DNA of 64,000 bases, taken from contig OZ024872.1 in NCBI GenBank assembly GCA_964017185.1, forward strand, positions 43,778,188-43,842,187, written 5' to 3'. The notes below the pieces were generated by a model. It did no database searches. It was not told the DNA's origin and was given only the letters and a program-made list of their open reading frames with translations. This document shows positions 1 through 64,000 of the stretch, piece by piece. Origin of the DNA: Rugalucina vietnamica. Lineage: Eukaryota; Mollusca; Bivalvia; Lucinida; Lucinidae. Each line of letters starts with the position of its first letter. Position 1 is the first letter of the stretch. A program made the translations under genes and the position numbers.

Positions 1-1298
1 ATCTGAAATGCCAAGGAGTGTTGATTCCTACAACGCCTATTTTTGGGGATAAGGTCATCCGTGGGTATTTTTGCTCTCCCTTTTAGACCTTTGTAAAGTA
101 ATATAATTCTATTATCCTTCCTTCTTTTCTGCAGGGATTCCCATTTTAGTTTTTTAAGGATGCCAGTCATACTACCTTTTTCATATGTATAGTTCCTAGT
201 TACAAACCTAGCCGCACGCTTTTGCACCTTCTCCAAATCATCTATCAAACCTTCATAATGAGGGTCCCAAACTGAGCTACCATATTCAAGAATAGGTCTC
301 ACCAGACCTTTATAGGCAGCTTCTCTCACATCTTGGGGGCAAGAGAACAGATTTCGTCTCAAAAAACCAAGGGTCCTATTGGCTTTGGTACACACATTGC
401 TGATGTGAGTATTCCATTTTAAATCCTTAGTTATTGTTACACCAAGATATTTGATACTCTCAACATTTTCCAACACAGTACCCTCAAGCTTGTAAGAAGC
501 CTGAATTTTACTAGTACGTTTATTTGTCAGCTGCATCATGTTGCACTTGACAGGTTGAAATCTCATACCCCATTTCCTGGCCCAACTACCTAATCGATCA
601 ATATCCTTCTGAAGTTTCACTGTATCCTCCACATTCTTAATTTCACGATAACAAACACAATCATCAGCAAAGAGTCTGATTTCCGATTCAATATCTGAGG
701 TGATATCATTTATATGCAACGAAAACAACAAGGGGCCGAGAACGGTGCCCTGTGGGACACCAGATACAACAGGAGCCCAGTCTGATTTAACGCCATTAAC
801 CACAACTCTTTGTTGTCTATAGCAAAGGAAGGCATCAATCCATTTAATTGTCTTCCCACCAATTCCATAACTGAACAATTTGCTTTTAAGGAGTTCATGC
901 GGAGGAGTGTCAAAAGCTTTTTCGAAATCCAAGATAAATGTGTCAACCTGACCTTGATTGTCTAAGATTTTTGCCCAGTCATCAATCACTGTAGCTAACT
1001 GGGTTTCACAACTGTGGGATTTCCTGAATGCATGTTGCCTGTCTGACAAAAGTTTATGATGATCCAAATGGGACATGATATTAGAACACACTATATGTTC
1101 CAGAAGTTTGCAGGGTACACAGGTCAAGGAAACTGGACGATAGTTGCAAGCAAGAGACCTGTCAGCCTTTTTGAACAGGGGACAAATGTTTGCTAAAGAC
1201 CATTCTTTGGGGATTTCACCCGAGTCTATTGACTGTTGAAAAAGATGTGCAAAAACAGGACCTAGCTCAGATGCCAATTCCTTAAGGACTCTGGGGTG
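1..1298 (-). pseudogene. LINE reverse transcriptase, partial
   Basis: Reads as a LINE RT in one open frame down to base 1. Motifs in order: NYRPVSLTCVPCKLLEH, DRQHAFRKSHSCETQL, DTFILDFEKAFDTPPHELL, SGVPQGTVLGPLLFSLHIND, and the catalytic box LFADDCVCYREI near position 680. Next come KWGMRFQPVKCNMMQL and YGSSVWDPHYEGL, ending in RNQHSLAFQI at the window edge. The catalytic FADD is intact. The frame differs by one from the endonuclease frame. Homology to the CR1/Jockey assemblage is recalled, not searched. Confidence 0.9.
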
Positions 1299-2718
1299 AA
1301 CACATCCGTAAACTGACCATTGAATTCACCAGCCTTTTCAAAATCTGATTCAGCAAGACCACTTCCATTTCGCTTTTTCAAAGGGGGGATACCTTGAACA
1401 TCTTTTTTCTGACTATTTATGTACCGATAAAAATCTCTTGGATTAGCCTTAACATCACCAACCAAGTTATTTACATACAACTCATGCTGTTTTCTGATAT
1501 CTGCTTTGATTTCTCTTCTCAAAGTTTCAAATTTCGTTCTAAATTTTGCATTCCCAGTTTTCTTCGCTTTAGCGTGAGTTGCATTTTTTCTACGAATCTT
1601 TCTTCTTATTTCAGGAGTTAACCATGGGACTGAGGAAACTGAGCGACTAGTCTTTGATGGGATATGTTTATCCACTGATTCCTGGATAAAAGATGTGATC
1701 AAATTAAAGTTTTCTTGAACCGACCGTGTGCCAGAGTAACCGTTGAAATATTTCTCCTTTGCAAATTTAAGGGCATCACCTTTCATAGATTCATAATCAC
1801 CTTTCTGATATTTATACACCTTTCTCTTAGGTTTCTTGATGGGGGGAATAACTATTTTCAAAGTTCCAGAGACAATGTCATGATCACTAAGCCTGTCCGG
1901 GGAATGAATATCATCAAATTGTCCGGGAAGTGAAGTGATAATCAAATCCAATGTGTTTTGTCCTCTTGTGGGGAAGTGCACTACCTGTTCCAATTCGTGG
2001 TCACTTATAATTTCTACCAACTTTGCACCTTCAGACACGCTCAATGAAAAACCTAGTTTGTTGAGTCTATCTGGCCAAACAATATCTCTGAAGTTGAAAT
2101 CACCCATGACATGGACCGAGGGGGGTTTGTTTCCTTTATGTAAAGTTTTCACCTTTTCAAGTTGGTCTTTGAATAACTCAAGTTCCTCTATCTTACCATC
2201 TGGAGGTCGATACCAACTTGCCACAAAATGTGAAGTTTTGTTCGCAAATACCTTTACCCAAACTGATTCGGAGCCGTTTTCCAATTCAGTGATCGGCATA
2301 TGAGGAATATCTTTGTGTATAAGTAACATCACACCACCGCCGTCAAGAGTTCTATCTTTTCTATACACATTGTAAGGACAAGTTTCTGGGAACAATTCTG
2401 AAGTTGAAATAGTGTTGTCAATTTTAGTTTCTTGAATTGCAACAATCTGAGGTTGATGGAGATCAAGAAATGCCAACAACTCAAGTTTTTTACCTCTAAT
2501 ACTATTGATATTTATGCTTGAGAATTTTAACCCACTGATAAATTTATTTTTGTTTGTACCTGAACCACATGTTTTAGTACCACAGCTACTATCGTTTGAC
2601 AATGGAGCAAATCTATTTTGTTCTTCCAAGTTTAATTGATCAGAAAAGAATGAATCCGAAAAGTTGAAGAAGTCACATTTTGGGCAAATCCATGAACAAT
2701 TTGAAACGATCGACCTAA
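1262..2718 (-). CDS. LINE endonuclease domain
   Basis: An open frame for an exonuclease-endonuclease-phosphatase fold that would nick target DNA. Visible catalytic motifs in order: NINSIRG near the start, QETKI (catalytic Glu), SWYRPP, GDFNFRDIVW (Asp/Asn) and LSDHDIVSG (the terminal Asp-His pair). A basic stretch and the start of the linker to the RT follow (DFYRYINSQKK). There is no convincing ATG at 2629: the codon there is TTG and the frame stays open to about 2718, where CSWICPKC resembles the end of a PHD finger. The stop at 1262 lies just after the deletion junction and probably results from it. Confidence 0.85.
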
Positions 2719-2730
2719 AGCTGTGACTGA

Positions 2731-2757
2731 CTGTCTGTCTGTCTTTCTGTCTGTCTG

Positions 2758-2814
<57 letters not shown>
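2731..2814. repeat. (TCTG)n microsatellite
   Basis: About twenty tandem TCTG units directly at the 5' end of the LINE, with one early interruption (TCTTTC). Confidence 0.95.
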
Positions 2815-2816
<2 letters not shown>

Positions 2817-2965
2817 ACACCATATATAGACTGGAGAGTTACATATGGCATTTAGACAATGAACAATGACAATGGATAAACACATGACCAATAAACATAG
2901 AGACATGAAATGCATATATACAAATAACATGTACATGTAAATCAATACAAACAGATCATGAAAAA

Positions 2966-3390
2966 TATAGGGATCAACCATGGTTTTCAGTGTTCAAACA
3001 TTCGATGGATCACGAGGAAGGTGTTTGAACACAAGGCCGCAGGCCGCGTGTTCAAACACCTTCCGAGTGATCCAGCGAATGTTTGAACACTGAAACAAAC
3101 CATGGTTGATCGCTATTCTTGCATTTTCACTCTAATCCACTTAAAATCTCATTGAAATGACATTAACAACGTAAAAACTCACCGAAAACCGCGGAGCTTC
3201 TCCAACGTCGGCCATTTTGTTTAGAACGAAACACATGACGTCACGTCGCATTGACCAATGACGTCGGCCAAAACCCATGTTCAAACGGCACGTGAATTTC
3301 ATTATTTGAACATGGGTTTTGCAGTTTGAACACGGCTTTCGACCAATCGAAAACGGCTTCAAACAGCTATGCGCATAGATATCTATGCAA
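2966..3390. repeat. Foldback repeat plus interspersed repeat body
   Basis: Positions 2977-3107 form a long imperfect hairpin: arms carrying GTGTTCAAACATTCG and AGGTGTTTGAACAC fold on each other around GGCCGCAGGCC. The following 280 bases contain paired motifs (CAAAACCCATGTTCAAA twice, in opposite directions). They match, in reverse orientation, the segment at 20405-20600, which shows that this is a dispersed repeat. Confidence 0.7.
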
Positions 3391-3400
3391 GAAAAAAAGT

Positions 3401-4108
3401 TTAAAGCCAGATGTACGTAATTGAAGGCGCTCAAAGGAACGTGCGTATCTAAGGGTCGAAACGTCATTTTTACGCCGCATTCGTAACGTCGGTTTTCGCT
3501 CGAAACGTCATTTCAAGCGTCAGTTTACGTTCGGAAAACAAAACTATGTACATACAATTATCCAGAGGACTTCAGGAATGTAAACATTTTGATATTATTT
3601 ATTATTTTTGCTCAAAATATAGATTTTGGACATGTTATCCCAAAGAAAACAGAATTTGCATGACAGTAAAAAATATTGAATGCTAAATAGCGTCGGAAAT
3701 TTTGGCGCCAAATCGACGTCGCGCATAAAACGTACTGAATTCAGCAACGACTACCTCTCTTCGCACGCTTAATGCAGGAAAACGAATCCGGTAACTAAGG
3801 ACTTTCTCGTTATGTACTTGTAGTTCAGGAATTTCTGTAATACATATCAGTTTTTTAAAAAATCCTACCGTGGATTTTTTTAAATATATCAAGAAAATCA
3901 ACAAAAAGGGGTCTAAAAATCGCATTTTACGTTGACGTCAATGTATTTTCGCTCTCAAATTTGACGATTTCGAAGGCCGATATATCGGAAACAAGCTCGG
4001 AACGGTATCGATTTCTTTTCATTTTCGTATGCAGGACATCAAAATGTACTCACATGCAAAAAATAAAACATTTCTACCGTGAGGTCAATTACGTACATCT
4101 GGCTTTAA
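3401..4108. mobile_element. Non-autonomous DNA transposon with TTAA target sites
   Basis: Perfect 24-bp terminal inverted repeats (3401-3424 and 4085-4108). The TIR reads AGCCAGATGTACGTAATTGA once the flanking TTAA on each side is taken as target duplication, giving an element of about 700 bp (3405-4104). No coding capacity. TTAA duplication is typical of piggyBac and Kolobok-type elements; I cannot assign the superfamily. Confidence 0.8.
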
Positions 4109-4368
4109 GACGACATATAATGTGGTATCTACATGTACATGTACCACATTTTGCATAGGAGTGCCACATCATCAATTTTCGCTTTTACAGCTCAGTACCC
4201 TCACGGGCCAATGTACCCCCCCCCCCTCCCCTCCATAAGACCCCACTCAAGTTTATACGGTAAAACTTTCGTTCTCACCAATGCAGTTCTAACAAGTACC
4301 CACTGGCCGATGCGGTCTTAACGACTACTCTCAATCAATGTTTTAAGCCTAAATATTGAAAACATCGT

Positions 4369-4411
<43 letters not shown>

Positions 4412-4835
4412 CTACCTACCTACCTACCTACCTACCTACCTACCTACCTATACTGCAGCACCCTCTCACGAGTATTATGTGCAGTCAGTGCAAGAATAAA
4501 AGCTAGATTCTGGCAGAGATTAAAAGATGATAGTGTTTATAGTGAGGTTTATTTTTTACAGACGAAAAAAATCTCAGTGTATATCGCATGGGCGTGTTTT
4601 CGTATTGCATTCTTTCATTCATTCGTTCTTTACATGCAGTTCAGATCTTTTTTCTTTTTTTTTTCTTTCATCCATGTATTTGTTCGTCCGCCCACCCGTT
4701 CATTCGTTTCAAAATCCAGTTTGTTAAAAAAATAGTTTCTGTGACTTTTTTTAAAAAAACTCTTAGATTTCAATATACATGTATTCACTGAAGAGGGTAA
4801 CTGAATGATTTCCCATCACTGTCCTGAATGGATCT
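4109..4835. other. Intergenic low-complexity stretch
   Basis: Holds a poly-C run near 4207, a poly-T tract followed by (CTAC)n at 4369-4451, and degenerate pieces of the CATYACG hairpin MITE (around 4258-4310 and 4570-4610). No gene seen. Confidence 0.7.
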
Positions 4836-5047
4836 TCATTCATTCATTCATTCATTCATTCATTCATTCATTCATTCATTCATTCATTCATTCATTTTGT
4901 TCGTTCTTTCTTTCACCCTTCCACTCATTCATTCATTCATTCATTCATTCATTCATTCATTCATTCATTCATTCATTCATTCATTCATTCATTCATTCAT
5001 TCATTTTCATTCATTCATTCATTCATTCATTCATTCATTCATTCATT
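4836..5047. repeat. (ATTC)n tetranucleotide microsatellite
   Basis: About fifty ATTC units with a short T/C-rich interruption around 4897-4927. Translations of this tract give Phe-Ile-His-Ser repeats that are not genes. Confidence 0.97.
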
Positions 5048-5159
5048 TCTTAAATTTCTTTCTTTTTTTTTTCTTTCTCGTTGGAATCGATCACAGACAT
5101 CTGAAATTCGTTTTTCTCGTGATGGGGCTCAGTTAACGCACACTTAGGTAATTAATTTT

Positions 5160-5426
5160 GTGCGCTCAAGTGAACCGTATCAAAGGCGCATAACTCTTGA
5201 AACACTTTGGTAGCGACATCTTCCGGTGTGCTGAAAATGGAAAGAAAGAAGAAACCCCGCGTCAACGAGACACAGATTCCGTTCTTATTTATTGTTGAAA
5301 TTGAGTTTTGTGATTGCTGTATATATTTACAATATGAGTCAATATATTAACAGTCAATAAAATGAATTTAATGTTATTTTGAAGAAAATATTGCGAAATT
5401 AGTGACCCGCAATCAAAACAAATAAA
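5160..5426 (+). promoter_or_regulatory. Presumed promoter/5' UTR of the ZNF839-like gene
   Basis: Sequence between the microsatellite block and the start codon. An ETS-type CTTCCGG occurs at 5220-5226. An upstream ATG at 5236 opens a 35-codon frame that stops before the main start, a possible uORF. No TATA box in an obvious position. Assignment rests on location only. Confidence 0.4.
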
Positions 5427-6591
5427 ATGGCGGATACAGTAACTGGCCAAAATGAAATTCTGAACATGAATCACAGTGCAGATGACAGCTCTGAGACTGT
5501 GGCAGTTCTACACAATGAAGATACTGTGGGTCAGGGGAATGTGGAAGACGGCGTGAATGAAGCGTATATTTTTCAGGAAGCGTTTGGGGAAGCTTCTGAT
5601 GCACTGGCTGAAGCCGGGCAACAGATACAGTACACAATGGAAGGTGGTGTAGAGCTACAGGAGGGTGACATAATTGATACCCCAGATGGCCCAGTGCGAT
5701 TAGCAATTAACCTGGCAGCCACAGAGGAAGGACAGATCGTTGAAAATTATAACAACGATGGTTATCAGGTTGTTGCTGCGAACAATCAACCTGCTGCGGA
5801 TGCTGCTCAACAACAAGAAGTGGCTGAATCGATAGATACTAATATGATTCCACAGAACTCTGAACTTGGGGTTCCAGCTCAAAATGGCGCTTCAAACATT
5901 GTTATGCAAATACCAGCCATGCAGCCATTGCAGAGGATGGTTAACGATGTACCTCGAGGTGTGTTAAAGACGGAGGTAGTATCTGATGGGTCGCCCTTGG
6001 GTTCAAGCACCAACCCAATCAGAATCATTCAACAGGGAAATCAATACATCCCAGTGCAACAGTTATCGACTGATCAACTTCAACAAATAATGCAAGTCGT
6101 ACAACAACAACAGCTTACCAAACAAAGTGCTGATACTGGCTCTAGTGTGCTTTTTAACCCACAGACTAATACCCGCATTGTTTATCGCGTAATCTATCCC
6201 TCAGAATTACACAAAGATGGTGAAAATAAAATCAAAGGGGAAGAACAAGAAAATTCAGGTCAAGAAATAGTTCATGAACGACCTAAGAGACAATACAAGA
6301 AGCGACAAAAAGAGGATGATCATGAAGAAAAATTTGAAACCCCAGAATTATCAAAAGAAGAAAAAGAGGCAAGAAAAAAGAAGAGGCTAAAAACAAGGTC
6401 GGGTCGAGTCTCAAAACCTCCAAAACATATGGTGAAAGACTTCAAACACATCCACGTGTTAGACTATGATGAGGATTACGATGATTCGGACGGAGGTTAC
6501 TCAGATTTTAGACCCAGTGATCCGGAAGATGATGATGAATCTAGCAGGAGCTCATCCAAGAAAGATGAGGATACAAATTATCTCTTGACTG
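5427..6591 (+). CDS. ZNF839: ZNF839-like exon 1
   Basis: 388 codons plus one base. The ATG has a good context (AAAATGGCG). Encodes an acidic N-terminus, Gln-rich segments (LQQIMQVVQQQQ), a Lys/Arg-rich nuclear-localisation-like stretch (RPKRQYKKRQKE, then KKKRLKTRSGRVSKPPK) and a terminal Asp/Ser-rich tail. The donor is TG|GTAATA. A MITE starts only 8 bases into the intron. Confidence 0.88.
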
Positions 6592-9500
6592 GTAATAAAT
6601 GAGCCGCCTCATGGGAAAACCAACAAATTGAATGTGGTTTCCGAACGAGTCTGACACAAATCAGGCTGTACAATCACAGAAGCAGGCTAGAAGCTTGAAA
6701 TTTCGGATTTAGGAAGAAGAAGTGTACTATCCTTGTAGCGAAAACAAAAGCGCTGATCAGCTTCGCGGTCACTTCGAAGCTGATCTGCATCTTTGTTTTC
6801 GCATATGCAGATTGTTGGTTTTCTCATGAGGAGGCTCAAATGGATGCATGTCATAAGACACCAGATTCCAGGTTTTCAGTCTAGGTCTATGGCGCAAATC
6901 ACACGTCAGGCTGCATAGCCTCATAAGTTAGCTACATTCATGAAATTTCAGATTTATCATTTATGATTTAGAAAGAAAATGGGATCAAACTATCTATCTT
7001 TAGGCAAAACATTGAATCAGATGCTAAATATATTATTTATTCACACACAACAACCAGCTGACAGCGCAAAAGTGACCTGATGTGTGACAAAACTATAATT
7101 AAGGATGATACTCTGATACCCTCAGGGTTTGCATAAAGCCTGGGTTTTAGCTTTTTGCCTAAGTAACCCAGAGGGTTTTACTGTTTCTAAGTGGATGGGT
7201 TTTGGGGTTTTATTGGTTTAATGAACCAATTGGTTATGACATATCCTATCCTCGGCAAGGCGGTTCAAACGAGTTCCCACAATCTATGTTTTGGAACAAA
7301 AATACAAAAAAATAGGTATATCCTTGTATTATGTATACCAGAGAATTTTTGACAATTTTAGGAAGGGGTCCTAGGGATTGGGAAAATTAGTGGTGTTGAC
7401 CCTGAAACTGGGAAACTTTCACAACATTAAATGTTGAAATTTTTTCCACTAGTCTGAAATAGTATTTAGAAGATTAAGGCTATTCATTGTTTAAAATGAT
7501 TAAACAATGCTTATAATCTAAGTAAACATCATTTCAAACAGCAGAGTTTTACATGTAATTTGACAATGTCTGGAATTGTTGAAAATTATTTTTAGCTGTG
7601 ATTGTGAATTTTTTCTCCTGTCCAAATTGGGGAAAAAATCAGCAAAATTTCATTGGGAATGGGGCCTTATTTCTGCCCCTGAGATGCCTGAAAAAAAAAA
7701 AAAAAATCCCTGACACCCCAGTTTTACAATATAAAAGTGGGGTTTAACATGGACATATTATCCTGATGCTATGGTGGGATGGTAATGCTACTCACTTTGT
7801 AAACCTTAACCATGGGGTTGTGGGTTTGATTTTTGGCTTCTCCAATCAACTGAATGAGCCTAGGCGACTCCTGTCTCATTATTACCATTGCTGTATCCCT
7901 GTTTGTAAGCTGTGAATCATAGCCAATGATTTTTTTCTGGGTGTCTCAGGCTGAAATAAGGCCTTATTCCCAATGCAATTTAGGTGACTTTTTTCCCAAT
8001 CTGAAGAGAAAAAGATCTTAATCCAAGCTGAAAATACTTTTCAACAGTTCCATACATTGTGAAATTCAAACTTTGCTGTTTGAAATGGTGTTTTACTTTG
8101 ATTAAAAGTTATTTAATGATTCTAAATGAAATACAATGTACCTTAATAAGCTAGGTCACATTTGGACATTATCAACTTGGAAGGTTTTAAAATTTCCCAA
8201 AGTTTCCCAAAGTCATGGTCTACGCCGCTAAATTTACCAGTCAGAAAGGCCCTAGGACCCATTCCCAAAATTGCCAAAAAAATCCCAGATAGCACACAAT
8301 ATTGATTCATCATTTCCTAATATAGTATGTATGTCATTTCAGGCATTGGTTCACATAGGCCGAAGAACTGGAAGTGTCATCATTGTGGTAAAGCCTACAT
8401 TGGTCGAGCAGGACTGACGCGACATCTCACACTGTATCCTGATCATGGTAAACTGGACCCTAATGCAGACGAAATGGGTAGGTAAAAGCTTGTAAACACA
8501 ATATAAAGAAAAAATATAGCTTGTGATTGCTAAGCATTTTGTGTTTGATGCTATTGAATTTGTAAATGATGATCCACTTGAATGGCTGATACATTTGAGC
8601 CATCCCATGGGAAAACCAACAATCTGCATAGGCGAAAACAAAGACGCAGATCAGCTTCGCGGTAACCGCGAAGCTGATCAGCGCCTTTGTTTTCGCTACT
8701 CGGATAGTACAATTCCTCCTCTACTTAACTCCAAAATTTCAAGCTTCTAGCCTGCTTCTGTGCTTGTACAGGCCGGTTTGTGTCAGACCTGTTCGGAAAC
8801 CACATTGTTGGTTTTCCCACGAGACGGCTCATTTGTAGAGCTCAGATCTATACCTGGTCTCTGATCTGTACCCACGACGTCCCTGACCTGTAACCACATT
8901 TTCCATGTACTCTAATATTATCCTATGCACATCTCTAATCTATAACCACATTTAATCATCGTAGCTATCGCAAAATCCATTAAAGAAGTATCTGGGGTAA
9001 TATGTGTTTGGGTATAAACATGAAAGATACAGATCAGAAAAAGCGTGGGTACAGCTCAGAAAACATAATTTCTCGTTGGTACAGATCAGAGAAAGCGTGG
9101 GTATGCATGGGAGAACATAATTATATTAATGTGGGTACGGATTAGAGAATGCATGGGTACAGATCAGAGAGTGGATACAGATCAGGGCCTGGGTACAGAT
9201 TAGAGTCCTGCACATTTGTAGATCTAAGAAACTTAGTTGTTGTTTTTTTGACTTAATGCAAATTGAGATCAGACTGTGCTGGAGAAGTAATGTGTTAACT
9301 TGAAGATCTTTTAAGTGCAGTCAGAGAAATTACTGTTCAATAGTTCACAACTTTTTCTATTGGAGATGCTCATTCAAAGCACCTTTGTAAGCATTGAGCA
9401 CACAACTTTTCTTTGAGAAAAAAACACATCATTTTCTTTGCCAAATGCCTCCCTTTAATTATTAGACTAGAAGCCTCTTTATCATAGCGGTTAAGCCACT

Positions 9501-12500
9501 TGACTCGTAAACAAGGGTCTCTGGTTTGATTCCAGGCTTCTTCAGTCTTTGAGACGAGACATTTTATTTAACCGAGGTCCCCTCTCCATAATTCTTGTGT
9601 GGGAGGTTAAACCTGAAATTAACCAAACTATTGACAAATTGACATATTTTTCTTCAACCGAACTATTGACAATTTGATATATCTTTCATCAGAGCCTAAC
9701 CCCTCAGCAGTGACACCATCAGCAGAAACACCCACTGATCCAGATGCTGAAAATTCCAATGCATACTCAGAAGATTCTGCCAATATATCAGTAACACCGC
9801 CATCAGGGACTGCGAACGGGGTTACCCCAGTTGATGGTGAGACTCCAGGGAACGGTGTCACACCTGTGAATGGTGTTGCACCAGTGAATGGTGTCACTCC
9901 AGTAAATGGTGTAACCAGTGCTGCTAGTATGTCGGAAGACAGTCGTGACTCTTCCTCTAGTATTTCCTATACACCTCGACCCCGTGGCAGGGGGAGGGGT
10001 AGGGGTAGGGGAAGGAGGGGTCGGCCGGCGTGGGGCCGCCCTCCAATGACGGGGACAGGGAGAGGAAGGGGCGGAACTAAGAGTCATTACAATGCTGATC
10101 CTGAAATGAGAAGAAGAAACAGATTGAAAGAGGTTTCAAGATATTAATTTTTTAAACAGTACAATGTACATGTATTTCTTTTTAGCTCACCTGAGCCGAA
10201 GGCTCACAAGGTGAGCTTATAGGATGGCCATGCTCCGTCGTTGTCGTCGTCCACAATTTCAAAGATCTTCTCTGAAACCGCTGGGCCAATCAAAGCCAAA
10301 CTTCATGTGGAGCATCCTTAAGAAGGGGGAACGAAAGTTTATATAAATTGTCCAGGTTACATGACCAAGATGGCCGCCATGCCCATATATGGTAAAAACC
10401 ATAAAAAAATCTTCTTCTCTGGAACCAGTGTACCAATTTTAACGAAACTTGTTATGTAGCATTTGGGACTCTGGCCCATCATAGTTTATATAAATCATGA
10501 CCTTTGGTAGACCTTGACCTATTTTATGGCAAGGTCAATTTTGGTTACATAGGCTTTTTAATGGAAAAAAGTGAAAACATTGATTTTTCAGGAAGTTTTG
10601 AAGCCTATGATCTGAAAGTTGGTAGATACAGACAACATGTTGAGCCAATGAAGTGTTGTGAGTATTAAAGGTCAAGGTCATTTCTTGACCTTGGCCAAAG
10701 GTCAGTTACAAATTAAATGTTAAACTTAATTTTTTCTGTAACTGCATGACCAATCAAAGCCATATTTTATAGATGGGGGAACGAAAATTTATATAAATGG
10801 TCGAGGTCACATGACCAAGATGGCCGCCATGGCTATAAATAGCAAAAAACCTTTAAAAATCTTCTTCTCCAGAACCAGAAGGCCTACAATTTTGAAACTT
10901 GGCATGAAGCATCAGGGGGAGGAGGTTTATATTAATCATGACCCTGGAATGACCTTGACCTATTGTAAGGCAAGGTCAACATAGGTCGCCCATGCTTTTG
11001 AATGGGGAAAATTGTCAAAATGTCATTTGAAGGGAAAAGCTTTATGGAAATGGGCAAATGGACTGAAAATTTATGATTGGACCCCAGGGGCAGGTCTGCC
11101 CCCACCCTGTGGCAATTTACATGTATATTACCATAATATTCAAAGATCTTCTTCTCTGAAACTGCCTGGCCAATCAAAGCCAAACTTCATGTGGAGCATT
11201 CTCAGGAAGGGAAAATGAAAGTTTATATAAAATGATCAAGGTCACATGATCAAGATGGCCACCATGGTTATAAATAGCAAAAACTTTTAAAATTCTTCTT
11301 CCCCAGAACCAGAAGGCCTATGATTTTGAAGCTAAGGCAATGGAGCTCTACAAAGTGTATATAAATTATGACCTTGGGATGACCTTGATCTATTTTACGG
11401 CAAGGTCAACATAGGTTGCCTATGCATTTGAATGGGGAAATTTAGTAAAATGTTATTAAATGGGGGAAACTTGATGTGAGTATGCAAATGGACAGAAGAT
11501 TTATGGTTATGAAGAAAAAAAATTGTCCTCAGGGTTCGTCTGCCCCTGTCCCGGGGCTATATACATGTATATGACCATAATATTCAAACATCTTCTTCTC
11601 TGAAACCGCTTGGCCAATCAAAGCCAAACATTAAGTGGAGCAGCGTTAGGAAAGGGGAGTGAAAGTTAATATAAATGGTCCAGGTCACATAACCAAGATG
11701 GCCGCCATCGCTATAATAGTAAAAACCATTATATATCTTCTTCAGAACCTGAAGACCTATGATTTTGAAACTTGGCCTGAAGCATCAATGAATACAGCTC
11801 TACAAAGTTTGTATAAATCATGACCCTGGGATGGCCTGACCTATTTTAGGGCAATGTCAGCCTAGGTTGCATATCCCAGTTCTCAGGTGAGCGTTTACAG
11901 GACCATTGGTCCTCTTGTTAAAATGTAGCTATACAGTTCAGCCTCATTATAATGTGCATCAATATAGTGTAGTTTTCAATATAACACCACCATTTCATGT
12001 CTCCAAAGGTGATTATATATACATGTACATGTATGTCTAATGTCAATTACAGTTTGGGTTATTACCTCTTTATAACACAGTTTCACTTTTAACACAGTCT
12101 GTTTCCAAAGATAGCATTATTATGAGGTTGACCTGTACCTATTTTAAGGGTGCTACATAATAGTACATATACAGCCAATATACAGCTACGTGTACACTCA
12201 ATTACATAAGGCAACTGACAGACAAGAGTTAGACTCACTGAAGTTGCCACCTATCCGCTATTAAATTTTTACTAGGGAAAGGCACCAGCAGTGGTCTAGT
12301 GGTAGAGAATCGGACATCAGATTGCGAGGTCAGTGGTTTGAACCCCACAGGAATGGAATTGTGCCCTTGTGCAGGATATGAGCCGCCACATGGGAAAACA
12401 AACAATCTGCATAGGCGAAAACAAAGACGCAGATCAGCTTCGCGGTAACCGCGAAGCTGATCAGCGCCTTTGTTTTCGCAACTCAGATAGTACAATACTT

Positions 12501-15500
12501 CTTCTACTTAAATCTGAAATTTCAAGCTTCTAGCTCTTTTCTGTGTTTGCACAGATCGGTTTGTGTCGGACCTGTTTGGAAACCACATTGTTGGTTTTCC
12601 CACGAGGTGGCCCATATATACTTAAACGCAAAAGTTTCGCAACAATTTACTTTCTCTTTTTCTTCTACATTGCCTGCGTATAATTATTTTTGAAAGTATA
12701 TTTTATGTCCCTACACAATGAGTAACGATTTGCCATAAACATGATTTGATTGCATGTTTTCGTTCTGACGTTAATGTGACGTTTTTGTTTTTTAACAATT
12801 TGCGTCTAAAATATGGATGTTTATTTTGAATAAAAAGTAAACACCATCAATCGATAGCGTGGCGTCTGTACAATCAGAAAACAACAAAAACGTTTTGATT
12901 TTTTTGTTTAGCAGCACTCTTAGTTGATGCGTTTCTTTGTTGACGTCAGCGTGTTTTTTCAAACAGCCATTACATGCTCATTTTGCTTGACCAGGACGCG
13001 ATCTTTTTGCCATTAGTACCATGCCCTGAGGGCTACAAAATGTCATTAAAAGATTTTGATTATTACTATTCGTTTGCCTATTAACAGCCAATTACGTCAA
13101 AACTTTAACACGTCATACACACGTAATAAACGTCGACCAAGGCGTAAAAATTGGATATTTGCGTTTGTTTTCCTCTTTGCTATAGGAAACAAACATCGGT
13201 TTAAAAGTTTGTTTTCGCATACAATGTAAGGTATTGTACCCGTGACTTTTAAAAAACGGGTTACCGTAATGTTTTGACGTTATTTCAGCAACCATACGCC
13301 GCAGCATTCTGATTTTCATGTTGTATGGAAGACAAAGAACAGGACTTGCCATACCATTTATCACCGAAAGAAATTTTGTAGTCGATAGGAAGAAATTTGC
13401 GTTTTATATGTGTTGCGAAACTTTTGCGTTTAAGTATATTAACACCCCAGGATGAAGCAGTGACTCTATCATGACACCTGTCTAGAATGCCCACAAGGGG
13501 TCAAGGGCATAAGACAGTATGTCAAGAAAGAAAAATATCACTGAAAAATTGTATGCTATGACGTTAAACCAAAAAACATAGCAATTTTTTTTATACAAAT
13601 ACTGTATACAATACATAGTGAATATGTGAAATTGCAGCAAAGCAATTTTTTTTTTATACAAATACATGTATACAATACATAGTGAATATGTGAAATTGCA
13701 GCAATTTTCTTTCTACAAAGATTAACATCTTATTATGTAAACAAATCCACATCTAATTCTATGTTACTAGTTTGTATCTCTTTCAGGCTGTACGAGATAG
13801 CTTAGATGAGGAGTTGATGGAGATTGTCCTGCCTCGTCTCACCCGCGTCATCACGCTCTGGGAGTTCCTACTCATGAAGGTCGAGAAGGGCAACCCGCTG
13901 CGGCCCCACCCCGACGATATCTACAAAGAATACCTGAAACTTCACGATCAGGTGAAGAGGTTGTGTCAAGAGTACCTCGAGTGTTTACCCCCGGAGGAGG
14001 TCGGAGAAGGGGATTCTAGTATTCTTACTGTAAGTTTTAATTTTCGTGAAGTTCTAATGCTCTTTTTATATGTGTAATTGCTGTAGTTACATGTTTACCA
14101 TACAGTAATTCTTAATGCTTCAAACTGATATTGCTGACTGATATACATGTATCTCAATTCTGTGACACTACTAAAGTAAAGTTAATTTGCAATTAGTTTA
14201 GGCCAAAAAGAAAAATATGTGTGTTTCCGGTTTCACAACCTACCTTTTTCCAACGACCCTAAAGATTTTATTTGGTTCTCTAAAAAAAATAAAATAAGAT
14301 AATAAAGTGGGCGTGACAGACCCTAATTCAAAATTCCAATCTCCCGGATTCTCGTATGTTGCGATCATTTTTGCTCGCTGCTTTTCATTTTGATTGGCCG
14401 AGGTGATTCTAACGAGTTCCTAGAGCAAAAATAAGAAAAATAGCTATTCCCCTGTATATTCCAGTTTTATTATATAAATGTGGGGTATAAGGGGTATACA
14501 TTTCACAGACATGTTATCGTGATGTTTTCAAACTTCTTTATTTTAGGTTGAAGACACTGCAGCAGCAGCAGCTCTAGGTTTAACTGCTGGACCATACAGA
14601 GTGAAGGAAATCTCCGAGGACGACTCGACTTACGACTACAAGCTCATTACGACCAGTCATTATGTAGTCAGGAACACTTACAATTCTCCTTCTCTAAAGA
14701 GGACCGTAGAAGTTGTGTCGCCAAAGCATATTATTTCACCTGCTAAAAAGGCGAAAATTTCAGTTGGGGTAAAGTCAAAAGTAATGCCAGTGTCATTTTC
14801 GGATAAACTGAAAGGTCTGGATCCATCGCAAGCTAGTGCTATTCAGGGTTTGCCAGGGAAAGTTATTGTTGTTTCACAACCTAGTCAGTTGAATCAGCTT
14901 GTAGTCTCACAACCAAGGAAGCTGCAAGACTCCCAACCAAATAAACCAGCTTCAACTCAAGCAAACCAACCAATTTTAGTGAACAGTAACGGTGAAGTTA
15001 TCTCAGCAAAACCAGGAGTTGTTTTTCTCAATGCAAATCAGATAAAATCTCAACAGACAGTGATTACTGGTCCTTTGTCATCAAATAATGTTCAAATGGT
15101 CCCTATTGTGAACAGTGCTGACCTTGCTAAAATGAAGCAACAAGTAAAAACAGGAAAGGCAACCGGTAGCCAACTTCTTGATCCTTCAATTGGTGTACCT
15201 TTGGCGGTCATAAATAACCCAATGAGAGACCCTGTTTCCTTGTTAAAACCTAGTACTTTCATACCAACGAGTGACATGAAAAAATTCATCATGTTAGAGT
15301 CAAAACCTCCTCCAGGGTCTAAACCTTTGACCTCGGGTGAAATCCAAACAATCAAATCCAAGCCTAAACAGGTGATACTTGACATGGGGCTGACACCATC
15401 TAATCCACCGCCATTTGTAAATACATCATCTCAGGTTCTTAACTCATTCACCTCATCACAGATCTCATCAAATATCATCACTCAATCATCACTTTCTCAT

Positions 15501-16652
15501 CAGTCATCCATCTCAGCCTCATCAACATTGCCACCAAATACTTTCATTATTCCACAAGGCAGCTCGAACTTTGTTTTGCCAATCACCGGACAAGGGCTTG
15601 GAAACGGAAGTTCTCAACAACCAATGAAATACATTGCACTTCCGATTAGTCAACCGTCTCAACCTCAAATGACATTTCCAAGTTTAAGCAATCAGTTACC
15701 AGGAACTGTCGTCTTGCAATCAATGGTGAATGGTAATGTGAATGCGATACCAAATGGCACGCAAAATATGACAATTACAACAAGTGGTATTTTAAGTAGT
15801 GGTAGGACAAGTGCTGTACCAAATAGCACAACAAATGCAACTAGTGCTGTAATACAGACTGCAGCTGAACTTCCTCAAGAGTCGGAGTCAAATGTACTGC
15901 AAATCATAGAGTCAGCAGATAACAGAAATCAGTTAGGTTATGAAGTATTAGCAGAGTTGGAAAGTGCTGACATTGATCCAGGAGGCTTAGATAATAATCA
16001 AATATCAGAAACAGAACAACAGAGTGCTAATTTTGTTGGAACAACGGATGAAAATTCCAACACATCTCAAGTTGCCATAATAAATGAACAAGAGCAGGGC
16101 ATTCCAGATGCGACTGGGGCTGTGTCAATGCATGAAGATCAAATTACCATGCTAAATTCAGCAACTGAACAAAGTGAACTGAGCATAGACACAAGTCAAC
16201 AAAATGATATTGATGGAGCAACTTCAAGTGAACAAATCAGTTATGCAAATTCCAGTGCTGCCATTGTGAATGAAATGAAGAGTGAAAATATGGAAGAATA
16301 TAGCACAGTTTCAAATGATGGCAGCCATCTTGGTGTGACTGATAGTATTGAGACCAATGGTTCCCAGCTGCAGACTACTGATTCTGAAATGTCAGTCTTG
16401 GTTAATGGTGAAGGTGGGTTACCAGCTGATGCCCAGGAACCAGTGCAAATGGAAACAGGGGATCAAGAGGAAACACTACAGATACCTGCCACAAATATCT
16501 TCCAGACTGAAGATGGCCTTGTCTTCATACAGAATCCAGATGGTACAACTGTACAGATTCAGGGCTCTGATGGTCAGAACATACCTCTAGAAACTATACA
16601 GGCCCTGCTTAGCATGGATGGGGAGACACAACTTATCACAGAGCAACAGTAG
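5427..16652 (+). CDS. ZNF839: ZNF839-like zinc-finger protein, 5 exons, 1362 aa
   Basis: Spliced gene with exons 5427-6591, 8343-8477, 9693-10132, 13787-14029 and 14547-16652. Phases agree at every junction (1,1,0,0) and all introns are GT-AG. Landmarks in order: acidic/Gln-rich N-terminus; basic TRSGRVSKPPKHMVKDFKHI (323-342) followed by an Asp/Glu run; one C2H2 finger (C400, C403, H416, H423); a Val-Thr-Pro-rich repeat; an Arg-Gly box; a helical block with RLTRVITLWEFLLMKVEKG (599-617); a long Ser/Thr/Gln-rich region; and a C-terminal GLVFIQNPDGTTVQIQGSDG block. Order and motifs match human ZNF839 as I remember it (AYIGRAGLTRH versus SYIGKGGLARH; YEFLLMKVEK; a late IFIQTSDGLI-type motif). 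The protein is longer than the human one (roughly 800-930 aa). Presumed nuclear and DNA- or chromatin-associated; the molecular function is not established. Confidence 0.88.
6600..6838 (+). mobile_element. TGAGCC MITE, copy 1 (ZNF839 intron 1)
   Basis: Reference description for the family. About 240 bp; ends TGAGCCGCCTCATGGGAAAA and its near complement; one side carries a motif like GGTTTCCGACCAGGTCCGAC; the centre is a ~65-bp palindrome starting and ending in GCGAAAACAAAG/CTTTGTTTTCGC. No coding capacity. This copy is flanked by AA on both sides and lies 8 nt inside the intron. Confidence 0.9.
7247..7768 (+). mobile_element. CATYACG hairpin MITE (right half), split by another element
   Basis: Left piece (to 7339) contains GAGTTCCCACAATCTATG and GGTATATCC; right piece (7711-7768) contains ATATAAAAGTGGGGTTTAAC and ends TCCTGATG. 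Together they match the family consensus once the 370-bp element between them is removed. Confidence 0.7.
7340..7710 (+). mobile_element. ~370-bp non-autonomous DNA element
   Basis: Starts CAGAGAATTTTTGAC and ends in a poly-A stretch plus ATCCCTG, so the ends are roughly inverted. Inserted inside a hairpin MITE. An inverted relative lies at 7928-8294. Confidence 0.6.
7772..7925 (+). repeat. tRNA-derived SINE, decayed
   Basis: tRNA-like head with a box B relic (GGGTTTGAT near 7822) and a body ending in GTATCCCTGTTTGTAAGC. Lies between the two inverted 370-bp elements in ZNF839 intron 1. Confidence 0.5.
7928..8294 (-). mobile_element. ~370-bp non-autonomous DNA element, inverted relative
   Basis: Reverse-strand reading gives TTTGGCAATTTTGGGAATGG, GGTCCTAGGGCC and AATAAGGCCTTATTTC in the same order as the copy at 7340-7710, with many differences. 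It ends about 50 bp before exon 2 of the ZNF839-like gene. Confidence 0.6.
8343..8477 (+). CDS. ZNF839: ZNF839-like exon 2, single C2H2 finger
   Basis: 135 bp, phase 1 to 1. Encodes WKCHHCGKAYIGRAGLTRH and then LTLYPDHGKLDPNADEM. Spacing is C-x2-C-x12-H-x6-H; the six-residue gap between histidines is wider than the classical 3-5 but, as I recall, is shared with vertebrate ZNF839. Acceptor TTTCAG, donor GG|GTAGGT. Confidence 0.88.
8596..8831 (-). mobile_element. TGAGCC MITE, copy 2 (ZNF839 intron 2)
   Basis: Complete; both TIRs and the central palindrome with CTTCGCGGTAACCGCGAAG. Flanked by TT on both sides. Confidence 0.9.
8843..9210. repeat. Degenerate tandem/foldback GGGTACAGATCAG repeat
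   Basis: Repeated forms of GTGGGTACAGATCAGAGA between 9020 and 9205 pair with inverted forms (GATCTGTACCCAC) near 8860, so the segment can fold back. Origin not recognised. Confidence 0.5.
9472..9632 (+). repeat. tRNA-derived SINE
   Basis: Head with AGCGGTTAAGCCACTTGACT and a box B match GGTTTGATTCC (9523-9533); tail GGAGGTTAAACCTGAAATTA, which resembles the ACGTTAAAC tails of molluscan SINEs. It ends about 60 bp before exon 3 of the ZNF839-like gene. Confidence 0.6.
9693..10132 (+). CDS. ZNF839: ZNF839-like exon 3, VTP repeats and Arg-Gly box
   Basis: Pro/Thr/Ser-rich segment with about five tandem copies of a six-residue unit close to NGVTPV (minisatellite near 9815-9918), then an Arg-Gly-rich box (RGRGRGRGRGRRGRP) suited to RNA binding or arginine methylation. 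The exon ends after RRRNRLKE. The donor GAG|GTTTCA is weak, but phase 0 fits exon 4 and the joined sequence continues the conserved helix. Confidence 0.82.
10184..11918 (+). mobile_element. Helentron-like non-autonomous element (AGCTCACCTGAGC family)
   Basis: In ZNF839 intron 3. 5' end AGCTCACCTGAGCCGAAGGC forms a hairpin with AGGTGAGC. The body is about four tandem ~430-bp units (each with CAATCAAAGCCA, CACATGACCAAGATGGCCGC, TCTTCTTCTC and GACCTTGACCTATTT). Near the 3' end are the subterminal inverted copy TCAGGTGAGC and a short hairpin AGGACCATTGGTCCT, followed by CTTGTT. Subterminal inverted repeats, a tandem core and a 3' hairpin match Helentron-associated (pearl/HINE) elements. I recall this family as common in bivalves. 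Confidence 0.7.
12283..12378 (+). repeat. tRNA-derived SINE head
   Basis: A-box-like TGGTCTAGTGGTAGAG and box B GGTTTGAACCCC (12335-12346), followed by GGAATTGTGCCCTTGTGCAG. Cut off by the adjacent MITE. Confidence 0.65.
12379..12614 (-). mobile_element. TGAGCC MITE, copy 3 (ZNF839 intron 3)
   Basis: Complete copy with a full central palindrome. Flanked by TA on both sides. Its right end touches the mariner-type MITE at 12617. Confidence 0.9.
12617..13438. mobile_element. Mariner/Tc1-type MITE with perfect 28-bp TIRs
   Basis: Identical inverted ends of 28 bp (12617-12644 and 13411-13438), starting TATACTTAAACGCAAAAGTT, with TA at the borders. 822 bp, no transposase frame. TA borders and TIR length suggest a Tc1/mariner-driven non-autonomous element. 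Perfect TIRs imply a fairly recent insertion. Confidence 0.85.
13580..13712. repeat. ~68-bp tandem duplication
   Basis: Two near-identical units containing GTATACAATACATAGTGAAT and GTGAAATTGCAGCAA, ending about 75 bp upstream of exon 4 of the ZNF839-like gene. Confidence 0.8.
13787..14029 (+). CDS. ZNF839: ZNF839-like exon 4, conserved helical block
   Basis: 81 codons, phase 0 to 0. Begins AVRDSLDEELMEIVLPRLTR and continues WEFLLMKVEKG, LHDQVKRLCQEYL. This is the most ZNF839-like part outside the finger. Acceptor TTTCAG, donor ACT|GTAAGT. GC content is clearly higher than in the flanking introns. Confidence 0.88.
14365..14524 (+). mobile_element. CATYACG hairpin MITE, 5'-degraded copy
   Basis: Right half only: TTCTAACGAGTTCC, GAGCAAAAATAAGAAAAATA, ATAAATGTGGGGTATAAGG, ending ATGTTATCGTGATG. 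It ends 22 bp before exon 5 of the ZNF839-like gene. Confidence 0.7.
14547..16652 (+). CDS. ZNF839: ZNF839-like exon 5, Ser/Thr/Gln-rich C-terminus
   Basis: 701 codons and a TAG stop. Starts VEDTAAAAALGLTAGPYRVK, with a basic KRTVEVVSPKH...KKAK patch, then a long low-complexity region rich in Ser, Thr, Gln and Asn with few charged residues in its first half and many acidic ones in its second half. This is typical of an activation or scaffold region. The last conserved patch is IFQTEDGLVFIQNPDG. No further exon is needed. Confidence 0.88.
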   Translation, partial: VEDTAAAAALGLTAGPYRVKEISEDDSTYDYKLITTSHYVVRNTYNSPSLKRTVEVVSPKHIISPAKKAKISVGVKSKVMPVSFSDKLKGLDPSQASAIQGLPGKVIVVSQPSQLNQLVVSQPRKLQDSQPNKPASTQANQPILVNSNGEVISAKPGVVFLNANQIKSQQTVITGPLSSNNVQMVPIVNSADLAKMKQQVKTGKATGSQLLDPSIGVPLAVINNPMRDPVSLLKPSTFIPTSDMKKFIMLESKPPPGSKPLTSGEIQTIKSKPKQVILDMGLTPSNPPPFVNTSSQVLNSFTSSQISSNIITQSSLSHQSSISASSTLPPNTFIIPQGSSNFVLPITGQGLGNGSSQQPMKYIALPISQPSQPQMTFPSLSNQLPGTVVLQSMVNGNVNAIPNGTQNMTITTSGILSSGRTSAVPNSTTNATSAVIQTAAELPQESESNVLQIIESADNRNQLGYEVLAELESADIDPGGLDNNQISETEQQSANFVGTTDENSNTSQVAIINEQEQGIPDATGAVSMHEDQITMLNSATEQSELSIDTSQQNDIDGATSSEQISYANSSAAIVNEMKSENMEEYSTVSNDGSHLGVTDSIETNGSQLQTTDSEMSVLVNGEGGLPADAQEPVQMETGDQEETLQIPATNIFQTEDGLVFIQNPDGTTVQIQGSDGQNIPLETIQALLSMDGETQLITEQQ

Positions 16653-16688
16653 GCCTGATCGGAGACACAGAAGATTGGTCTTCTCATA

Positions 16689-16898
16689 TGAGCAGCTGCA
16701 TGAGAAAAGTCCGACCAGGTCCCACATAAACCGGCCTGTACGGTCACAGGAGCAGGCTAGAAGCTTGAAATTTTGGATTTAAGAAGAGGAGGGATTGTTT
16801 TATCTGTATAGCAAAAACAAACACTGATCAGCTGTGCAGCTGATCTGCACCTTTGTTTTCGCCTATGCATGTTGTTGGTTTTCTTATGCAGCAGCTCT
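16689..16898 (+). mobile_element. TGAGCC MITE, copy 4 (3' of ZNF839)
   Basis: TGAGCAGCTGCATGAGAAAA start, palindrome partly deleted (CTGATCAGCTGTGCAGCTGAT), end CTTATGCAGCAGCTC. Starts 36 nt after the ZNF839-like stop codon, so it probably lies in the 3' UTR. Confidence 0.8.
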
Positions 16899-16987
16899 TA
16901 TGTGACTTGTAGGCATCAAAGTTACCTCCATTTTAAATGAATTCAATAATCATGACATGCTTATTACCCCCAAATTCAGATAATTTA

Positions 16988-17215
16988 TAGTGGAATGACC
17001 AAGTGGTAGAGTGCTGTACCAAAATGGAGTAGCCTCCTAATGGTGCAGTCCTGGGTCTGAACCCTAATACTACTAGCACCGAGTTCTGTCCTTAAGAAAG
17101 ACACATTTGCACCCTCTGGGTGATTTGCCTATATTATGTCGGGAGGAACATTTGTCACCAACATGGCAGGCATGTACCAACTGAGTATTGAACTTGCAAT
17201 CTCTTGGGCCCAGTT
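16988..17215 (+). repeat. tRNA-derived SINE
   Basis: A-box relic TGACCAAGTGGTAGAGTG and box B GGGTCTGAACCC (17053-17064); the body includes CACCCTCTGGGTGATTTGCC. Ends shortly before the next MITE. Confidence 0.6.
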
Positions 17216-17239
17216 GTTGTCCTTAAGCACTTAATTTGT

Positions 17240-17474
17240 TAACCTGCCTCATAGGAAAACCAACAATGTGGTTTCCGACCAGGTTCGACACAAATCAGGC
17301 TGTACAGCCACAGAAGCAGGCTAGAAGCTTGAAATTTCGGATTTAAGAAGAAGAGGGAGTGTACTATTTGGTAGCGAAAACAAAGACGCTGATCAGCTTC
17401 GCGGTTACCGCGAAGCTGGTCTGCGTCTTTGTTTTCGCCTATGCAGATTGTTGGTTTTCTCACGAGGCGGCTCA
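17240..17474 (+). mobile_element. TGAGCC MITE, copy 5
   Basis: Left end decayed (CCTGCCTCATAGGAAAACC), right end intact (CACGAGGCGGCTCA). Central palindrome present. Confidence 0.85.
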
Positions 17475-17723
17475 TTTATTGTTGAAAAAATAAGAGAAAC
17501 TTGCTCCCCATACCCAGGGAATGTTGGCTTTGTTCCACTAAACTGAAAAAAAAAATATTGTTGACTGATGTTAAACCATCAAACAAAACAAAAATAAGAT
17601 TCACAGTTTTGATGGCCAGCCTATATTGGAATTGTGAAAACAGCCAAGAACGGTTTTAAATAATTTTAAACCATGTACAGTATTTATTTGTTAAAGAGTC
17701 GTCTAATATAAGATTTTATTATA

Positions 17724-17956
17724 TGAGCCTGTGCCTGAGAAAACCAACAATTTGGGTTTCGACCAGGTCCGACACAAACCATGCTGTACAGTCACAGAAT
17801 CAGGCTAGGAGCCTGAAATTTCGGATATAAGAAGAGGGATTGTATTCTCTGTGTAGCGAAAACAAAGGTGCTGATCAGCTACGCGGTTACCGCGAAGCTG
17901 ATCTGCGCCTTTGTTTTCGCCCAAGCATTTTGTTGGTTTTCTTATGCAGTGGTTCA
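17724..17956 (+). mobile_element. TGAGCC MITE, copy 6
   Basis: Subtype beginning TGAGCCTGTGCCTGAGAAAA. Flanked by TA on both sides. Palindrome slightly diverged (CTACGCGGTTACCGCGAAG). Confidence 0.85.
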
Positions 17957-17997
17957 TAATGTAAAGACAATGTATTTAATATAATACAATAATGAAT

Positions 17998-18289
17998 TGA
18001 GCCGTGTCATGAGAAAACCAACAATCTGGTTTCCGATCAGGTTTGACACAAACCAGGCTGTACAGTCACAGAAGACAGCTAGAGGATGGAAATTTTGGAT
18101 TTAGAAAGAAGAGGAATTGTCCTATCCATTGTAAAAACAAAGGCACTGATGAAGCTGATCTGTGCCTTTGTTTTTGCATATGCAAAATGTTAGTTTTCTA
18201 GTAGTGGTAATAAGTGGCCTTTTAATGTCATGCCGGTCTGAACATTACACCTCAAGGATGTATGTTGGTTTTCTCATGATGTGGCATAA
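17998..18289 (+). mobile_element. TGAGCC MITE, copy 7, interrupted
   Basis: Left end TGAGCCGTGTCATGAGAAAA; palindrome shortened; right end (GGTTTTCTCATGATGTGGC) separated by about 60 bp of another repeat (GTCATGCCGGTCTGAAC) that also occurs near 24080. Confidence 0.7.
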
Positions 18290-18377
18290 TTTAAGAGTGA
18301 CAGTGCAAATACTGATGTCTAATTTTGAATTTTTGATAAGACTTTTCGTCTCCTTTATGACAGTATTTAGATCAAAT

Positions 18378-18577
18378 TTGTCATTTGCATAAGAAAACCA
18401 ACAACATTCATAGGCGAAAACAAAGGCGCAGATCAGCTGTGCAGTAACTGCACAGCTGATCAGTGCCTTTGTTTTGGCTACATGGATAGTATAATTCCTT
18501 TTCTACATATACCCAAAATTTCAAGCTTGTAACCTACTTCCGTGACTGTACAGCACGGTTTGTGTCGGACCTGGTCG
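18378..18577 (-). mobile_element. TGAGCC MITE, copy 8, right end missing
   Basis: Begins in AGAAAACCAACAACATTC. Palindrome variant CTGTGCAGTAACTGCACAG, changed symmetrically on both arms relative to most copies. Stops at GGACCTGGTCG. Confidence 0.75.
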
Positions 18578-18953
18578 ATATCTCATTTTAGCGATTAGCG
18601 AAGACAGTATGCTTGGGAAATCCAAATTTTTGCAGGAATATGTTCAATGAGTTTGTCTTCAGGAATGAAAAGGTTTAGAGGATGAAAATGGGTGTTTCAA
18701 AAAAGTTGCATCTCACAAAATAATGGAATTTGGTAATTTTAAAAATGGGGGTAAGGATATTTAGTGAGGCACCCTGTATGTTATGAGAAAAAATTTCAAA
18801 GTTTTCACTGATGTTTGTAGATGAAGAGTCACTTGAGAGCCTAGAGATGTTAACAGATTTTAAGATTATTTTTAGATTGAAAGAAAATTGATACAATGGA
18901 GAGTGGCTGGTTAGAACTTTTGGATAGTTTGTTTAAAAGTTGGAAAATAACAT
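18578..18953. other. Unassigned intergenic sequence
   Basis: AT-rich sequence between two MITE fragments. I see no gene, RNA or repeat structure in it. Confidence 0.6.
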
Positions 18954-19023
18954 ATGAGCTGCTGGATCAGAAAACCCAACAATCTGCACATGTGAAAACA
19001 GAGCCACAGATCAGCTGTGCAAT
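18954..19023 (-). mobile_element. TGAGCC MITE, copy 9, 70-bp end fragment
   Basis: TGAGCTGCTGGATCAGAAAA to CAGATCAGCTGTGC, broken off in the palindrome. Confidence 0.75.
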
Positions 19024-19288
19024 AATTTATCGGTCCAGAAGGCATATGTTCTGTGAAAGAACAAATTGATTGTAGGATGAGGCGTTTAAGCCAGCAGAGT
19101 TACAGCTTTCTCTTAGAAACCAATTTATAGCACTTTTATATTGTGAGAACTTGTTTCTGAGGTTACAGGATTTTCAAGATTGCTTCCCCTTAGACCTCTG
19201 ATTTGTTCCATTTTCCTTCTGTTGGCTTAGAAAATTTTAATCACTGTCAACAAATGTACTGTAATGAATCGAAGGTGGAATTATAAAA

Positions 19289-19523
19289 TGAGCCGTGTCG
19301 TCAAAAAAACTGGATTTTTACCTTAAAAAATTGCGAAAACAAAGACCCAGATACTGCACAGTTGATCAGCGCCAGTTTGTTTTCGATACACAGCTAGCAC
19401 CATTCCTCTTCTTCTGATATCAGAAATTTCAAGCTTCTAGCCATTTTCTGTGACTGTACAAGTCGGTCTGTATCAGACCTTGTCGGAAACCCCGAAGACC
19501 GGTTTTCTTGCGTCGTGGGTTCA
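19289..19523 (-). mobile_element. TGAGCC MITE, copy 10
   Basis: Old, diverged copy with subtype ends (ACTGGATTTTT / GAAGACCGGTTTTC). Flanked by AA on both sides. Palindrome largely eroded. Confidence 0.8.
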
Positions 19524-19774
19524 AATTATAAGGATTAGTATTATTTTTTTGTGTGGAAATCACTCCATTTCACATTACGTAATAAGGCTTTAATCAGTTT
19601 GTGAGTGATTCGCCTGTTTATACACATTGTTCAAACCCACAGAAATAAAATTTGTTCCTATAATAATGATATCAGACACTAGACATCACACTTTAAATGG
19701 AGCAAAATTGAAGCAGACTTTTGACATTGTTAAATAGCTGTTTAGACCACTACTGAAATATACATGTACACATA

Positions 19775-20010
19775 TGAGCCGCCTCATGGGAAAACCAACA
19801 ATCTGCATATGCGAAAACAAAGACGCAGATCAGCTTCGCGGTAACCGCGAAGCTGATCAGCGCCTTTGTTTTCGCTACTCAGATAGTACAATTCCTCTTC
19901 TACTTAAATCCGAAATTCCAAGCTTCTATCTCTTTTCTGTGCTTGTACAGGCCAGTTTGTGTCGGACCTGTTCGGAAACCACATTGTTGGTTTTCCCACG
20001 AAGCGGCTCA
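19775..20010 (-). mobile_element. TGAGCC MITE, copy 11
   Basis: Among the best preserved. The 65-bp palindrome spans 19811-19875. Flanked by TA on both sides. Confidence 0.92.
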
Positions 20011-20140
20011 TATATCAGATGAATAGCCTGATTTAGTGACCATTTCATTGTATTTCATGATAGCTAAAAGATCAGTTTTAACAATTGGAAGTCAGATTTT
20101 TGTTTGCTCATCATTAGAATCAGCTGGCTAATAGCAGCCA

Positions 20141-20400
20141 CATTATGAAAACATGCCCATGCAATATACAGAGAATTTTTTCAGCTGTAAAAATTGAAAA
20201 TTTTGTTGGAAAAAATTTGATATTTTTAATAGTTTAGCTCAAAACATAGATTGTGATCGTCGAGGCTGTTCTAATGAGTACCCACAATCTATGTTTTGGA
20301 GCAAATATAAGAAAAATAGGTATACCCCTGCATACCTCAGTTTTACTATATAAAAGTGGGGTTTAAGGGGTATACATTACACGGATATGTTTTCCTGATG
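20141..20400 (+). mobile_element. CATYACG hairpin MITE, nearly complete
   Basis: Reference description for this family: about 260 bp; inverted ends CATTACGAAAACTTGCCCAT and the complement of CATCAGGAAAACATGTCCGT; a central hairpin built on CAAAACATAGATTGTGGG; right half with GGTATACCCCTGCATACC and AAAGTGGGGTTTAAGGGG. In this copy the hairpin is shortened. Confidence 0.85.
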
Positions 20401-20404
20401 ATAA

Positions 20405-20720
20405 GCAGCCAAATCACCGCTTTATATTCTTGCTTCTTGTATGAATACCTATGCTCATACTGTAGCTATTTGAAGCTGTTTTCAATTAAGCCGAAAACTG
20501 TGTTCAACAGCAAAACCCATGTCCAGGTCATTCATTTGCCGTTTGAAGACGGGTTTGGGCTAAAATCAGCTCACGTCATTGGTCGATGTGACATGCTATT
20601 ACTGTTTTCTGCAGTAACAGGATGTCCAAATTTACCTATTTTTAGCCTGGGTAAAAGTCCCATAAAATGGAGGCAATGTCACGACATGACCAGAGCTGTT
20701 AACTGGGATGTAAAGCATTA
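20405..20720 (-). repeat. Interspersed repeats, two fragments
   Basis: 20405-20600 is an inverted, diverged copy of the repeat at about 3230-3390 (CAAAACCCATG, GCCGTTTGAA, CACGTCATTGGTC). 20610-20720 matches, inverted, the sequence at 35205-35300 (GGACTTTTACCC, TGGAGGCAA) and ends in a GTTAACTGGGATGTAAAGCA tail typical of SINEs here. Confidence 0.55.
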
Positions 20721-21042
20721 ATCCATACAAACAAATTCAAACAAAAATATATAGGGGATTGGTCTTTTGCAGTTCGAACTAGTTAGGACATTAGCCATGT
20801 ACATGAATGTTATGACGGTTTATTTATGTGTATTTGTTCACAATATTTTTGTTTTGTATCTCCAAGTATAAAGTACCAGTTAAAGTCTTAAATGTGTTAA
20901 ATTTCTTTTCTTGTCCAGATCGTTTTATGTAAAATTCCAAGTTATTTGAACTACCTGTTGGAGGCTAACCCGAACCCAGGCCCCGAGGTTATAAATTTTT
21001 TTCAAGCTCAGCTGAGCTGAAACTAAAATTTATCCTGCTCAT

Positions 21043-21082
21043 AAATGTTAAAATGCCAACAATTGTTGGCATTTTAACATTT
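21043..21082. repeat. Perfect 40-bp palindrome
   Basis: Reads the same on both strands, centred on CAATTG with arms AAATGTTAAAATGCCAA. It is the core of a foldback element whose outer arms (AATTTATCCTGCTCATAAAT, and ATTTATAAGCAGGATAAATT at 22669) are now separated by an insertion. Confidence 0.9.
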
Positions 21083-21084
21083 TT

Positions 21085-22475
21085 TATACCCCCGGCATTT
21101 ATGCCGACGGGTATATAGTTTTCGCTTTTCCGTTTGTCCGTTCGTATGTTCGTTAGTTCGTTTGTTCATTCGTTCGTTCGTTCGTTAGTTCAGTAGAATT
21201 TGCGTCAAAGTTTTGGTTAAAGTTTCTCTAGTGGTGTATATCTCATGCAGTTATAGTCAGAAACCATTCATATTTGGACCATAGGTACCCTATAGGGTTT
21301 GCCTTGTTTCCATGAGTTCGGACCCCAGGGTCCATGCCCGGGGGTAGGGCTATAGAGATCAAAATCTAGGTCACCTTTAATTTGCGACAAAGTTTTGGTT
21401 AAAGTTTCTCTAGTGGTGTATATCTCAAGAACCATTTATCAGAAATCATTCATATTTGGACTTTAGGTACCCTATAGGGTTAGCTTTGATTCCAAGAGTT
21501 CGGACCCCAGGGTCCATGCCTGGGGGTGGGGCTAGAGTTCAAAATCTAGGTCACCTTTAATTTGCGTCAAAGTTTTGGTTAAAGTTTCTCTAATGGTGTA
21601 TATCTCATGAGCCAATTTTCAGAAATCATTCATGTTTGGACTTAAGGTACCCTATAAGGTTTGCTTTGTTTCCATGAGTTCAGACCTGAGGGTCCGTGCT
21701 CGGCGGGGGGGGGGTGGGGGGGGGGGGGGCTAGAGTTCAAAATCTAGGTCACCTTGAAAATGTGCTATTTACATAGTGGTTTTTTCTTCTCTAAGTTCAT
21801 ATATTAACAAAGACCTATAGGAATGTATTCCTATTTGGATCATAATAGGTACCCTTTAGGGTTGAATTAAATTCCATGGCACCAAACTCTAGGGGTGGGG
21901 CTGGAGGTCAAAATCTAGGACACATAAAATACAATAGTTACCAAGATTAATATTCTGTAGGTCTATATCTTGACAACCATTTGTCAGAAAGCATTCATGC
22001 TTACAACATAGGTACCACATAAGGGTTAGACCCAAGGGTCCATGCATGGGGGTGGGATGGACCCAAGGGTCCATGCATGGGGTGGGGGTGGGACTTGAGG
22101 TCAAGGTCTGGGGCATTTTTTTTTTTTTTTTAAGAATGACACTCTATTTTCATTTCAATCTAGGACTGAGGACCTGACCCACAATGTCCGTGGATTATGT
22201 CCTAGATTGAGTATACACGTCAGCTCTGTATACTGCTCTAAAATAGATCTGTCATTCTAAAACACCACTCCCCCATGTTTGTATGCAATGTGCTTTACAG
22301 TGCTTATTTCTAAAGTGTACTTGATAAGGGTACTGTCGTTCATTGGGGATTTGAGGTTCAATGTCAGGGGTGAGCATGTGCAGGGTTATATAGGTAGGGA
22401 GTAGGGAGTATAGGTAGGGAGTAGGGAGTGGCTACCAGCCGGGGGTATACGTGCCTCTCAAGGCACTTTTTCTAG
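21085..22475 (+). mobile_element. Helentron-like non-autonomous element (TATACCCCCGGC family)
   Basis: 5' end TATACCCCCGGCATTTATGC; subterminal inverted copy GCCGGGGGTATA near 22439; 3' hairpin GTGCCTCTCAAGGCAC, then TTTTTCTAG and T. The body has about four ~186-bp tandem units (AAAGTTTTGGTTAAAGTTTC, ATATTTGGA, AGGTACCCTATAGGG, ACCCCAGGGTCCATGC). A 3' hairpin followed by CTAG before T is the Helitron/Helentron signature; the tandem core fits HINE-type elements. It sits in the oligo-T tail of the minus-strand SINE that follows. Confidence 0.72.
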
Positions 22476-22660
22476 TTTTTTTTTATTCAGTTTTACGTCC
22501 CTTTCAAGATTATTTCAGATCATATGAGACAGGCCAATCAGTAGGTGGGGCGAAAACGGGAGAACCCCGAGAAAAACCACCTGACACACCCGCAAGAACT
22601 TGGCTTGTCTCACATGTGGCCAGATTGGGGCTCGAAGCCACACCAGACACAGCGGTGAGA
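22476..22660 (-). repeat. tRNA-type SINE with conserved central domain
   Basis: On the minus strand: head CTCACCGCTGTGTCTGG with box B-like GGCTTCGAGCCCC, central GGTTTTTCTCGGGGTTCTCC, and tail GGGACGTAAAACTGAATAAA plus A-run. A 12-bp direct repeat ATTTTAACATTT at 21071-21082 and 22661-22672 flanks SINE plus Helentron-like insert, as expected for a SINE target duplication. Confidence 0.75.
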
Positions 22661-22675
22661 ATTTTAACATTTATA

Positions 22676-23330
22676 AGCAGGATAAATTACAGGCTTTGGC
22701 ATTCTAAATCTCCATTTTTAATATATTTTGGTATTTATGAGCAGTTTAAATTTTATGCTCTGCCCACTTGAGCATGAAAAAAGTTTTAAAACCTAAGGGC
22801 CAGGTCCCAGGAACAGTGTGGCTGGCTAAACTTTCCATCCCAATATGACCATAGCTGTTCACTGAGGTATCCAGGCCCCTCTAGGGCCGGGGAATAGCGG
22901 GGCGTTTAACTTTTCAGTTTTAAAAGCCCAGCACTACCAAGTCAGATTTGTGGTAAAATTCCTGCTAAAAGCCCCGACTCCTCCGAGGCTGACAGTTATG
23001 TAGAACAACAGCTGGGAGTTGTTCGAATGAAAAAATATGAGAGAGGGGCTTGGATTTCTGTATGTTAATGTACAGGTACATTTGCAAATTAAATAAGGAC
23101 CATAAAGGTAAAATACAACTATACCTAATTTGAATTTATGTGACTGTTTATTGGCGGGAAATTTAAACCCCTGACACATCAACGGCATTGCAGGGACTCG
23201 TTAAAGGTTACATCACGGCACTTTAGCCCCGCTGTATCCCCACTAACCCTGGTCCTAGGGGAGCCAGGGATACAAATGACTGGTGCATAAAGCATTAAAT
23301 TAAAAACAATTTACAAAAGATTTAATTTAA
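22676..23330. other. Foldback arm and unassigned sequence
   Basis: 22661-22790 is the outer right arm of the interrupted foldback (ATTTATGAGCAGTTTAAATT, CTTGAGCATGAAAAAAG). The rest up to 23330 shows no gene. Confidence 0.5.
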
Positions 23331-23660
23331 TTTTTTCAATCAAACGACTATCAGTAATTAAGTAAGATTAAAGGTAGGGGTCGTTTACAAAATTCATAAA
23401 ACTAAATTAGAGTTAATGATGTTAACTGTCCCAGGAATGAAATCGCACGATTAGCTTAGAGATACACCACAGGGAAATGGATAGAGTCCTCAATAGCGGG
23501 TGTGGCCACCTAACGCACCAGTTACAGCTACACAACGTCGTCGCATTGACAAAACGTAATGGCGAACAGCGTTCTGAGGAATGTCTGCCCATTCCTGCAG
23601 GGCCGTCGCCGCGTTTTAAAAAGTGGTCCGGCGGAAGAAATGGACGAGCGCCAAAGTCAC
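23331..23660 (-). mobile_element. Tc1/mariner fossil, left copy
   Basis: Minus-strand frame at 23490-23597 gives EWADIPQNAVRHYVLSMRR, then RCVAVTGALGGHTRY-stop, the standard C-terminus of Tc1-like DDE transposases. Sequence 23331-23516 is repeated inverted at 26640-26836. Only the C-terminal end of the transposase remains. Confidence 0.8.
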
Positions 23661-25935
23661 GAACGGGAGAGAGCAGGAGAAATGGCGGGGGGGGGGGGGG
23701 CTTCGGGGGATCTCCCCCGAGAAAATTTTGATAAATTGGTGCCTCTAAACGCGTTCTGAGTGCGTTTTGGGGACCGAGTTTCGATAGTTTTTGTCAACAA
23801 AACGACCGAAATTCAGACCATCTAAATTGGAAGATATATCAGAAAAGCAACTTCTTTTTCTTTAATTACTTTATTTATTTCTATTTTTTTTTTCTTTATT
23901 TTTATTTTTTTTTTCACACCGAATGTTCGTTGTGGGAACTGAAAAGTCTTAGGCTGTTTTGCACCGGGCGGCACTTGCATATCCATAATGAAATGACATC
24001 AACACTGTCTCAGAACTTAAAATAAACATGCATTCAAATTAGTAGTAGTAGTAGTAGTAAAAAGTGGCAGTTTTTCGTCATGCCGGGCTGAACGGACTTA
24101 ATCCAAGATTCCACCACAAGGACGAAGGTTAAGTGCTCCTGGGCTGCAAATCGTGGCGGTGACAGCAAAATGCAAATCGCGCTGTTCGCCTGTGCCCAAC
24201 GTATACTGATAATGCAAGTCTAGCCGGTAAAATGGAAGGAGCACTTCTTTTTAGAATTTTGAACGCCATGGTCGAAAAGTGAGCATAAAAGTAGATAGGA
24301 AATCGGTGCCAATTCGGCTGCAAATCGGTGATTTCGCTATCTTGCTCGAGAGCAAATGTAGGTCAAATGATATATCCAATCATGTTGCTCTCTATAAGGG
24401 CCGCGCTTAATGGCTATGCTAGATCGGTGAAATGATCTAGTTTGGAACTGCACATGATTAAACAGCTATGGACGCTGCAATCCATGTGGACAGGTGGTAT
24501 CGGACGTGCGCTTGCGGCTGAGCGATGAGTTTCTGTGAGGAGCAGGAGTGGTATCTGTGATGCAAGCCGGAGAAACCTTAAGCGGGCTGGACGTTTTACC
24601 AGTAGAGACGGGTGTGCATTGTCCTACTAGTGGCTGATGATAGAATGTTCTTATATAATATAGGGGCTGAACATCCGTATCATCTTTATTTTGAATTTTG
24701 ATACCCGAGGCCTAAAGAGTTCGGAATATGTCATGGTACAAAGTGGAGTTACCAAAGTAGTTTTATGAAGTTGCTGTACCATATATATGTTTTTGGTTTG
24801 TGAAAGGGTATTTTTGGTTGTGGATTGGGTGGGTCGCGACATTCCTTAGGGTAGTTCCAATCAGGGGGCATTGTGAGTTATCGTAATCCAATCTAAGTCG
24901 TAGTTCGTAACCAATCGTGTGTAAAAAAAAAAAGGTAAATAAGTTACTACTGTCATTTTTATATATTGACATTGACCGTGGTTTGGGTGGGCCTATCTGA
25001 AAAGCAAAGAGGTGAAAACATATTAAGACAGAATTATACAATATATCTACCCCATAACCATTGGTCGGAGATAGCAAGGGTCCCAGTTTAGTAACAGCCA
25101 CTCCTTTGCATGCTTTAACCAGACGGAATTACTATCCCCGGCCGTTGGCATGGGAAGAAAGTACAAGATTAAGGTGATTACATGGTACATGGTATGTGTG
25201 GGCCGATATATACATAGTCAGATGGAGAGAGTAAGGTTGAAAGGATGAAGTAAAGTGCTGTGCCCTTAATATCTTCTCCTTCTTCTTACATCCAGGTGAC
25301 GTGATATTTTTGAATTTTATTAGTTTTTTTTGTGGGTATAATGTTTTTATGTAAATAAAAATGGTGATAAGGTTTCTGATATATACACTCACATGGTTTA
25401 CATAGGTAACAAAACATCTCCCATACGTTCTCTATCATACATATCTATATACTCACATACAAGTATACTATCGTACAGCCTTAATGTCCTTAACATGGAG
25501 TCCGGAAGTGCCCACCAGAGAGAACAGCCCAGCCTTCGTACGAACACCGCGGGGCCAGTGCGCTAGTAAAAGGCAGCCAGTATCCAATCGACGTACCGCA
25601 GTACGTAAAAAAACAAAACGAAGGTAGGTTGTGTCCGTACGACTGCCGAGTTCTTCCCGCCGGTGCACCACACTCCCTTTCTCCACTCCCAGAGTCCATA
25701 ACCCTTTATATATACAGCCCAGGGCCTTCCCGCCCTTTACTCTGGGATTGCCCTGTTTTAAAAATGAACAGAAAAGAGTAAAAACTAAAACAAACAAACA
25801 AACGTACTCTGTGGTACCAGGGAGCGAATATCCTGGTATTGGCAGTGCATACCACATTGCAGCCAGTACCAAGTCGGTCCGTAGACACCTCCTACTCCAT
25901 GCATTCAAATTCAAAATGTTTTGTACTATATTATT
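23661..25935. other. Unassigned region between Tc1 fossils
   Basis: Holds a poly-G run near 23690, T-rich tracts at 23870-23930, (AGT)n near 24043, and a repeat (GTCATGCCGGGCTGAAC near 24080) shared with 18219. Open frames of 60-180 codons at 25468-26029 on both strands match nothing I recognise; one reads into a MITE. Confidence 0.5.
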
Positions 25936-26172
25936 TGAGCCTCGACGCGAGAAAACCGGTCTTCGGGGTTTCCGACCAGGTCCGACACAAACCGGCCTGT
26001 ACAAGCTCAGAAAAGAGCTAGAAGCTTGAAATTTCGGATTTAAGTAGAAGAGGAATTGTACTATCCGAGTAGCGAAAACAAAGGCGCTGATCAGCTTCGC
26101 GGTTACCGCGAAGCTGATCTGCGCCTTTGTTTTCGCCTAGGCAAAAATCCGGTTTTCTCACGATGCGGCTCA
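25936..26172 (+). mobile_element. TGAGCC MITE, copy 12
   Basis: Subtype with GAGAAAACCGGTCTTCGGGG. Full palindrome. Flanked by TT on both sides. Confidence 0.9.
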
Positions 26173-26479
26173 TTTGCCAGCCGACATTTTCTTTGATAAA
26201 CTATTTGTGGAGATTCATAGTGTTACCCTATGTTCCGTCCTGTGGCACACAAAATCAAAGCGAAGATTGGATTAAAAAGTAACAATTTAATTACATAATT
26301 ATCTAATCTATCTTTCACTGAACGTAATCCTCAAATCCAATCAAATAGGTGTCATTTTAATGACCGCAATGTTTTGACACGCTTCCTGTTTCTTGTGATG
26401 TTTATTTTCGCACATTTGCCTTGACGGCACGAGTTTCGGGTGTTGATGATAATTTCATCAAAAGATCAAAGACAGGTAA

Positions 26480-26836
26480 GCGCTAAAGCAGTGCTGCGGC
26501 GATCGAAAAACGTGGTACGGCGGATACCATGGTCGGCCAGAAAAGTGGTCCGGCGCTCTCCGGACCTGCCGCACCGGCGACGACGGCCTTGTCCTGCCTG
26601 AGAGCAATTTCCAATAGGCGGATAGTCTGTGGTTGAACTGGGCGAGCATGGAGTGGCCACACCCGCTATTGAGGCCTCTATCCATTTCTCTGTGGTGTAT
26701 CTCTAAGCTAATCGTGCGATTTCATTCCTGGGACAGTTAACATCATTAACTCGAAAGTTTAGGTTTGTGAATTTTGTAAACGACCCCTACCTTTAATCTT
26801 ACTTAATTACTGATAGTCGTTCGATTGAAAAAAATA
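26480..26836 (+). mobile_element. Tc1/mariner fossil, right copy
   Basis: Plus-strand GHTRY-stop (ending 26672) followed by an end sequence matching the left fossil in inverted orientation. Upstream, SGPAAPATTA resembles the SGRPRATTA motif near the N-terminus of Tc1 transposases, suggesting the middle is gone. The N-terminal part is tentative. Confidence 0.65.
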
Positions 26837-26918
26837 AATGTTTGCATGAAATGGTAGAAAAATTACGGTGGTATCTTTAGGACACGCAATATTTTTTTAA
26901 GAAAAATATATGTCGTGC

Positions 26919-28078
26919 AAACGGGATATTAATTCGTTCAAACGGGATATTAATCCGTGCAAACGAGATATTAATTCGTACAAACGACATGTTAATTCGA
27001 GCAAACGGCATATGAATTCGTGCAAACGGTTTATTAATCCATGCAAACGATATATTAATTCGAGCAAACGGGATATCAATTCGTTCCAACGGGATATTAA
27101 TCCGTGCAAACGAGATATTCGTACAAACGACATATTAATTCGAGCAAACGGGATATGAATTCGTGCAAACGGTTTATTAATCCATGCAAACGATATATTA
27201 ATTCGAGCAAACGGGATATCAATTCGTTCAAACGGTTTATTAATCCGTACAAACGATATATTAATTCGAGCAAACGGGATATCAATTCGTTCCAACGGGA
27301 TATTAATTCGTGCAAACGAGATATTAATTCGTACAAACGACATATTAATTCGAGCAAACGGGATATGAATTCGTGCAAACGGTTTATTAATCCATGCAAA
27401 CGATATATTAATTCGAGCAAACGGGATATCAATTCGTTCAAACGGGATATTAATCCGTGCAAACGATATATTAATTCGTACAAACGACATATCAATTTGA
27501 GCAAACGGGATATGAATTCGTGCAAACGGTTTATTAATCCGTGCAAATGATATATTAATTCGAGCAAACGGGATATCAATTCGTTCAAATGGGATATTAA
27601 TCCGTGCAAACGAAATATTAATTCGTACAAACGACATATTAATTCGAGCAAACGGGATATGAATTCGTGCAAACGGTGTATTAATCCGTGCAAACGATAT
27701 ATTAATTTGTGCAAACGGGATATCAATTCGTTCAAACGGGATATTAATCCGTGCAAACGATATATTTATTCGTACAAACGACATATTAATTCGAGCAAAC
27801 GGGATATGAATTCGTGCAAACGGTTTTATTAATCCGTACAAACGATATATTAATTCGAGCAAACGGGATATCAATTCGTTCAAACGGGATATTAATCCGT
27901 GCAAACGAGATATTAATTCGTACACACGACATATTAATTCGAGCAAACGGGATATGAATTCGTGCAAACGGTATATTAATCCGTGCAAACGATATATTAA
28001 TTCGAGCAAACGGGATATCAATTCGTTCAAACGGTTTATTAATCCGTGCAAACGGATTATTAATCCGTGCAAACGACA
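26919..28078 (+). repeat. 21-bp minisatellite, left arm, 7-monomer higher-order unit
   Basis: About 55 monomers of the form GATATTAATTCGTGCAAACG (plus one base). Variants recur in fixed order (GGGATATCAATTCGTT, GGGATATTAATCCGTG, GAGATATTAATTCGTA, GACATATTAATTCGAG, GGGATATGAATTCGTG, GGTTTATTAATCCGTG, GATATATTAATTCGAG), giving a 147-bp higher-order repeat, about eight copies. Confidence 0.95.
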
Positions 28079-28098
28079 TCTATGTCGGGAAAACAAAC

Positions 28099-28275
28099 CA
28101 TCAGGAAAACATGTCCGTGAAATGTGTACCCCCTCAAACCCCACTCCAAAACATAGATTGTGGGTACATGTTAGAACCGCCTCGGCGGTTCAATATCAAT
28201 ATTTTTCTGGTGAAATTTATTTTTTTTACAACTGAAAAAATTCTCTGTATATTGCATGGGCAAATTTTCGTAATG
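28099..28275 (-). mobile_element. CATYACG hairpin MITE, inside left arm only
   Basis: CATCAGGAAAACATGTCCGT to ATTTTCGTAATG. The mirror position of the right arm (near 30950) lacks it, so it inserted after the arms formed. Confidence 0.8.
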
Positions 28276-28426
28276 TGATCGATTGGCCTTTTGGTGAAGG
28301 TAAATTTTCATTGTTAGCTCATACAATAGTTACCACCGTAAAAATTTTACTCCGTGACCTATAGAAGGCTGACTTTACGAATTATAATCTTCAAAATGTA
28401 TTATATATTCATGACGAATTAATATA

Positions 28427-28683
28427 TGAGCCTTTGTGTGACAAAACCAGCAATCTGGCTCTCCGACCAGGTCCGACACAACGGGATGTACAACGACAGA
28501 AAAAAGCTAAGAAGCTTAAAAGTTCGGATTTAGAAAGTAGAGGAATTGTACTATCCGTGTAGGGAAAACAAAGGCGCTGATCAGCTTCGCGGTTACCGCG
28601 AATCTGATCTGTAACCGCGAAGCTGAGCTGCATCTTTGTTTTCGCGTATTTGCAAAGTTTTGGTCTTCTCATGCAGTGGCTCA
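28427..28683 (+). mobile_element. TGAGCC MITE, copy 13 (left arm of foldback)
   Basis: TGAGCCTTTGTGTGACAAAA to GCAGTGGCTCA, with a partly duplicated palindrome (a second CCGCGAAGCTGA). The same insertion, diverged, is in the right arm. Confidence 0.85.
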
Positions 28684-28705
28684 TCCCATCATATCTCCTT
28701 TGTTT

Positions 28706-30336
28706 TCGCTGCTCAAATACATGTAGAACAATACTTTTACTTTATTAATCAAACATTTCTAGCATCTAGTCAACTATTGTGGATGAACAGCCCGGTAGAA
28801 GTGGTCGGAATCCACAATAATGTTATTCTTTTAAAGCGGCTCAAAATAAATAAATAAATATATAAATAAATACCCCGACCCCTGTCCCCATCCCGCTCAG
28901 ATCTTATTGATCTAAACGTGGCCATTCAGTATCCGAAATTAAAGAGGCTCAAATTTTAACAGGGCACTTATATAAATGACTAGATTGAACATCCACAGGA
29001 GTTGTGATGCGCATTTCATCACGCAAACATATCCGTGAAATGTATACCCAACTAAACCCCTTTTTATATACTAATATACTAAACTTTGGGTAAAAAATGG
29101 TATACCTATTTTATGCAATATACGGTTTTCAGTAGTAAAAATCCAAAATTTTCAGATAAAAAAATTGACATTTTTCTTATTTATTGCTCAATACATAGAT
29201 TGCTCAATACATAGTGTTTTCATGATGTATAGTGAAATTATGTGACGCTTATTTCAGACTATGGAAGTTTATGTGGATGAAGGGAGGCAATCCAATTCCA
29301 GTGCATTTTCATCCAAGGAAAATTTAAATAAATTTTTGTAGTATAAGTTAATATAATTGAGCGCGGATTTGACAGATGCGACCTTTGGACACTCTTACTT
29401 TTCATCCAATGAAAATATATATAAAAAGAAAGAAAGAAAATAAAAAGCCCTGCATGCATGCATGACCCCCCCCCCCCCCCCCCCCCCCCCCCAAGGGAAA
29501 TCCATTCACTACAAATGTACAGAATACCACATTGAAATTCAGAATAAAATCAGAAATCAAATCAGAAAACTATGATCATTAACCCAATTTTTTCATCTGA
29601 AGAAATATTGTAGTGTTACAACAACAACACTTACACCACTTTACATTATTCAAGGGACTTAACTCAGGCTAGAAATTTCAGAAAACAAATGAATGAGGTT
29701 TTCTCAACATGTATCTTATTAATAAAAGTACAATCATGTACAAAGTTACTAAAAAGTGTGCTTTTAAACTGAAAATATAGGATAAAAGTCATTTTCAAAA
29801 AAAAACATCAATAGCTCTGTTAAAAATTCACAAAATATGAAATACTACCATCCAAGCCTAGATCTTGTCAATGTATGTGCCACAAAAATTTATCAAAATC
29901 CATACATTTGTTCAAAAGATATCAAGCAAAACGCAATTTTGAACATAAATCAAAGGCCGTAACTCTGTAGTTAATCTGCAATCCCATAATGCTCCTCCGC
30001 AATATTAATTCTTATGCACAGTTTGAAGGAAATGGGCCTAAAGACGCTCAAGATATAATAGCGCGGAAACGGAATTTTAGCATAAAAAAGGGTTATAATT
30101 CTGTACTTATTTGCGGAAAATTACCCAATCTACAATCCCAAACCACTCCTTCCTGACATCAACTATTACACAAAGTTTAAAGAAAATCGGCCAAGAAATG
30201 CTCAAGACATCGAGCGGAATCGGAATCGTTGACGGACCGACGGATGGATGGATGGTTGGATGGATGGATGGATGGGTTTTGCGTGAGTGTGTGGGTGGAT
30301 GGATGGATAGATGGACAGACAGAGGGATGGGCGGCA

Positions 30337-30425
<89 letters not shown>

Positions 30426-30504
30426 TAGATTCTTAGTTCGAATAAAGGTACTTATTTATTTATTTATTATTTATTTATTTATCTATCTATCCGTATTTAT
30501 TTTT
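28706..30504. other. Unrepeated centre of the foldback element
   Basis: Contains a diverged minus-strand hairpin MITE (29017-29206), poly-C (29467-29492), a repeat body ending near 30235 with GAAAATCGGCCAAGAAATGC and CGTTGACGGACCGACGG (a type I recall from bivalves), then (ATGG)n and (GATA)n microsatellites. No gene. Confidence 0.6.
30237..30430. repeat. (ATGG)n, (GATA)n and (GACA)n microsatellites
   Basis: Three adjoining tetranucleotide tracts: GGATGGATGG around 30240-30330, AGATAGATAG at 30333-30405, and AGACAGACAG up to about 30425. Confidence 0.95.
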
Positions 30505-30533
30505 GCCGCGTTATGAGGAGATATGAAGCGATA

Positions 30534-30806
30534 TGGGCCACTGCATGAGAAAACCCAGAAATATGCATATGCGAAAATAAAGGTTCAGATCAGCTTCGCT
30601 GCGAAAATAAACGTTCAGATCGGCTTCACGGTAACCGCGAAGCTGATCAGCGTCTTTAATTGTTTACCCTACACGAATAGTAAAATTCCTTTACTTTCTA
30701 AATCAGAAATTTCAAGCTTCTTAGCTATGTTCTGTCGCTGTACAGCCCGTTTTGAGTCGGACCTGGTCGGAAACCCGGACTGTTGGTTTTGTCAGACTAA
30801 GGCTCA
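30534..30806 (-). mobile_element. TGAGCC MITE, copy 14 (right arm of foldback)
   Basis: Mirror partner of copy 13, clearly diverged. Has an internal repeat of GCGAAAATAAACGTTCAGATC ahead of the palindrome. Confidence 0.8.
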
Positions 30807-30976
30807 GATATCATCATGAATAATTTATACAGTTTTGAAGACCATAATTCATTAAGTTAACATTCTAGGTCACACAGTAAAATTAATGTTTGAGCTAACA
30901 ATCAAAGTTTGGTACAATAAATAAATAAGACCAGGTCCAAAGGTCAATCGATCAACTTGGTTTTCCTGTCATAATA

Positions 30977-32365
30977 TCTCGTCCAAACGAATTATTATCT
31001 CGTCCAAACGGATTAATAAACCGTTTGCACGAATTCATATCCCGTTTGCTCGAATTAATATGTCGTTTGTACGAATTAATATCTCGTTTGCACGGATTAA
31101 TATCCCGTTTGAACGAATTGATATCCCGTTTGCTCGAATTAATATATCGTTTTGCACGGATTAATATACCGTTTGCACGAATTCATATCCCGTTTGCTCG
31201 AATTAATATGTCGTTTGTACGAATTAATATCTCGTTTGCACGGATTAATATCCCGTTTGAACGAATTGATATCCCGTTTGCTCGAATTAATATATTGTTT
31301 GCACGGATTAATATCCTGTTTGAACGAATTCATATCCCGTTTGCTCGAATTAATATATTGTTTGCACGGATTAATAAACCGTTTGTACGAATTCATATCC
31401 CGTTTGCTCGAATTAATATGTCGTTTGTACGAATTAATATCTCGATTGCACGGATTAATATCCCGTTTGAACGAATTGATATCCCGTTTGCTCGAATTAA
31501 TATATCGTTTGCACGGATTGATAAACCGTTTGCACGAATTCATATCCCGTCTGCTCGAATTAATATGTCGTTTGTACGAATTAATATCTCGTTTGCACGG
31601 ATTAATATCTCGTTTGAACGAATTGATATCCCGTTTGCTCGAATAAGTATATCGTTTGCACGGATTAATATACCTTTTGCACGAATTCATATGCCATTTG
31701 CTCGAAATAATATGTCGTTTGCACGGATTAATATACCGTTTGCACGAATTCATATCCCGTTTGATCGAATTAATATGTCGTTTGTACGAATAAATATCTC
31801 GTTTGCACGGGTTTATATTCCGTTTGAACGAATTGATATCCCAGTTGCTCGAATTAATATATCGTTTGCACGGATTAATATACCGTTTGCACGCATTCAT
31901 ATCCCGTTTGCTCGAATTTATATGTCGTTTGCACGGATTAATAAACCGTTTGCACGAATTCATATCCCGTTTGTTCGAATTAATATGTCGTTTGTACGAA
32001 TTAATATCTCGTTTGCACGGATTAACATCCCGTTTGAACGAATTGATATCCCGTTTGCTCGAATTAATATATCGTTTGTACGGATTAATAATCCGTTTGC
32101 ACAAATTCGTATCCCGTTTGCTCGAAATAGATGTCGAATTAATATGTCGTTTGTACGAATTAATATCTCGTTTGCACGAATTAATATCCCGTTTGAACGA
32201 ATTGATTTCCCGTTTGCTCGAATTAATATATCGTTTGCACGGATTAATATACCGTTCGCACGAATTCATATCCCGTTTGCTCGAATTAATATGTCGTTTG
32301 TACGAATCAATATCTCGTTTGCACGGATTAATATCCCGTTTGAACGAATTAATATCCCGTTTGCA
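30977..32365 (-). repeat. 21-bp minisatellite, right arm
   Basis: Inverted relative to the left array; about 66 monomers with the same seven-variant order and a few local disruptions (for example near 31680 and 32115). Confidence 0.95.
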
Positions 32366-32429
32366 CGACATATATTTTTCTTAAAAAATTATTGCGTGTC
32401 CTATAGATACCACCGTAAAAAATGATTTG

Positions 32430-33158
32430 TCTTAAATGTGGTATAAACCAGATTTCCATTGTGCACTTGTTTTACGGACTTTTACCCCCAAAAGTAAGTG
32501 TCGGGTTTCTTTTGTCGGTCAGTATAGTATTCCCATCACAATAACATTGAAGTGTTTGCGAAAACGAAATAACTGGGATTTCTTATGTTACTTTCTTTCA
32601 ATAAATGTTCAATTTCTGCAATGACTGCACCTATCTATCAGTCAGTAGAAGAAATGAAAACTCGAAACTCTAACCTCAACTCTGATCTCAATTGCAGTGT
32701 GCGTCACCGATCATGTATCGGTTTGTATGTATACAATGCCACGTGATTCTCTAGTGATTACTATGAGATATGATCTAAAATGGCAGTTTTCTTGAAATCA
32801 TGAAGTGAGAACAATTTCCTATATGTCTGTCATTTGGAAGGAAGTCATGTCTAAAATATTCAAGATGGTGTTAATGATGGCCACCAGATTATGTTTTCAA
32901 ATGGGAAAGCTTTGTCCATCTCATATGAGCTGAAAAATATCAAGTTGAGGAACGTAAAACTGATGAGAAAAAGGATCAATTAAACTTGATGACGTTCAAA
33001 CAAACATTGGATTGCCTTATATGGTGTAATCCTGGCAAATATCATATTACCATATATGGTGTGCAAAAATAACGTTCATCCCAAGTTTCCAGCCTGCTTG
33101 TCTGTCACAAACTCCATATGTGAGAGAATTAATCCTTTCTACGGGCGTCGTGTTAAAA
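32430..33158. other. Unassigned intergenic sequence
   Basis: No convincing gene or repeat structure in this 0.7-kb stretch. Confidence 0.5.
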
Positions 33159-33379
33159 TGAGCCTGTGCATGAGAAAACACACAATTTGGGTTCCGACCA
33201 GGTCCGACACAAACCGGGCTAAATCTATACAGCCACAGAAGATTGATCTAGGCTGGAAATTTTGGATTTAGAAAGTAGAGGAATTATACTATCCGTGTTG
33301 CGAAAACAAAGGCGCTGATCAGCTTCGCAGTTACTGCGAAGCTGATCTGCGCCTTTCTTTTCGCCTATGCAGCGGCTCA
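33159..33379 (+). mobile_element. TGAGCC MITE, copy 15
   Basis: Subtype TGAGCCTGTGCATGAGAAAA; palindrome CTTCGCAGTTACTGCGAAG; right end shortened to GCCTATGCAGCGGCTCA. Flanked by AA on both sides. Confidence 0.88.
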
Positions 33380-33940
33380 AATTAAAGGATTCACAGCATT
33401 TAATTCTGGAAAAGCAATACGATGAACATTGTCGTAAGCCTAGACAGTCTTTCATTTTCAAGAACACCCGTCTGTCACATAGGAGAGCCTGAATCTTTCA
33501 AGCTTGGTCAAATAATCTAGCTTGAGTTTTGTTTAACGTGTACATATTTTATAAATTATGCATTGCAGATTTGAGCAACGTTCAAGGTTTCTTTAAACTG
33601 TACAGTTCATATAATAGTAAAGCAGTATAAATAGATGAGAATACAAACATTATACAAATGGGATCCATTTAAAGAAGTCGAACGACTTATTTAAATCTGT
33701 ATCCCAAAATATTCTGTGAATAAATTTATGCTATTTTTTGTAATTGTCACAATATTTACAAAATAGAAAAATATTGAATAGTTTCTTATGATAAAGTTGT
33801 TCAGAAAACTTATAGCTGTTTGATGAGAAATCAGACAAAACATACTAGATTGTTTGTTTTGTTCTAAAACATAGATTGTGAGAATTGTGGGTTCTTTTTA
33901 GAACCACCTCGGCCCACAACCTGTGTTTTGGTCAAACATT
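33380..33940. other. AT-rich intergenic sequence with hairpin MITE relic
   Basis: Mostly featureless; 33850-33925 keeps the hairpin core of the CATYACG family (CTAAAACATAGATTGTG and CACAACCTGTGTTTTGG). Confidence 0.6.
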
Positions 33941-34055
33941 TGAGCCGCCTCATGAGAAAACCAACAATTTGCATAGGCAAAAACAAAGACGCAGATCAGC
34001 TTCGCGGTAACCGCGAAGCTGATCAGGCGCCGCTTCTCGGAAAGTACAATCCCTC
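33941..34055 (-). mobile_element. TGAGCC MITE, copy 16, truncated
   Basis: Intact left end and palindrome; broken off after GCTGATCAGGCGCC. Confidence 0.85.
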
Positions 34056-34785
34056 TTCTTTTTATAGCTTCAACCCTTCAATGTATTATTCTATAGCTAT
34101 AACTGTAATGGAAAAGTTCCATGTAGATATCCATCCGAGAAAAAAAGAAGTCCGGTTTTAAAAGATTGTTTATTCCTCAATATGATTATTTTAGGATGTA
34201 AAGCTGTAGACATACAAAAAGTAAATAGATTGTTTTTTCAACTGGGACACTTAAAAGTTTGAAAGTTACTAACGTTTCAAATTAAAAAGACTGCTTAGAG
34301 GCCATGGGTAGTGATTCGGTCGGCGGTCATCAGTCTGCGGTCTTTGCAAGCCTTAGGCATATTCGTCCCCAATTATTTCGATACAAATTGTTATTTCGGT
34401 TTCTAATCTATAAACGACATGCTTAAGACATGATTTCTATCATTGATTATGCCTGTAGTGCCTGTCTGTTCTTCATAATAATAATAGTTCATCGCGGTTT
34501 GTATTTAGCGCTACACTGCCGTGGTCACTTCAATAGTTTTTTTTATGATAACCTCGAAGGTACGAATGAAGCCGAGATAGCCTGATTCTCTTTTCTCTTC
34601 TAATCAAGGGCGGGAAAATGATTCGGTATCAATTAAGCATGGCACTGGTTCCTATTCCGAATATATTTACATATAACATAAACCTGATAACGGGAAACCA
34701 GCCGATAATGGCAACTATTTTTAGATTATTATTTATAGACCATAAATATTAATGATTACATGAGTAATGCCGTTAAAAGTCCGTC
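34056..34785. other. Unassigned intergenic sequence
   Basis: No gene or repeat recognised. Confidence 0.5.
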
Positions 34786-34895
34786 GGCCCCATTAGCTCA
34801 GTGTGTTAAGCATCGATCTTCTAATCAGACTCTTACAGGTTCGAATCTCGCCGAATATCCGCTATTCATTTTTTTTTTTTTTTTTTTTTTTTTTT
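34786..34895 (+). pseudogene. tRNA-like pseudogene or SINE head
   Basis: Good internal promoter boxes (TTAGCTCAGTG near 34793 and GGTTCGAATC at 34838-34847) and an anticodon-loop-like CTTCTAA (TCT, Arg). The acceptor and anticodon stems do not pair, so it is not a working tRNA. A long oligo-T tract follows. Confidence 0.4.
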
Positions 34896-35038
34896 GTTAT
34901 CATAATAAGCCTCTTTTCTTTCTTCATTCGTTTTCATTCTTCCTTTTTTATGGAGTCTATTTAGCAGTACGCTGAAAAAAGTTGTTCAGTACTGGCGATA
35001 ACTGGTAGACCCAGACAGATGAATGTTGCATTATCAAA

Positions 35039-35200
35039 TGAGCCGCGTCACAAGAAAACCGGATTTTTGCCTATGCGAAAACAAAGGCGCAGATCAGCTT
35101 CGCAGTAACTGCGAAGCTGATCAGCGCCTTTGTTTTCGCTACACGGATAGTACACTTTCTCTTCTTATTAAATCCGAAATTTCAAGCTTCTATGCTGCTT
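35039..35200 (-). mobile_element. TGAGCC MITE, copy 17, truncated
   Basis: Subtype with AAGAAAACCGGATTTTTGCC; palindrome CTTCGCAGTAACTGCGAAG; replaced after CAAGCTTCTATGCTGCTTC by another repeat. Confidence 0.85.
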
Positions 35201-35840
35201 CGGGGACTGGTCATGTTGGGATGTTGCCTCCATTTTACAGGACTTTTACCCAAAATGAGGATGTCATCACATCCAACAAGTGCTTGAAATATAACTATCC
35301 AACTAAGACACAAAAGGCTTATACGTATGGATGGTTTGACTTGAAATGTTTCCTCGGCAGGCTCAGACAAGCGCGGTTAACCAGTATTCAGTCAGCAGTG
35401 TATTTAGCTTTACCTGAAGGCACAAGTAGCCTATATCTATTTCTTTAGGCCCCAATGGGAGGGGGGCCCATAGTCTCTATGGTGAAAATAACAGTCACAA
35501 ATGATTAGCGTGTGTCTAAGGTGTGTACAGGTCGTATAATGATCTCAGCATGCTGAAAATTTTGGATTGCATGTACTTTTGTACAGTTATGTTAAGCACA
35601 CAATACAGTATAGGCGCGTATCAAACGTTTAATGTAACGCGTGTTGAACTTATTCGTATAAGACATACCCGAGACACGTCGAGCTTTAAGCATGCTGCAT
35701 GCTTAAAATACTTTAACGTACACCAAGCGTACAGAACGCACATGTACGAGGTTTGTGGACACCTTGGCTAGCAGGAAAAGTAAAGTGCTGTTGTTTAAGT
35801 TTTTTTGTTTTTGTATAAATATAAGCAGCAATATCTTATG

Positions 35841-35872
35841 ATATAGTTTGATATATTTGTTGTCAACGACAT
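35841..35872 (-). pseudogene. Orphan GPCR start (first codons only)
   Basis: On the minus strand the ATG and codons for MSLTTNISNY of the GPCR at 48653 are repeated. After AACTATAT the sequence diverges and the frame soon ends. The upstream flank is intact, so this is a duplicated promoter and start without its gene. Confidence 0.85.
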
Positions 35873-37596
35873 TCTGAAAGTAGACGTCAATACCTGTCTT
35901 TAAAGCAACAGATCCGAGAAGCTGCTTCCTAAATCGAACACGCCTTACTTTGTCAAGTCATGATGCGAGTTATTTTATTCATTCGATCATTTTCGTCCAC
36001 GATGTCTGGCATCCAGTTTTCTTCCCTCGATCCTTAATTTCCCATATTTTCTCGCCTCGATCCTTAGTGTCCCATATCATTTTGTCTGGATCCCTGGTTG
36101 CCTATGTCTTCCCAGTCCTAAAAAAGTAAAACCAAAACATGCTAATGGGCATTTAAAAAAAATGGCCCCAAAGAGTCACAGACAAATCTATTCTTATTTG
36201 TACCGTAATACCGCTAATTCAATATTTTTGGTGAGATTCAATAAAACATGAAGGATGGTTCTTAAAAATGATGGCGTTTTGTTGAATTTTTAACTGTAAA
36301 GTGGAAAAAAATCTTACAATCCTTTCTTTCTAAAAAAAAACAACAACAACAACAGTAAACAGGTGACAGAGCTAAACCAAATGTTGTGTTAACTGATTGG
36401 GGGCCTGAGCTTAGTATTTATGTGAACAACCACACAAGTATTAAACATTTGTTGACCAGTAACCTTGAAATCTTACACTCCTTACAGTTGCTTTGCGTGT
36501 GGTGATATAAAAATCTGAAAATACAAGAGTGTCTGTGTTCTTCATTCTTTTTATCTCTATATTCATATGTTTGACATTTTGTATCTCTTCAATTTCCATT
36601 CCTTAATTTGATACAGTATGATAGCTAATGTCACACAGAAATCCAAGTTGCACTCATTACATCAAATATCTGCACAACTGTTTTATTTATAAACACGGGG
36701 TCTATTCTCTAAGCCTATTTGATCTGGTGTCGTCCAGGTATAAGCAAGTTCCGGTAGTGGTTGTGAAAAATTGAATGTAAACAAAGAAATTGAGTAGACA
36801 GGTGAACAGGTAAGTTGCATGATTTCTTTTTTATCTTTTGATTTTGAATAAAATCCTGATGTGCAGTCTCAAGAGAATTTACAAACGTTATTAGAAATCA
36901 AAACTAGAGTGGCGAAGATGCAATAGGAAACTTGTTTTTGATGTTCAAAGTTTCGATACGTGGCTGTTTTGATATAACAGTTTCGGCCAGATTCACAAGT
37001 TTGCCCTATATTTTGAAGATTTATGCACCGGACATTGTCCGATTCGACCCACAAATAAATATAACCAGTACGTACATTCCTGGGAATCGAAATCGCTTCA
37101 TGAAAGGGAGTCCAAAATAAAAAATCTTGGTATAAGCACATTTTTCAGGTGGCCGTGAATGTTAAGACGCTTTAGTACGGTGAACGTGCAATCTCAATGA
37201 CTCTGTACCAGGTACTCATATTGTTTATGCAGTCGAAGCCACTCTCAAATTTTAAATAATTGAGCTTGTTTATAGTGGCTGAAAGACATATTCGCTGAAA
37301 AGCTCAACAAGGATATCATCCATCACATCCCAAAACATAAAATTGTTCCTCCTAATTATGGCGTGAGTTGCATAACGCGAACCCTTGAAAAATTGATGAC
37401 GCCATTTTGATCTTCCTTGTTCCTTACATGTGTTGCTTTCAAAGAGTCAGCTCCTTGGAACGTTACGTAGAGACAGGAAAGTAAATCTGTGGATCAGAAT
37501 GTCCAGGTATATACATAATTGAGTATACAATTTGCACACAGACACCAGGTGGACAAATGACATTGCAAGACATCAGTCTAAAATATACTGAATAAG

Positions 37597-37828
37597 TTGC
37601 ATCATGAGAAAACAAACATTTCGCATATACCAAAACAAACGCGCAGACCAGCTTCACAGTAACTGCGAAGCTGATAAGCGCCTTTGTTTTCGCCACTCGG
37701 CTAGGTCAATTCATCTACTTTCTAAATCCAAAATTTTCGGCCTCTAGCCATCTTCTGTGTTTGTACAGCTCGGTTTGTGTCGAACCTGTTTGGAAATCAC
37801 ATTGTTGGTTTTCTCATGACGCGGCTCA
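37597..37828 (-). mobile_element. TGAGCC MITE, copy 18 (in left arm)
   Basis: Starts TTGCATCATGAGAAAACAAA, ends ATGACGCGGCTCA; AG on both sides. The same insertion is in the right arm at 46698. Confidence 0.9.
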
Positions 37829-38033
37829 AGTGATGTTTAGCAAAGTATTTGTAGGCGGGCGTATACGTTTATGCACCATATATCTGGTTCTACACAGGGT
37901 GCTTTGAATCCTTCCCGACATCACTCAACCATTGTCAACTGGGACGTAAAAGTGACATACATTGAACGGTAAATGGTCGAGTAAGACACTTCTTTCTAAT
38001 ACGATCCCCATTTTATACTCCAATTGTGTTTTA

Positions 38034-38225
38034 GTGCATTTTCATTGCATGTGCGTGATAGCATGTAGTTCATAGAAGCCTCCTTTGAAAAGTTTGTTTG
38101 TTTGAATTGATGCTTTACGCCCCAGTCAACAATTTCATTGCATGTGCGTGATAGCATGTAGTTCATAGAAGCCTCCTTTGAAAAGTTTGTTTGTTTGAAT
38201 TGATGCTTTACGCCCCAGTCAACAG
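38034..38225. repeat. 92-bp tandem duplication
   Basis: Two copies of TTTCATTGCATGTGCGTGAT...ACGCCCCAGTCAAC. Mirrored at about 46300-46490 in the right arm, so it predates the inverted duplication. Confidence 0.9.
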
Positions 38226-39599
38226 CTAAGGTGGAGTCGAAAACCTTATTTTGTAATGATTGATTCAATCATCGTTGATTCAATCTTGGCTTCACCAATG
38301 TTTCGAATGGGACTTTTAACCTAGGTCTTGCCTCCGACCTAAATTATCATGGACGTATTGCCCAGGTCATCCTCACAACCATGACTACTACGACTAATGC
38401 ATAGGTCACATTTGGCCTACGATTAGCTTGCGATGATTGCACGATGCTAATTTTGGCATTTTCGTCCAGTTCCGCACGATGATCCTATGATGTTCCAACG
38501 ATCTCCATAGCCTCTACGAATTTGTAATAGTCTACACTTATATAAATTTTACACATCGGAAAACCGTAGCCCGTAGACACGTCGTGTGCGCGCTGATGGA
38601 GACCCTTCGATGATCGTACGATCGTAGGGAGACCGCAAGGGCTCAGTCAGAAATCATAGGGGCTCCCCGCGGACATCGCACGGGCTCTATACGATTTCCA
38701 ATTAAAGACAATTTCCATACGATCTCCATTCGGTTCTGATTCAAAACATCGACGAAAACCAGAGCAAGAAATCGTTAAATTGTTAACACATATGTCGTAG
38801 CTCACGATCATCTACGATGTCTTAAATCGTAGGGAAAATCACAGACAAAAAATCGTATGATGATTTGGGGCAAATGTAACCTAGGCATAAACACTATAGT
38901 TTCATTGTTAATCGTACAAACTAGTTGTAATGCTTATAACGCCTATTACTCTTCGATCTACAGTAACAATAACAATTTAACGAAAGTCTTAATGTGTGCA
39001 ACTGCACATATGGTATTGCCTGTTAAATGTGTGCAACTGCAATATGGTATTGCCTGTTAAAAGGGTCCATATCATGAACGAATCTCAAAAGTAACGAAAA
39101 CTTAAGAGTTTCATATTTTTGAAAATATCTCACAACCCATGATTTTGTGCTTTGCATTCACACCACCCCTACATTTTATTCTTATTCGTTACATGTTTAC
39201 ATGGTGTTCTTCATCCAAAGCAAAATGACATGTTATTTCTTGAATATAAAAATCATTGAAGACCAACAAGTGTACTCAACTTTAGCAGTCTGCTCAAAAT
39301 CACAAGTGTGTCGACAAATTTATAAAAAATGTACCGCTAGTTTATCTTCTCGCGGATATAAGGCACGTGCTTTTATGAGCTTTGAACATTGTCGCTTCTC
39401 AAACTTTTGCAAAGATTTGTTAGTGCTAATTTAATGTTTTAATATGTATCTAGAGACTGCACTTCAAGAAATGTACATTGCTGACCTAACTTCCTATATT
39501 TGTTTCATTTTATGAAGAAAACAATGAAACACCTGACTAAATAAACCTTAACCAGCACAACTCCCGAGCATATTGGCTTGACGAATAGACCCCGTGATA

Positions 39600-40373
39600 T
39601 TTGAGGAATTTGTTTCAATTTGAAGTATCAACACGTTACATATGACATATTTTTTCGGCTCGTCTCGACGAGCCGAATATACGATAGGATTTTGGCTGGG
39701 AACCTACGAAAAATACCGAACACTCCGCATGACTACACAGGCTGGTTTCCGATCTACACTAATTAGTAATCCGGTAAGCCGAAAACATGTGATGTTTTAA
39801 ACGTTAGCAGTGATTGGTTTAATGAAATCCAGCCAATCATCATTTTTCTTTTAAGCAAAGTTCGGATGTAGACCATTTTGCGTATGCTGATATCGGGGCC
39901 GTAAGGGTCGACTAATTACCGAACAGGAAATCCAGGAAGCAGGTCATCTCTGCCTTTTTACTTTTCGGTCTTACCAAGTCCACTCGGCCTTTTTTCTTTT
40001 TTAATTCAATTTTATGTCCCTTTTAAGATAATTTCAGCTCATATAAGTGGGTGGTACGAAAACGGGAGGTCCACAAGAAAAACCATCTGGCAAACGCAAG
40101 CAGAAGGTCTCGCACCGTGATGAAAGGGACCCTACTTTCTCTGACACAATTCACACCAAGTAAACCATGTACACGACTTCCATACATTGGACCGTGTCTG
40201 TTCGCCTCCGAAACACCTCTAATTTCTATAGCTATATCATTGCAAGCAGTACTGTGGCTTATGCCTACTTAATGACTGATTAGTGTGGGTCGGAAATCAA
40301 CATATTTTTTTATCCCACTTGTCCATTATGTTTATGCACACAGAGCCGTTTCTAGCCTATAAAAGTGTAACGG

Positions 40374-40467
<94 letters not shown>

Positions 40468-40921
40468 TTACTTTACGACTTATTCTCATGAGATCAGTGT
40501 GAGAGTAATCTTGAGCTCATGCACATCAAAATAAGAAATTTGTTTTCTCAGAAACCACTAGCGTACAAGTTTATTTGTTTAAAAAATGAACAGATTTCCA
40601 AAATGGTGTGGTCATAATACAAAATGCTAAACGAGCCGCTTCTAGCTTTTTTAAAAGCTATCCTTGTCTACTTTAGCGTATACGTATAGAGTACGTTGGG
40701 CCACACGGGACAGGTGCCAAAACGTCAACAAAATGTGACGATTTTCATATTGTGTTTTTTTCCCTGTCAAACGGCACTTAAATATGTTATAACATTAAAA
40801 CATTTCGTCCTAAAACCAAATAACACTGACTTCAGTTTCAGAAAGATTCCGACTTGGCGGCAGTGTTGTTTGAATTATGTGAAAAAAAAACAGTAGCAGA
40901 CCGAAAAATCTGTTTGAAATA
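39600..40921. other. Spacer of the inverted duplication, first part
   Basis: Contains a short perfect hairpin TTCGGCTCGTC..GACGAGCCGAA (39654-39677), a minus-strand partial copy of the SINE seen at 22476 (39990-40115: TTTTATGTCCCTTTTAAGAT, GAAAACGGGAGGTCC), and (CT)n(CA)n. No gene. Confidence 0.6.
40374..40466. repeat. (CT)n(CA)n microsatellite
   Basis: About 29 CT units directly followed by about 16 CA units. Confidence 0.97.
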
Positions 40922-41306
40922 ATGGCGCAATTTGACGTTGGAGAACAGCCGACGCCGATTGTATGTTTCGTTAAGGAAATCACCCACAGATACGATGAAA
41001 ATGTTACAAACAACAGAAACGTCATCGGTCTGTCAGTTACTATTTAGTTCTCAGTAGTTGTGGCACAGACGATTTTCAGCTGCTCAGAAGTCCACCTATG
41101 ATGATAAACGGAAGATCACCTGTCTGGCATGCTCGCCGCAAGAAATTGTTACACATGTTCAACAGGTGGACGAACAATTTTGCGAGATTTGGTACGGCGT
41201 ATCTGCATTTGACAGCTGGATACACAGACATAAAAATGTTGATAGCCAAGGATCTTTTGTTAAAAAAAACACCCTGAAACAAATGTATAACGTGCTGGCG
41301 GCTTAA
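40922..41306 (+). other. Two adjacent unrecognised open frames
   Basis: ATG at 40922 opens MAQFDVGEQPTPIVCFVKEI and stops after 41 codons. A second frame to 41306 (QKSTYDDKRKITCLACSPQE, then WYGVSAFDSWIHRHK) has no ATG near its start. Composition is more protein-like than the surroundings, but I recognise no family and no splice signals join them. Could be a decayed retrocopy or chance. Confidence 0.2.
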
Positions 41307-41649
41307 AATGTCAAGTAACGTCATATAGAGACGTTGACCTTTGCCCCGCACTCGGTTCGGAAGTGCAGGGAAAAGGCTGTAGATGACGTGTTTTTGTCAG
41401 ATTTCAATAAAATTTCTTGTATATTTGCTTATAAAATACTTTTGCAAAAGCAGATATATTCATTTTTCTGTTGAAAATATAAATGGTGTACACGAACTTT
41501 CCTGACAAACCACGTATGTATGTCTATGGAAATACATTGGTTGAATTTGCGGCATATTTTTCCTCACGCTCGGTGCGCGCTTTGTCTTATACGTTATTGA
41601 CTGCGATAGAAAATTGAAGCTATTGATATGACACTTGTGTCATATCTTT

Positions 41650-41761
41650 TCTTGTTAAGTCTGAAATTTCTAGCTTTTAGCTGTCTTCTGTGGCTGTACA
41701 GCCCAGTTTGTGTCAGACCTGTTCAAAAACCACATTGTTGGTTTTCCCACGAGGCGGCTCA
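41650..41761 (-). mobile_element. TGAGCC MITE, copy 19, right half
   Basis: From AAGTCTGAAATTTCTAGC to CCACGAGGCGGCTCA; palindrome lost. Confidence 0.8.
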
Positions 41762-41912
41762 TAGATAAAATATATAAAAAATCAATTTAAAAATACATAT
41801 AAAAATTTTCTGTAAATTGCATGTTTTCGTTATGTTTAGTTACACGTATAATGTTTAGTTAGAACGGTATATATAAAGCACATGATAGTAACAATTTTCA
41901 GACGTCATGAAA

Positions 41913-42076
41913 TGAACCGCATCATGAGAAAACCACATTTTAGAATTTTTGCACAGCTGACCAGCGCCTGCTTTTGTTTTCGCTACTCGGATTGTACAAT
42001 TCCTCGTCCACTTATGACCAAAATTTCAAGCCTGATTGGAAACACCGAAGACCGGCTTTTTCGCGTCGCGGCGCAA
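41913..42076 (-). mobile_element. TGAGCC MITE, copy 20, internally deleted
   Basis: TGAACCGCATCATGAGAAAA to TTTTCGCGTCGCGGC; most of the palindrome and the GGCTGTACAG segment are missing. Confidence 0.75.
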
Positions 42077-42286
42077 TTGTAGAAGGGTCAGTTGCAAAAA
42101 TTCATACCCACTGAAAACATTTGAATGATGTTTGCTCTTTTAAAAATTTAAATGGTTTCAAATTATATATACTTTATTTTACAACATATGACAACAGTTA
42201 TTACTATGTTCCACTTTTCAGAAAAATAAAAAGAGGAAGGTCGATTAATTTAGCTGATTAATTTTCGCACCTATTGCAAATGGATA

Positions 42287-42517
42287 TGAGCCGCTGCATG
42301 GAAAAAACAACAATCTGCATAGGCAAAAAAGGCGCAGATCAGCTTCGCAGTAACTGCGAAGCTGATCAGCGCCTTTGTTTTCGCTACACGGATAGTACAA
42401 TTCATCTACTTTCCAAACCCAAAATTTCCAGCCTCTAACCATCTTCTGTGACTACAGCCCGGTTTGTGTCGGACCTGGTCGGAACACAAATTGTTGGTTT
42501 TCTCATGCACAGGCTCA
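42287..42517 (-). mobile_element. TGAGCC MITE, copy 21
   Basis: Complete, near the centre of the spacer. Palindrome CTTCGCAGTAACTGCGAAG. Flanks TA / TT do not match. Confidence 0.88.
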
Positions 42518-42740
42518 TTTATACTTACTCCCCTTATCACATGTCTCAGTCTCTGTGAATTTCCTATCCTTGCTAAATGTTGATATTACGACGTTACTGA
42601 CAAACAAACAGAAAATGCCATGCAGGTAGACAGAAATGATATTGAAAGACACTAGAAGGACGAAGTATCAAGAATTTCATGAACATTTTTTGGCAAGGAT
42701 GTATTGTGTACGACTGAGTAGGACATCGTCAAACAACTAA

Positions 42741-42853
42741 AACAGCCCTGCAAACAGGTACTTTTTCTGTTTATAACTTATACATTTTTTTTCTCTTGCT
42801 AAGTTATATCATAGACAAAACAAGAAGCCCAACTTTAGATTGTATCCTTTAGC

Positions 42854-42888
<35 letters not shown>

Positions 42889-43598
42889 ACGCCAACAATC
42901 AGACAATGTATTACTGAAAATTATCCCAAATCGCTTATTTTGCTTAATTTGGCTATCGATATGTTTGTATTTAAGGATGTTCGCTGCCAATTAAAAAGCA
43001 ATCAAACTTTTTTTCTAACCCTCTTCTTTGATTCCAAAATATAACAAGACATTTGAAAACAAAATTAGCATATGGTAGTGTGCATTTTTTCAAGCTATAT
43101 GCCTCTGAATTTGACTTCTGAACACCATGTTTTAAATTTAGTAAATTTAATTTAATTTTCAATTCTTTGAAAAAACAGCCCTGCAAACAGGTACTTTTTC
43201 TGTTTATAACTTATACATTTTTTTTCTCTTGCTAAGTTATATCATAGACAAAACAAGAAGCCCAACTTTAGATTGTATCCTTTAGCCAAAAAAAAAAAAA
43301 AAAAAAAAAAATAACGCCAACAATCAGACAATGTATTACTGAAAATTATCCCAAATCGCTTATTTTGCTTAATTTGGCTATCGATATGTTTGTATTTAAG
43401 GATGTTCGCTGCCAATTAAAAAGCAATCAAACTTTTTTTCTAACCCTCTTCTTTGATTCCAAAATATAACAAGACATTTGAAAACAAAATTAGCATATGG
43501 TAGTGTGCATTTTTTCAAGCTATATGCCTCTGAATTTGACTTCTGAACACCATGTTTTAAATTTAGTAAATTTAATTTAATTTTCAATTCTTTGAAAT
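42741..43598. repeat. ~430-bp tandem duplication
   Basis: Units 42741-43173 and 43174-43598, near identical apart from the length of an internal A-run. The duplicated piece includes the left end of the element at 43400. Confidence 0.93.
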
Positions 43599-44291
43599 AT
43601 ATCTGTCCTGAACAAAAATACACAAAGAACGCTTTCAGAAGTCATAATATTTACTTAACGCAGGCTATTTTGGACAAAGAACATACAACAATTTGCAATT
43701 TATAATGGATGACAAAATTTTACGACTTTTTTTACAACCCTACCCGCATTCTTGAAAAGTCGGAAAAAAACAATATTTTGAAATGAGCCAAACCCATATT
43801 TACAAGTAGATTCAAACTTTTTCTTGTATTTTCACACAACATAGAACTTGTTTACATTGTTGGAATAAACAAATGAAATATATAGGGTAGTGCGCATATA
43901 AGAGAGAACCATTTGAGCCCTTTTATGGCTGTTTTGTTTCTTACACCCCATTTCATAAAACAACCCAAAATTTTAAAAGTAGCAATCCAAATGCAAAAAA
44001 GACTAACATAGAAGACCCTGTGCACATCTACTGCTGCTACAATAAACATCTAAACAGTGCAATTAATTTGAAGATGTGTAAGAATCAAGTTTAATCTGCC
44101 ATACCCCCTAAATTTTACTGACAACTAAAATTTCTGAAAAGTTGCAGAAAATGGGGTGAAAAAGATTGGCAATTTTTATGACTCATTCAATGCATATCAT
44201 CAATATGTCTTCAAATATAAAATAATGAAAATATCTTCGACAAAATAGAAAACCGGAAGTTCCGAAATGTCAAATTTTGCAGCGAATATCC
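43400..44291. mobile_element. ~890-bp DNA element with GGATRTTCGCTGC ends
   Basis: Left end GGATGTTCGCTGCCAATT, right end the complement of GGATATTCGCTGCAAAATT. No coding capacity. The left part also appears at 42974 through the tandem duplication. Confidence 0.6.
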
Positions 44292-44738
44292 CTAATAAAG
44301 GTCCACTGATGTGTAGTTATTATTAATTACGTAAAATGTGAACGTCAACGGAAATCTGACGTTTTATTTCGTCTCTCTGTTGAACTTACTCTAATATCCC
44401 TTAGTTAAAATCAAGTAGCAAAATTAAAGAAACACCACCAAGGCGAGAAAATATACACATAATTATGTGTTGCGTATCTTTTTTGTTCTAGTATATAATC
44501 ATAGCATTGCATCGGCGATAGTACTAAACTATGTTTTTGTATAATAGCATGGCATCGGCGATAGTACTAAACTATGTTTTTGTATTATAGCTTACTTGTA
44601 ACGTTACTTTGTTGGCTCCAAAATCTGGTTTCAATTTAATTCTGATCGCATGTGGCTGTTAAAGGCTTGAAAAAAATAATACACCTTACAGAGCACTTCC
44701 TTTTTGTCTAATTTGTTATGAATGGTTTACATTGTTCT

Positions 44739-44814
<76 letters not shown>

Positions 44815-44931
44815 GTCTGACTGTCTGTCAACAGGCTACACGTTACCATTGAAAGGAAACATTAGGGAGGTTTAAAAATGGCCACGGCCCATTTTGAGGC
44901 TTTTTAGACTGACTTTTCTGTGATGTAACTT
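44292..44931. other. Spacer, last part
   Basis: Two 48-bp tandem copies of GCATCGGCGATAGTACTAAA near 44510-44600, then (CT)n at 44745-44812. No gene. Confidence 0.7.
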
Positions 44932-44934
44932 TAT

Positions 44935-47831
44935 CACGGGGTCTATTCGTCAAGCCAATATGCTCGGGAGTTGTGCTGGTTAAGGTTTATTTAGTCAGGT
45001 GTTTCATTGTTTTCTTCATAAAATGAAACAAATATAGGAAGTTAGGTCAGCAATGTGCATTTCTTGAAGTGCAGTCTCTAGATACATATTAAAACATTAA
45101 ATTAGCACTAACAAATCTTTGCAAAAGTTTGAGAAGCGATCTGCGACAATGTTCAAAGCTCATAAAAGCACGTGCCTTATCCGCGAGAAGATAAACTAGC
45201 GGTACATTTTTTATAAATTTGTCGACACACTTGTGATTTTGAGCAGACTGCTAAAGTTGAGTACACTTGTTGGTCTTCAATGATTTTTATATTCAAGAAA
45301 TAACATGTCGTTTTGCTTTGGATGAAGAACACCATGTAAACATGTAACGAATAAGAATAAAATGTAGGGGTGGTGTGAATGCAAAGCACAAAATCATGGG
45401 TTGTGAGATATTTTCAAAAATATGAAACTCTTAAGTTTTCGTTATTTTTGAGATTCGTTCATGATATGGACCCTTTTAACAGGCAATACCATATTGCAGT
45501 TGCACACATTTAACAGGCAATACCATATGTGCAGTTGCACACATTAAGACTTTCGTTAAATTGTTATTGTTACTGTAGATCGAAGAGTAATAGGCGTTAT
45601 AAGCATTACAACTAGTTTGTACGATTAACAATGAAACTATAGTGTTTATGCCTAGGTTACATTTGCCCCAAATCATCATACGATTTTTGTCTGGGATTTT
45701 CCCTACGATTTAAGACATCGTAGATGGTCGTGAGCTACGACATATGTGTTAACAATTCAACGATTTCTTGCTCTGGTTTTCGTCGATGTTTTGAATCAGA
45801 ACCGAATGGAGATCGTATGGAAATTGTCTTTAATTGGAAATCGTATAGAGCCCGTGCGATGTCCGCGGGGAGCCCCTATGATTTCTGACTGAGCCCTTGC
45901 GGTCTCCCTACGATCGTACGATCATCGAAGGGTCTCCATCAGCGCGCACACGACGTGTCTACGGGCTACGGTTTTCCGATGTGTAAAATTTATATAAGTG
46001 TAGACTATTACAAATTCGTAGAGGCTATGGAGATCGTTGGAACATCATAGGATCATCGTGCGGAACTGGACGAAAATGCCAAAATTAGCATCGTGCAATC
46101 ATCGCAAGCTAATCGTAGGCCAAATGTAACCTATGCATTAGTCGTAGTTGTGAGGATGAGCTGGGCAATACGTCCATGATAATTTAGGTCGGAGGCAAGA
46201 CCTAGGTTAAAAGTCCCATTCGAAACATTGGTGAAGCCAAGATTGAATCAACGATGATTGAATCAATCATTACAAAATAAGGTTTTCGAATCCACCTTAG
46301 CTGTTGACTGGGGCGTAAAGCATCAATTCAAACAAACAAACTTTTCAAAGGAGGCTTCTATGAACTACATGCTATCACGCACATGCAATGAAAATGTTGA
46401 CTGGGGCGTAAAGCATCAATTCAAACAAACAAACTTTTCAAAGGAGGCTTCTATGAACTACATGCTATCACGCACATGCAATGAAAATGCACTAAAACAC
46501 AATTGGAGTATAAAATGGGGATCGTATTAGAAAGAAGTGTCTTACTCGACCATTTACCGTTCAATGTATGTCACTTTTACGTCCCAGTTGACAATGGTTG
46601 AGTGATGTCGGGAAGGATTCAAAGCACCCTGTGTAGAACCAGATATATGGTGTATAAACGTATACGCCCGCCTACAAATACTTTGCTAAACATCACTTGA
46701 GCCGCGTCATGAGAAAACCAACAATGTGATTTCCAAACAGGTTCGACACAAACCGAGCTGTACAAAAACAGAAGATGGCTAGAGGCCGAAAATTTTGGAT
46801 TTAGAAAGTAGATGAATTGACCTAGCCGAGTGGCGAAAACAAAGGCGCTTATCAGCTTCGCAGTTACTGTGAAGCTGGTCTGCGCGTTTGTTTTGGTATA
46901 TGCGAAATGTTTGTTTTCTTATGATGCAACTTATTCAGTATATTTTAGAGATGTCTTGCAATGTCATTTGTCCACCTGGTGTCTGTGTGCAAATTGTATA
47001 CTCAATTATGTATATACCTGGACATTCTGATCCACAGATTTACTTTCCTGTCTCTACGTAACGTTCCAAGGAGCTGACTCTTTGAAAGCAACACATGTAA
47101 GGAACAAGGAAGATCAAAATGGCGTCATCAATTTTTCAAGGGTTCGCGTTATGCAACTCACGCCATAATTAGGAGGAACAATTTTATGTTTTGGGATGTG
47201 ATGGATGATATCCTTGTTGAGCTTTTCAGCGAATATGTCTTTCAGCCACTATAAACAAGCTCAATTATTTAAAATTTGAGAGTGGCTTCGACTGCATAAA
47301 CAATATGAGTACCTGGTACAGAGTCATTGAGATTGCACGTTCACCGTACTAAAGCGTCTTAACATTCACGGCCACCTGAAAAATGTGCTTATACCAAGAT
47401 TTTTTTATTTTGGACTCCCTTTCATGAAGCGATTTCGATTCCCAGGAATGTACGTACTGGTTATATTTATTTGTGGGTCGAATCGGACAATGTCCGGTGC
47501 ATAAATCTTCAAAATATAGGGCAAACTTGTGAATCTGGCCGAAACTGTTATATCAAAACAGCCACGTATCGAAACTTTGAACATCAAAAACAAGTTTCCT
47601 ATTGCATCTTCGCCACTCTAGTTTTGATTTCTAATAACGTTTGTAAATTCTCTTGAGACTGCACATCAGGATTTTATTCAAAATCAAAAGATAAAAAAGA
47701 AATCATGCAACTTACCTGTTCACCTGTCTACTCAATTTCTTTGTTTACATTCAATTTTTCACAACCACTACCGGAACTTGCTTATACCTGGACGACACCA
47801 GATCAAATAGGCTTAGAGAATAGACCCCGTG
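44935..47831 (+). mobile_element. 2.9-kb DNA transposon, right copy, 5-bp target duplication
   Basis: CACGGGG...CCCCGTG ends flanked by TTTAT on both sides (44930-44934 and 47832-47836). Mirror of the left copy, with no transposase frame. Superfamily unassigned. Confidence 0.82.
46698..46929 (+). mobile_element. TGAGCC MITE, copy 22 (in right arm)
   Basis: Mirror of copy 18, nested in the 2.9-kb transposon. Confidence 0.9.
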
Positions 47832-48652
47832 TTTATAAATAAAACAGTTGTGCAGATATTTGATGTAATGAGTGCAACTTGGATTTCTGGGTGACATTAG
47901 CTATCATACTGTATCAAATTAAGGAATGGAAATTGAAGAGATACAAAATGTCAAACATATGAATATAGAGATAAAAAGAATGAAGAACACAGACACTCTT
48001 GTATTTTCAGATTTTTATATCACCACACGCAAAGCAACTGTAAGGAGTGTAAGATTTCAAGGTTACTGGTCAACAAATGTTTAATACTTGTGTGGTTGTT
48101 CACATAAATACTAAGCTCAGGCCCCCAATCAGTTAACACAACATTTGGTTATCTCTGTCACCTGTTTACTGTTGTTGTTGTTGTTGTTTTTTTAGAAAGA
48201 AAGGATTGTAAGATTTTTTTCCACTTTACAGTTAAAAATTCAACGAAACGCCATCATTTTTAAGAACCATCCTTCATGTTTTATTGAATCTCACCAAAAA
48301 TATTGAATTAGCGGTATTACGGTACAAATAAGAATAGATTTGTCTGTGACTCTTTGGGGCCATTTTTTTAAAATGCCCATTAGCATGTTTTGGTTTTACT
48401 TTTTTAGGACTGGGAAGACATAGGCAACCAGGGATCCAGACAAAATGATATGGGACACTAAGGATCGAGGCGAGAAAATATGGGAAATTAAGGATCGAGG
48501 GAAGAAAACTGGATGCCAGACATCGTGGACGAAAATGATCGAATGAATAAAATAACTCGCATCATGACTTGACAAAGTAAGGCGTGTTCGATTTAGGAAG
48601 CAGCTTCTCGGATCTGTTGCTTTAAAGACAGGTATTGACGTCTACTTTCAGA

Positions 48653-51600
48653 ATGTCTTTGACAACAAATATATCAAACTATATTGGGAATAATACTGTT
48701 TTGGACGCAGAACCGCTGTCTAACACCTCACCCTGGTTACTTGCCATCGGTATAATTCTATTCTCATGGATCATCATTGCAAATGCTACAGTGTTCATTT
48801 GTTCTGTTACTTACCAAAAGGTCAAAAAGATTACCATTTATATACCGGTACTAAGTTTAAGTTTCACGGATATGCTTGTTGGATTTTGCATGATTCCAAT
48901 GTTTCTAATGCAAGCGACAAACGCAGTTGTTAACTCTGAAACATGTGTTGGAGTTTTGATATGTTACATTGTTTGTCAAGGCGCTGCATTATATCACATG
49001 CTGCTGGTTTGTGTCAACCGACTTATCGTGATGAGAAGACCTTCAAACAAAAAACGTGAAAATTTGAAAACAACCCTCGCTGGCATAGCAATGATTTGGA
49101 CCGGTTGTCTCATTGGCTTTGGAACACCACTCCCGATATTTGGCACTCCTGATGGTCAAGTTTACTGCTCTTTGCCTGAACTTTTCGGACAGAACTATAC
49201 ATACGTTACTGGGTGGGTTGGTGTACTGCTTATATTGCCCTTTTTATCTGTAAACATACTGTATGTTTATTTACTAGTGTATCTCAGAATGAAATGGAGG
49301 GCTGTACATATTGGTGTATCAGATAAAACGCGTAAACATTCCCAGGGAATAGACGCTAATGATCAAAAAGACGACACAGATGAACTTGATCATCGTGGTT
49401 TGCAACCCGCTGCGGTACCCTTAGAAACAAAAACAACTAAACGCCCAGTTCTTAAGGTACATGTAGTAACCATTCTTGATCCAAAACCCAGTGTAATCAA
49501 TGAAGTTGTTACTAAGTCACCTGGCGTTATTGAGAAAGAACTCGGTACAAGCAAACGCGCAGTTGATAAGTCTGTAGATGTTCTTGACCAGCAGCCTGAC
49601 ACGTGTTCAAGCAAACACACTGTCGTTAGGTCAGCAGATGTTCTTGTACAAGAACCCGGTTCAAGCAAACACGCAAGTGTAATGTCAGCTGACATTCTTG
49701 ATCAAGAACCTGGTATAAGCAAACGTGCTGATTTTAAGTCAGTTGGCATTCTTGATCAAGAACCCGGTACAAGCAAACACGCTGATGTTAAGTCAGCTGA
49801 TGGTCTGAATGAAGAACCTGGTACAAGCAAACACGCTGATGTTAAGTCAGCTGATGTTCTGAATGAAGAACCTGGTACAAGCAAACACGCTGATGTAATG
49901 TCAGTTGGCGGTCTTGATCAAGAACCCGGTACAAGCAAACACGCTGATGTTAAGTCAGCTGATGTTCTGAATGAAGAACCTGGTACAAGCAAACACGCTG
50001 ATGTAATGTCAGGTGGCGTTCTTGATCAAGAATCTGGTGCAAGCACACACTTTGGTGTAATGCCAGATGACGATCTTGATCAAGAACATGGTACAAGCAA
50101 ACGCGCCGATATAAAATCTGGTGCAAGCAAACGCGGTGATGTAATGTCAGCTGACGTTCTTGAGCAAGAACCAGGCAAAAGCAAACACGCTGATGTTAAG
50201 TCAGCAGCTGATGTTCTTGATCAAGACCCAGGCACAAGCAAACACGCTGGTGTAATGTCAGCTGACGTTCTTGATCAAGAACCAGACACAAGCAAACACG
50301 TTGATGTCATGTCAGCTGATGTTCTTGATCAAGAACCAGGCACAAGCAAACACGCTGATGTTAAGTCAGCTGATGTTCTTAATGAAGAACCTGGTACAAG
50401 CAAACACGCTGGTGTAATGTCAGCGTACTTTCTTGTTCAAGAACCAAGTACAAGTGAACATGCTGATGTTAAGTCAGCTGATGTTCTTGACCAAGAACTA
50501 GGCACTAACAAACACGCTGATGTTAAGTCAGCTGACGTTCTTGATCAAGAACCAAGCACTAGCAAACACGCTGATGTTATGCCAGCTGATGTTCTTGATC
50601 AAGAACCAAGCACAAGCAAACACGCTGATGTAATGTCAGCTGACGTTCTTGATCAAGAACCAAACAAAAGCAAACATGCTGATGTAATGTCAGCTGACGT
50701 TCTTGATCAAGAACCAAACAAAAGCAATCACGCTGATGTAGTGTCAGCTGACGTTCTTGATCACGAACCAGACACAAGCAAACACGCTGATGTTATGTCA
50801 GCTGATGTTCTTGATCAAGAACCAGGCACAAGCAAACACGCTGATGTAATGTCAGCTGACGTTCTTGATCAAGAACCAAACAAAAGCAAACGTGCTGATG
50901 TAATGTCAGCTGACGTTCTTGATCAAGAACCAAGCAAAAGCAATTACGCTGATGTAGTGTCAGCTGACGTTCTTGATCAAGAACCAAACAAAAGCAAACA
51001 TGCTGATGTAATGTCAGCTGACGCTCTTGATCAAGAACCAAACAATAGCAAACACGCTGATGTAGTGTCAGCTGACATTCTTGATCAAGAGCCTGGTACA
51101 AGCAAACACGCTGACGTAATGCCAGCTGACGTTCTAGATCAAGAACCAGACAAAAGCATACACGCTGATGTTAAGTCAGCTGATGTTCTTGAACAAGAAC
51201 CAGGCACAAGCAAGCGCACAGATGTTAAGTCAGTAGACTTTTATGATCAAGCACCAGGTACCAGCAAACACGCTGATAATTCAGCTGATGTTCTTGAACA
51301 AGAGGCTGGTACAAGCAAACACGCTGATGTAAAGCCAGCAAATGTTCAAGAAACCGGTACAAATAAAGGCATCTCAGAACATAAACGTCACATCTTTATC
51401 AATGTTAGGCCGGCAAATAACAATGAAACGAATGCTCTAAGCGCAGAAGTCAAAGATCGAAACCTGAGCAGACAAGATGAACAAATTATAGTCAAAGAAC
51501 CTGAAAATGGGTCAAGATCAAGAATCAAACTCGGGGTTGCTAAAAATAATCGCATCGGTTTGAAAACCCAAAGGCGCGTTCTCGTATCAGTTGGTGTAAT

Positions 51601-51814
51601 TCTAGTATCAATGAATGTATGCCTGACACCGCTTGTCATCTTTGGCGTCTTTGAAAGTCTCAATCCGGGTTATGTAAACCAAAATATCAAATTATTGTGC
51701 TTGATCCTGGCAATGCTAAATAGTGCGCTAAATCCAGTCATATTTGTAGTCATGACACAACCACTTCGAGCAGTTCTTTTTGCTTTGGCAAGGAAAGTAT
51801 TTCGCTGTAGGTGA
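48653..51814 (+). CDS. Class A GPCR with giant repeat-filled third intracellular loop, 1053 aa
   Basis: Intronless gene; start chosen at the first in-frame ATG (48653). Short N-terminus with N-glycosylation sites at N6, N13 and N24. Class A landmarks: N44 in TM1, D73 (TM2), C98 paired with C172, N122-R123-L124 in place of DRY, W149, P196 and Y204 in TM5, CLTP (990-993) in place of CWxP, and NPVIF (1027-1031) in place of NPxxY. The C-tail is very short. Between TM5 (ending about 212) and TM6 (starting about 975) lies a loop of about 760 residues, most of it about 34 copies of an 18-residue unit like SKHADVMSADVLDQEPGT. Plasma-membrane receptor; ligand not inferable. The altered DRY, toggle and NPxxY sites suggest unusual activation. 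A MITE starts 6 nt after the stop. The 5' end lies in the inverted duplication. Confidence 0.9.
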   Translation: MSLTTNISNYIGNNTVLDAEPLSNTSPWLLAIGIILFSWIIIANATVFICSVTYQKVKKITIYIPVLSLSFTDMLVGFCMIPMFLMQATNAVVNSETCVGVLICYIVCQGAALYHMLLVCVNRLIVMRRPSNKKRENLKTTLAGIAMIWTGCLIGFGTPLPIFGTPDGQVYCSLPELFGQNYTYVTGWVGVLLILPFLSVNILYVYLLVYLRMKWRAVHIGVSDKTRKHSQGIDANDQKDDTDELDHRGLQPAAVPLETKTTKRPVLKVHVVTILDPKPSVINEVVTKSPGVIEKELGTSKRAVDKSVDVLDQQPDTCSSKHTVVRSADVLVQEPGSSKHASVMSADILDQEPGISKRADFKSVGILDQEPGTSKHADVKSADGLNEEPGTSKHADVKSADVLNEEPGTSKHADVMSVGGLDQEPGTSKHADVKSADVLNEEPGTSKHADVMSGGVLDQESGASTHFGVMPDDDLDQEHGTSKRADIKSGASKRGDVMSADVLEQEPGKSKHADVKSAADVLDQDPGTSKHAGVMSADVLDQEPDTSKHVDVMSADVLDQEPGTSKHADVKSADVLNEEPGTSKHAGVMSAYFLVQEPSTSEHADVKSADVLDQELGTNKHADVKSADVLDQEPSTSKHADVMPADVLDQEPSTSKHADVMSADVLDQEPNKSKHADVMSADVLDQEPNKSNHADVVSADVLDHEPDTSKHADVMSADVLDQEPGTSKHADVMSADVLDQEPNKSKRADVMSADVLDQEPSKSNYADVVSADVLDQEPNKSKHADVMSADALDQEPNNSKHADVVSADILDQEPGTSKHADVMPADVLDQEPDKSIHADVKSADVLEQEPGTSKRTDVKSVDFYDQAPGTSKHADNSADVLEQEAGTSKHADVKPANVQETGTNKGISEHKRHIFINVRPANNNETNALSAEVKDRNLSRQDEQIIVKEPENGSRSRIKLGVAKNNRIGLKTQRRVLVSVGVILVSMNVCLTPLVIFGVFESLNPGYVNQNIKLLCLILAMLNSALNPVIFVVMTQPLRAVLFALARKVFRCR
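49540..51370 (+). repeat. 54-bp coding minisatellite in the GPCR loop
   Basis: About 34 units, mostly exactly 54 bp so the frame is kept. One truncated unit (SKRADIKSGA, about 50095-50130), one with an extra Ala (KSAADV) and one with a missing residue (ADNSADV). Two subtypes alternate (VLDQEP and VLNEEP; MSADV and KSADV), suggesting block duplication. The unit is acidic with one SKH/SKR start. Confidence 0.95.
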
Positions 51815-51820
51815 TATTGA

Positions 51821-52045
51821 TGAGTCGCGAGGCGAGAAAACTGGTCTCCGGGATTTCCGACCAGCTCCGGCACAAACCAGCCTGTACAGCCTCAGAAAAA
51901 GGCTAGAAGTTTGAATTGTTTGATTTGACAAAAGGAGATATTCTACTACCTGTGTACAGCGAAAACAAATGGGCTGATCAGCTTCACAGTTACTGCGAAG
52001 CAGCATTGCTGAGCTGCGCATTTGTTTTCGCATATGTAAAATATG
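51821..52045 (+). mobile_element. TGAGCC MITE, copy 23, left part
   Basis: TGAGTCGCGAGGCGAGAAAA to TTTGTTTTCGCATATG. Its right end is displaced to 53742 by a later insertion. Confidence 0.8.
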
Positions 52046-52049
52046 GAAG

Positions 52050-53741
52050 GGACTAGATAGTGAAAAGAGGCGAAAAGATGGAAAAAAAAGAATAAAAAAA
52101 AGAGGTTCTTTATTGCGAAAAGAGGCGCGTTTATGATGCAAATGATGCAATGCAAATTAGCTAATTCAGATAATACGATAGTAGTAGAGTATTGAAATTC
52201 TAAAATAGTTTATGTCGACAAAAAAGTGTGATGGTCTAGTGAGAGCATAGGTGTGCATTAATATCACAATAGGCGTTGACTGACACGCACGTACGAGGGT
52301 TGTTCTTTAAGTCTTGCCATTGACTCATTTTTCTCCTTAACCAGCATCTGTACCAGAAGATTGATACTTGATAATTATGAATAGGTTATTTACGATATTG
52401 AAACCACTCAACCATTTTAGGATGATGCAATTACATGTAATCATTGCAATCTGAGTCTCTGAAGAGGGGCACCCTGATGACACTGCAAATACCTACTTTG
52501 GCCTGTCCCAACATACACTATAACGTTTGGTTTAAAATGGTTAGGAGAACAATTTTATGCTTCATTACCTTGCTAATACATAGGTGAAAAATTATTTTCT
52601 TAAAACAGAAATTGCAGTTTTTACGAGACTATAAACATAGCACTACGCATGTTTGTTATGAATTGATAAATTTTAGAAGTTTCAGAGCCTCATAATTTCA
52701 TGTCCAGTTATGACTGATCCGAACTGTTAATACTGCTTTGTATCTGATCTTTGCTAATTCCATTGATAGAAATTTTGGATCCTTTATCCTCTGAAACCTT
52801 GAGTTATGAGTAGCAACATTTTGAAAGAATCACAAAATTCCTTTAAATGAGGTGTCCATACCACAATGTAATCATGTGCTGAAAATAATACAGCTTCACA
52901 TGATTTATCTACTTGGTTAAGAAGCGTTTTGATAGGCGTTTAAACTCATAAAAATTATTTGGTTACTATAACAACAGAGAGGGGCAGCTCTGTTAGAAAC
53001 TGTGTGACTGCTTCACCTTAAACCTGACGTAATCGTTCAATTGACATTCAAAGCGAATATCCATATAAACCATTTTAGACAAAATTAAGATAACCATTAA
53101 TTTGAGATATTCACCCTATAATTCAATTTGCAAAATATGAAAATCATGAAAAGCGTAACCTTAGCAATGAATTTAAATGGCGTAGATTGAAAATATTATG
53201 ACGTCATATTGAGGGGCAATAATTCTATAAAGTCAAAGTGAAAACCTTCTACAAAAGATAAGTGTTTTCTGATGCCCATATGAATGGCGGGTTTATGTGT
53301 AAAATGAAAGTGGGCGTGTATATGCTGTGGAGAGTGTTACAGCATTTACTTAACAAGTGATCGAAATTAAATACTTCAAATTAACTGGAAAACAACACAG
53401 TGCCAGACAGCAATAATTTTGATACTAATCTGACCAGAAAAGACCATATATAAACAACATTCTCGTTGGTCGTCAACAGGCAAAGTATAATCAAGCAAAT
53501 GACAAGAATTAAGGAACAACCCTCGTATATTGCCAGTTTTGACACCTTTGTTAATTTACAACTACTGCCTCGAAAAAGAAATTGGACTACGATGTTTATA
53601 GAAGCAAATTTAATATTCTCTCTCAAAAATGAATGACAAAATTTAAATTTATACATACACTGTCTCTGTTTAATGGTAAAAATGTTTTTTTTTTACCTCG
53701 ATATTTTCGCATCTTTTCGCCTCATTTCGCGAACAGAGCCT
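52050..53741. mobile_element. Insertion splitting a TGAGCC MITE
   Basis: Near its ends are inverted GAGGCGAAAAGATG motifs (52068 and 53714). Contains a mariner-type element. Otherwise featureless AT-rich sequence. Confidence 0.5.
52292..53527. mobile_element. Mariner-type element, 1.24 kb, no transposase seen
   Basis: Inverted ends TACGAGGGTTGTTCYTTAAK (about 30 bp, few mismatches) with TA at the tips, a mariner-like terminus. The length equals an autonomous mariner, but I see no transposase motifs. Confidence 0.7.
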
Positions 53742-53796
53742 GTTTTCGCTATCTACACATACCGTCAAAGGGTAGGTTTTCTCATGACGCGGCTCA
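53742..53796 (+). mobile_element. TGAGCC MITE, copy 23, right part
   Basis: TGTTTTCGC to GTTTTCTCATGACGCGGCTCA, completing the copy begun at 51821. Confidence 0.75.
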
Positions 53797-53976
53797 ATTA
53801 TTGTCAGCGTATCAATGTATGAAAATGAGAGATACATTACCTTGGGAGAAACTTTGTTCAAAATGTATATTTATTTGTACCTAAAGAAAATTTTAAAGCT
53901 TTTTTTACTTGTTGAAGTAATATTTTGAATCATACACTGTACGTAGGTGGTCCAGTGTCAGCAGGGGCTATTCTAT

Positions 53977-53989
53977 GTTGCCTAGCAAC
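53977..53989. promoter_or_regulatory. X-box-like palindrome (RFX-type)
   Basis: GTTGCCTAGCAAC, a full match to the imperfect palindrome bound by RFX factors. Inverted copy at 54898. No gene start nearby, so function is doubtful. Confidence 0.4.
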
Positions 53990-54064
53990 AGCATTTGGCA
54001 AAATAGCACAATTTGGACGAATCATGACAATTTTCTATAAATCAGACATACATCTGGCGCAGAT

Positions 54065-54343
54065 CATTACGAAAGCTTGTCCATGCAATATATAGAGATT
54101 TTTTTCACCTATAAAAATTGAAAATTTCATCAGAAAAATTTCGATATTTTTCTTATTTTTGCTCAAAACATAGATTGTGGGTACACGTTAGAACCGCCTC
54201 GGTGAGGCGGTTCTAACGAGTACCCACAATCTATGTTTTGGAGCAAAAATAAGAAAAATAGGTATACCCCTGCATACCTCAGTTTTGCTATATAAAAGTG
54301 GGGTTTAAGGGGGTATTCATTACATGGACATGTTTTGCTGATG
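54065..54343 (+). mobile_element. CATYACG hairpin MITE, complete
   Basis: Best example of the central hairpin: GTTAGAACCGCCTCGG and its complement fold tightly (54178-54225), flanked by inverted CAAAACATAGATTGTGGG. Confidence 0.9.
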
Positions 54344-54394
54344 AAGATGAAAATATCGACCTTTTTGCCCACACCCCATTATAACTTCGATAAA

Positions 54395-54611
54395 TGAGCG
54401 TGTGCATGAGAAAACAAACGATTTGGGTTCCAACTAGGTCCGACACAAACTGTCGGGCTGTACAGTCACAGAAGATGTTTAGAGGCTGGAAATTTTTGAT
54501 TTAGAAAGTAGGTGAATTGTACTGTCCGTGTAGCGAAAACAAAGGCGCTGATCTGTTTTCGCCTACAGATGCAGAATTTTAAGATTGTTGGTTTTCCCAT
54601 GTGGCGGCTCA
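54395..54611 (+). mobile_element. TGAGCC MITE, copy 24
   Basis: TGAGCGTGTGCATGAGAAAA to CATGTGGCGGCTCA; one palindrome arm deleted. AA on both sides. Confidence 0.88.
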
Positions 54612-56216
54612 AATATTTTGTAGAATTTAACCCTTTGGGTTGAGTAGAAGGGGCATCGATGGGAATCGGGTGGTTTAGAGCTATAAAGATTTACTCAGAT
54701 TCTATATAGGGGGTTACGGATAGCCAAACCTCATTCATTTGCATTGGACCAGCTATGTACAATAAACCTATGAATGGGGTCGTTTTACTTTTGATTAAAA
54801 TGATTATTAACGTAGAAGCTACAGTTGTATATGGCACTAATTTTCATAAATAAAAAGCATTTTAATCGTGCCAGGTTAGTTTGTCTTACATTCTCTTGTT
54901 GCTAGGCAACAGTCGTTAACATATGATTCAGTCAAAATAGTAATCGGATCCGGAACAGTAATCCCTATACCCAAGGATTTTGAAACCCAGCACCTTAATT
55001 GCTGGCAAAGATTCTTCTGTAGCAGACGAAAAATTCTACTGGATCCTAAAAATCAAAACCTGATATCTTTAAATCAGCTTAGCAGAAAGTGGGGATCAGA
55101 GCAGGAAATTTGAGCTTTGTACACAAAAACATGCATCTTTGACCCTTACTAGGTGATTTTAACCTTTATAGAATAAGCATTTGAAACAAAAAGTCACATT
55201 AAGTCAGTGAATCAACCAGATCAGTTATTAATTCTAGCAAACTCTCACCAAAACACCTTTGGTGCCCTATTTAAATTGGTCTAATTTGTAAGTTCGGTCT
55301 TGAAAATTGTTTATATGTCCTTTAGATAATTCCTTGCAAAAATACAAACTGTGAAACCAGTAATGAGGCCAGAAATGCGGGCTTTATTTCCAAAGTTTCA
55401 CATACAGTAACAGTACTTTAGTTACCTTTTCTAGGCACCTCCCCCTATGAATACTATACCATGTTATAATATCTAAGCTGCATTTTAGTAGTAAAACAAT
55501 CCAAAATCACCCAGATCATTTTAAGGGATAAGCTGGCTATGGAAGTTTTGAATGTTTTTTCTTTACTTTTGGCAGACAGACATACAACTGCCTACAATTT
55601 TTTCAGGGATGTCCTGCTTATTTATTGCAATCAAAGACAGAACAATATTAATAAGTTTGCATTTGCGCATTTTAGTTGCAATCACTCTCTGGACTAGAAA
55701 AGCCGATCCAGACTTTTTTTTTGAGAAAAAATATTAAGTCTATACCGATATCCTGATGAAGGTTTGCATATTAGCATTATTTAATAATGTACTTAAAGCA
55801 GCATAAAAAGGATGTCATTTTTAATGAATTTTATTATCTCAATTTATACGCCATCTGCATTCTAATACGAGGCTACACATAGAGGCAATTAAAGGTGAAT
55901 ATTCTACTAAGTTGTGTTATAGTCTCTCATAGCTCTCACGAAGAGCCGCTCATGCACGTGTATATGCTTTCTGTGAGGTGAGACTTTAATAAATTATTTG
56001 TATTGTATTGTATGAAAAATAACGATGGTTACAGAAATTACACATGATTGAGTTCGCATTACTTACTGGACCACCCACGTATGCTCGTAGAAAAAAATAA
56101 TAATGAGGTTCATTTTGTCATGGAAATTATAGTTTTTGTGAAATGTTATACTCATTTGTTGTAATAAATATTTTGTATATACGTATATACATTTTGTCTT
56201 CTTTATAGTACGTTCT
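54612..56216. other. Intergenic, mostly featureless
   Basis: Contains the second X-box palindrome (54898-54910, GTTGCTAGGCAAC). 55930-56015 ends in AATAAATTATTTGTATTGTATTGTAT, resembling a LINE 3' tail. No gene seen. Confidence 0.55.
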
Positions 56217-56251
56217 GCAGAGAGAGAGAGAGAGAGAGTTATAGTACGTTC

Positions 56252-56311
<60 letters not shown>

Positions 56312-56316
56312 GAGGT
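56217..56316. repeat. (GA)n microsatellite
   Basis: Two GA tracts split by a duplicated TTATAGTACGTTCTGCAG. Confidence 0.95.
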
Positions 56317-56429
56317 GCTCCGAATTAAATGAACCATGTCACACGTTTTTATTTTTTAATATGCAAAAAGGACAGATTTTGAAATGCCGCAGCTCACATA
56401 AAAAAAGTGGGCGGAAAGTAATTAATAAG

Positions 56430-56674
56430 TGAGCCGCGACGCGAGAAAACCGGTCTTCGGGGTTTCCGAACAGGTCTGACATAAACCGACCAGTACAGAC
56501 ACAGAAGATTGCTAGAAGCTTGAAATTATGAAGAGATTGTACTGTCCGTGTAGCCAAAACAAAGGCGCTGATCAGCTTCGCAATTATGTACAGCGAAGCT
56601 GATCTGCGCCTTTGTTTTCGCGTAGGCAAAAAATCCGTTTTAAACTTTTTCTCACGATCTCACGATGCGGCTCA
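56430..56674 (+). mobile_element. TGAGCC MITE, copy 25
   Basis: Subtype with GAGAAAACCGGTCTTCGGGG; palindrome interrupted by AATTATGTACA; a short tandem duplication (CTCACGAT twice) near the right end. AG on both sides. Confidence 0.9.
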
Positions 56675-56877
56675 AGTAATTGCGATACGAAATTCTTTGC
56701 ACGTCACACTAAGTGCCAACCTGAGAAAGATTGTCACTCCTTAAATTAAGCTTTGGTACCCATACATGTGGCAAAAAATCTTACATGTACATCAACGGAA
56801 GAATATTGATTTATAATGAAAAGTTTTTAATGCCAATATAACATACATGTATAATACTTTAAGCACTAGAAGTGTTT

Positions 56878-57891
56878 CTGCAACCCCCAGGGGGGGGGGG
56901 GGGGGGGGTACTCTCATTTTTTGTTGATACATAGGCGAGGCCCCAGCTTCTACCCCCAAACCCCAAAAAATACTGAGATTTACTGACCACCCCCAAAAAA
57001 TACCAGTCCTATCAGGCATACCCAAAAAAGAACTTGAACTTTTAGCTTACCCCAAAAAATTATTCATCTTTTTTATGCCTATTGATGAAATTTTATCACA
57101 TCCATATGATCTAAGCTGTTGGTGGGACGTTAAATCCCAAATCAACCAACCAACAGAACACGTCACAATACAGTTAGTATATGTAGGAACTAGGAAGTAA
57201 ATACCAAGTTGGATAAAATTTAAAGATTTTAGGTTATCAAAGTGTAAGTCTTATGATGGTTTTGATTCCATTTGGTTTGCAATCCAAACAACATCATCAT
57301 GATCAAGCTTCCAAAATTTCACCGGGACCAGTCATAAGGCATGGTCGCAAACAAAATTGAATCTTAAGGCCTTGTAAGACATAAGTGTAAGCCACTCGGC
57401 GTACACTGGCGTTGAATTGCAAAACTGAATTATTTTTGTTTTATTTATTGCGTCACATCCATGTCAACAGCTAATACATGACATGTTTACTAGGACGTAA
57501 AACAATAAATGAAACAAACCAGAACTTGTTTTCGCAATTAAACACAAGTCTACACCGAGGGATTTTTGCTTATGTGAGATTGGCTTTTGACAATAATGTT
57601 CATAATTTTATAGGAGGCTAAAATTCTTATCTTTATAGAAATAAAGAGATTTCCCAAGAAATGTGCAAAACCCAAAAAATTACTTAGAATTATAGATGAC
57701 CCCAAAAAATAATTCAGAAAAGGCATGACCCCAAAAATTATCCATAAAAAGCTCACTACCCTAAAAAATAACTAGTTTTTCTGAAAACCCAAAACAATAT
57801 GGAAATTCAAAATTTTGACCCCAAAAAAGTCAGCCTTGCCTATGTATACGGAAAATTTCAGAGTACCCCCCCCCCCCCCCTGGGCTGCAAC
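56878..57891. mobile_element. ~1-kb element with poly-G/poly-C ends
   Basis: Inverted ends: TGCAACCCCCAG plus G-run plus GTACTCT, then ATACATAGGCRAGGC about 30 bp in. The interior repeats CCCCAAAAAATA-type motifs and includes a SINE-tail relic (GGGACGTTAAATCCCAAATC near 57123). Confidence 0.75.
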
Positions 57892-57920
57892 CGCACCAGA
57901 ATGTCTTTTTTCCGTTTCTT

Positions 57921-58060
57921 CATCAGGAAAACCTGTCCGTGCAATGAATACCCCTTAAACCCCACTTTTATATAGAAAAACTGGGGTATGCAGGGGTCTA
58001 CCTATTTTTCTTATTTTTGCTCCAAAACATAGATTGTGGGTACTCGTTAGAACCGCCTCC
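57921..58060 (-). mobile_element. CATYACG hairpin MITE, truncated
   Basis: CATCAGGAAAACCTGTCCGT through the first hairpin arm; cut at GAACCGCCTC. A different repeat follows to 58256, ending AATAAAGAATCGAATTG, like a LINE tail. Confidence 0.8.
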
Positions 58061-58260
58061 TCGAGTACTCTGGAACTTTAACATTTGTGGCGTTTCTTTT
58101 GCCTTTCAGTATTATGTTTTTAAAGAAATTTGTAAGCGACAGAGGCTTCATCAGTATTTACTGCTGGCATTTTACGGATTCATCAATTTGTTTTTCCCAA
58201 GTCATCTTTAGTTCTCCAACGGCCATATGGCTTAAAGGAAATAAAGAATCGAATTGAATA

Positions 58261-58503
58261 TGAGCCGCTGCGCAAGAAAACCAAAAATCTGCAAATGCGA
58301 AAACAAAGAAGCAGATCAGCTTCGGCATCGCAGTAACTGCGAAGCTGATCAGCGCCTATATTTTCGCTACATGGATAGTGCAATTCCTCTACTTTCTAAA
58401 TCCAAAATTTCCAGCCTCTAACCATCTTCTGTGACTGTACAGCTCGGTTTATGTTGGACCTGGTCGGAAACCCAAATTGTTGGTTTTCTCACGCACAGGC
58501 TCA
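58261..58503 (-). mobile_element. TGAGCC MITE, copy 26
   Basis: TGAGCCGCTGCGCAAGAAAA to CTCACGCACAGGCTCA; palindrome with a GGCATCG insertion. TA on both sides. Confidence 0.9.
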
Positions 58504-58536
58504 TATCGTATTATTCGCCAGCTTTAACAAAATAAG

Positions 58537-58540
<4 letters not shown>

Positions 58541-58597
<57 letters not shown>
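58541..58597. repeat. (TC)n microsatellite
   Basis: About 28 uninterrupted CT units. Confidence 0.97.
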
Positions 58598-58600
<3 letters not shown>

Positions 58601-58642
58601 AGACCGAGACGACTCGGTGAGACACACGGAAATCATGACACT

Positions 58643-59359
58643 GGCTATCCGCACGACGGTCGTGCCGATAACGCCGCTTATCGGCACGACCGTCGTGCGG
58701 ATAAGCGGCGTTATCCGCACGACAGGGAAATCGATATCCAAATGTTAAATATGTTCTGAAATTGATACATTTTAAGTTGAAAAATATATTACACTGGCTT
58801 CAAAACTGAAACAGAATATTACACATGCAGGATTTTTTAATTTTTAATTAACAGAATTGTTGTTTTGCTGAAATTGGCTTACCTGTAAATTTACCTGTAA
58901 AAATCAGCCATGCGTATATGTAAATGAGAAAGTAACTATCGTTACCTAAATAATTAAATAATGTGGTAAATCAAAAGAATAAACAGCCTTTGATTCGGGC
59001 TTTGATTTTAACAAAGGAGTATAGAAACATTTCAGTAACACAATTAAAAAAAATGCAATGATTATATTTTTATCCGCTGTTACAAATCTACTGTGATTCA
59101 GTTTACATCAGCTGGATTAATCATGTCAAACTAGTTTTCTTATTCATAATTAACAAAAATGTTAATTTTGAATGTATTTCAATAGCTAAACACATAATTA
59201 ATTTATTTAATGACAAATTAAAAGTTTCATGCAGATATACGCTTGTTATAATATCTTATACTCCCGTCGTGCCGATAGCCAATACCTGTAGCATAGGCTA
59301 TCCGCACGACAGTCGGGCCGATAACGCCGCTTATCGGCACGACCGTCGTGCGGATAGCC
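58643..59359. mobile_element. GC-rich palindromic (foldback) element upstream of TMEM223
   Basis: Both ends carry GGCTATCCGCACGAC in inverted orientation, each next to a further palindrome (GGTCGTGCCGATAACGCC / GGCACGACCGTCGTGCGG). About 500 bp of very AT-rich sequence lies between. The core motif TCCGCACGAC or its complement occurs repeatedly. It ends 115 nt before the TMEM223 ATG. Confidence 0.75.
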
Positions 59360-59474
59360 TCAGCCGGAAATCATACCAATAGATCCATGGACTGTCAAAA
59401 AGTCAAAATGGCAGGCATTGTCACGTTTTGTGCACTAGTTTAAAAGTTCAATTGTGACACTCTCATATAAAGAC
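59360..59474 (+). promoter_or_regulatory. Presumed TMEM223 5' flank with a small uORF
   Basis: The 115 nt between the palindromic element and the start codon. ATG at 59408 opens an 11-codon frame (MAGIVTFCALV-stop), out of frame with the gene. Whether it is transcribed is unknown. Confidence 0.35.
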
Positions 59475-59952
59475 ATGGCACTTCGGCTACTCAGTTTTAA
59501 TCTTATATCCAAATTTAGTCTTCCTAATACAATATTTACTGTGCGATGCCGTTGTAAAGTGTCTAATTCTGCGTTCAAACCACCACCCCAGATTTCAGCC
59601 AGACCAAGGTTGAGGTTGTATTTTACATCAATAAACAGGGATCTTCAGTCTCCGAAAAAGGCCGGAAAGTCACCAAAATATTCATATGATATTAACATTG
59701 ATGTTCCAAATAATGTTTTGCTTTATTCAGATGGAGACAGACATCATTTATTTGGTTTAATACAAGTGTTATCCATAGGAGCATTCCTTATTTTCATGTT
59801 GATAGGAGATACAATACGACAAGTACTTGCTAAGCTGAAGAAGACACCATTGCCCGAAGGAGAGCAGATTAAATGGTATCAATGGTGGAAACGCTTGAGA
59901 CCAGAGGGTAAAAAAGTAGGATACTTCCTATTTTTTGTGCTGTCTGCTGTTG
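59475..59952 (+). CDS. TMEM223: TMEM223 exon 1
   Basis: 159 codons plus one base: presequence, linker and TM1 (LFGLIQVLSIGAFLIFMLIG), matrix-type loop WYQWWKRLRPEGKK, and the first half of TM2. Confidence 0.9.
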
Positions 59953-62900
59953 GTAAGTGCTTTCAGAATCTGAATGGTTTACTGATGACACGCCAAACTG
60001 ACAATACTTCACCAGGGGAGTGTGCCAGGAGAGAAATCAGACACTGGCTCTCACAAGAGATGCAAACTTGGACACACAGTCATCAGACATTTCAGCACAG
60101 GTGATCAGAGAATCAGGGAGGTCATTCCAGTCCCTGATAGTCTGTGGAAAGAAACTACATTTGTATGCTTCTTTGGTAGCTGATGGTATCTGAAATGCCA
60201 TAGAGTGTTGATTTCTATGATGCCTATTCTTCTGGATAAGGTCATCTGTAGGCTTTATGATGGAACAAGAAACGGGTCCTAAAAGTAAATAATATATCAT
60301 GAATGTATTTATAACGGAATATAACCACACTCCCCTCCCAGGGAATAAAATGTCAGCAGTGCTTTTTATTTTAATAAAGCGAATTTCTGCTAACAGCTCT
60401 TCACTACAGGGCCAACCAGTTTATTCGCCAATGTTTATTTTACCCCCAAGACTGTATGAAAAAAATCCTCTTCTACTTAGCCATCCCCATTCTGCATTTG
60501 ATATTAGGGGCTATGGTTACAAATGACTGTCCAACTTTATAAAATATTGTACATCGACCCATCCAAACATTACATGTGGAAGCCATATATACTTTTTATC
60601 CCTAATATTAAATTTGGTAGCTTTGTTTATTTGGTTTGTTTTTTAAACCCTACCTTAAATCATTAAACCCTACCTAGCAGTGATTTGTTTGATAATTTTT
60701 TATTTCTTTAAAATTACAGGCGCTTTGGTTTCATTAAACATGATAAATATCAACCATGGTCCAAAACTGCAAAATGACTAAGGCAGATGTTTTTTTGTGA
60801 CATTGCTTAAGTCTGTGTGAGATTGTCATAGTTTCTAGCATCTATTATCTCACGCTGGTTATTGGGAAACAACCATGGCAATTGAGAACAACCAATGCAG
60901 ATAATCAATAAATGACAGTGGAGTAAATACAATTCTGACAATGTCTGTTTGGTAAGTTGTTCCCAAACGTATACAGTCCAACCTGTCCTAAGCAAGCAAT
61001 TTTAGTGTTTCCCTTGGCCGCTTGCTTAAGACAGGTTGGACTGTACATTTACTTGCATCCCAGCTGTAACCTTGCATTGATTTCATCTGTATTGCATCAC
61101 AATGTACAGAGATTTTTAAATTTGTAACAACTTATTTTTTGCTCAAAACATAGATTGTGGGAACACGTTAGGACCGCCTTAGCGGCCTTACCTAGGCGGT
61201 TCTAACGAGTACCCACAATCTATGTTTTGGAGCAAAAATAAGAAAAAAAATGGCATACCCCAGTTTTGCTATATGAAAGTGAGGTTTAAGGGGTTCAGGG
61301 TGGCCACGAACTCTGGAAAACAGGGAAAACAGGGAAAATGATGAAAAAAAATTCCCTGCAGGGAAAAATCAGGGAATTTGAAAATTTTATGAAAATCAGG
61401 GAAAAATCAGGGAATTTTGAAAATCCTGTGTCGATAAGATGAAACTTGTCAGGCAGTAACTATCTGAATAAGTGGAGTTCTCAGTTTGACATTTATGATA
61501 TATACAATGTAATTAAGGGTGTATACATGTACCAAGTAAATAAAGCTCTCACTTATGGGCATATGTATTTAAAATGACAGAGGCACTGGTTTGTAAAAAT
61601 CCTTATATTTTTTTTTTCTTCTGAAAATTACATGTATCATTATTTTAATTTTCATGTTCTATTTGGTATAAACAATATAAAGCAAAAATTGACTATAAAT
61701 TGTAAATTTGTAAATTCTGCTAAAAGGCATAAATGCAACACAAATCACATATACATGTACTAAGAATTGTCAAAAGTTAAAGTTAGATAGTTAAACAGAA
61801 ATGAGCCTCTGTTGTCTCGGAGCTATACCAGAAGACTGCATGCATGCCTTAAAATGGCATATACAAAAGGTAAAGGCAGACACTACCACCAAATGTTATG
61901 TCTCTTAAAGATTTTTTTTGTTACCAAAGACACTTTTCATTAAATATGTTGCATTACAAATTGCCTTAGTAGATTTTGCTTTATAAATTTTAGACTTTAA
62001 TAATTGATGCTAAATTGCTGACACTGTTATTTGATGATGAATTCAGTATACTTCTATAAAGTTTGAGTATTGTTGCTTTATTTTTTTAGCTTTAAGTACA
62101 TGCATTACATGTTTATGGATACGAATTGTGTAAGTGATAAATTTTACCCCAGTTGTTTAATGTGCAAGGGGACATATTGTACTGTCAGATGTCCCATGGT
62201 CATCATGTTTCCTTTTCTAATTAGTTTCATATGGTTTGTTTATAGTCTCAGAGTTTAGAGCTCTAGAGAGGGAGAAACATTAATATTGATGAGATATGGC
62301 CAATCAGTTTTGTTTTCCTCTATTTTCTATTTGCCTGTATGAACTCTGAACTGAAATTGAGGAGGAAGAGATTTTTAAACTCTTGTAAATTATCTCTCAG
62401 CTGAGTCCTCAGCCTGTGCTGTCACCCTTTACAATGACAGAGCTTTAGAATAAAAATTAAGAATAATGACAGTCGTGTTTGTAACATTTGGAGGAGTAGG
62501 CTATAACATATATGTTGAGGTTGGAAGCCATACAAATTTTTAACCAAGAGGCTTCCTTTACCATACAAGTAAATTAGCACTTGTACGATTTTGATCAGTC
62601 TCTACTGGATGATTTTGATCAGTCAGTATATACATGTATTATTAACATTTAAGATGCAATGTATTATTTAACATCATTGGAGGTTTTGATAGGAAAATGA
62701 ACACACTTTTTGTCAGGATACACAAGTTCAAATCAAAATGATTTGTCATAGAATGAGCAAATTTTATCAGGGAAAATTGAGTCAAGATCAGGGAGAAATC
62801 AGGGAAAAATCAGGGAATTTGATTTTCAAAAATCTGTGGCCACCCTGGGGTTATATATTACACTGACATGTTATCGTGATGGTTATCCTTAAGCCGTGCT

Positions 62901-63239
62901 TGTTGTCTCTGTATAACCAGTGTATATCTACTGCTTTCAGGTTTATTACTGGCAGGGTTTGGTCATCTGTACCCAGCAAGAATGGTGTGCAGTGTGTGGC
63001 TTCTGCAGGGAGGCAGGTCTATCTCCTTGGCGACATACAAATCCTGGGGCAGAATAAAAACAGTGAGATTACCATTGAAGGAAATCTCATGTGAAAATGC
63101 ACCAAACTCCGTGGACAGATATATACCATTTAAAGTGAAAGGGAAGCCACTATATTTTCTAGTTGACAAGAAAAAGGGGAAAATCTATAATGAAAGACTA
63201 TTTCATGGCCACTTTGCATTGAAGAGAAAAATTACTTAA
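59475..63239 (+). CDS. TMEM223: TMEM223, two exons, 258 aa
   Basis: Exons 59475-59952 and 62941-63239, joined in phase 1 (G160 is split); donor GTTG|GTAAGT, acceptor TTTCAG. The N-terminus (MALRLLSFNLISKF, then VRCRCK) looks like a mitochondrial presequence. VLLYSDGDRH resembles the VLLFEHDRG start of the mature human protein. TM1 is about 92-110 and TM2 about 148-170, followed by the conserved tail VRLPLKEISC, PFKVKGKPLYFLVDKKKG, ERLFHGHFALKR (human: VPLKQVSC, PLKVKGRRFYFLLDK). Human TMEM223 is about 200 aa; the extra length is at the N-terminus. It is reported in the mitochondrial inner membrane and linked to complex IV (COX1) synthesis. A GTG codon upstream keeps the frame open but is not a credible start. 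Confidence 0.9.
59962..60258 (-). mobile_element. 5'-truncated LINE tail in TMEM223 intron
   Basis: Minus strand: KNRHHRNQHSMAFQIPSATK, then FFPQTIRDWNDLPDSLITCA, FASLVRASV-stop, and a 3' UTR with TGGCACACTCCCCTGG ending in ATTCAGATTCTGAAAG near the donor. Same family as the LINE at 1-2720 (shared RNQHSLAFQI). It begins about 10 nt after the splice donor. Confidence 0.88.
60259..61094. other. TMEM223 intron sequence
   Basis: AT-rich and without recognisable genes. 60975-61045 contains an inverted pair (CAGTCCAACCTGTCCTAAGC / GCTTAAGACAGGTTGGACTG) forming a strong hairpin. Confidence 0.6.
61095..62881 (+). mobile_element. CATYACG hairpin MITE, split by a transposon
   Basis: Pieces 61095-61295 and 62848-62881; the second resumes with ATATATTACACTGACATG and ends TTATCGTGATG exactly where the first stops. 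Confidence 0.85.
61296..62847. mobile_element. 1.55-kb DNA transposon, TIR CAGGGTGGCCAC, 5-bp target duplication
   Basis: Ends CAGGGTGGCCAC / GTGGCCACCCTG flanked by GGGTT on both sides (61291-61295 and 62848-62852). Subterminal direct repeats CAGGGAAAAATCAGGGAATT at both ends. No transposase. Inserted inside the hairpin MITE. Confidence 0.82.
62941..63239 (+). CDS. TMEM223: TMEM223 exon 2
   Basis: Completes TM2 (GLLLAGFGHLYPARMV) and encodes the conserved C-terminal domain with RLPLKEISC and FKVKGKPLYFLVDK, ending LKRKIT-stop. Confidence 0.9.
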
Positions 63240-63544
63240 TGCCATCTGAAAACAGAGGCAATAGCTGTAGCCTGTTAAAATTTGAATTATACATGTATTG
63301 AAAATTCAAACTGACAAGACTAATATTAAACATGCTAGATGGGAACTCAGTAGAAGAACATTGCTGATATCGAAAACTCCATAATGATGGTATTGCTTTT
63401 GAAAGAAAAATTAAGAATGTATGTGAAATTGTAAACATGATTTGAATTGTAGACTCTGGCCAGTTTGTGCACTGTGATTGACTGGGAGGGCAGCTGAAAA
63501 ATTATCTATGCCTTCAATGTTATCTGTTCAAACTGTATCAGGAA
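63240..63544. other. Presumed TMEM223 3' flank
   Basis: AT-rich; no canonical polyadenylation hexamer that I would trust. Confidence 0.4.
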
Positions 63545-64000
63545 GCCTGTATGGTGTAGTGGAAAAGCCACTTGCCATTACGAAAACTTGCCCATACAAC
63601 ATATAAAGATTTTTTTCAGAAGCAAAAAATTGAAAATTTCATTGGATTTTTTTATATTTTTCGAAATTTTGCTCAAAAAATAGATTGTGGTTACATGTTA
63701 GAATGAGTACCCACAATCAATGTTTTGGAGCAAAGATAAGAAAAATAGGTATACCCCTGTATACCCCAGTTTTGCTATATAAAAGTGGGGTACAAGGGGG
63801 TGTACATGTCACGGACATGTTTTCCTGCTGCCTTGTAAATCAGGTGCCACAAGTTCAATCCAGGATGTTTTATGAGACTTTAAATGGAGGTCCTGCCTCC
63901 ATATGACCCAGGCTCATATGTGGGATGTATAGCACCAAGACTCATAGGTTTTGTCTTCTTGTATTGCAATGAAATCTGGTGTGTAAGCAAACTGGTGAGT
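63545..64000 (+). repeat. tRNA-derived SINE split by a hairpin MITE
   Basis: Head GTATGGTGTAGTGGAAAAGC at 63550, continuing after the MITE with CCTTGTAAATCAGGTGCC and box B relic AGTTCAATCC near 63853. The body runs to the window edge. Confidence 0.6.
63576..63830 (+). mobile_element. CATYACG hairpin MITE, complete, inside a SINE
   Basis: CATTACGAAAACTTGCCCAT to GGACATGTTTTCCTGCTG; shortened central hairpin. Confidence 0.85.

Follow-up and report, generated by a model that had tools for sequence, protein, structure and literature searches.

The closest described counterpart of the locus analysed here is the human dopamine receptor gene DRD4, in which, as PMC9578002 describes it, exon 3 contains a 48-bp coding VNTR within the third intracellular loop, with 2-11 copies of a proline-rich 16-aa unit, and variants of this VNTR have been associated with disorders. 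Long third loops gate the access of G proteins in the class A receptors tested, according to the account in PMC10033409. The candidate chemoreceptors of the mollusc Aplysia are described as lineage-specific, mostly single-exon, clustered and rhodopsin-like (PMC2700072). In the open-licence PMC literature on repeats in the third intracellular loop, as far as its excerpted texts go, DRD4 is the one receptor found to have an array of this kind; in their excerpts, loop repeats are not the subject of PMC3907043 and PMC2396169. The receptor gene considered here lies in a 64-kb stretch of DNA, the whole of which is referred to below as the window. The initial annotation had presented its repeat-bearing loop as a new receptor architecture, a claim that is not supported in view of the coding VNTR already described in loop 3 of human DRD4 (PMC9578002).

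The receptor gene and its repeat-bearing loop

The gene occupies positions 48653-51814 of the forward strand as a single ATG-to-stop frame of 1053 aa plus stop. Pfam 7tm_1 (PF00001) matches the frame in two stretches, the best at residues 44-214 (E=8e-21). In phmmer comparisons with solved class A receptors, TM1-5 matched 5-HT2A (E=6e-10), and TM6-7 (about residues 971-1045) matched opsins among the other entries; the match to dopamine D4 was weak (E about 1.5e-4) and ranked behind 5-HT2 and other receptors. A single-sequence AlphaFold prediction, its confidence very low (mean pLDDT 34.9) and its use confined to helix order, has seven helices in order plus one N-terminal and one C-terminal helix. 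The class A landmark motifs and the TM3-ECL2 cysteines were located (ANATVF, SFTDMLVG, ETCVG, NRL, IWTGC, YCSLP, LPFLSV, CLTP, and NPVIF), and within TM1-TM5 we take the corresponding positions to be N1.50, D2.50, C3.25, R3.50, W4.50, and P5.50. With a 7tm_1 domain and seven helices, the predicted product is a class A (rhodopsin-like) GPCR, in agreement with the initial description of one frame holding all seven helices.

All parts of the gene lie on the forward strand. TM1 to TM5 (residues 26-218; 48728-49306) carry the conserved class A residues, and TM6, TM7, and helix 8, with CLTP and NPVIF, lie at 51575-51811. Between the TM5 and TM6 anchors extends a third intracellular loop of 756 aa (residues 219-974; 49307-51574), much as the gap of about 760 residues noted at first sight. 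Its array (residues 300-906; 49550-51370; about 1.82 kb) is resolved by cyclic alignment into 34 units of 18 aa plus a 3-residue remnant, such remnants ending each array and being excluded from unit counts, and a 54-bp period was found independently by TRF; both confirm the coding minisatellite of ~34 18-residue units over 1.8 kb that had been read from the letters. The unit consensus is SKHADVMSADVLDQEPGT, with one Pro per consensus unit. Unique loop sequence precedes the array at 49307-49549 and follows it at 51371-51574. The loop has a net charge of -63 and 116 Ser and Thr residues, 97 of which have an acidic residue at most four positions upstream. Further tandem arrays are present elsewhere in the 64-kb window.

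Paralogues, relatives and a second array

A paralogue on another chromosome (C13) has the same architecture, with an ORF of 1036 aa from its ATG, 33 units, and 91% identity to the window gene in TM1-5; the loops of these two carriers of 18-aa arrays are 741-756 residues long. A third repeat-bearing copy, on C8, is a decayed pseudogene (checked in three frames). On the phylogenetic tree the window and C13 genes group together (100/100), and the single-copy gene L021 is their sister (100/100). Within one assembly, the two paralogues differ in unit number (34 vs 33), in unit make-up, and in the order of their units, which is reshuffled. For 24 of the 34 window units and 22 of the 33 C13 units, the nearest relative lies solely within the same array, indicating that the arrays have turned over since the window/C13 duplication.

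One base upstream of the ATG stands TTTCAG (48646-48651, forward strand), predicted to be the likely 3' splice site of an intron in the 5' UTR. TTTCAG followed by A or G and then ATG is common to the C13 paralogue, L021, and the C8 pseudogene, and is absent from the 20 bases before candidate ATGs in the other 19 relatives compared. The right arm of a large inverted repeat (44932-48684, forward strand) overlaps the first 32 bases of the frame; the left arm, its inverted copy (35841-39599, reverse strand), is 98.9% identical over 3768 aligned columns and contains a stub of the 5' end of the receptor gene. The final 228 bases of the right arm (48457-48684), including these 32 bases, are common to the C13 locus. 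At the C13 locus nothing colinear corresponds to the segment at about 44790-48450, part of which recurs with 99-100% identity at five other genomic sites; the transposon-rich insertion and the palindrome are situated about 200 bp upstream of the receptor gene.

Of 78 matches in the genome, full reading covered 28 relatives and the C13 copy, the others, apart from the C8 copy, being assessed by frame length; with the window gene, 30 members were read. The frame exceeds 600 aa in three of the 78 matches (the window gene, the C13 copy, and a cousin, L039) and is open through TM1-TM7 in 28 of the 30 members. L051 and L056, in which no TM6 anchor was recognised, were omitted from the loop counts and the tree, and L028, the frame of which stops after TM6, was omitted from the tree. 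In the 25 single-copy relatives the loop is 85-192 aa long. A Pfam 7tm_1 scan of 1715 candidates listed 150 matches, from 147 candidates, with a largest frame of 870 aa; since the window gene is not among the matches listed, the scan is no census of the family. The family represents lineage-expanded class A receptors.

Three altered activation motifs had been pointed out together with the loop. They are indeed present, as NRL, CLTP, and NPVIF in place of complete DRY, CWxP, and NPxxY, and class A membership does not demand all of these. None of the 30 members read, 27 of them without an array, has an acidic residue before the TM3 Arg, and the terminal Tyr of NPxxY is found in 8 of the 28 members whose motif was read. 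The motif changes are thus not tied to the loop, and their origin as its consequence is rejected, since they are family-wide.

L039 groups with the single-copy genes L054, L038, and L040 (100/99), in a clade apart from the window and C13 genes, and has its own, young array in the same loop, with 12 units of 28 aa in a loop of 428 residues. The 18-aa and 28-aa arrays are two separate amplification events. Net charge of the loop is shifted to negative values in the three array carriers (-63, -58, and -11, vs -2 to +11 in the 25 single-copy relatives). Direct homology of the two units was unsupported (score 17, p about 0.72); the link between them runs solely via the single-copy relatives and a P-[SG]-T-[SA] core present in both.

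Alignment of the loops of 10 divergent single-copy relatives placed the top seven 8-column windows of conservation all at this motif, with a pairwise identity of 0.31-0.35 vs a median of 0.10 for the loop. Of the 25 single-copy loops, 14 contain the pattern P[SGD][TNMRS][SA], chosen after the sequences were seen, vs 1.5 expected by shuffling, the relatives compared being non-independent. When both units were matched to the 25 single-copy loops (50 tests, one chance match expected), the 18-aa unit gave seven matches at p<=0.02, namely the sister gene L021 at KPADIPEPVPSTSK (p<=0.010) and L022, L024, L028, and L031-L033. The 28-aa unit gave eight, with L054, L038, and L040 at p<=0.002 each and five further loops at p<=0.002 to 0.016. 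The core of both units resembles the one at the conservation peak of the loop, so that a single loop motif seems to have undergone amplification on two occasions. The PSTS of L021 aligns some 18 columns before the peak, and so the 18-aa unit can be equated with the motif less safely than the 28-aa unit can; the PGTS of L037 is also off the peak. By a hand calculation from loop lengths, the chance of both arrays landing on such a core is roughly 3%, and the shared core is therefore suggestive only. The generic PxxS motif, which we take to be a USP7-MATH-like docking pattern and which fits many units by eye, is not enriched in the loops (10 of 25 vs 9.2 in shuffled loops), nor is [PA]xxS (18 of 25 vs 17.0), and such a docking motif was rejected as a specific claim.

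Among units, omega in the gene frame is 0.64 in the window array (95% 0.45-0.93) and 0.63 in the C13 array (95% 0.45-0.89), the lowest of the six frames in both, with intervals given for the gene frame only. Stop-gain events number 0 in the gene frame of either array, vs 3.5 (window) and 3.9 (C13) expected, and 3-12 in the other five frames. The third codon position is the most diverse among units of the two 18-aa arrays (p=0.039 and 0.0086). Between the window and C13 genes, dN/dS is 0.24 from the N-terminus to TM5 (Fisher p=8e-6), indicative of purifying selection, 0.71 and 0.89 in the unique loop sequences before and after the array, indistinguishable from 1 (p=0.37), and 0.57 from TM6 to the C-terminus, non-significant alone (p=0.38). 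By these measures both 18-aa arrays evolve as coding sequence under constraint, though weak. A dN/dS near 1 among units, which the initial annotation had named as speaking against its proposal, is not observed, both upper limits being below 1. Its argument that in-frame repeats imply selection holds in part: whole 54-bp units keep the frame trivially, and the evidence thus consists of the absent stops, the low omega, and the partial units that are in frame.

Interpretation of the amplified loop

A possible explanation, which we put forward tentatively, is that the loop serves as a disordered, acidic, Ser/Thr-rich tether that would gate the receptor and multiply a docking or phosphorylation motif. 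The third intracellular loop of the family, otherwise fast evolving, carries a short motif with the core P-[SG]-T-[SA]. A loop segment with this core was tandemly amplified in frame to 33-34 units in the common ancestor of the window, C13, and C8 genes, and L039 amplified another such segment, of 28 aa, 12 times. The expanded loop would form an intrinsically disordered tether gating the cytoplasmic cavity, as the long loops of other receptors do, and the array may offer numerous copies of the acidic Ser/Thr motif, each a potential site of phosphorylation or of docking for kinases, arrestins, or scaffolds, the number of units tuning signalling. That a distant cousin amplified its own loop piece suggests a possible importance of the amplified piece in signalling. 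As the initial annotation had suggested, the array may serve in multivalent binding or as a spacer of variable length. We are more doubtful of the general form of this proposal, in which the family repeatedly multiplies its one conserved loop motif, at least two times independently (34 x 18 aa, 12 x 28 aa), to yield acidic signalling tethers with a valence evolving by unit number.

The functional tether has an equal rival, at least as possible in our estimate, in a tolerated minisatellite. Slippage or unequal exchange would have expanded the 54-bp (and 84-bp) unit within a permissive disordered loop, the array itself being functionless and selection purging stops and frameshifts only because TM6-TM7 lie downstream. 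This is consistent with the nearly neutral unique flanks (0.71 and 0.89), the turnover of the arrays after duplication (24/34 and 22/33 units closest within their own array), the other tandem arrays in the window, and a loop length that varies anyway, from 85 to 192 aa in the 25 single-copy relatives; given that the constraint on the units is weak and near that of the unique loop, tolerance of an expanding repeat accounts for much. Nevertheless, the units of each 18-aa array show an omega below 1, a core resembling the conservation peak of the loop is found in either amplified segment (L021 not being aligned with the peak), and the paralogues have similar unit numbers (34 and 33), possibly by coincidence.

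The other explanations are improbable. Each unit contains an acidic Pro/Ser/Thr stretch between basic residues, which is presumably PEST-like, and an array of these could set receptor turnover as a degradation or trafficking signal; unit composition, together with the net charge of -63 and the 116 Ser and Thr residues of the loop, suits this role, but many disordered loops are composed in this way. Slightly less probable still, the window copy (C4) may be a dying duplicate that lost its proper regulation through the palindrome and the transposon-rich insertion upstream. The segment at about 44790-48450 that lacks a colinear C13 counterpart is part of the palindrome and contains a stretch 99-100% identical to five other genome places, and the C8 copy is already a pseudogene, whereas the 1053-aa frame is intact, dN/dS from the N-terminus to TM5 is 0.24 between copies, and the C13 copy has the same architecture without the insertion. 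Assemblies err readily at tandem arrays; even so, an artefact of assembly or reading frame is nearly refuted by the same architecture with another unit order on C13, by the third repeat-bearing copy on C8, and by the coding signature in both 18-aa arrays.

Comparison with known receptors

To our knowledge, the effects of loop-3 length and repeat number on signalling have been studied mainly in human DRD4, in a handful of alleles. The present family supplies a natural series of loop lengths, from 85-192 residues without an array through 428 with 12 units to about 750 with 33-34 units, and, these loops being set on related seven-helix cores, the relative roles of motif valence and loop length in coupling to G proteins and arrestins can be tested directly. 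It also allows one to ask whether tandem amplification draws preferentially on short motifs that are conserved within disordered loops.

The best match among solved structures, 5-HT2A, shares the class A fold, with TM1-5 alignable (E=6e-10), and is distant; we know of no repeat array in this serotonin receptor. The class A receptors with gating loops are similar in their long TM5-TM6 loop and differ in that tandem repeats are unmentioned in the excerpted text of PMC10033409, the window loop being about 756 aa long. Likened by description, the Aplysia chemoreceptors are also a lineage-specific rhodopsin-like expansion that keeps the Arg at the cytosolic end of TM3, whereas one of their subfamilies measures 319-364 aa and loop-3 repeats are unmentioned in the excerpts of PMC2700072. 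With DRD4, as described in PMC9578002, the window gene has in common an in-frame tandem repeat in loop 3 of a class A receptor, the unit number of which sets the length of the loop. DRD4 has 2-11 proline-rich 16-aa units in one gene (PMC9578002), in contrast to 33-34 acidic 18-aa units in two paralogues here, where a cousin gene adds a second array of a different unit and the match to D4 itself is weak. The kind of loop is thus known from DRD4; its scale and its repeated amplification are new.

The receptor and its third intracellular loop

The window covers C4:43778188-43842187 of a genome assembly of 1.09 Gb. Its frame at 48653-51814 (+) is open from ATG to stop (1053 residues) and matches Pfam 7tm_1 with E=8e-21. 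TM1-5 of the encoded protein can be aligned to class A receptors of solved structure, and TM6-7 via other entries; the marker residues of all seven helices are found in order. Loop 3 spans 756 residues (219-974) from the TM5 anchor to the TM6 anchor, and residues 300-906 of it (49550-51370, +) form an array in which 34 units, each of 18 aa, are accompanied by a remnant of three residues. The description, coordinates and unit count in the initial annotation are right. The three altered activation motifs described there are present too, but they are family traits and not peculiar to this receptor. Examination of its relatives revealed that the acidic residue preceding the TM3 arginine is missing in 30 of 30 family members read, that none of the family sequences whose TM6 was inspected has Trp at the CWxP place, and that the NPxxY motif ends in Asn or Phe in 20 of 28 motifs read.

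Related copies and the genomic setting

Searching the genome with TM1-5 yielded 78 matches. The nearest, on C13, is a complete paralogue that is 91% identical, measures 1036 aa from its ATG and shares the architecture of the window gene, with 33 units. Colinearity of the two loci extends past the gene (parts of 42145-44782, 48457-52283, parts of 53588-54953), and thus the duplication was segmental. For the majority of units the closest relative lies within the array to which they belong (24 of 34 in the window gene and 22 of 33 on C13; 9 and 7 in the other array; ties for 1 and 4), and therefore the arrays have turned over since that duplication. The third copy, on C8 (L012, C8:31846001-31856000, at about 4800-5780), is a pseudogene in which TM1-5 are missing: its first 26 residues run straight into about six units (a visual count), one stop lies 3' of the array, and TM6 carries an insertion. 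This copy suggests that the array is older than the duplications that produced all three.

The window gene adjoins an inverted repeat (35841-39599 and 44932-48684; arms 3.77 kb, 98.9% identical, spacer about 5.3 kb), which takes in the opening 32 bases of the frame and carries a stub of the receptor 5' end in its left arm. A colinear C13 counterpart is absent for the greater part of the right arm. Nor does one exist for the region at about 44790-48450, which contains young mobile DNA and lies about 200 bp 5' of the ATG; this region possibly falls inside a predicted 5'-UTR intron, because the ATG is preceded by TTTCAG in the window gene, the C13 and C8 copies and the single-copy sister gene L021. 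Positions 47600-47837, 99-100% identical to five places (two on C7, and C14, C3 and C5), are likely the end of a young mobile element, and an older repeat family (33/40 matches scored) accounts for 47832-48346. Elsewhere, a 21-bp satellite (ATTAATATCCCGTTTGCACGA-like) forms two oppositely oriented arrays (26913-28075 and 30972-32368, about 55 and 67 copies) that make up an inverted pair, and a 425-bp unit is tandemly duplicated between the palindrome arms (42739-43597, 98% matches).

A second array and a possible amplified motif

In the cousin receptor L039 (C4:18926569-18933222), whose TM1-5 share about 33% identity with those of the window protein, loop 3 is 428 residues long and contains 12 near-identical copies of a 28-aa unit; a search with this unit gave 7 matches at E<=0.001, all of them at this locus. 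The two amplifications are best read as independent events. A 395-aa open frame at G000:C5:57621627-57622364, weakly similar (29-30%) to the 18-aa array, probably encodes an unrelated repetitive protein.

Among single-copy relatives, loop 3 could be read in 25 and measures 85-192 aa. When ten divergent members of this set are aligned, it shows poor conservation with a single peak, the top seven 8-column windows having pairwise identity of 0.31-0.35 versus a median of 0.10; peak sequences include NDQEPSTS (L022), DEQEPGTS (L024), INGPGTGPSTS (L026), MHEPKAGPSTA (L054) and similar others. The pattern P[SGD][TNMRS][SA], picked after inspection, occurs in 14 of the 25 loops versus 1.5 in shuffled loops. 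The 18-aa unit matches KPADIPEPVPSTSK in L021 (p<=0.010); in 50 tests at p<=0.02, it also matches motif-bearing segments in six other single-copy loops, and the 28-aa unit matches single-copy counterparts in three loops, those of L054, L038 and L040 (p<=0.002), as well as segments in five further loops. By a hand estimate from loop and unit lengths, the chance that two amplifications placed at random would each include such a core is about 3%. Against a shared motif count the positions of PSTS in L021, aligned about 18 columns ahead of the peak, and of PGTS in L037, aligned elsewhere, as does the direct comparison of the 18-aa and 28-aa units, which was no better than chance. Two motif-like copies stand in one loop 3 in L022 (SEEPGRSKG and NDQEPSTS), L031, L033 and partly L032, possibly through an incipient or ancient duplication.

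Constraint on the units and possible role

Since a 54-bp unit keeps the frame for free, the unit sequences themselves were tested for coding. Parsimony counts on unit trees gave dN/dS (omega) of 0.64 (95% 0.45-0.93) in the window array and 0.63 (95% 0.45-0.89) on C13, with no stop-gains among 129 and 124 inferred changes versus 3.5 and 3.9 expected (P=0.03 and 0.019). The five other frames all lie above the gene frame (omega 0.79-1.78, as point values without intervals) and have 3-12 stop-gains. Unit diversity is highest at codon third positions (p=0.039, window; 0.0086, C13). The tree-based values were preferred as more trustworthy than pairwise dN/dS among units (0.38 and 0.37). Partial units (10, 13, 16 and 17 aa) and 1- or 2-residue insertions also preserve the frame. 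Between the window gene and its C13 paralogue, dN/dS is 0.24 (p=8e-6) for the part from the N-terminus through TM5 and 0.57 (p=0.38) for that from TM6 to the C-terminus. The unique loop sequences flanking the array have values of 0.71 and 0.89, which jointly do not depart from 1 (p=0.37).

Loop 3 of the three array carriers is acidic (net charge -63, -58 and -11); that of the 25 single-copy members ranges from near neutrality to basic (-2 to +11). An acidic residue lies at most four positions upstream of 97 of the 116 Ser/Thr in the window loop, and acid-directed kinases such as GRK2 prefer Ser/Thr sites with acidic residues upstream. According to a preprint, arrestin recruitment via phosphorylation sites in a long third loop occurs in many receptors that lack a canonical tail (PMC13105114); another study describes long third loops as able to block the G-protein cavity and as accompanying coupling to only one G protein (PMC10033409). 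We therefore propose that the expanded loop may act as a gate and the array as a multivalent motif tether. A tolerated minisatellite accounts for as much, and we give the two explanations about equal weight.

The initial annotation suggested that a repeat scaffold here would be a new receptor architecture. Published work on DRD4 (PMC9578002) speaks against this, as that receptor already has a coding repeat in the same loop; such a repeat is therefore not new as such. The receptors differ in scale, DRD4 having 2-11 copies of a 16-aa unit, whereas the window and C13 receptors have 33-34 units of 18 aa. As far as our searches of the open-licence literature show, three things are new: the size of the array, in a loop of about 750 aa; its occurrence in a pair of paralogues; and the second, apparently independent array that a cousin carries in this loop.
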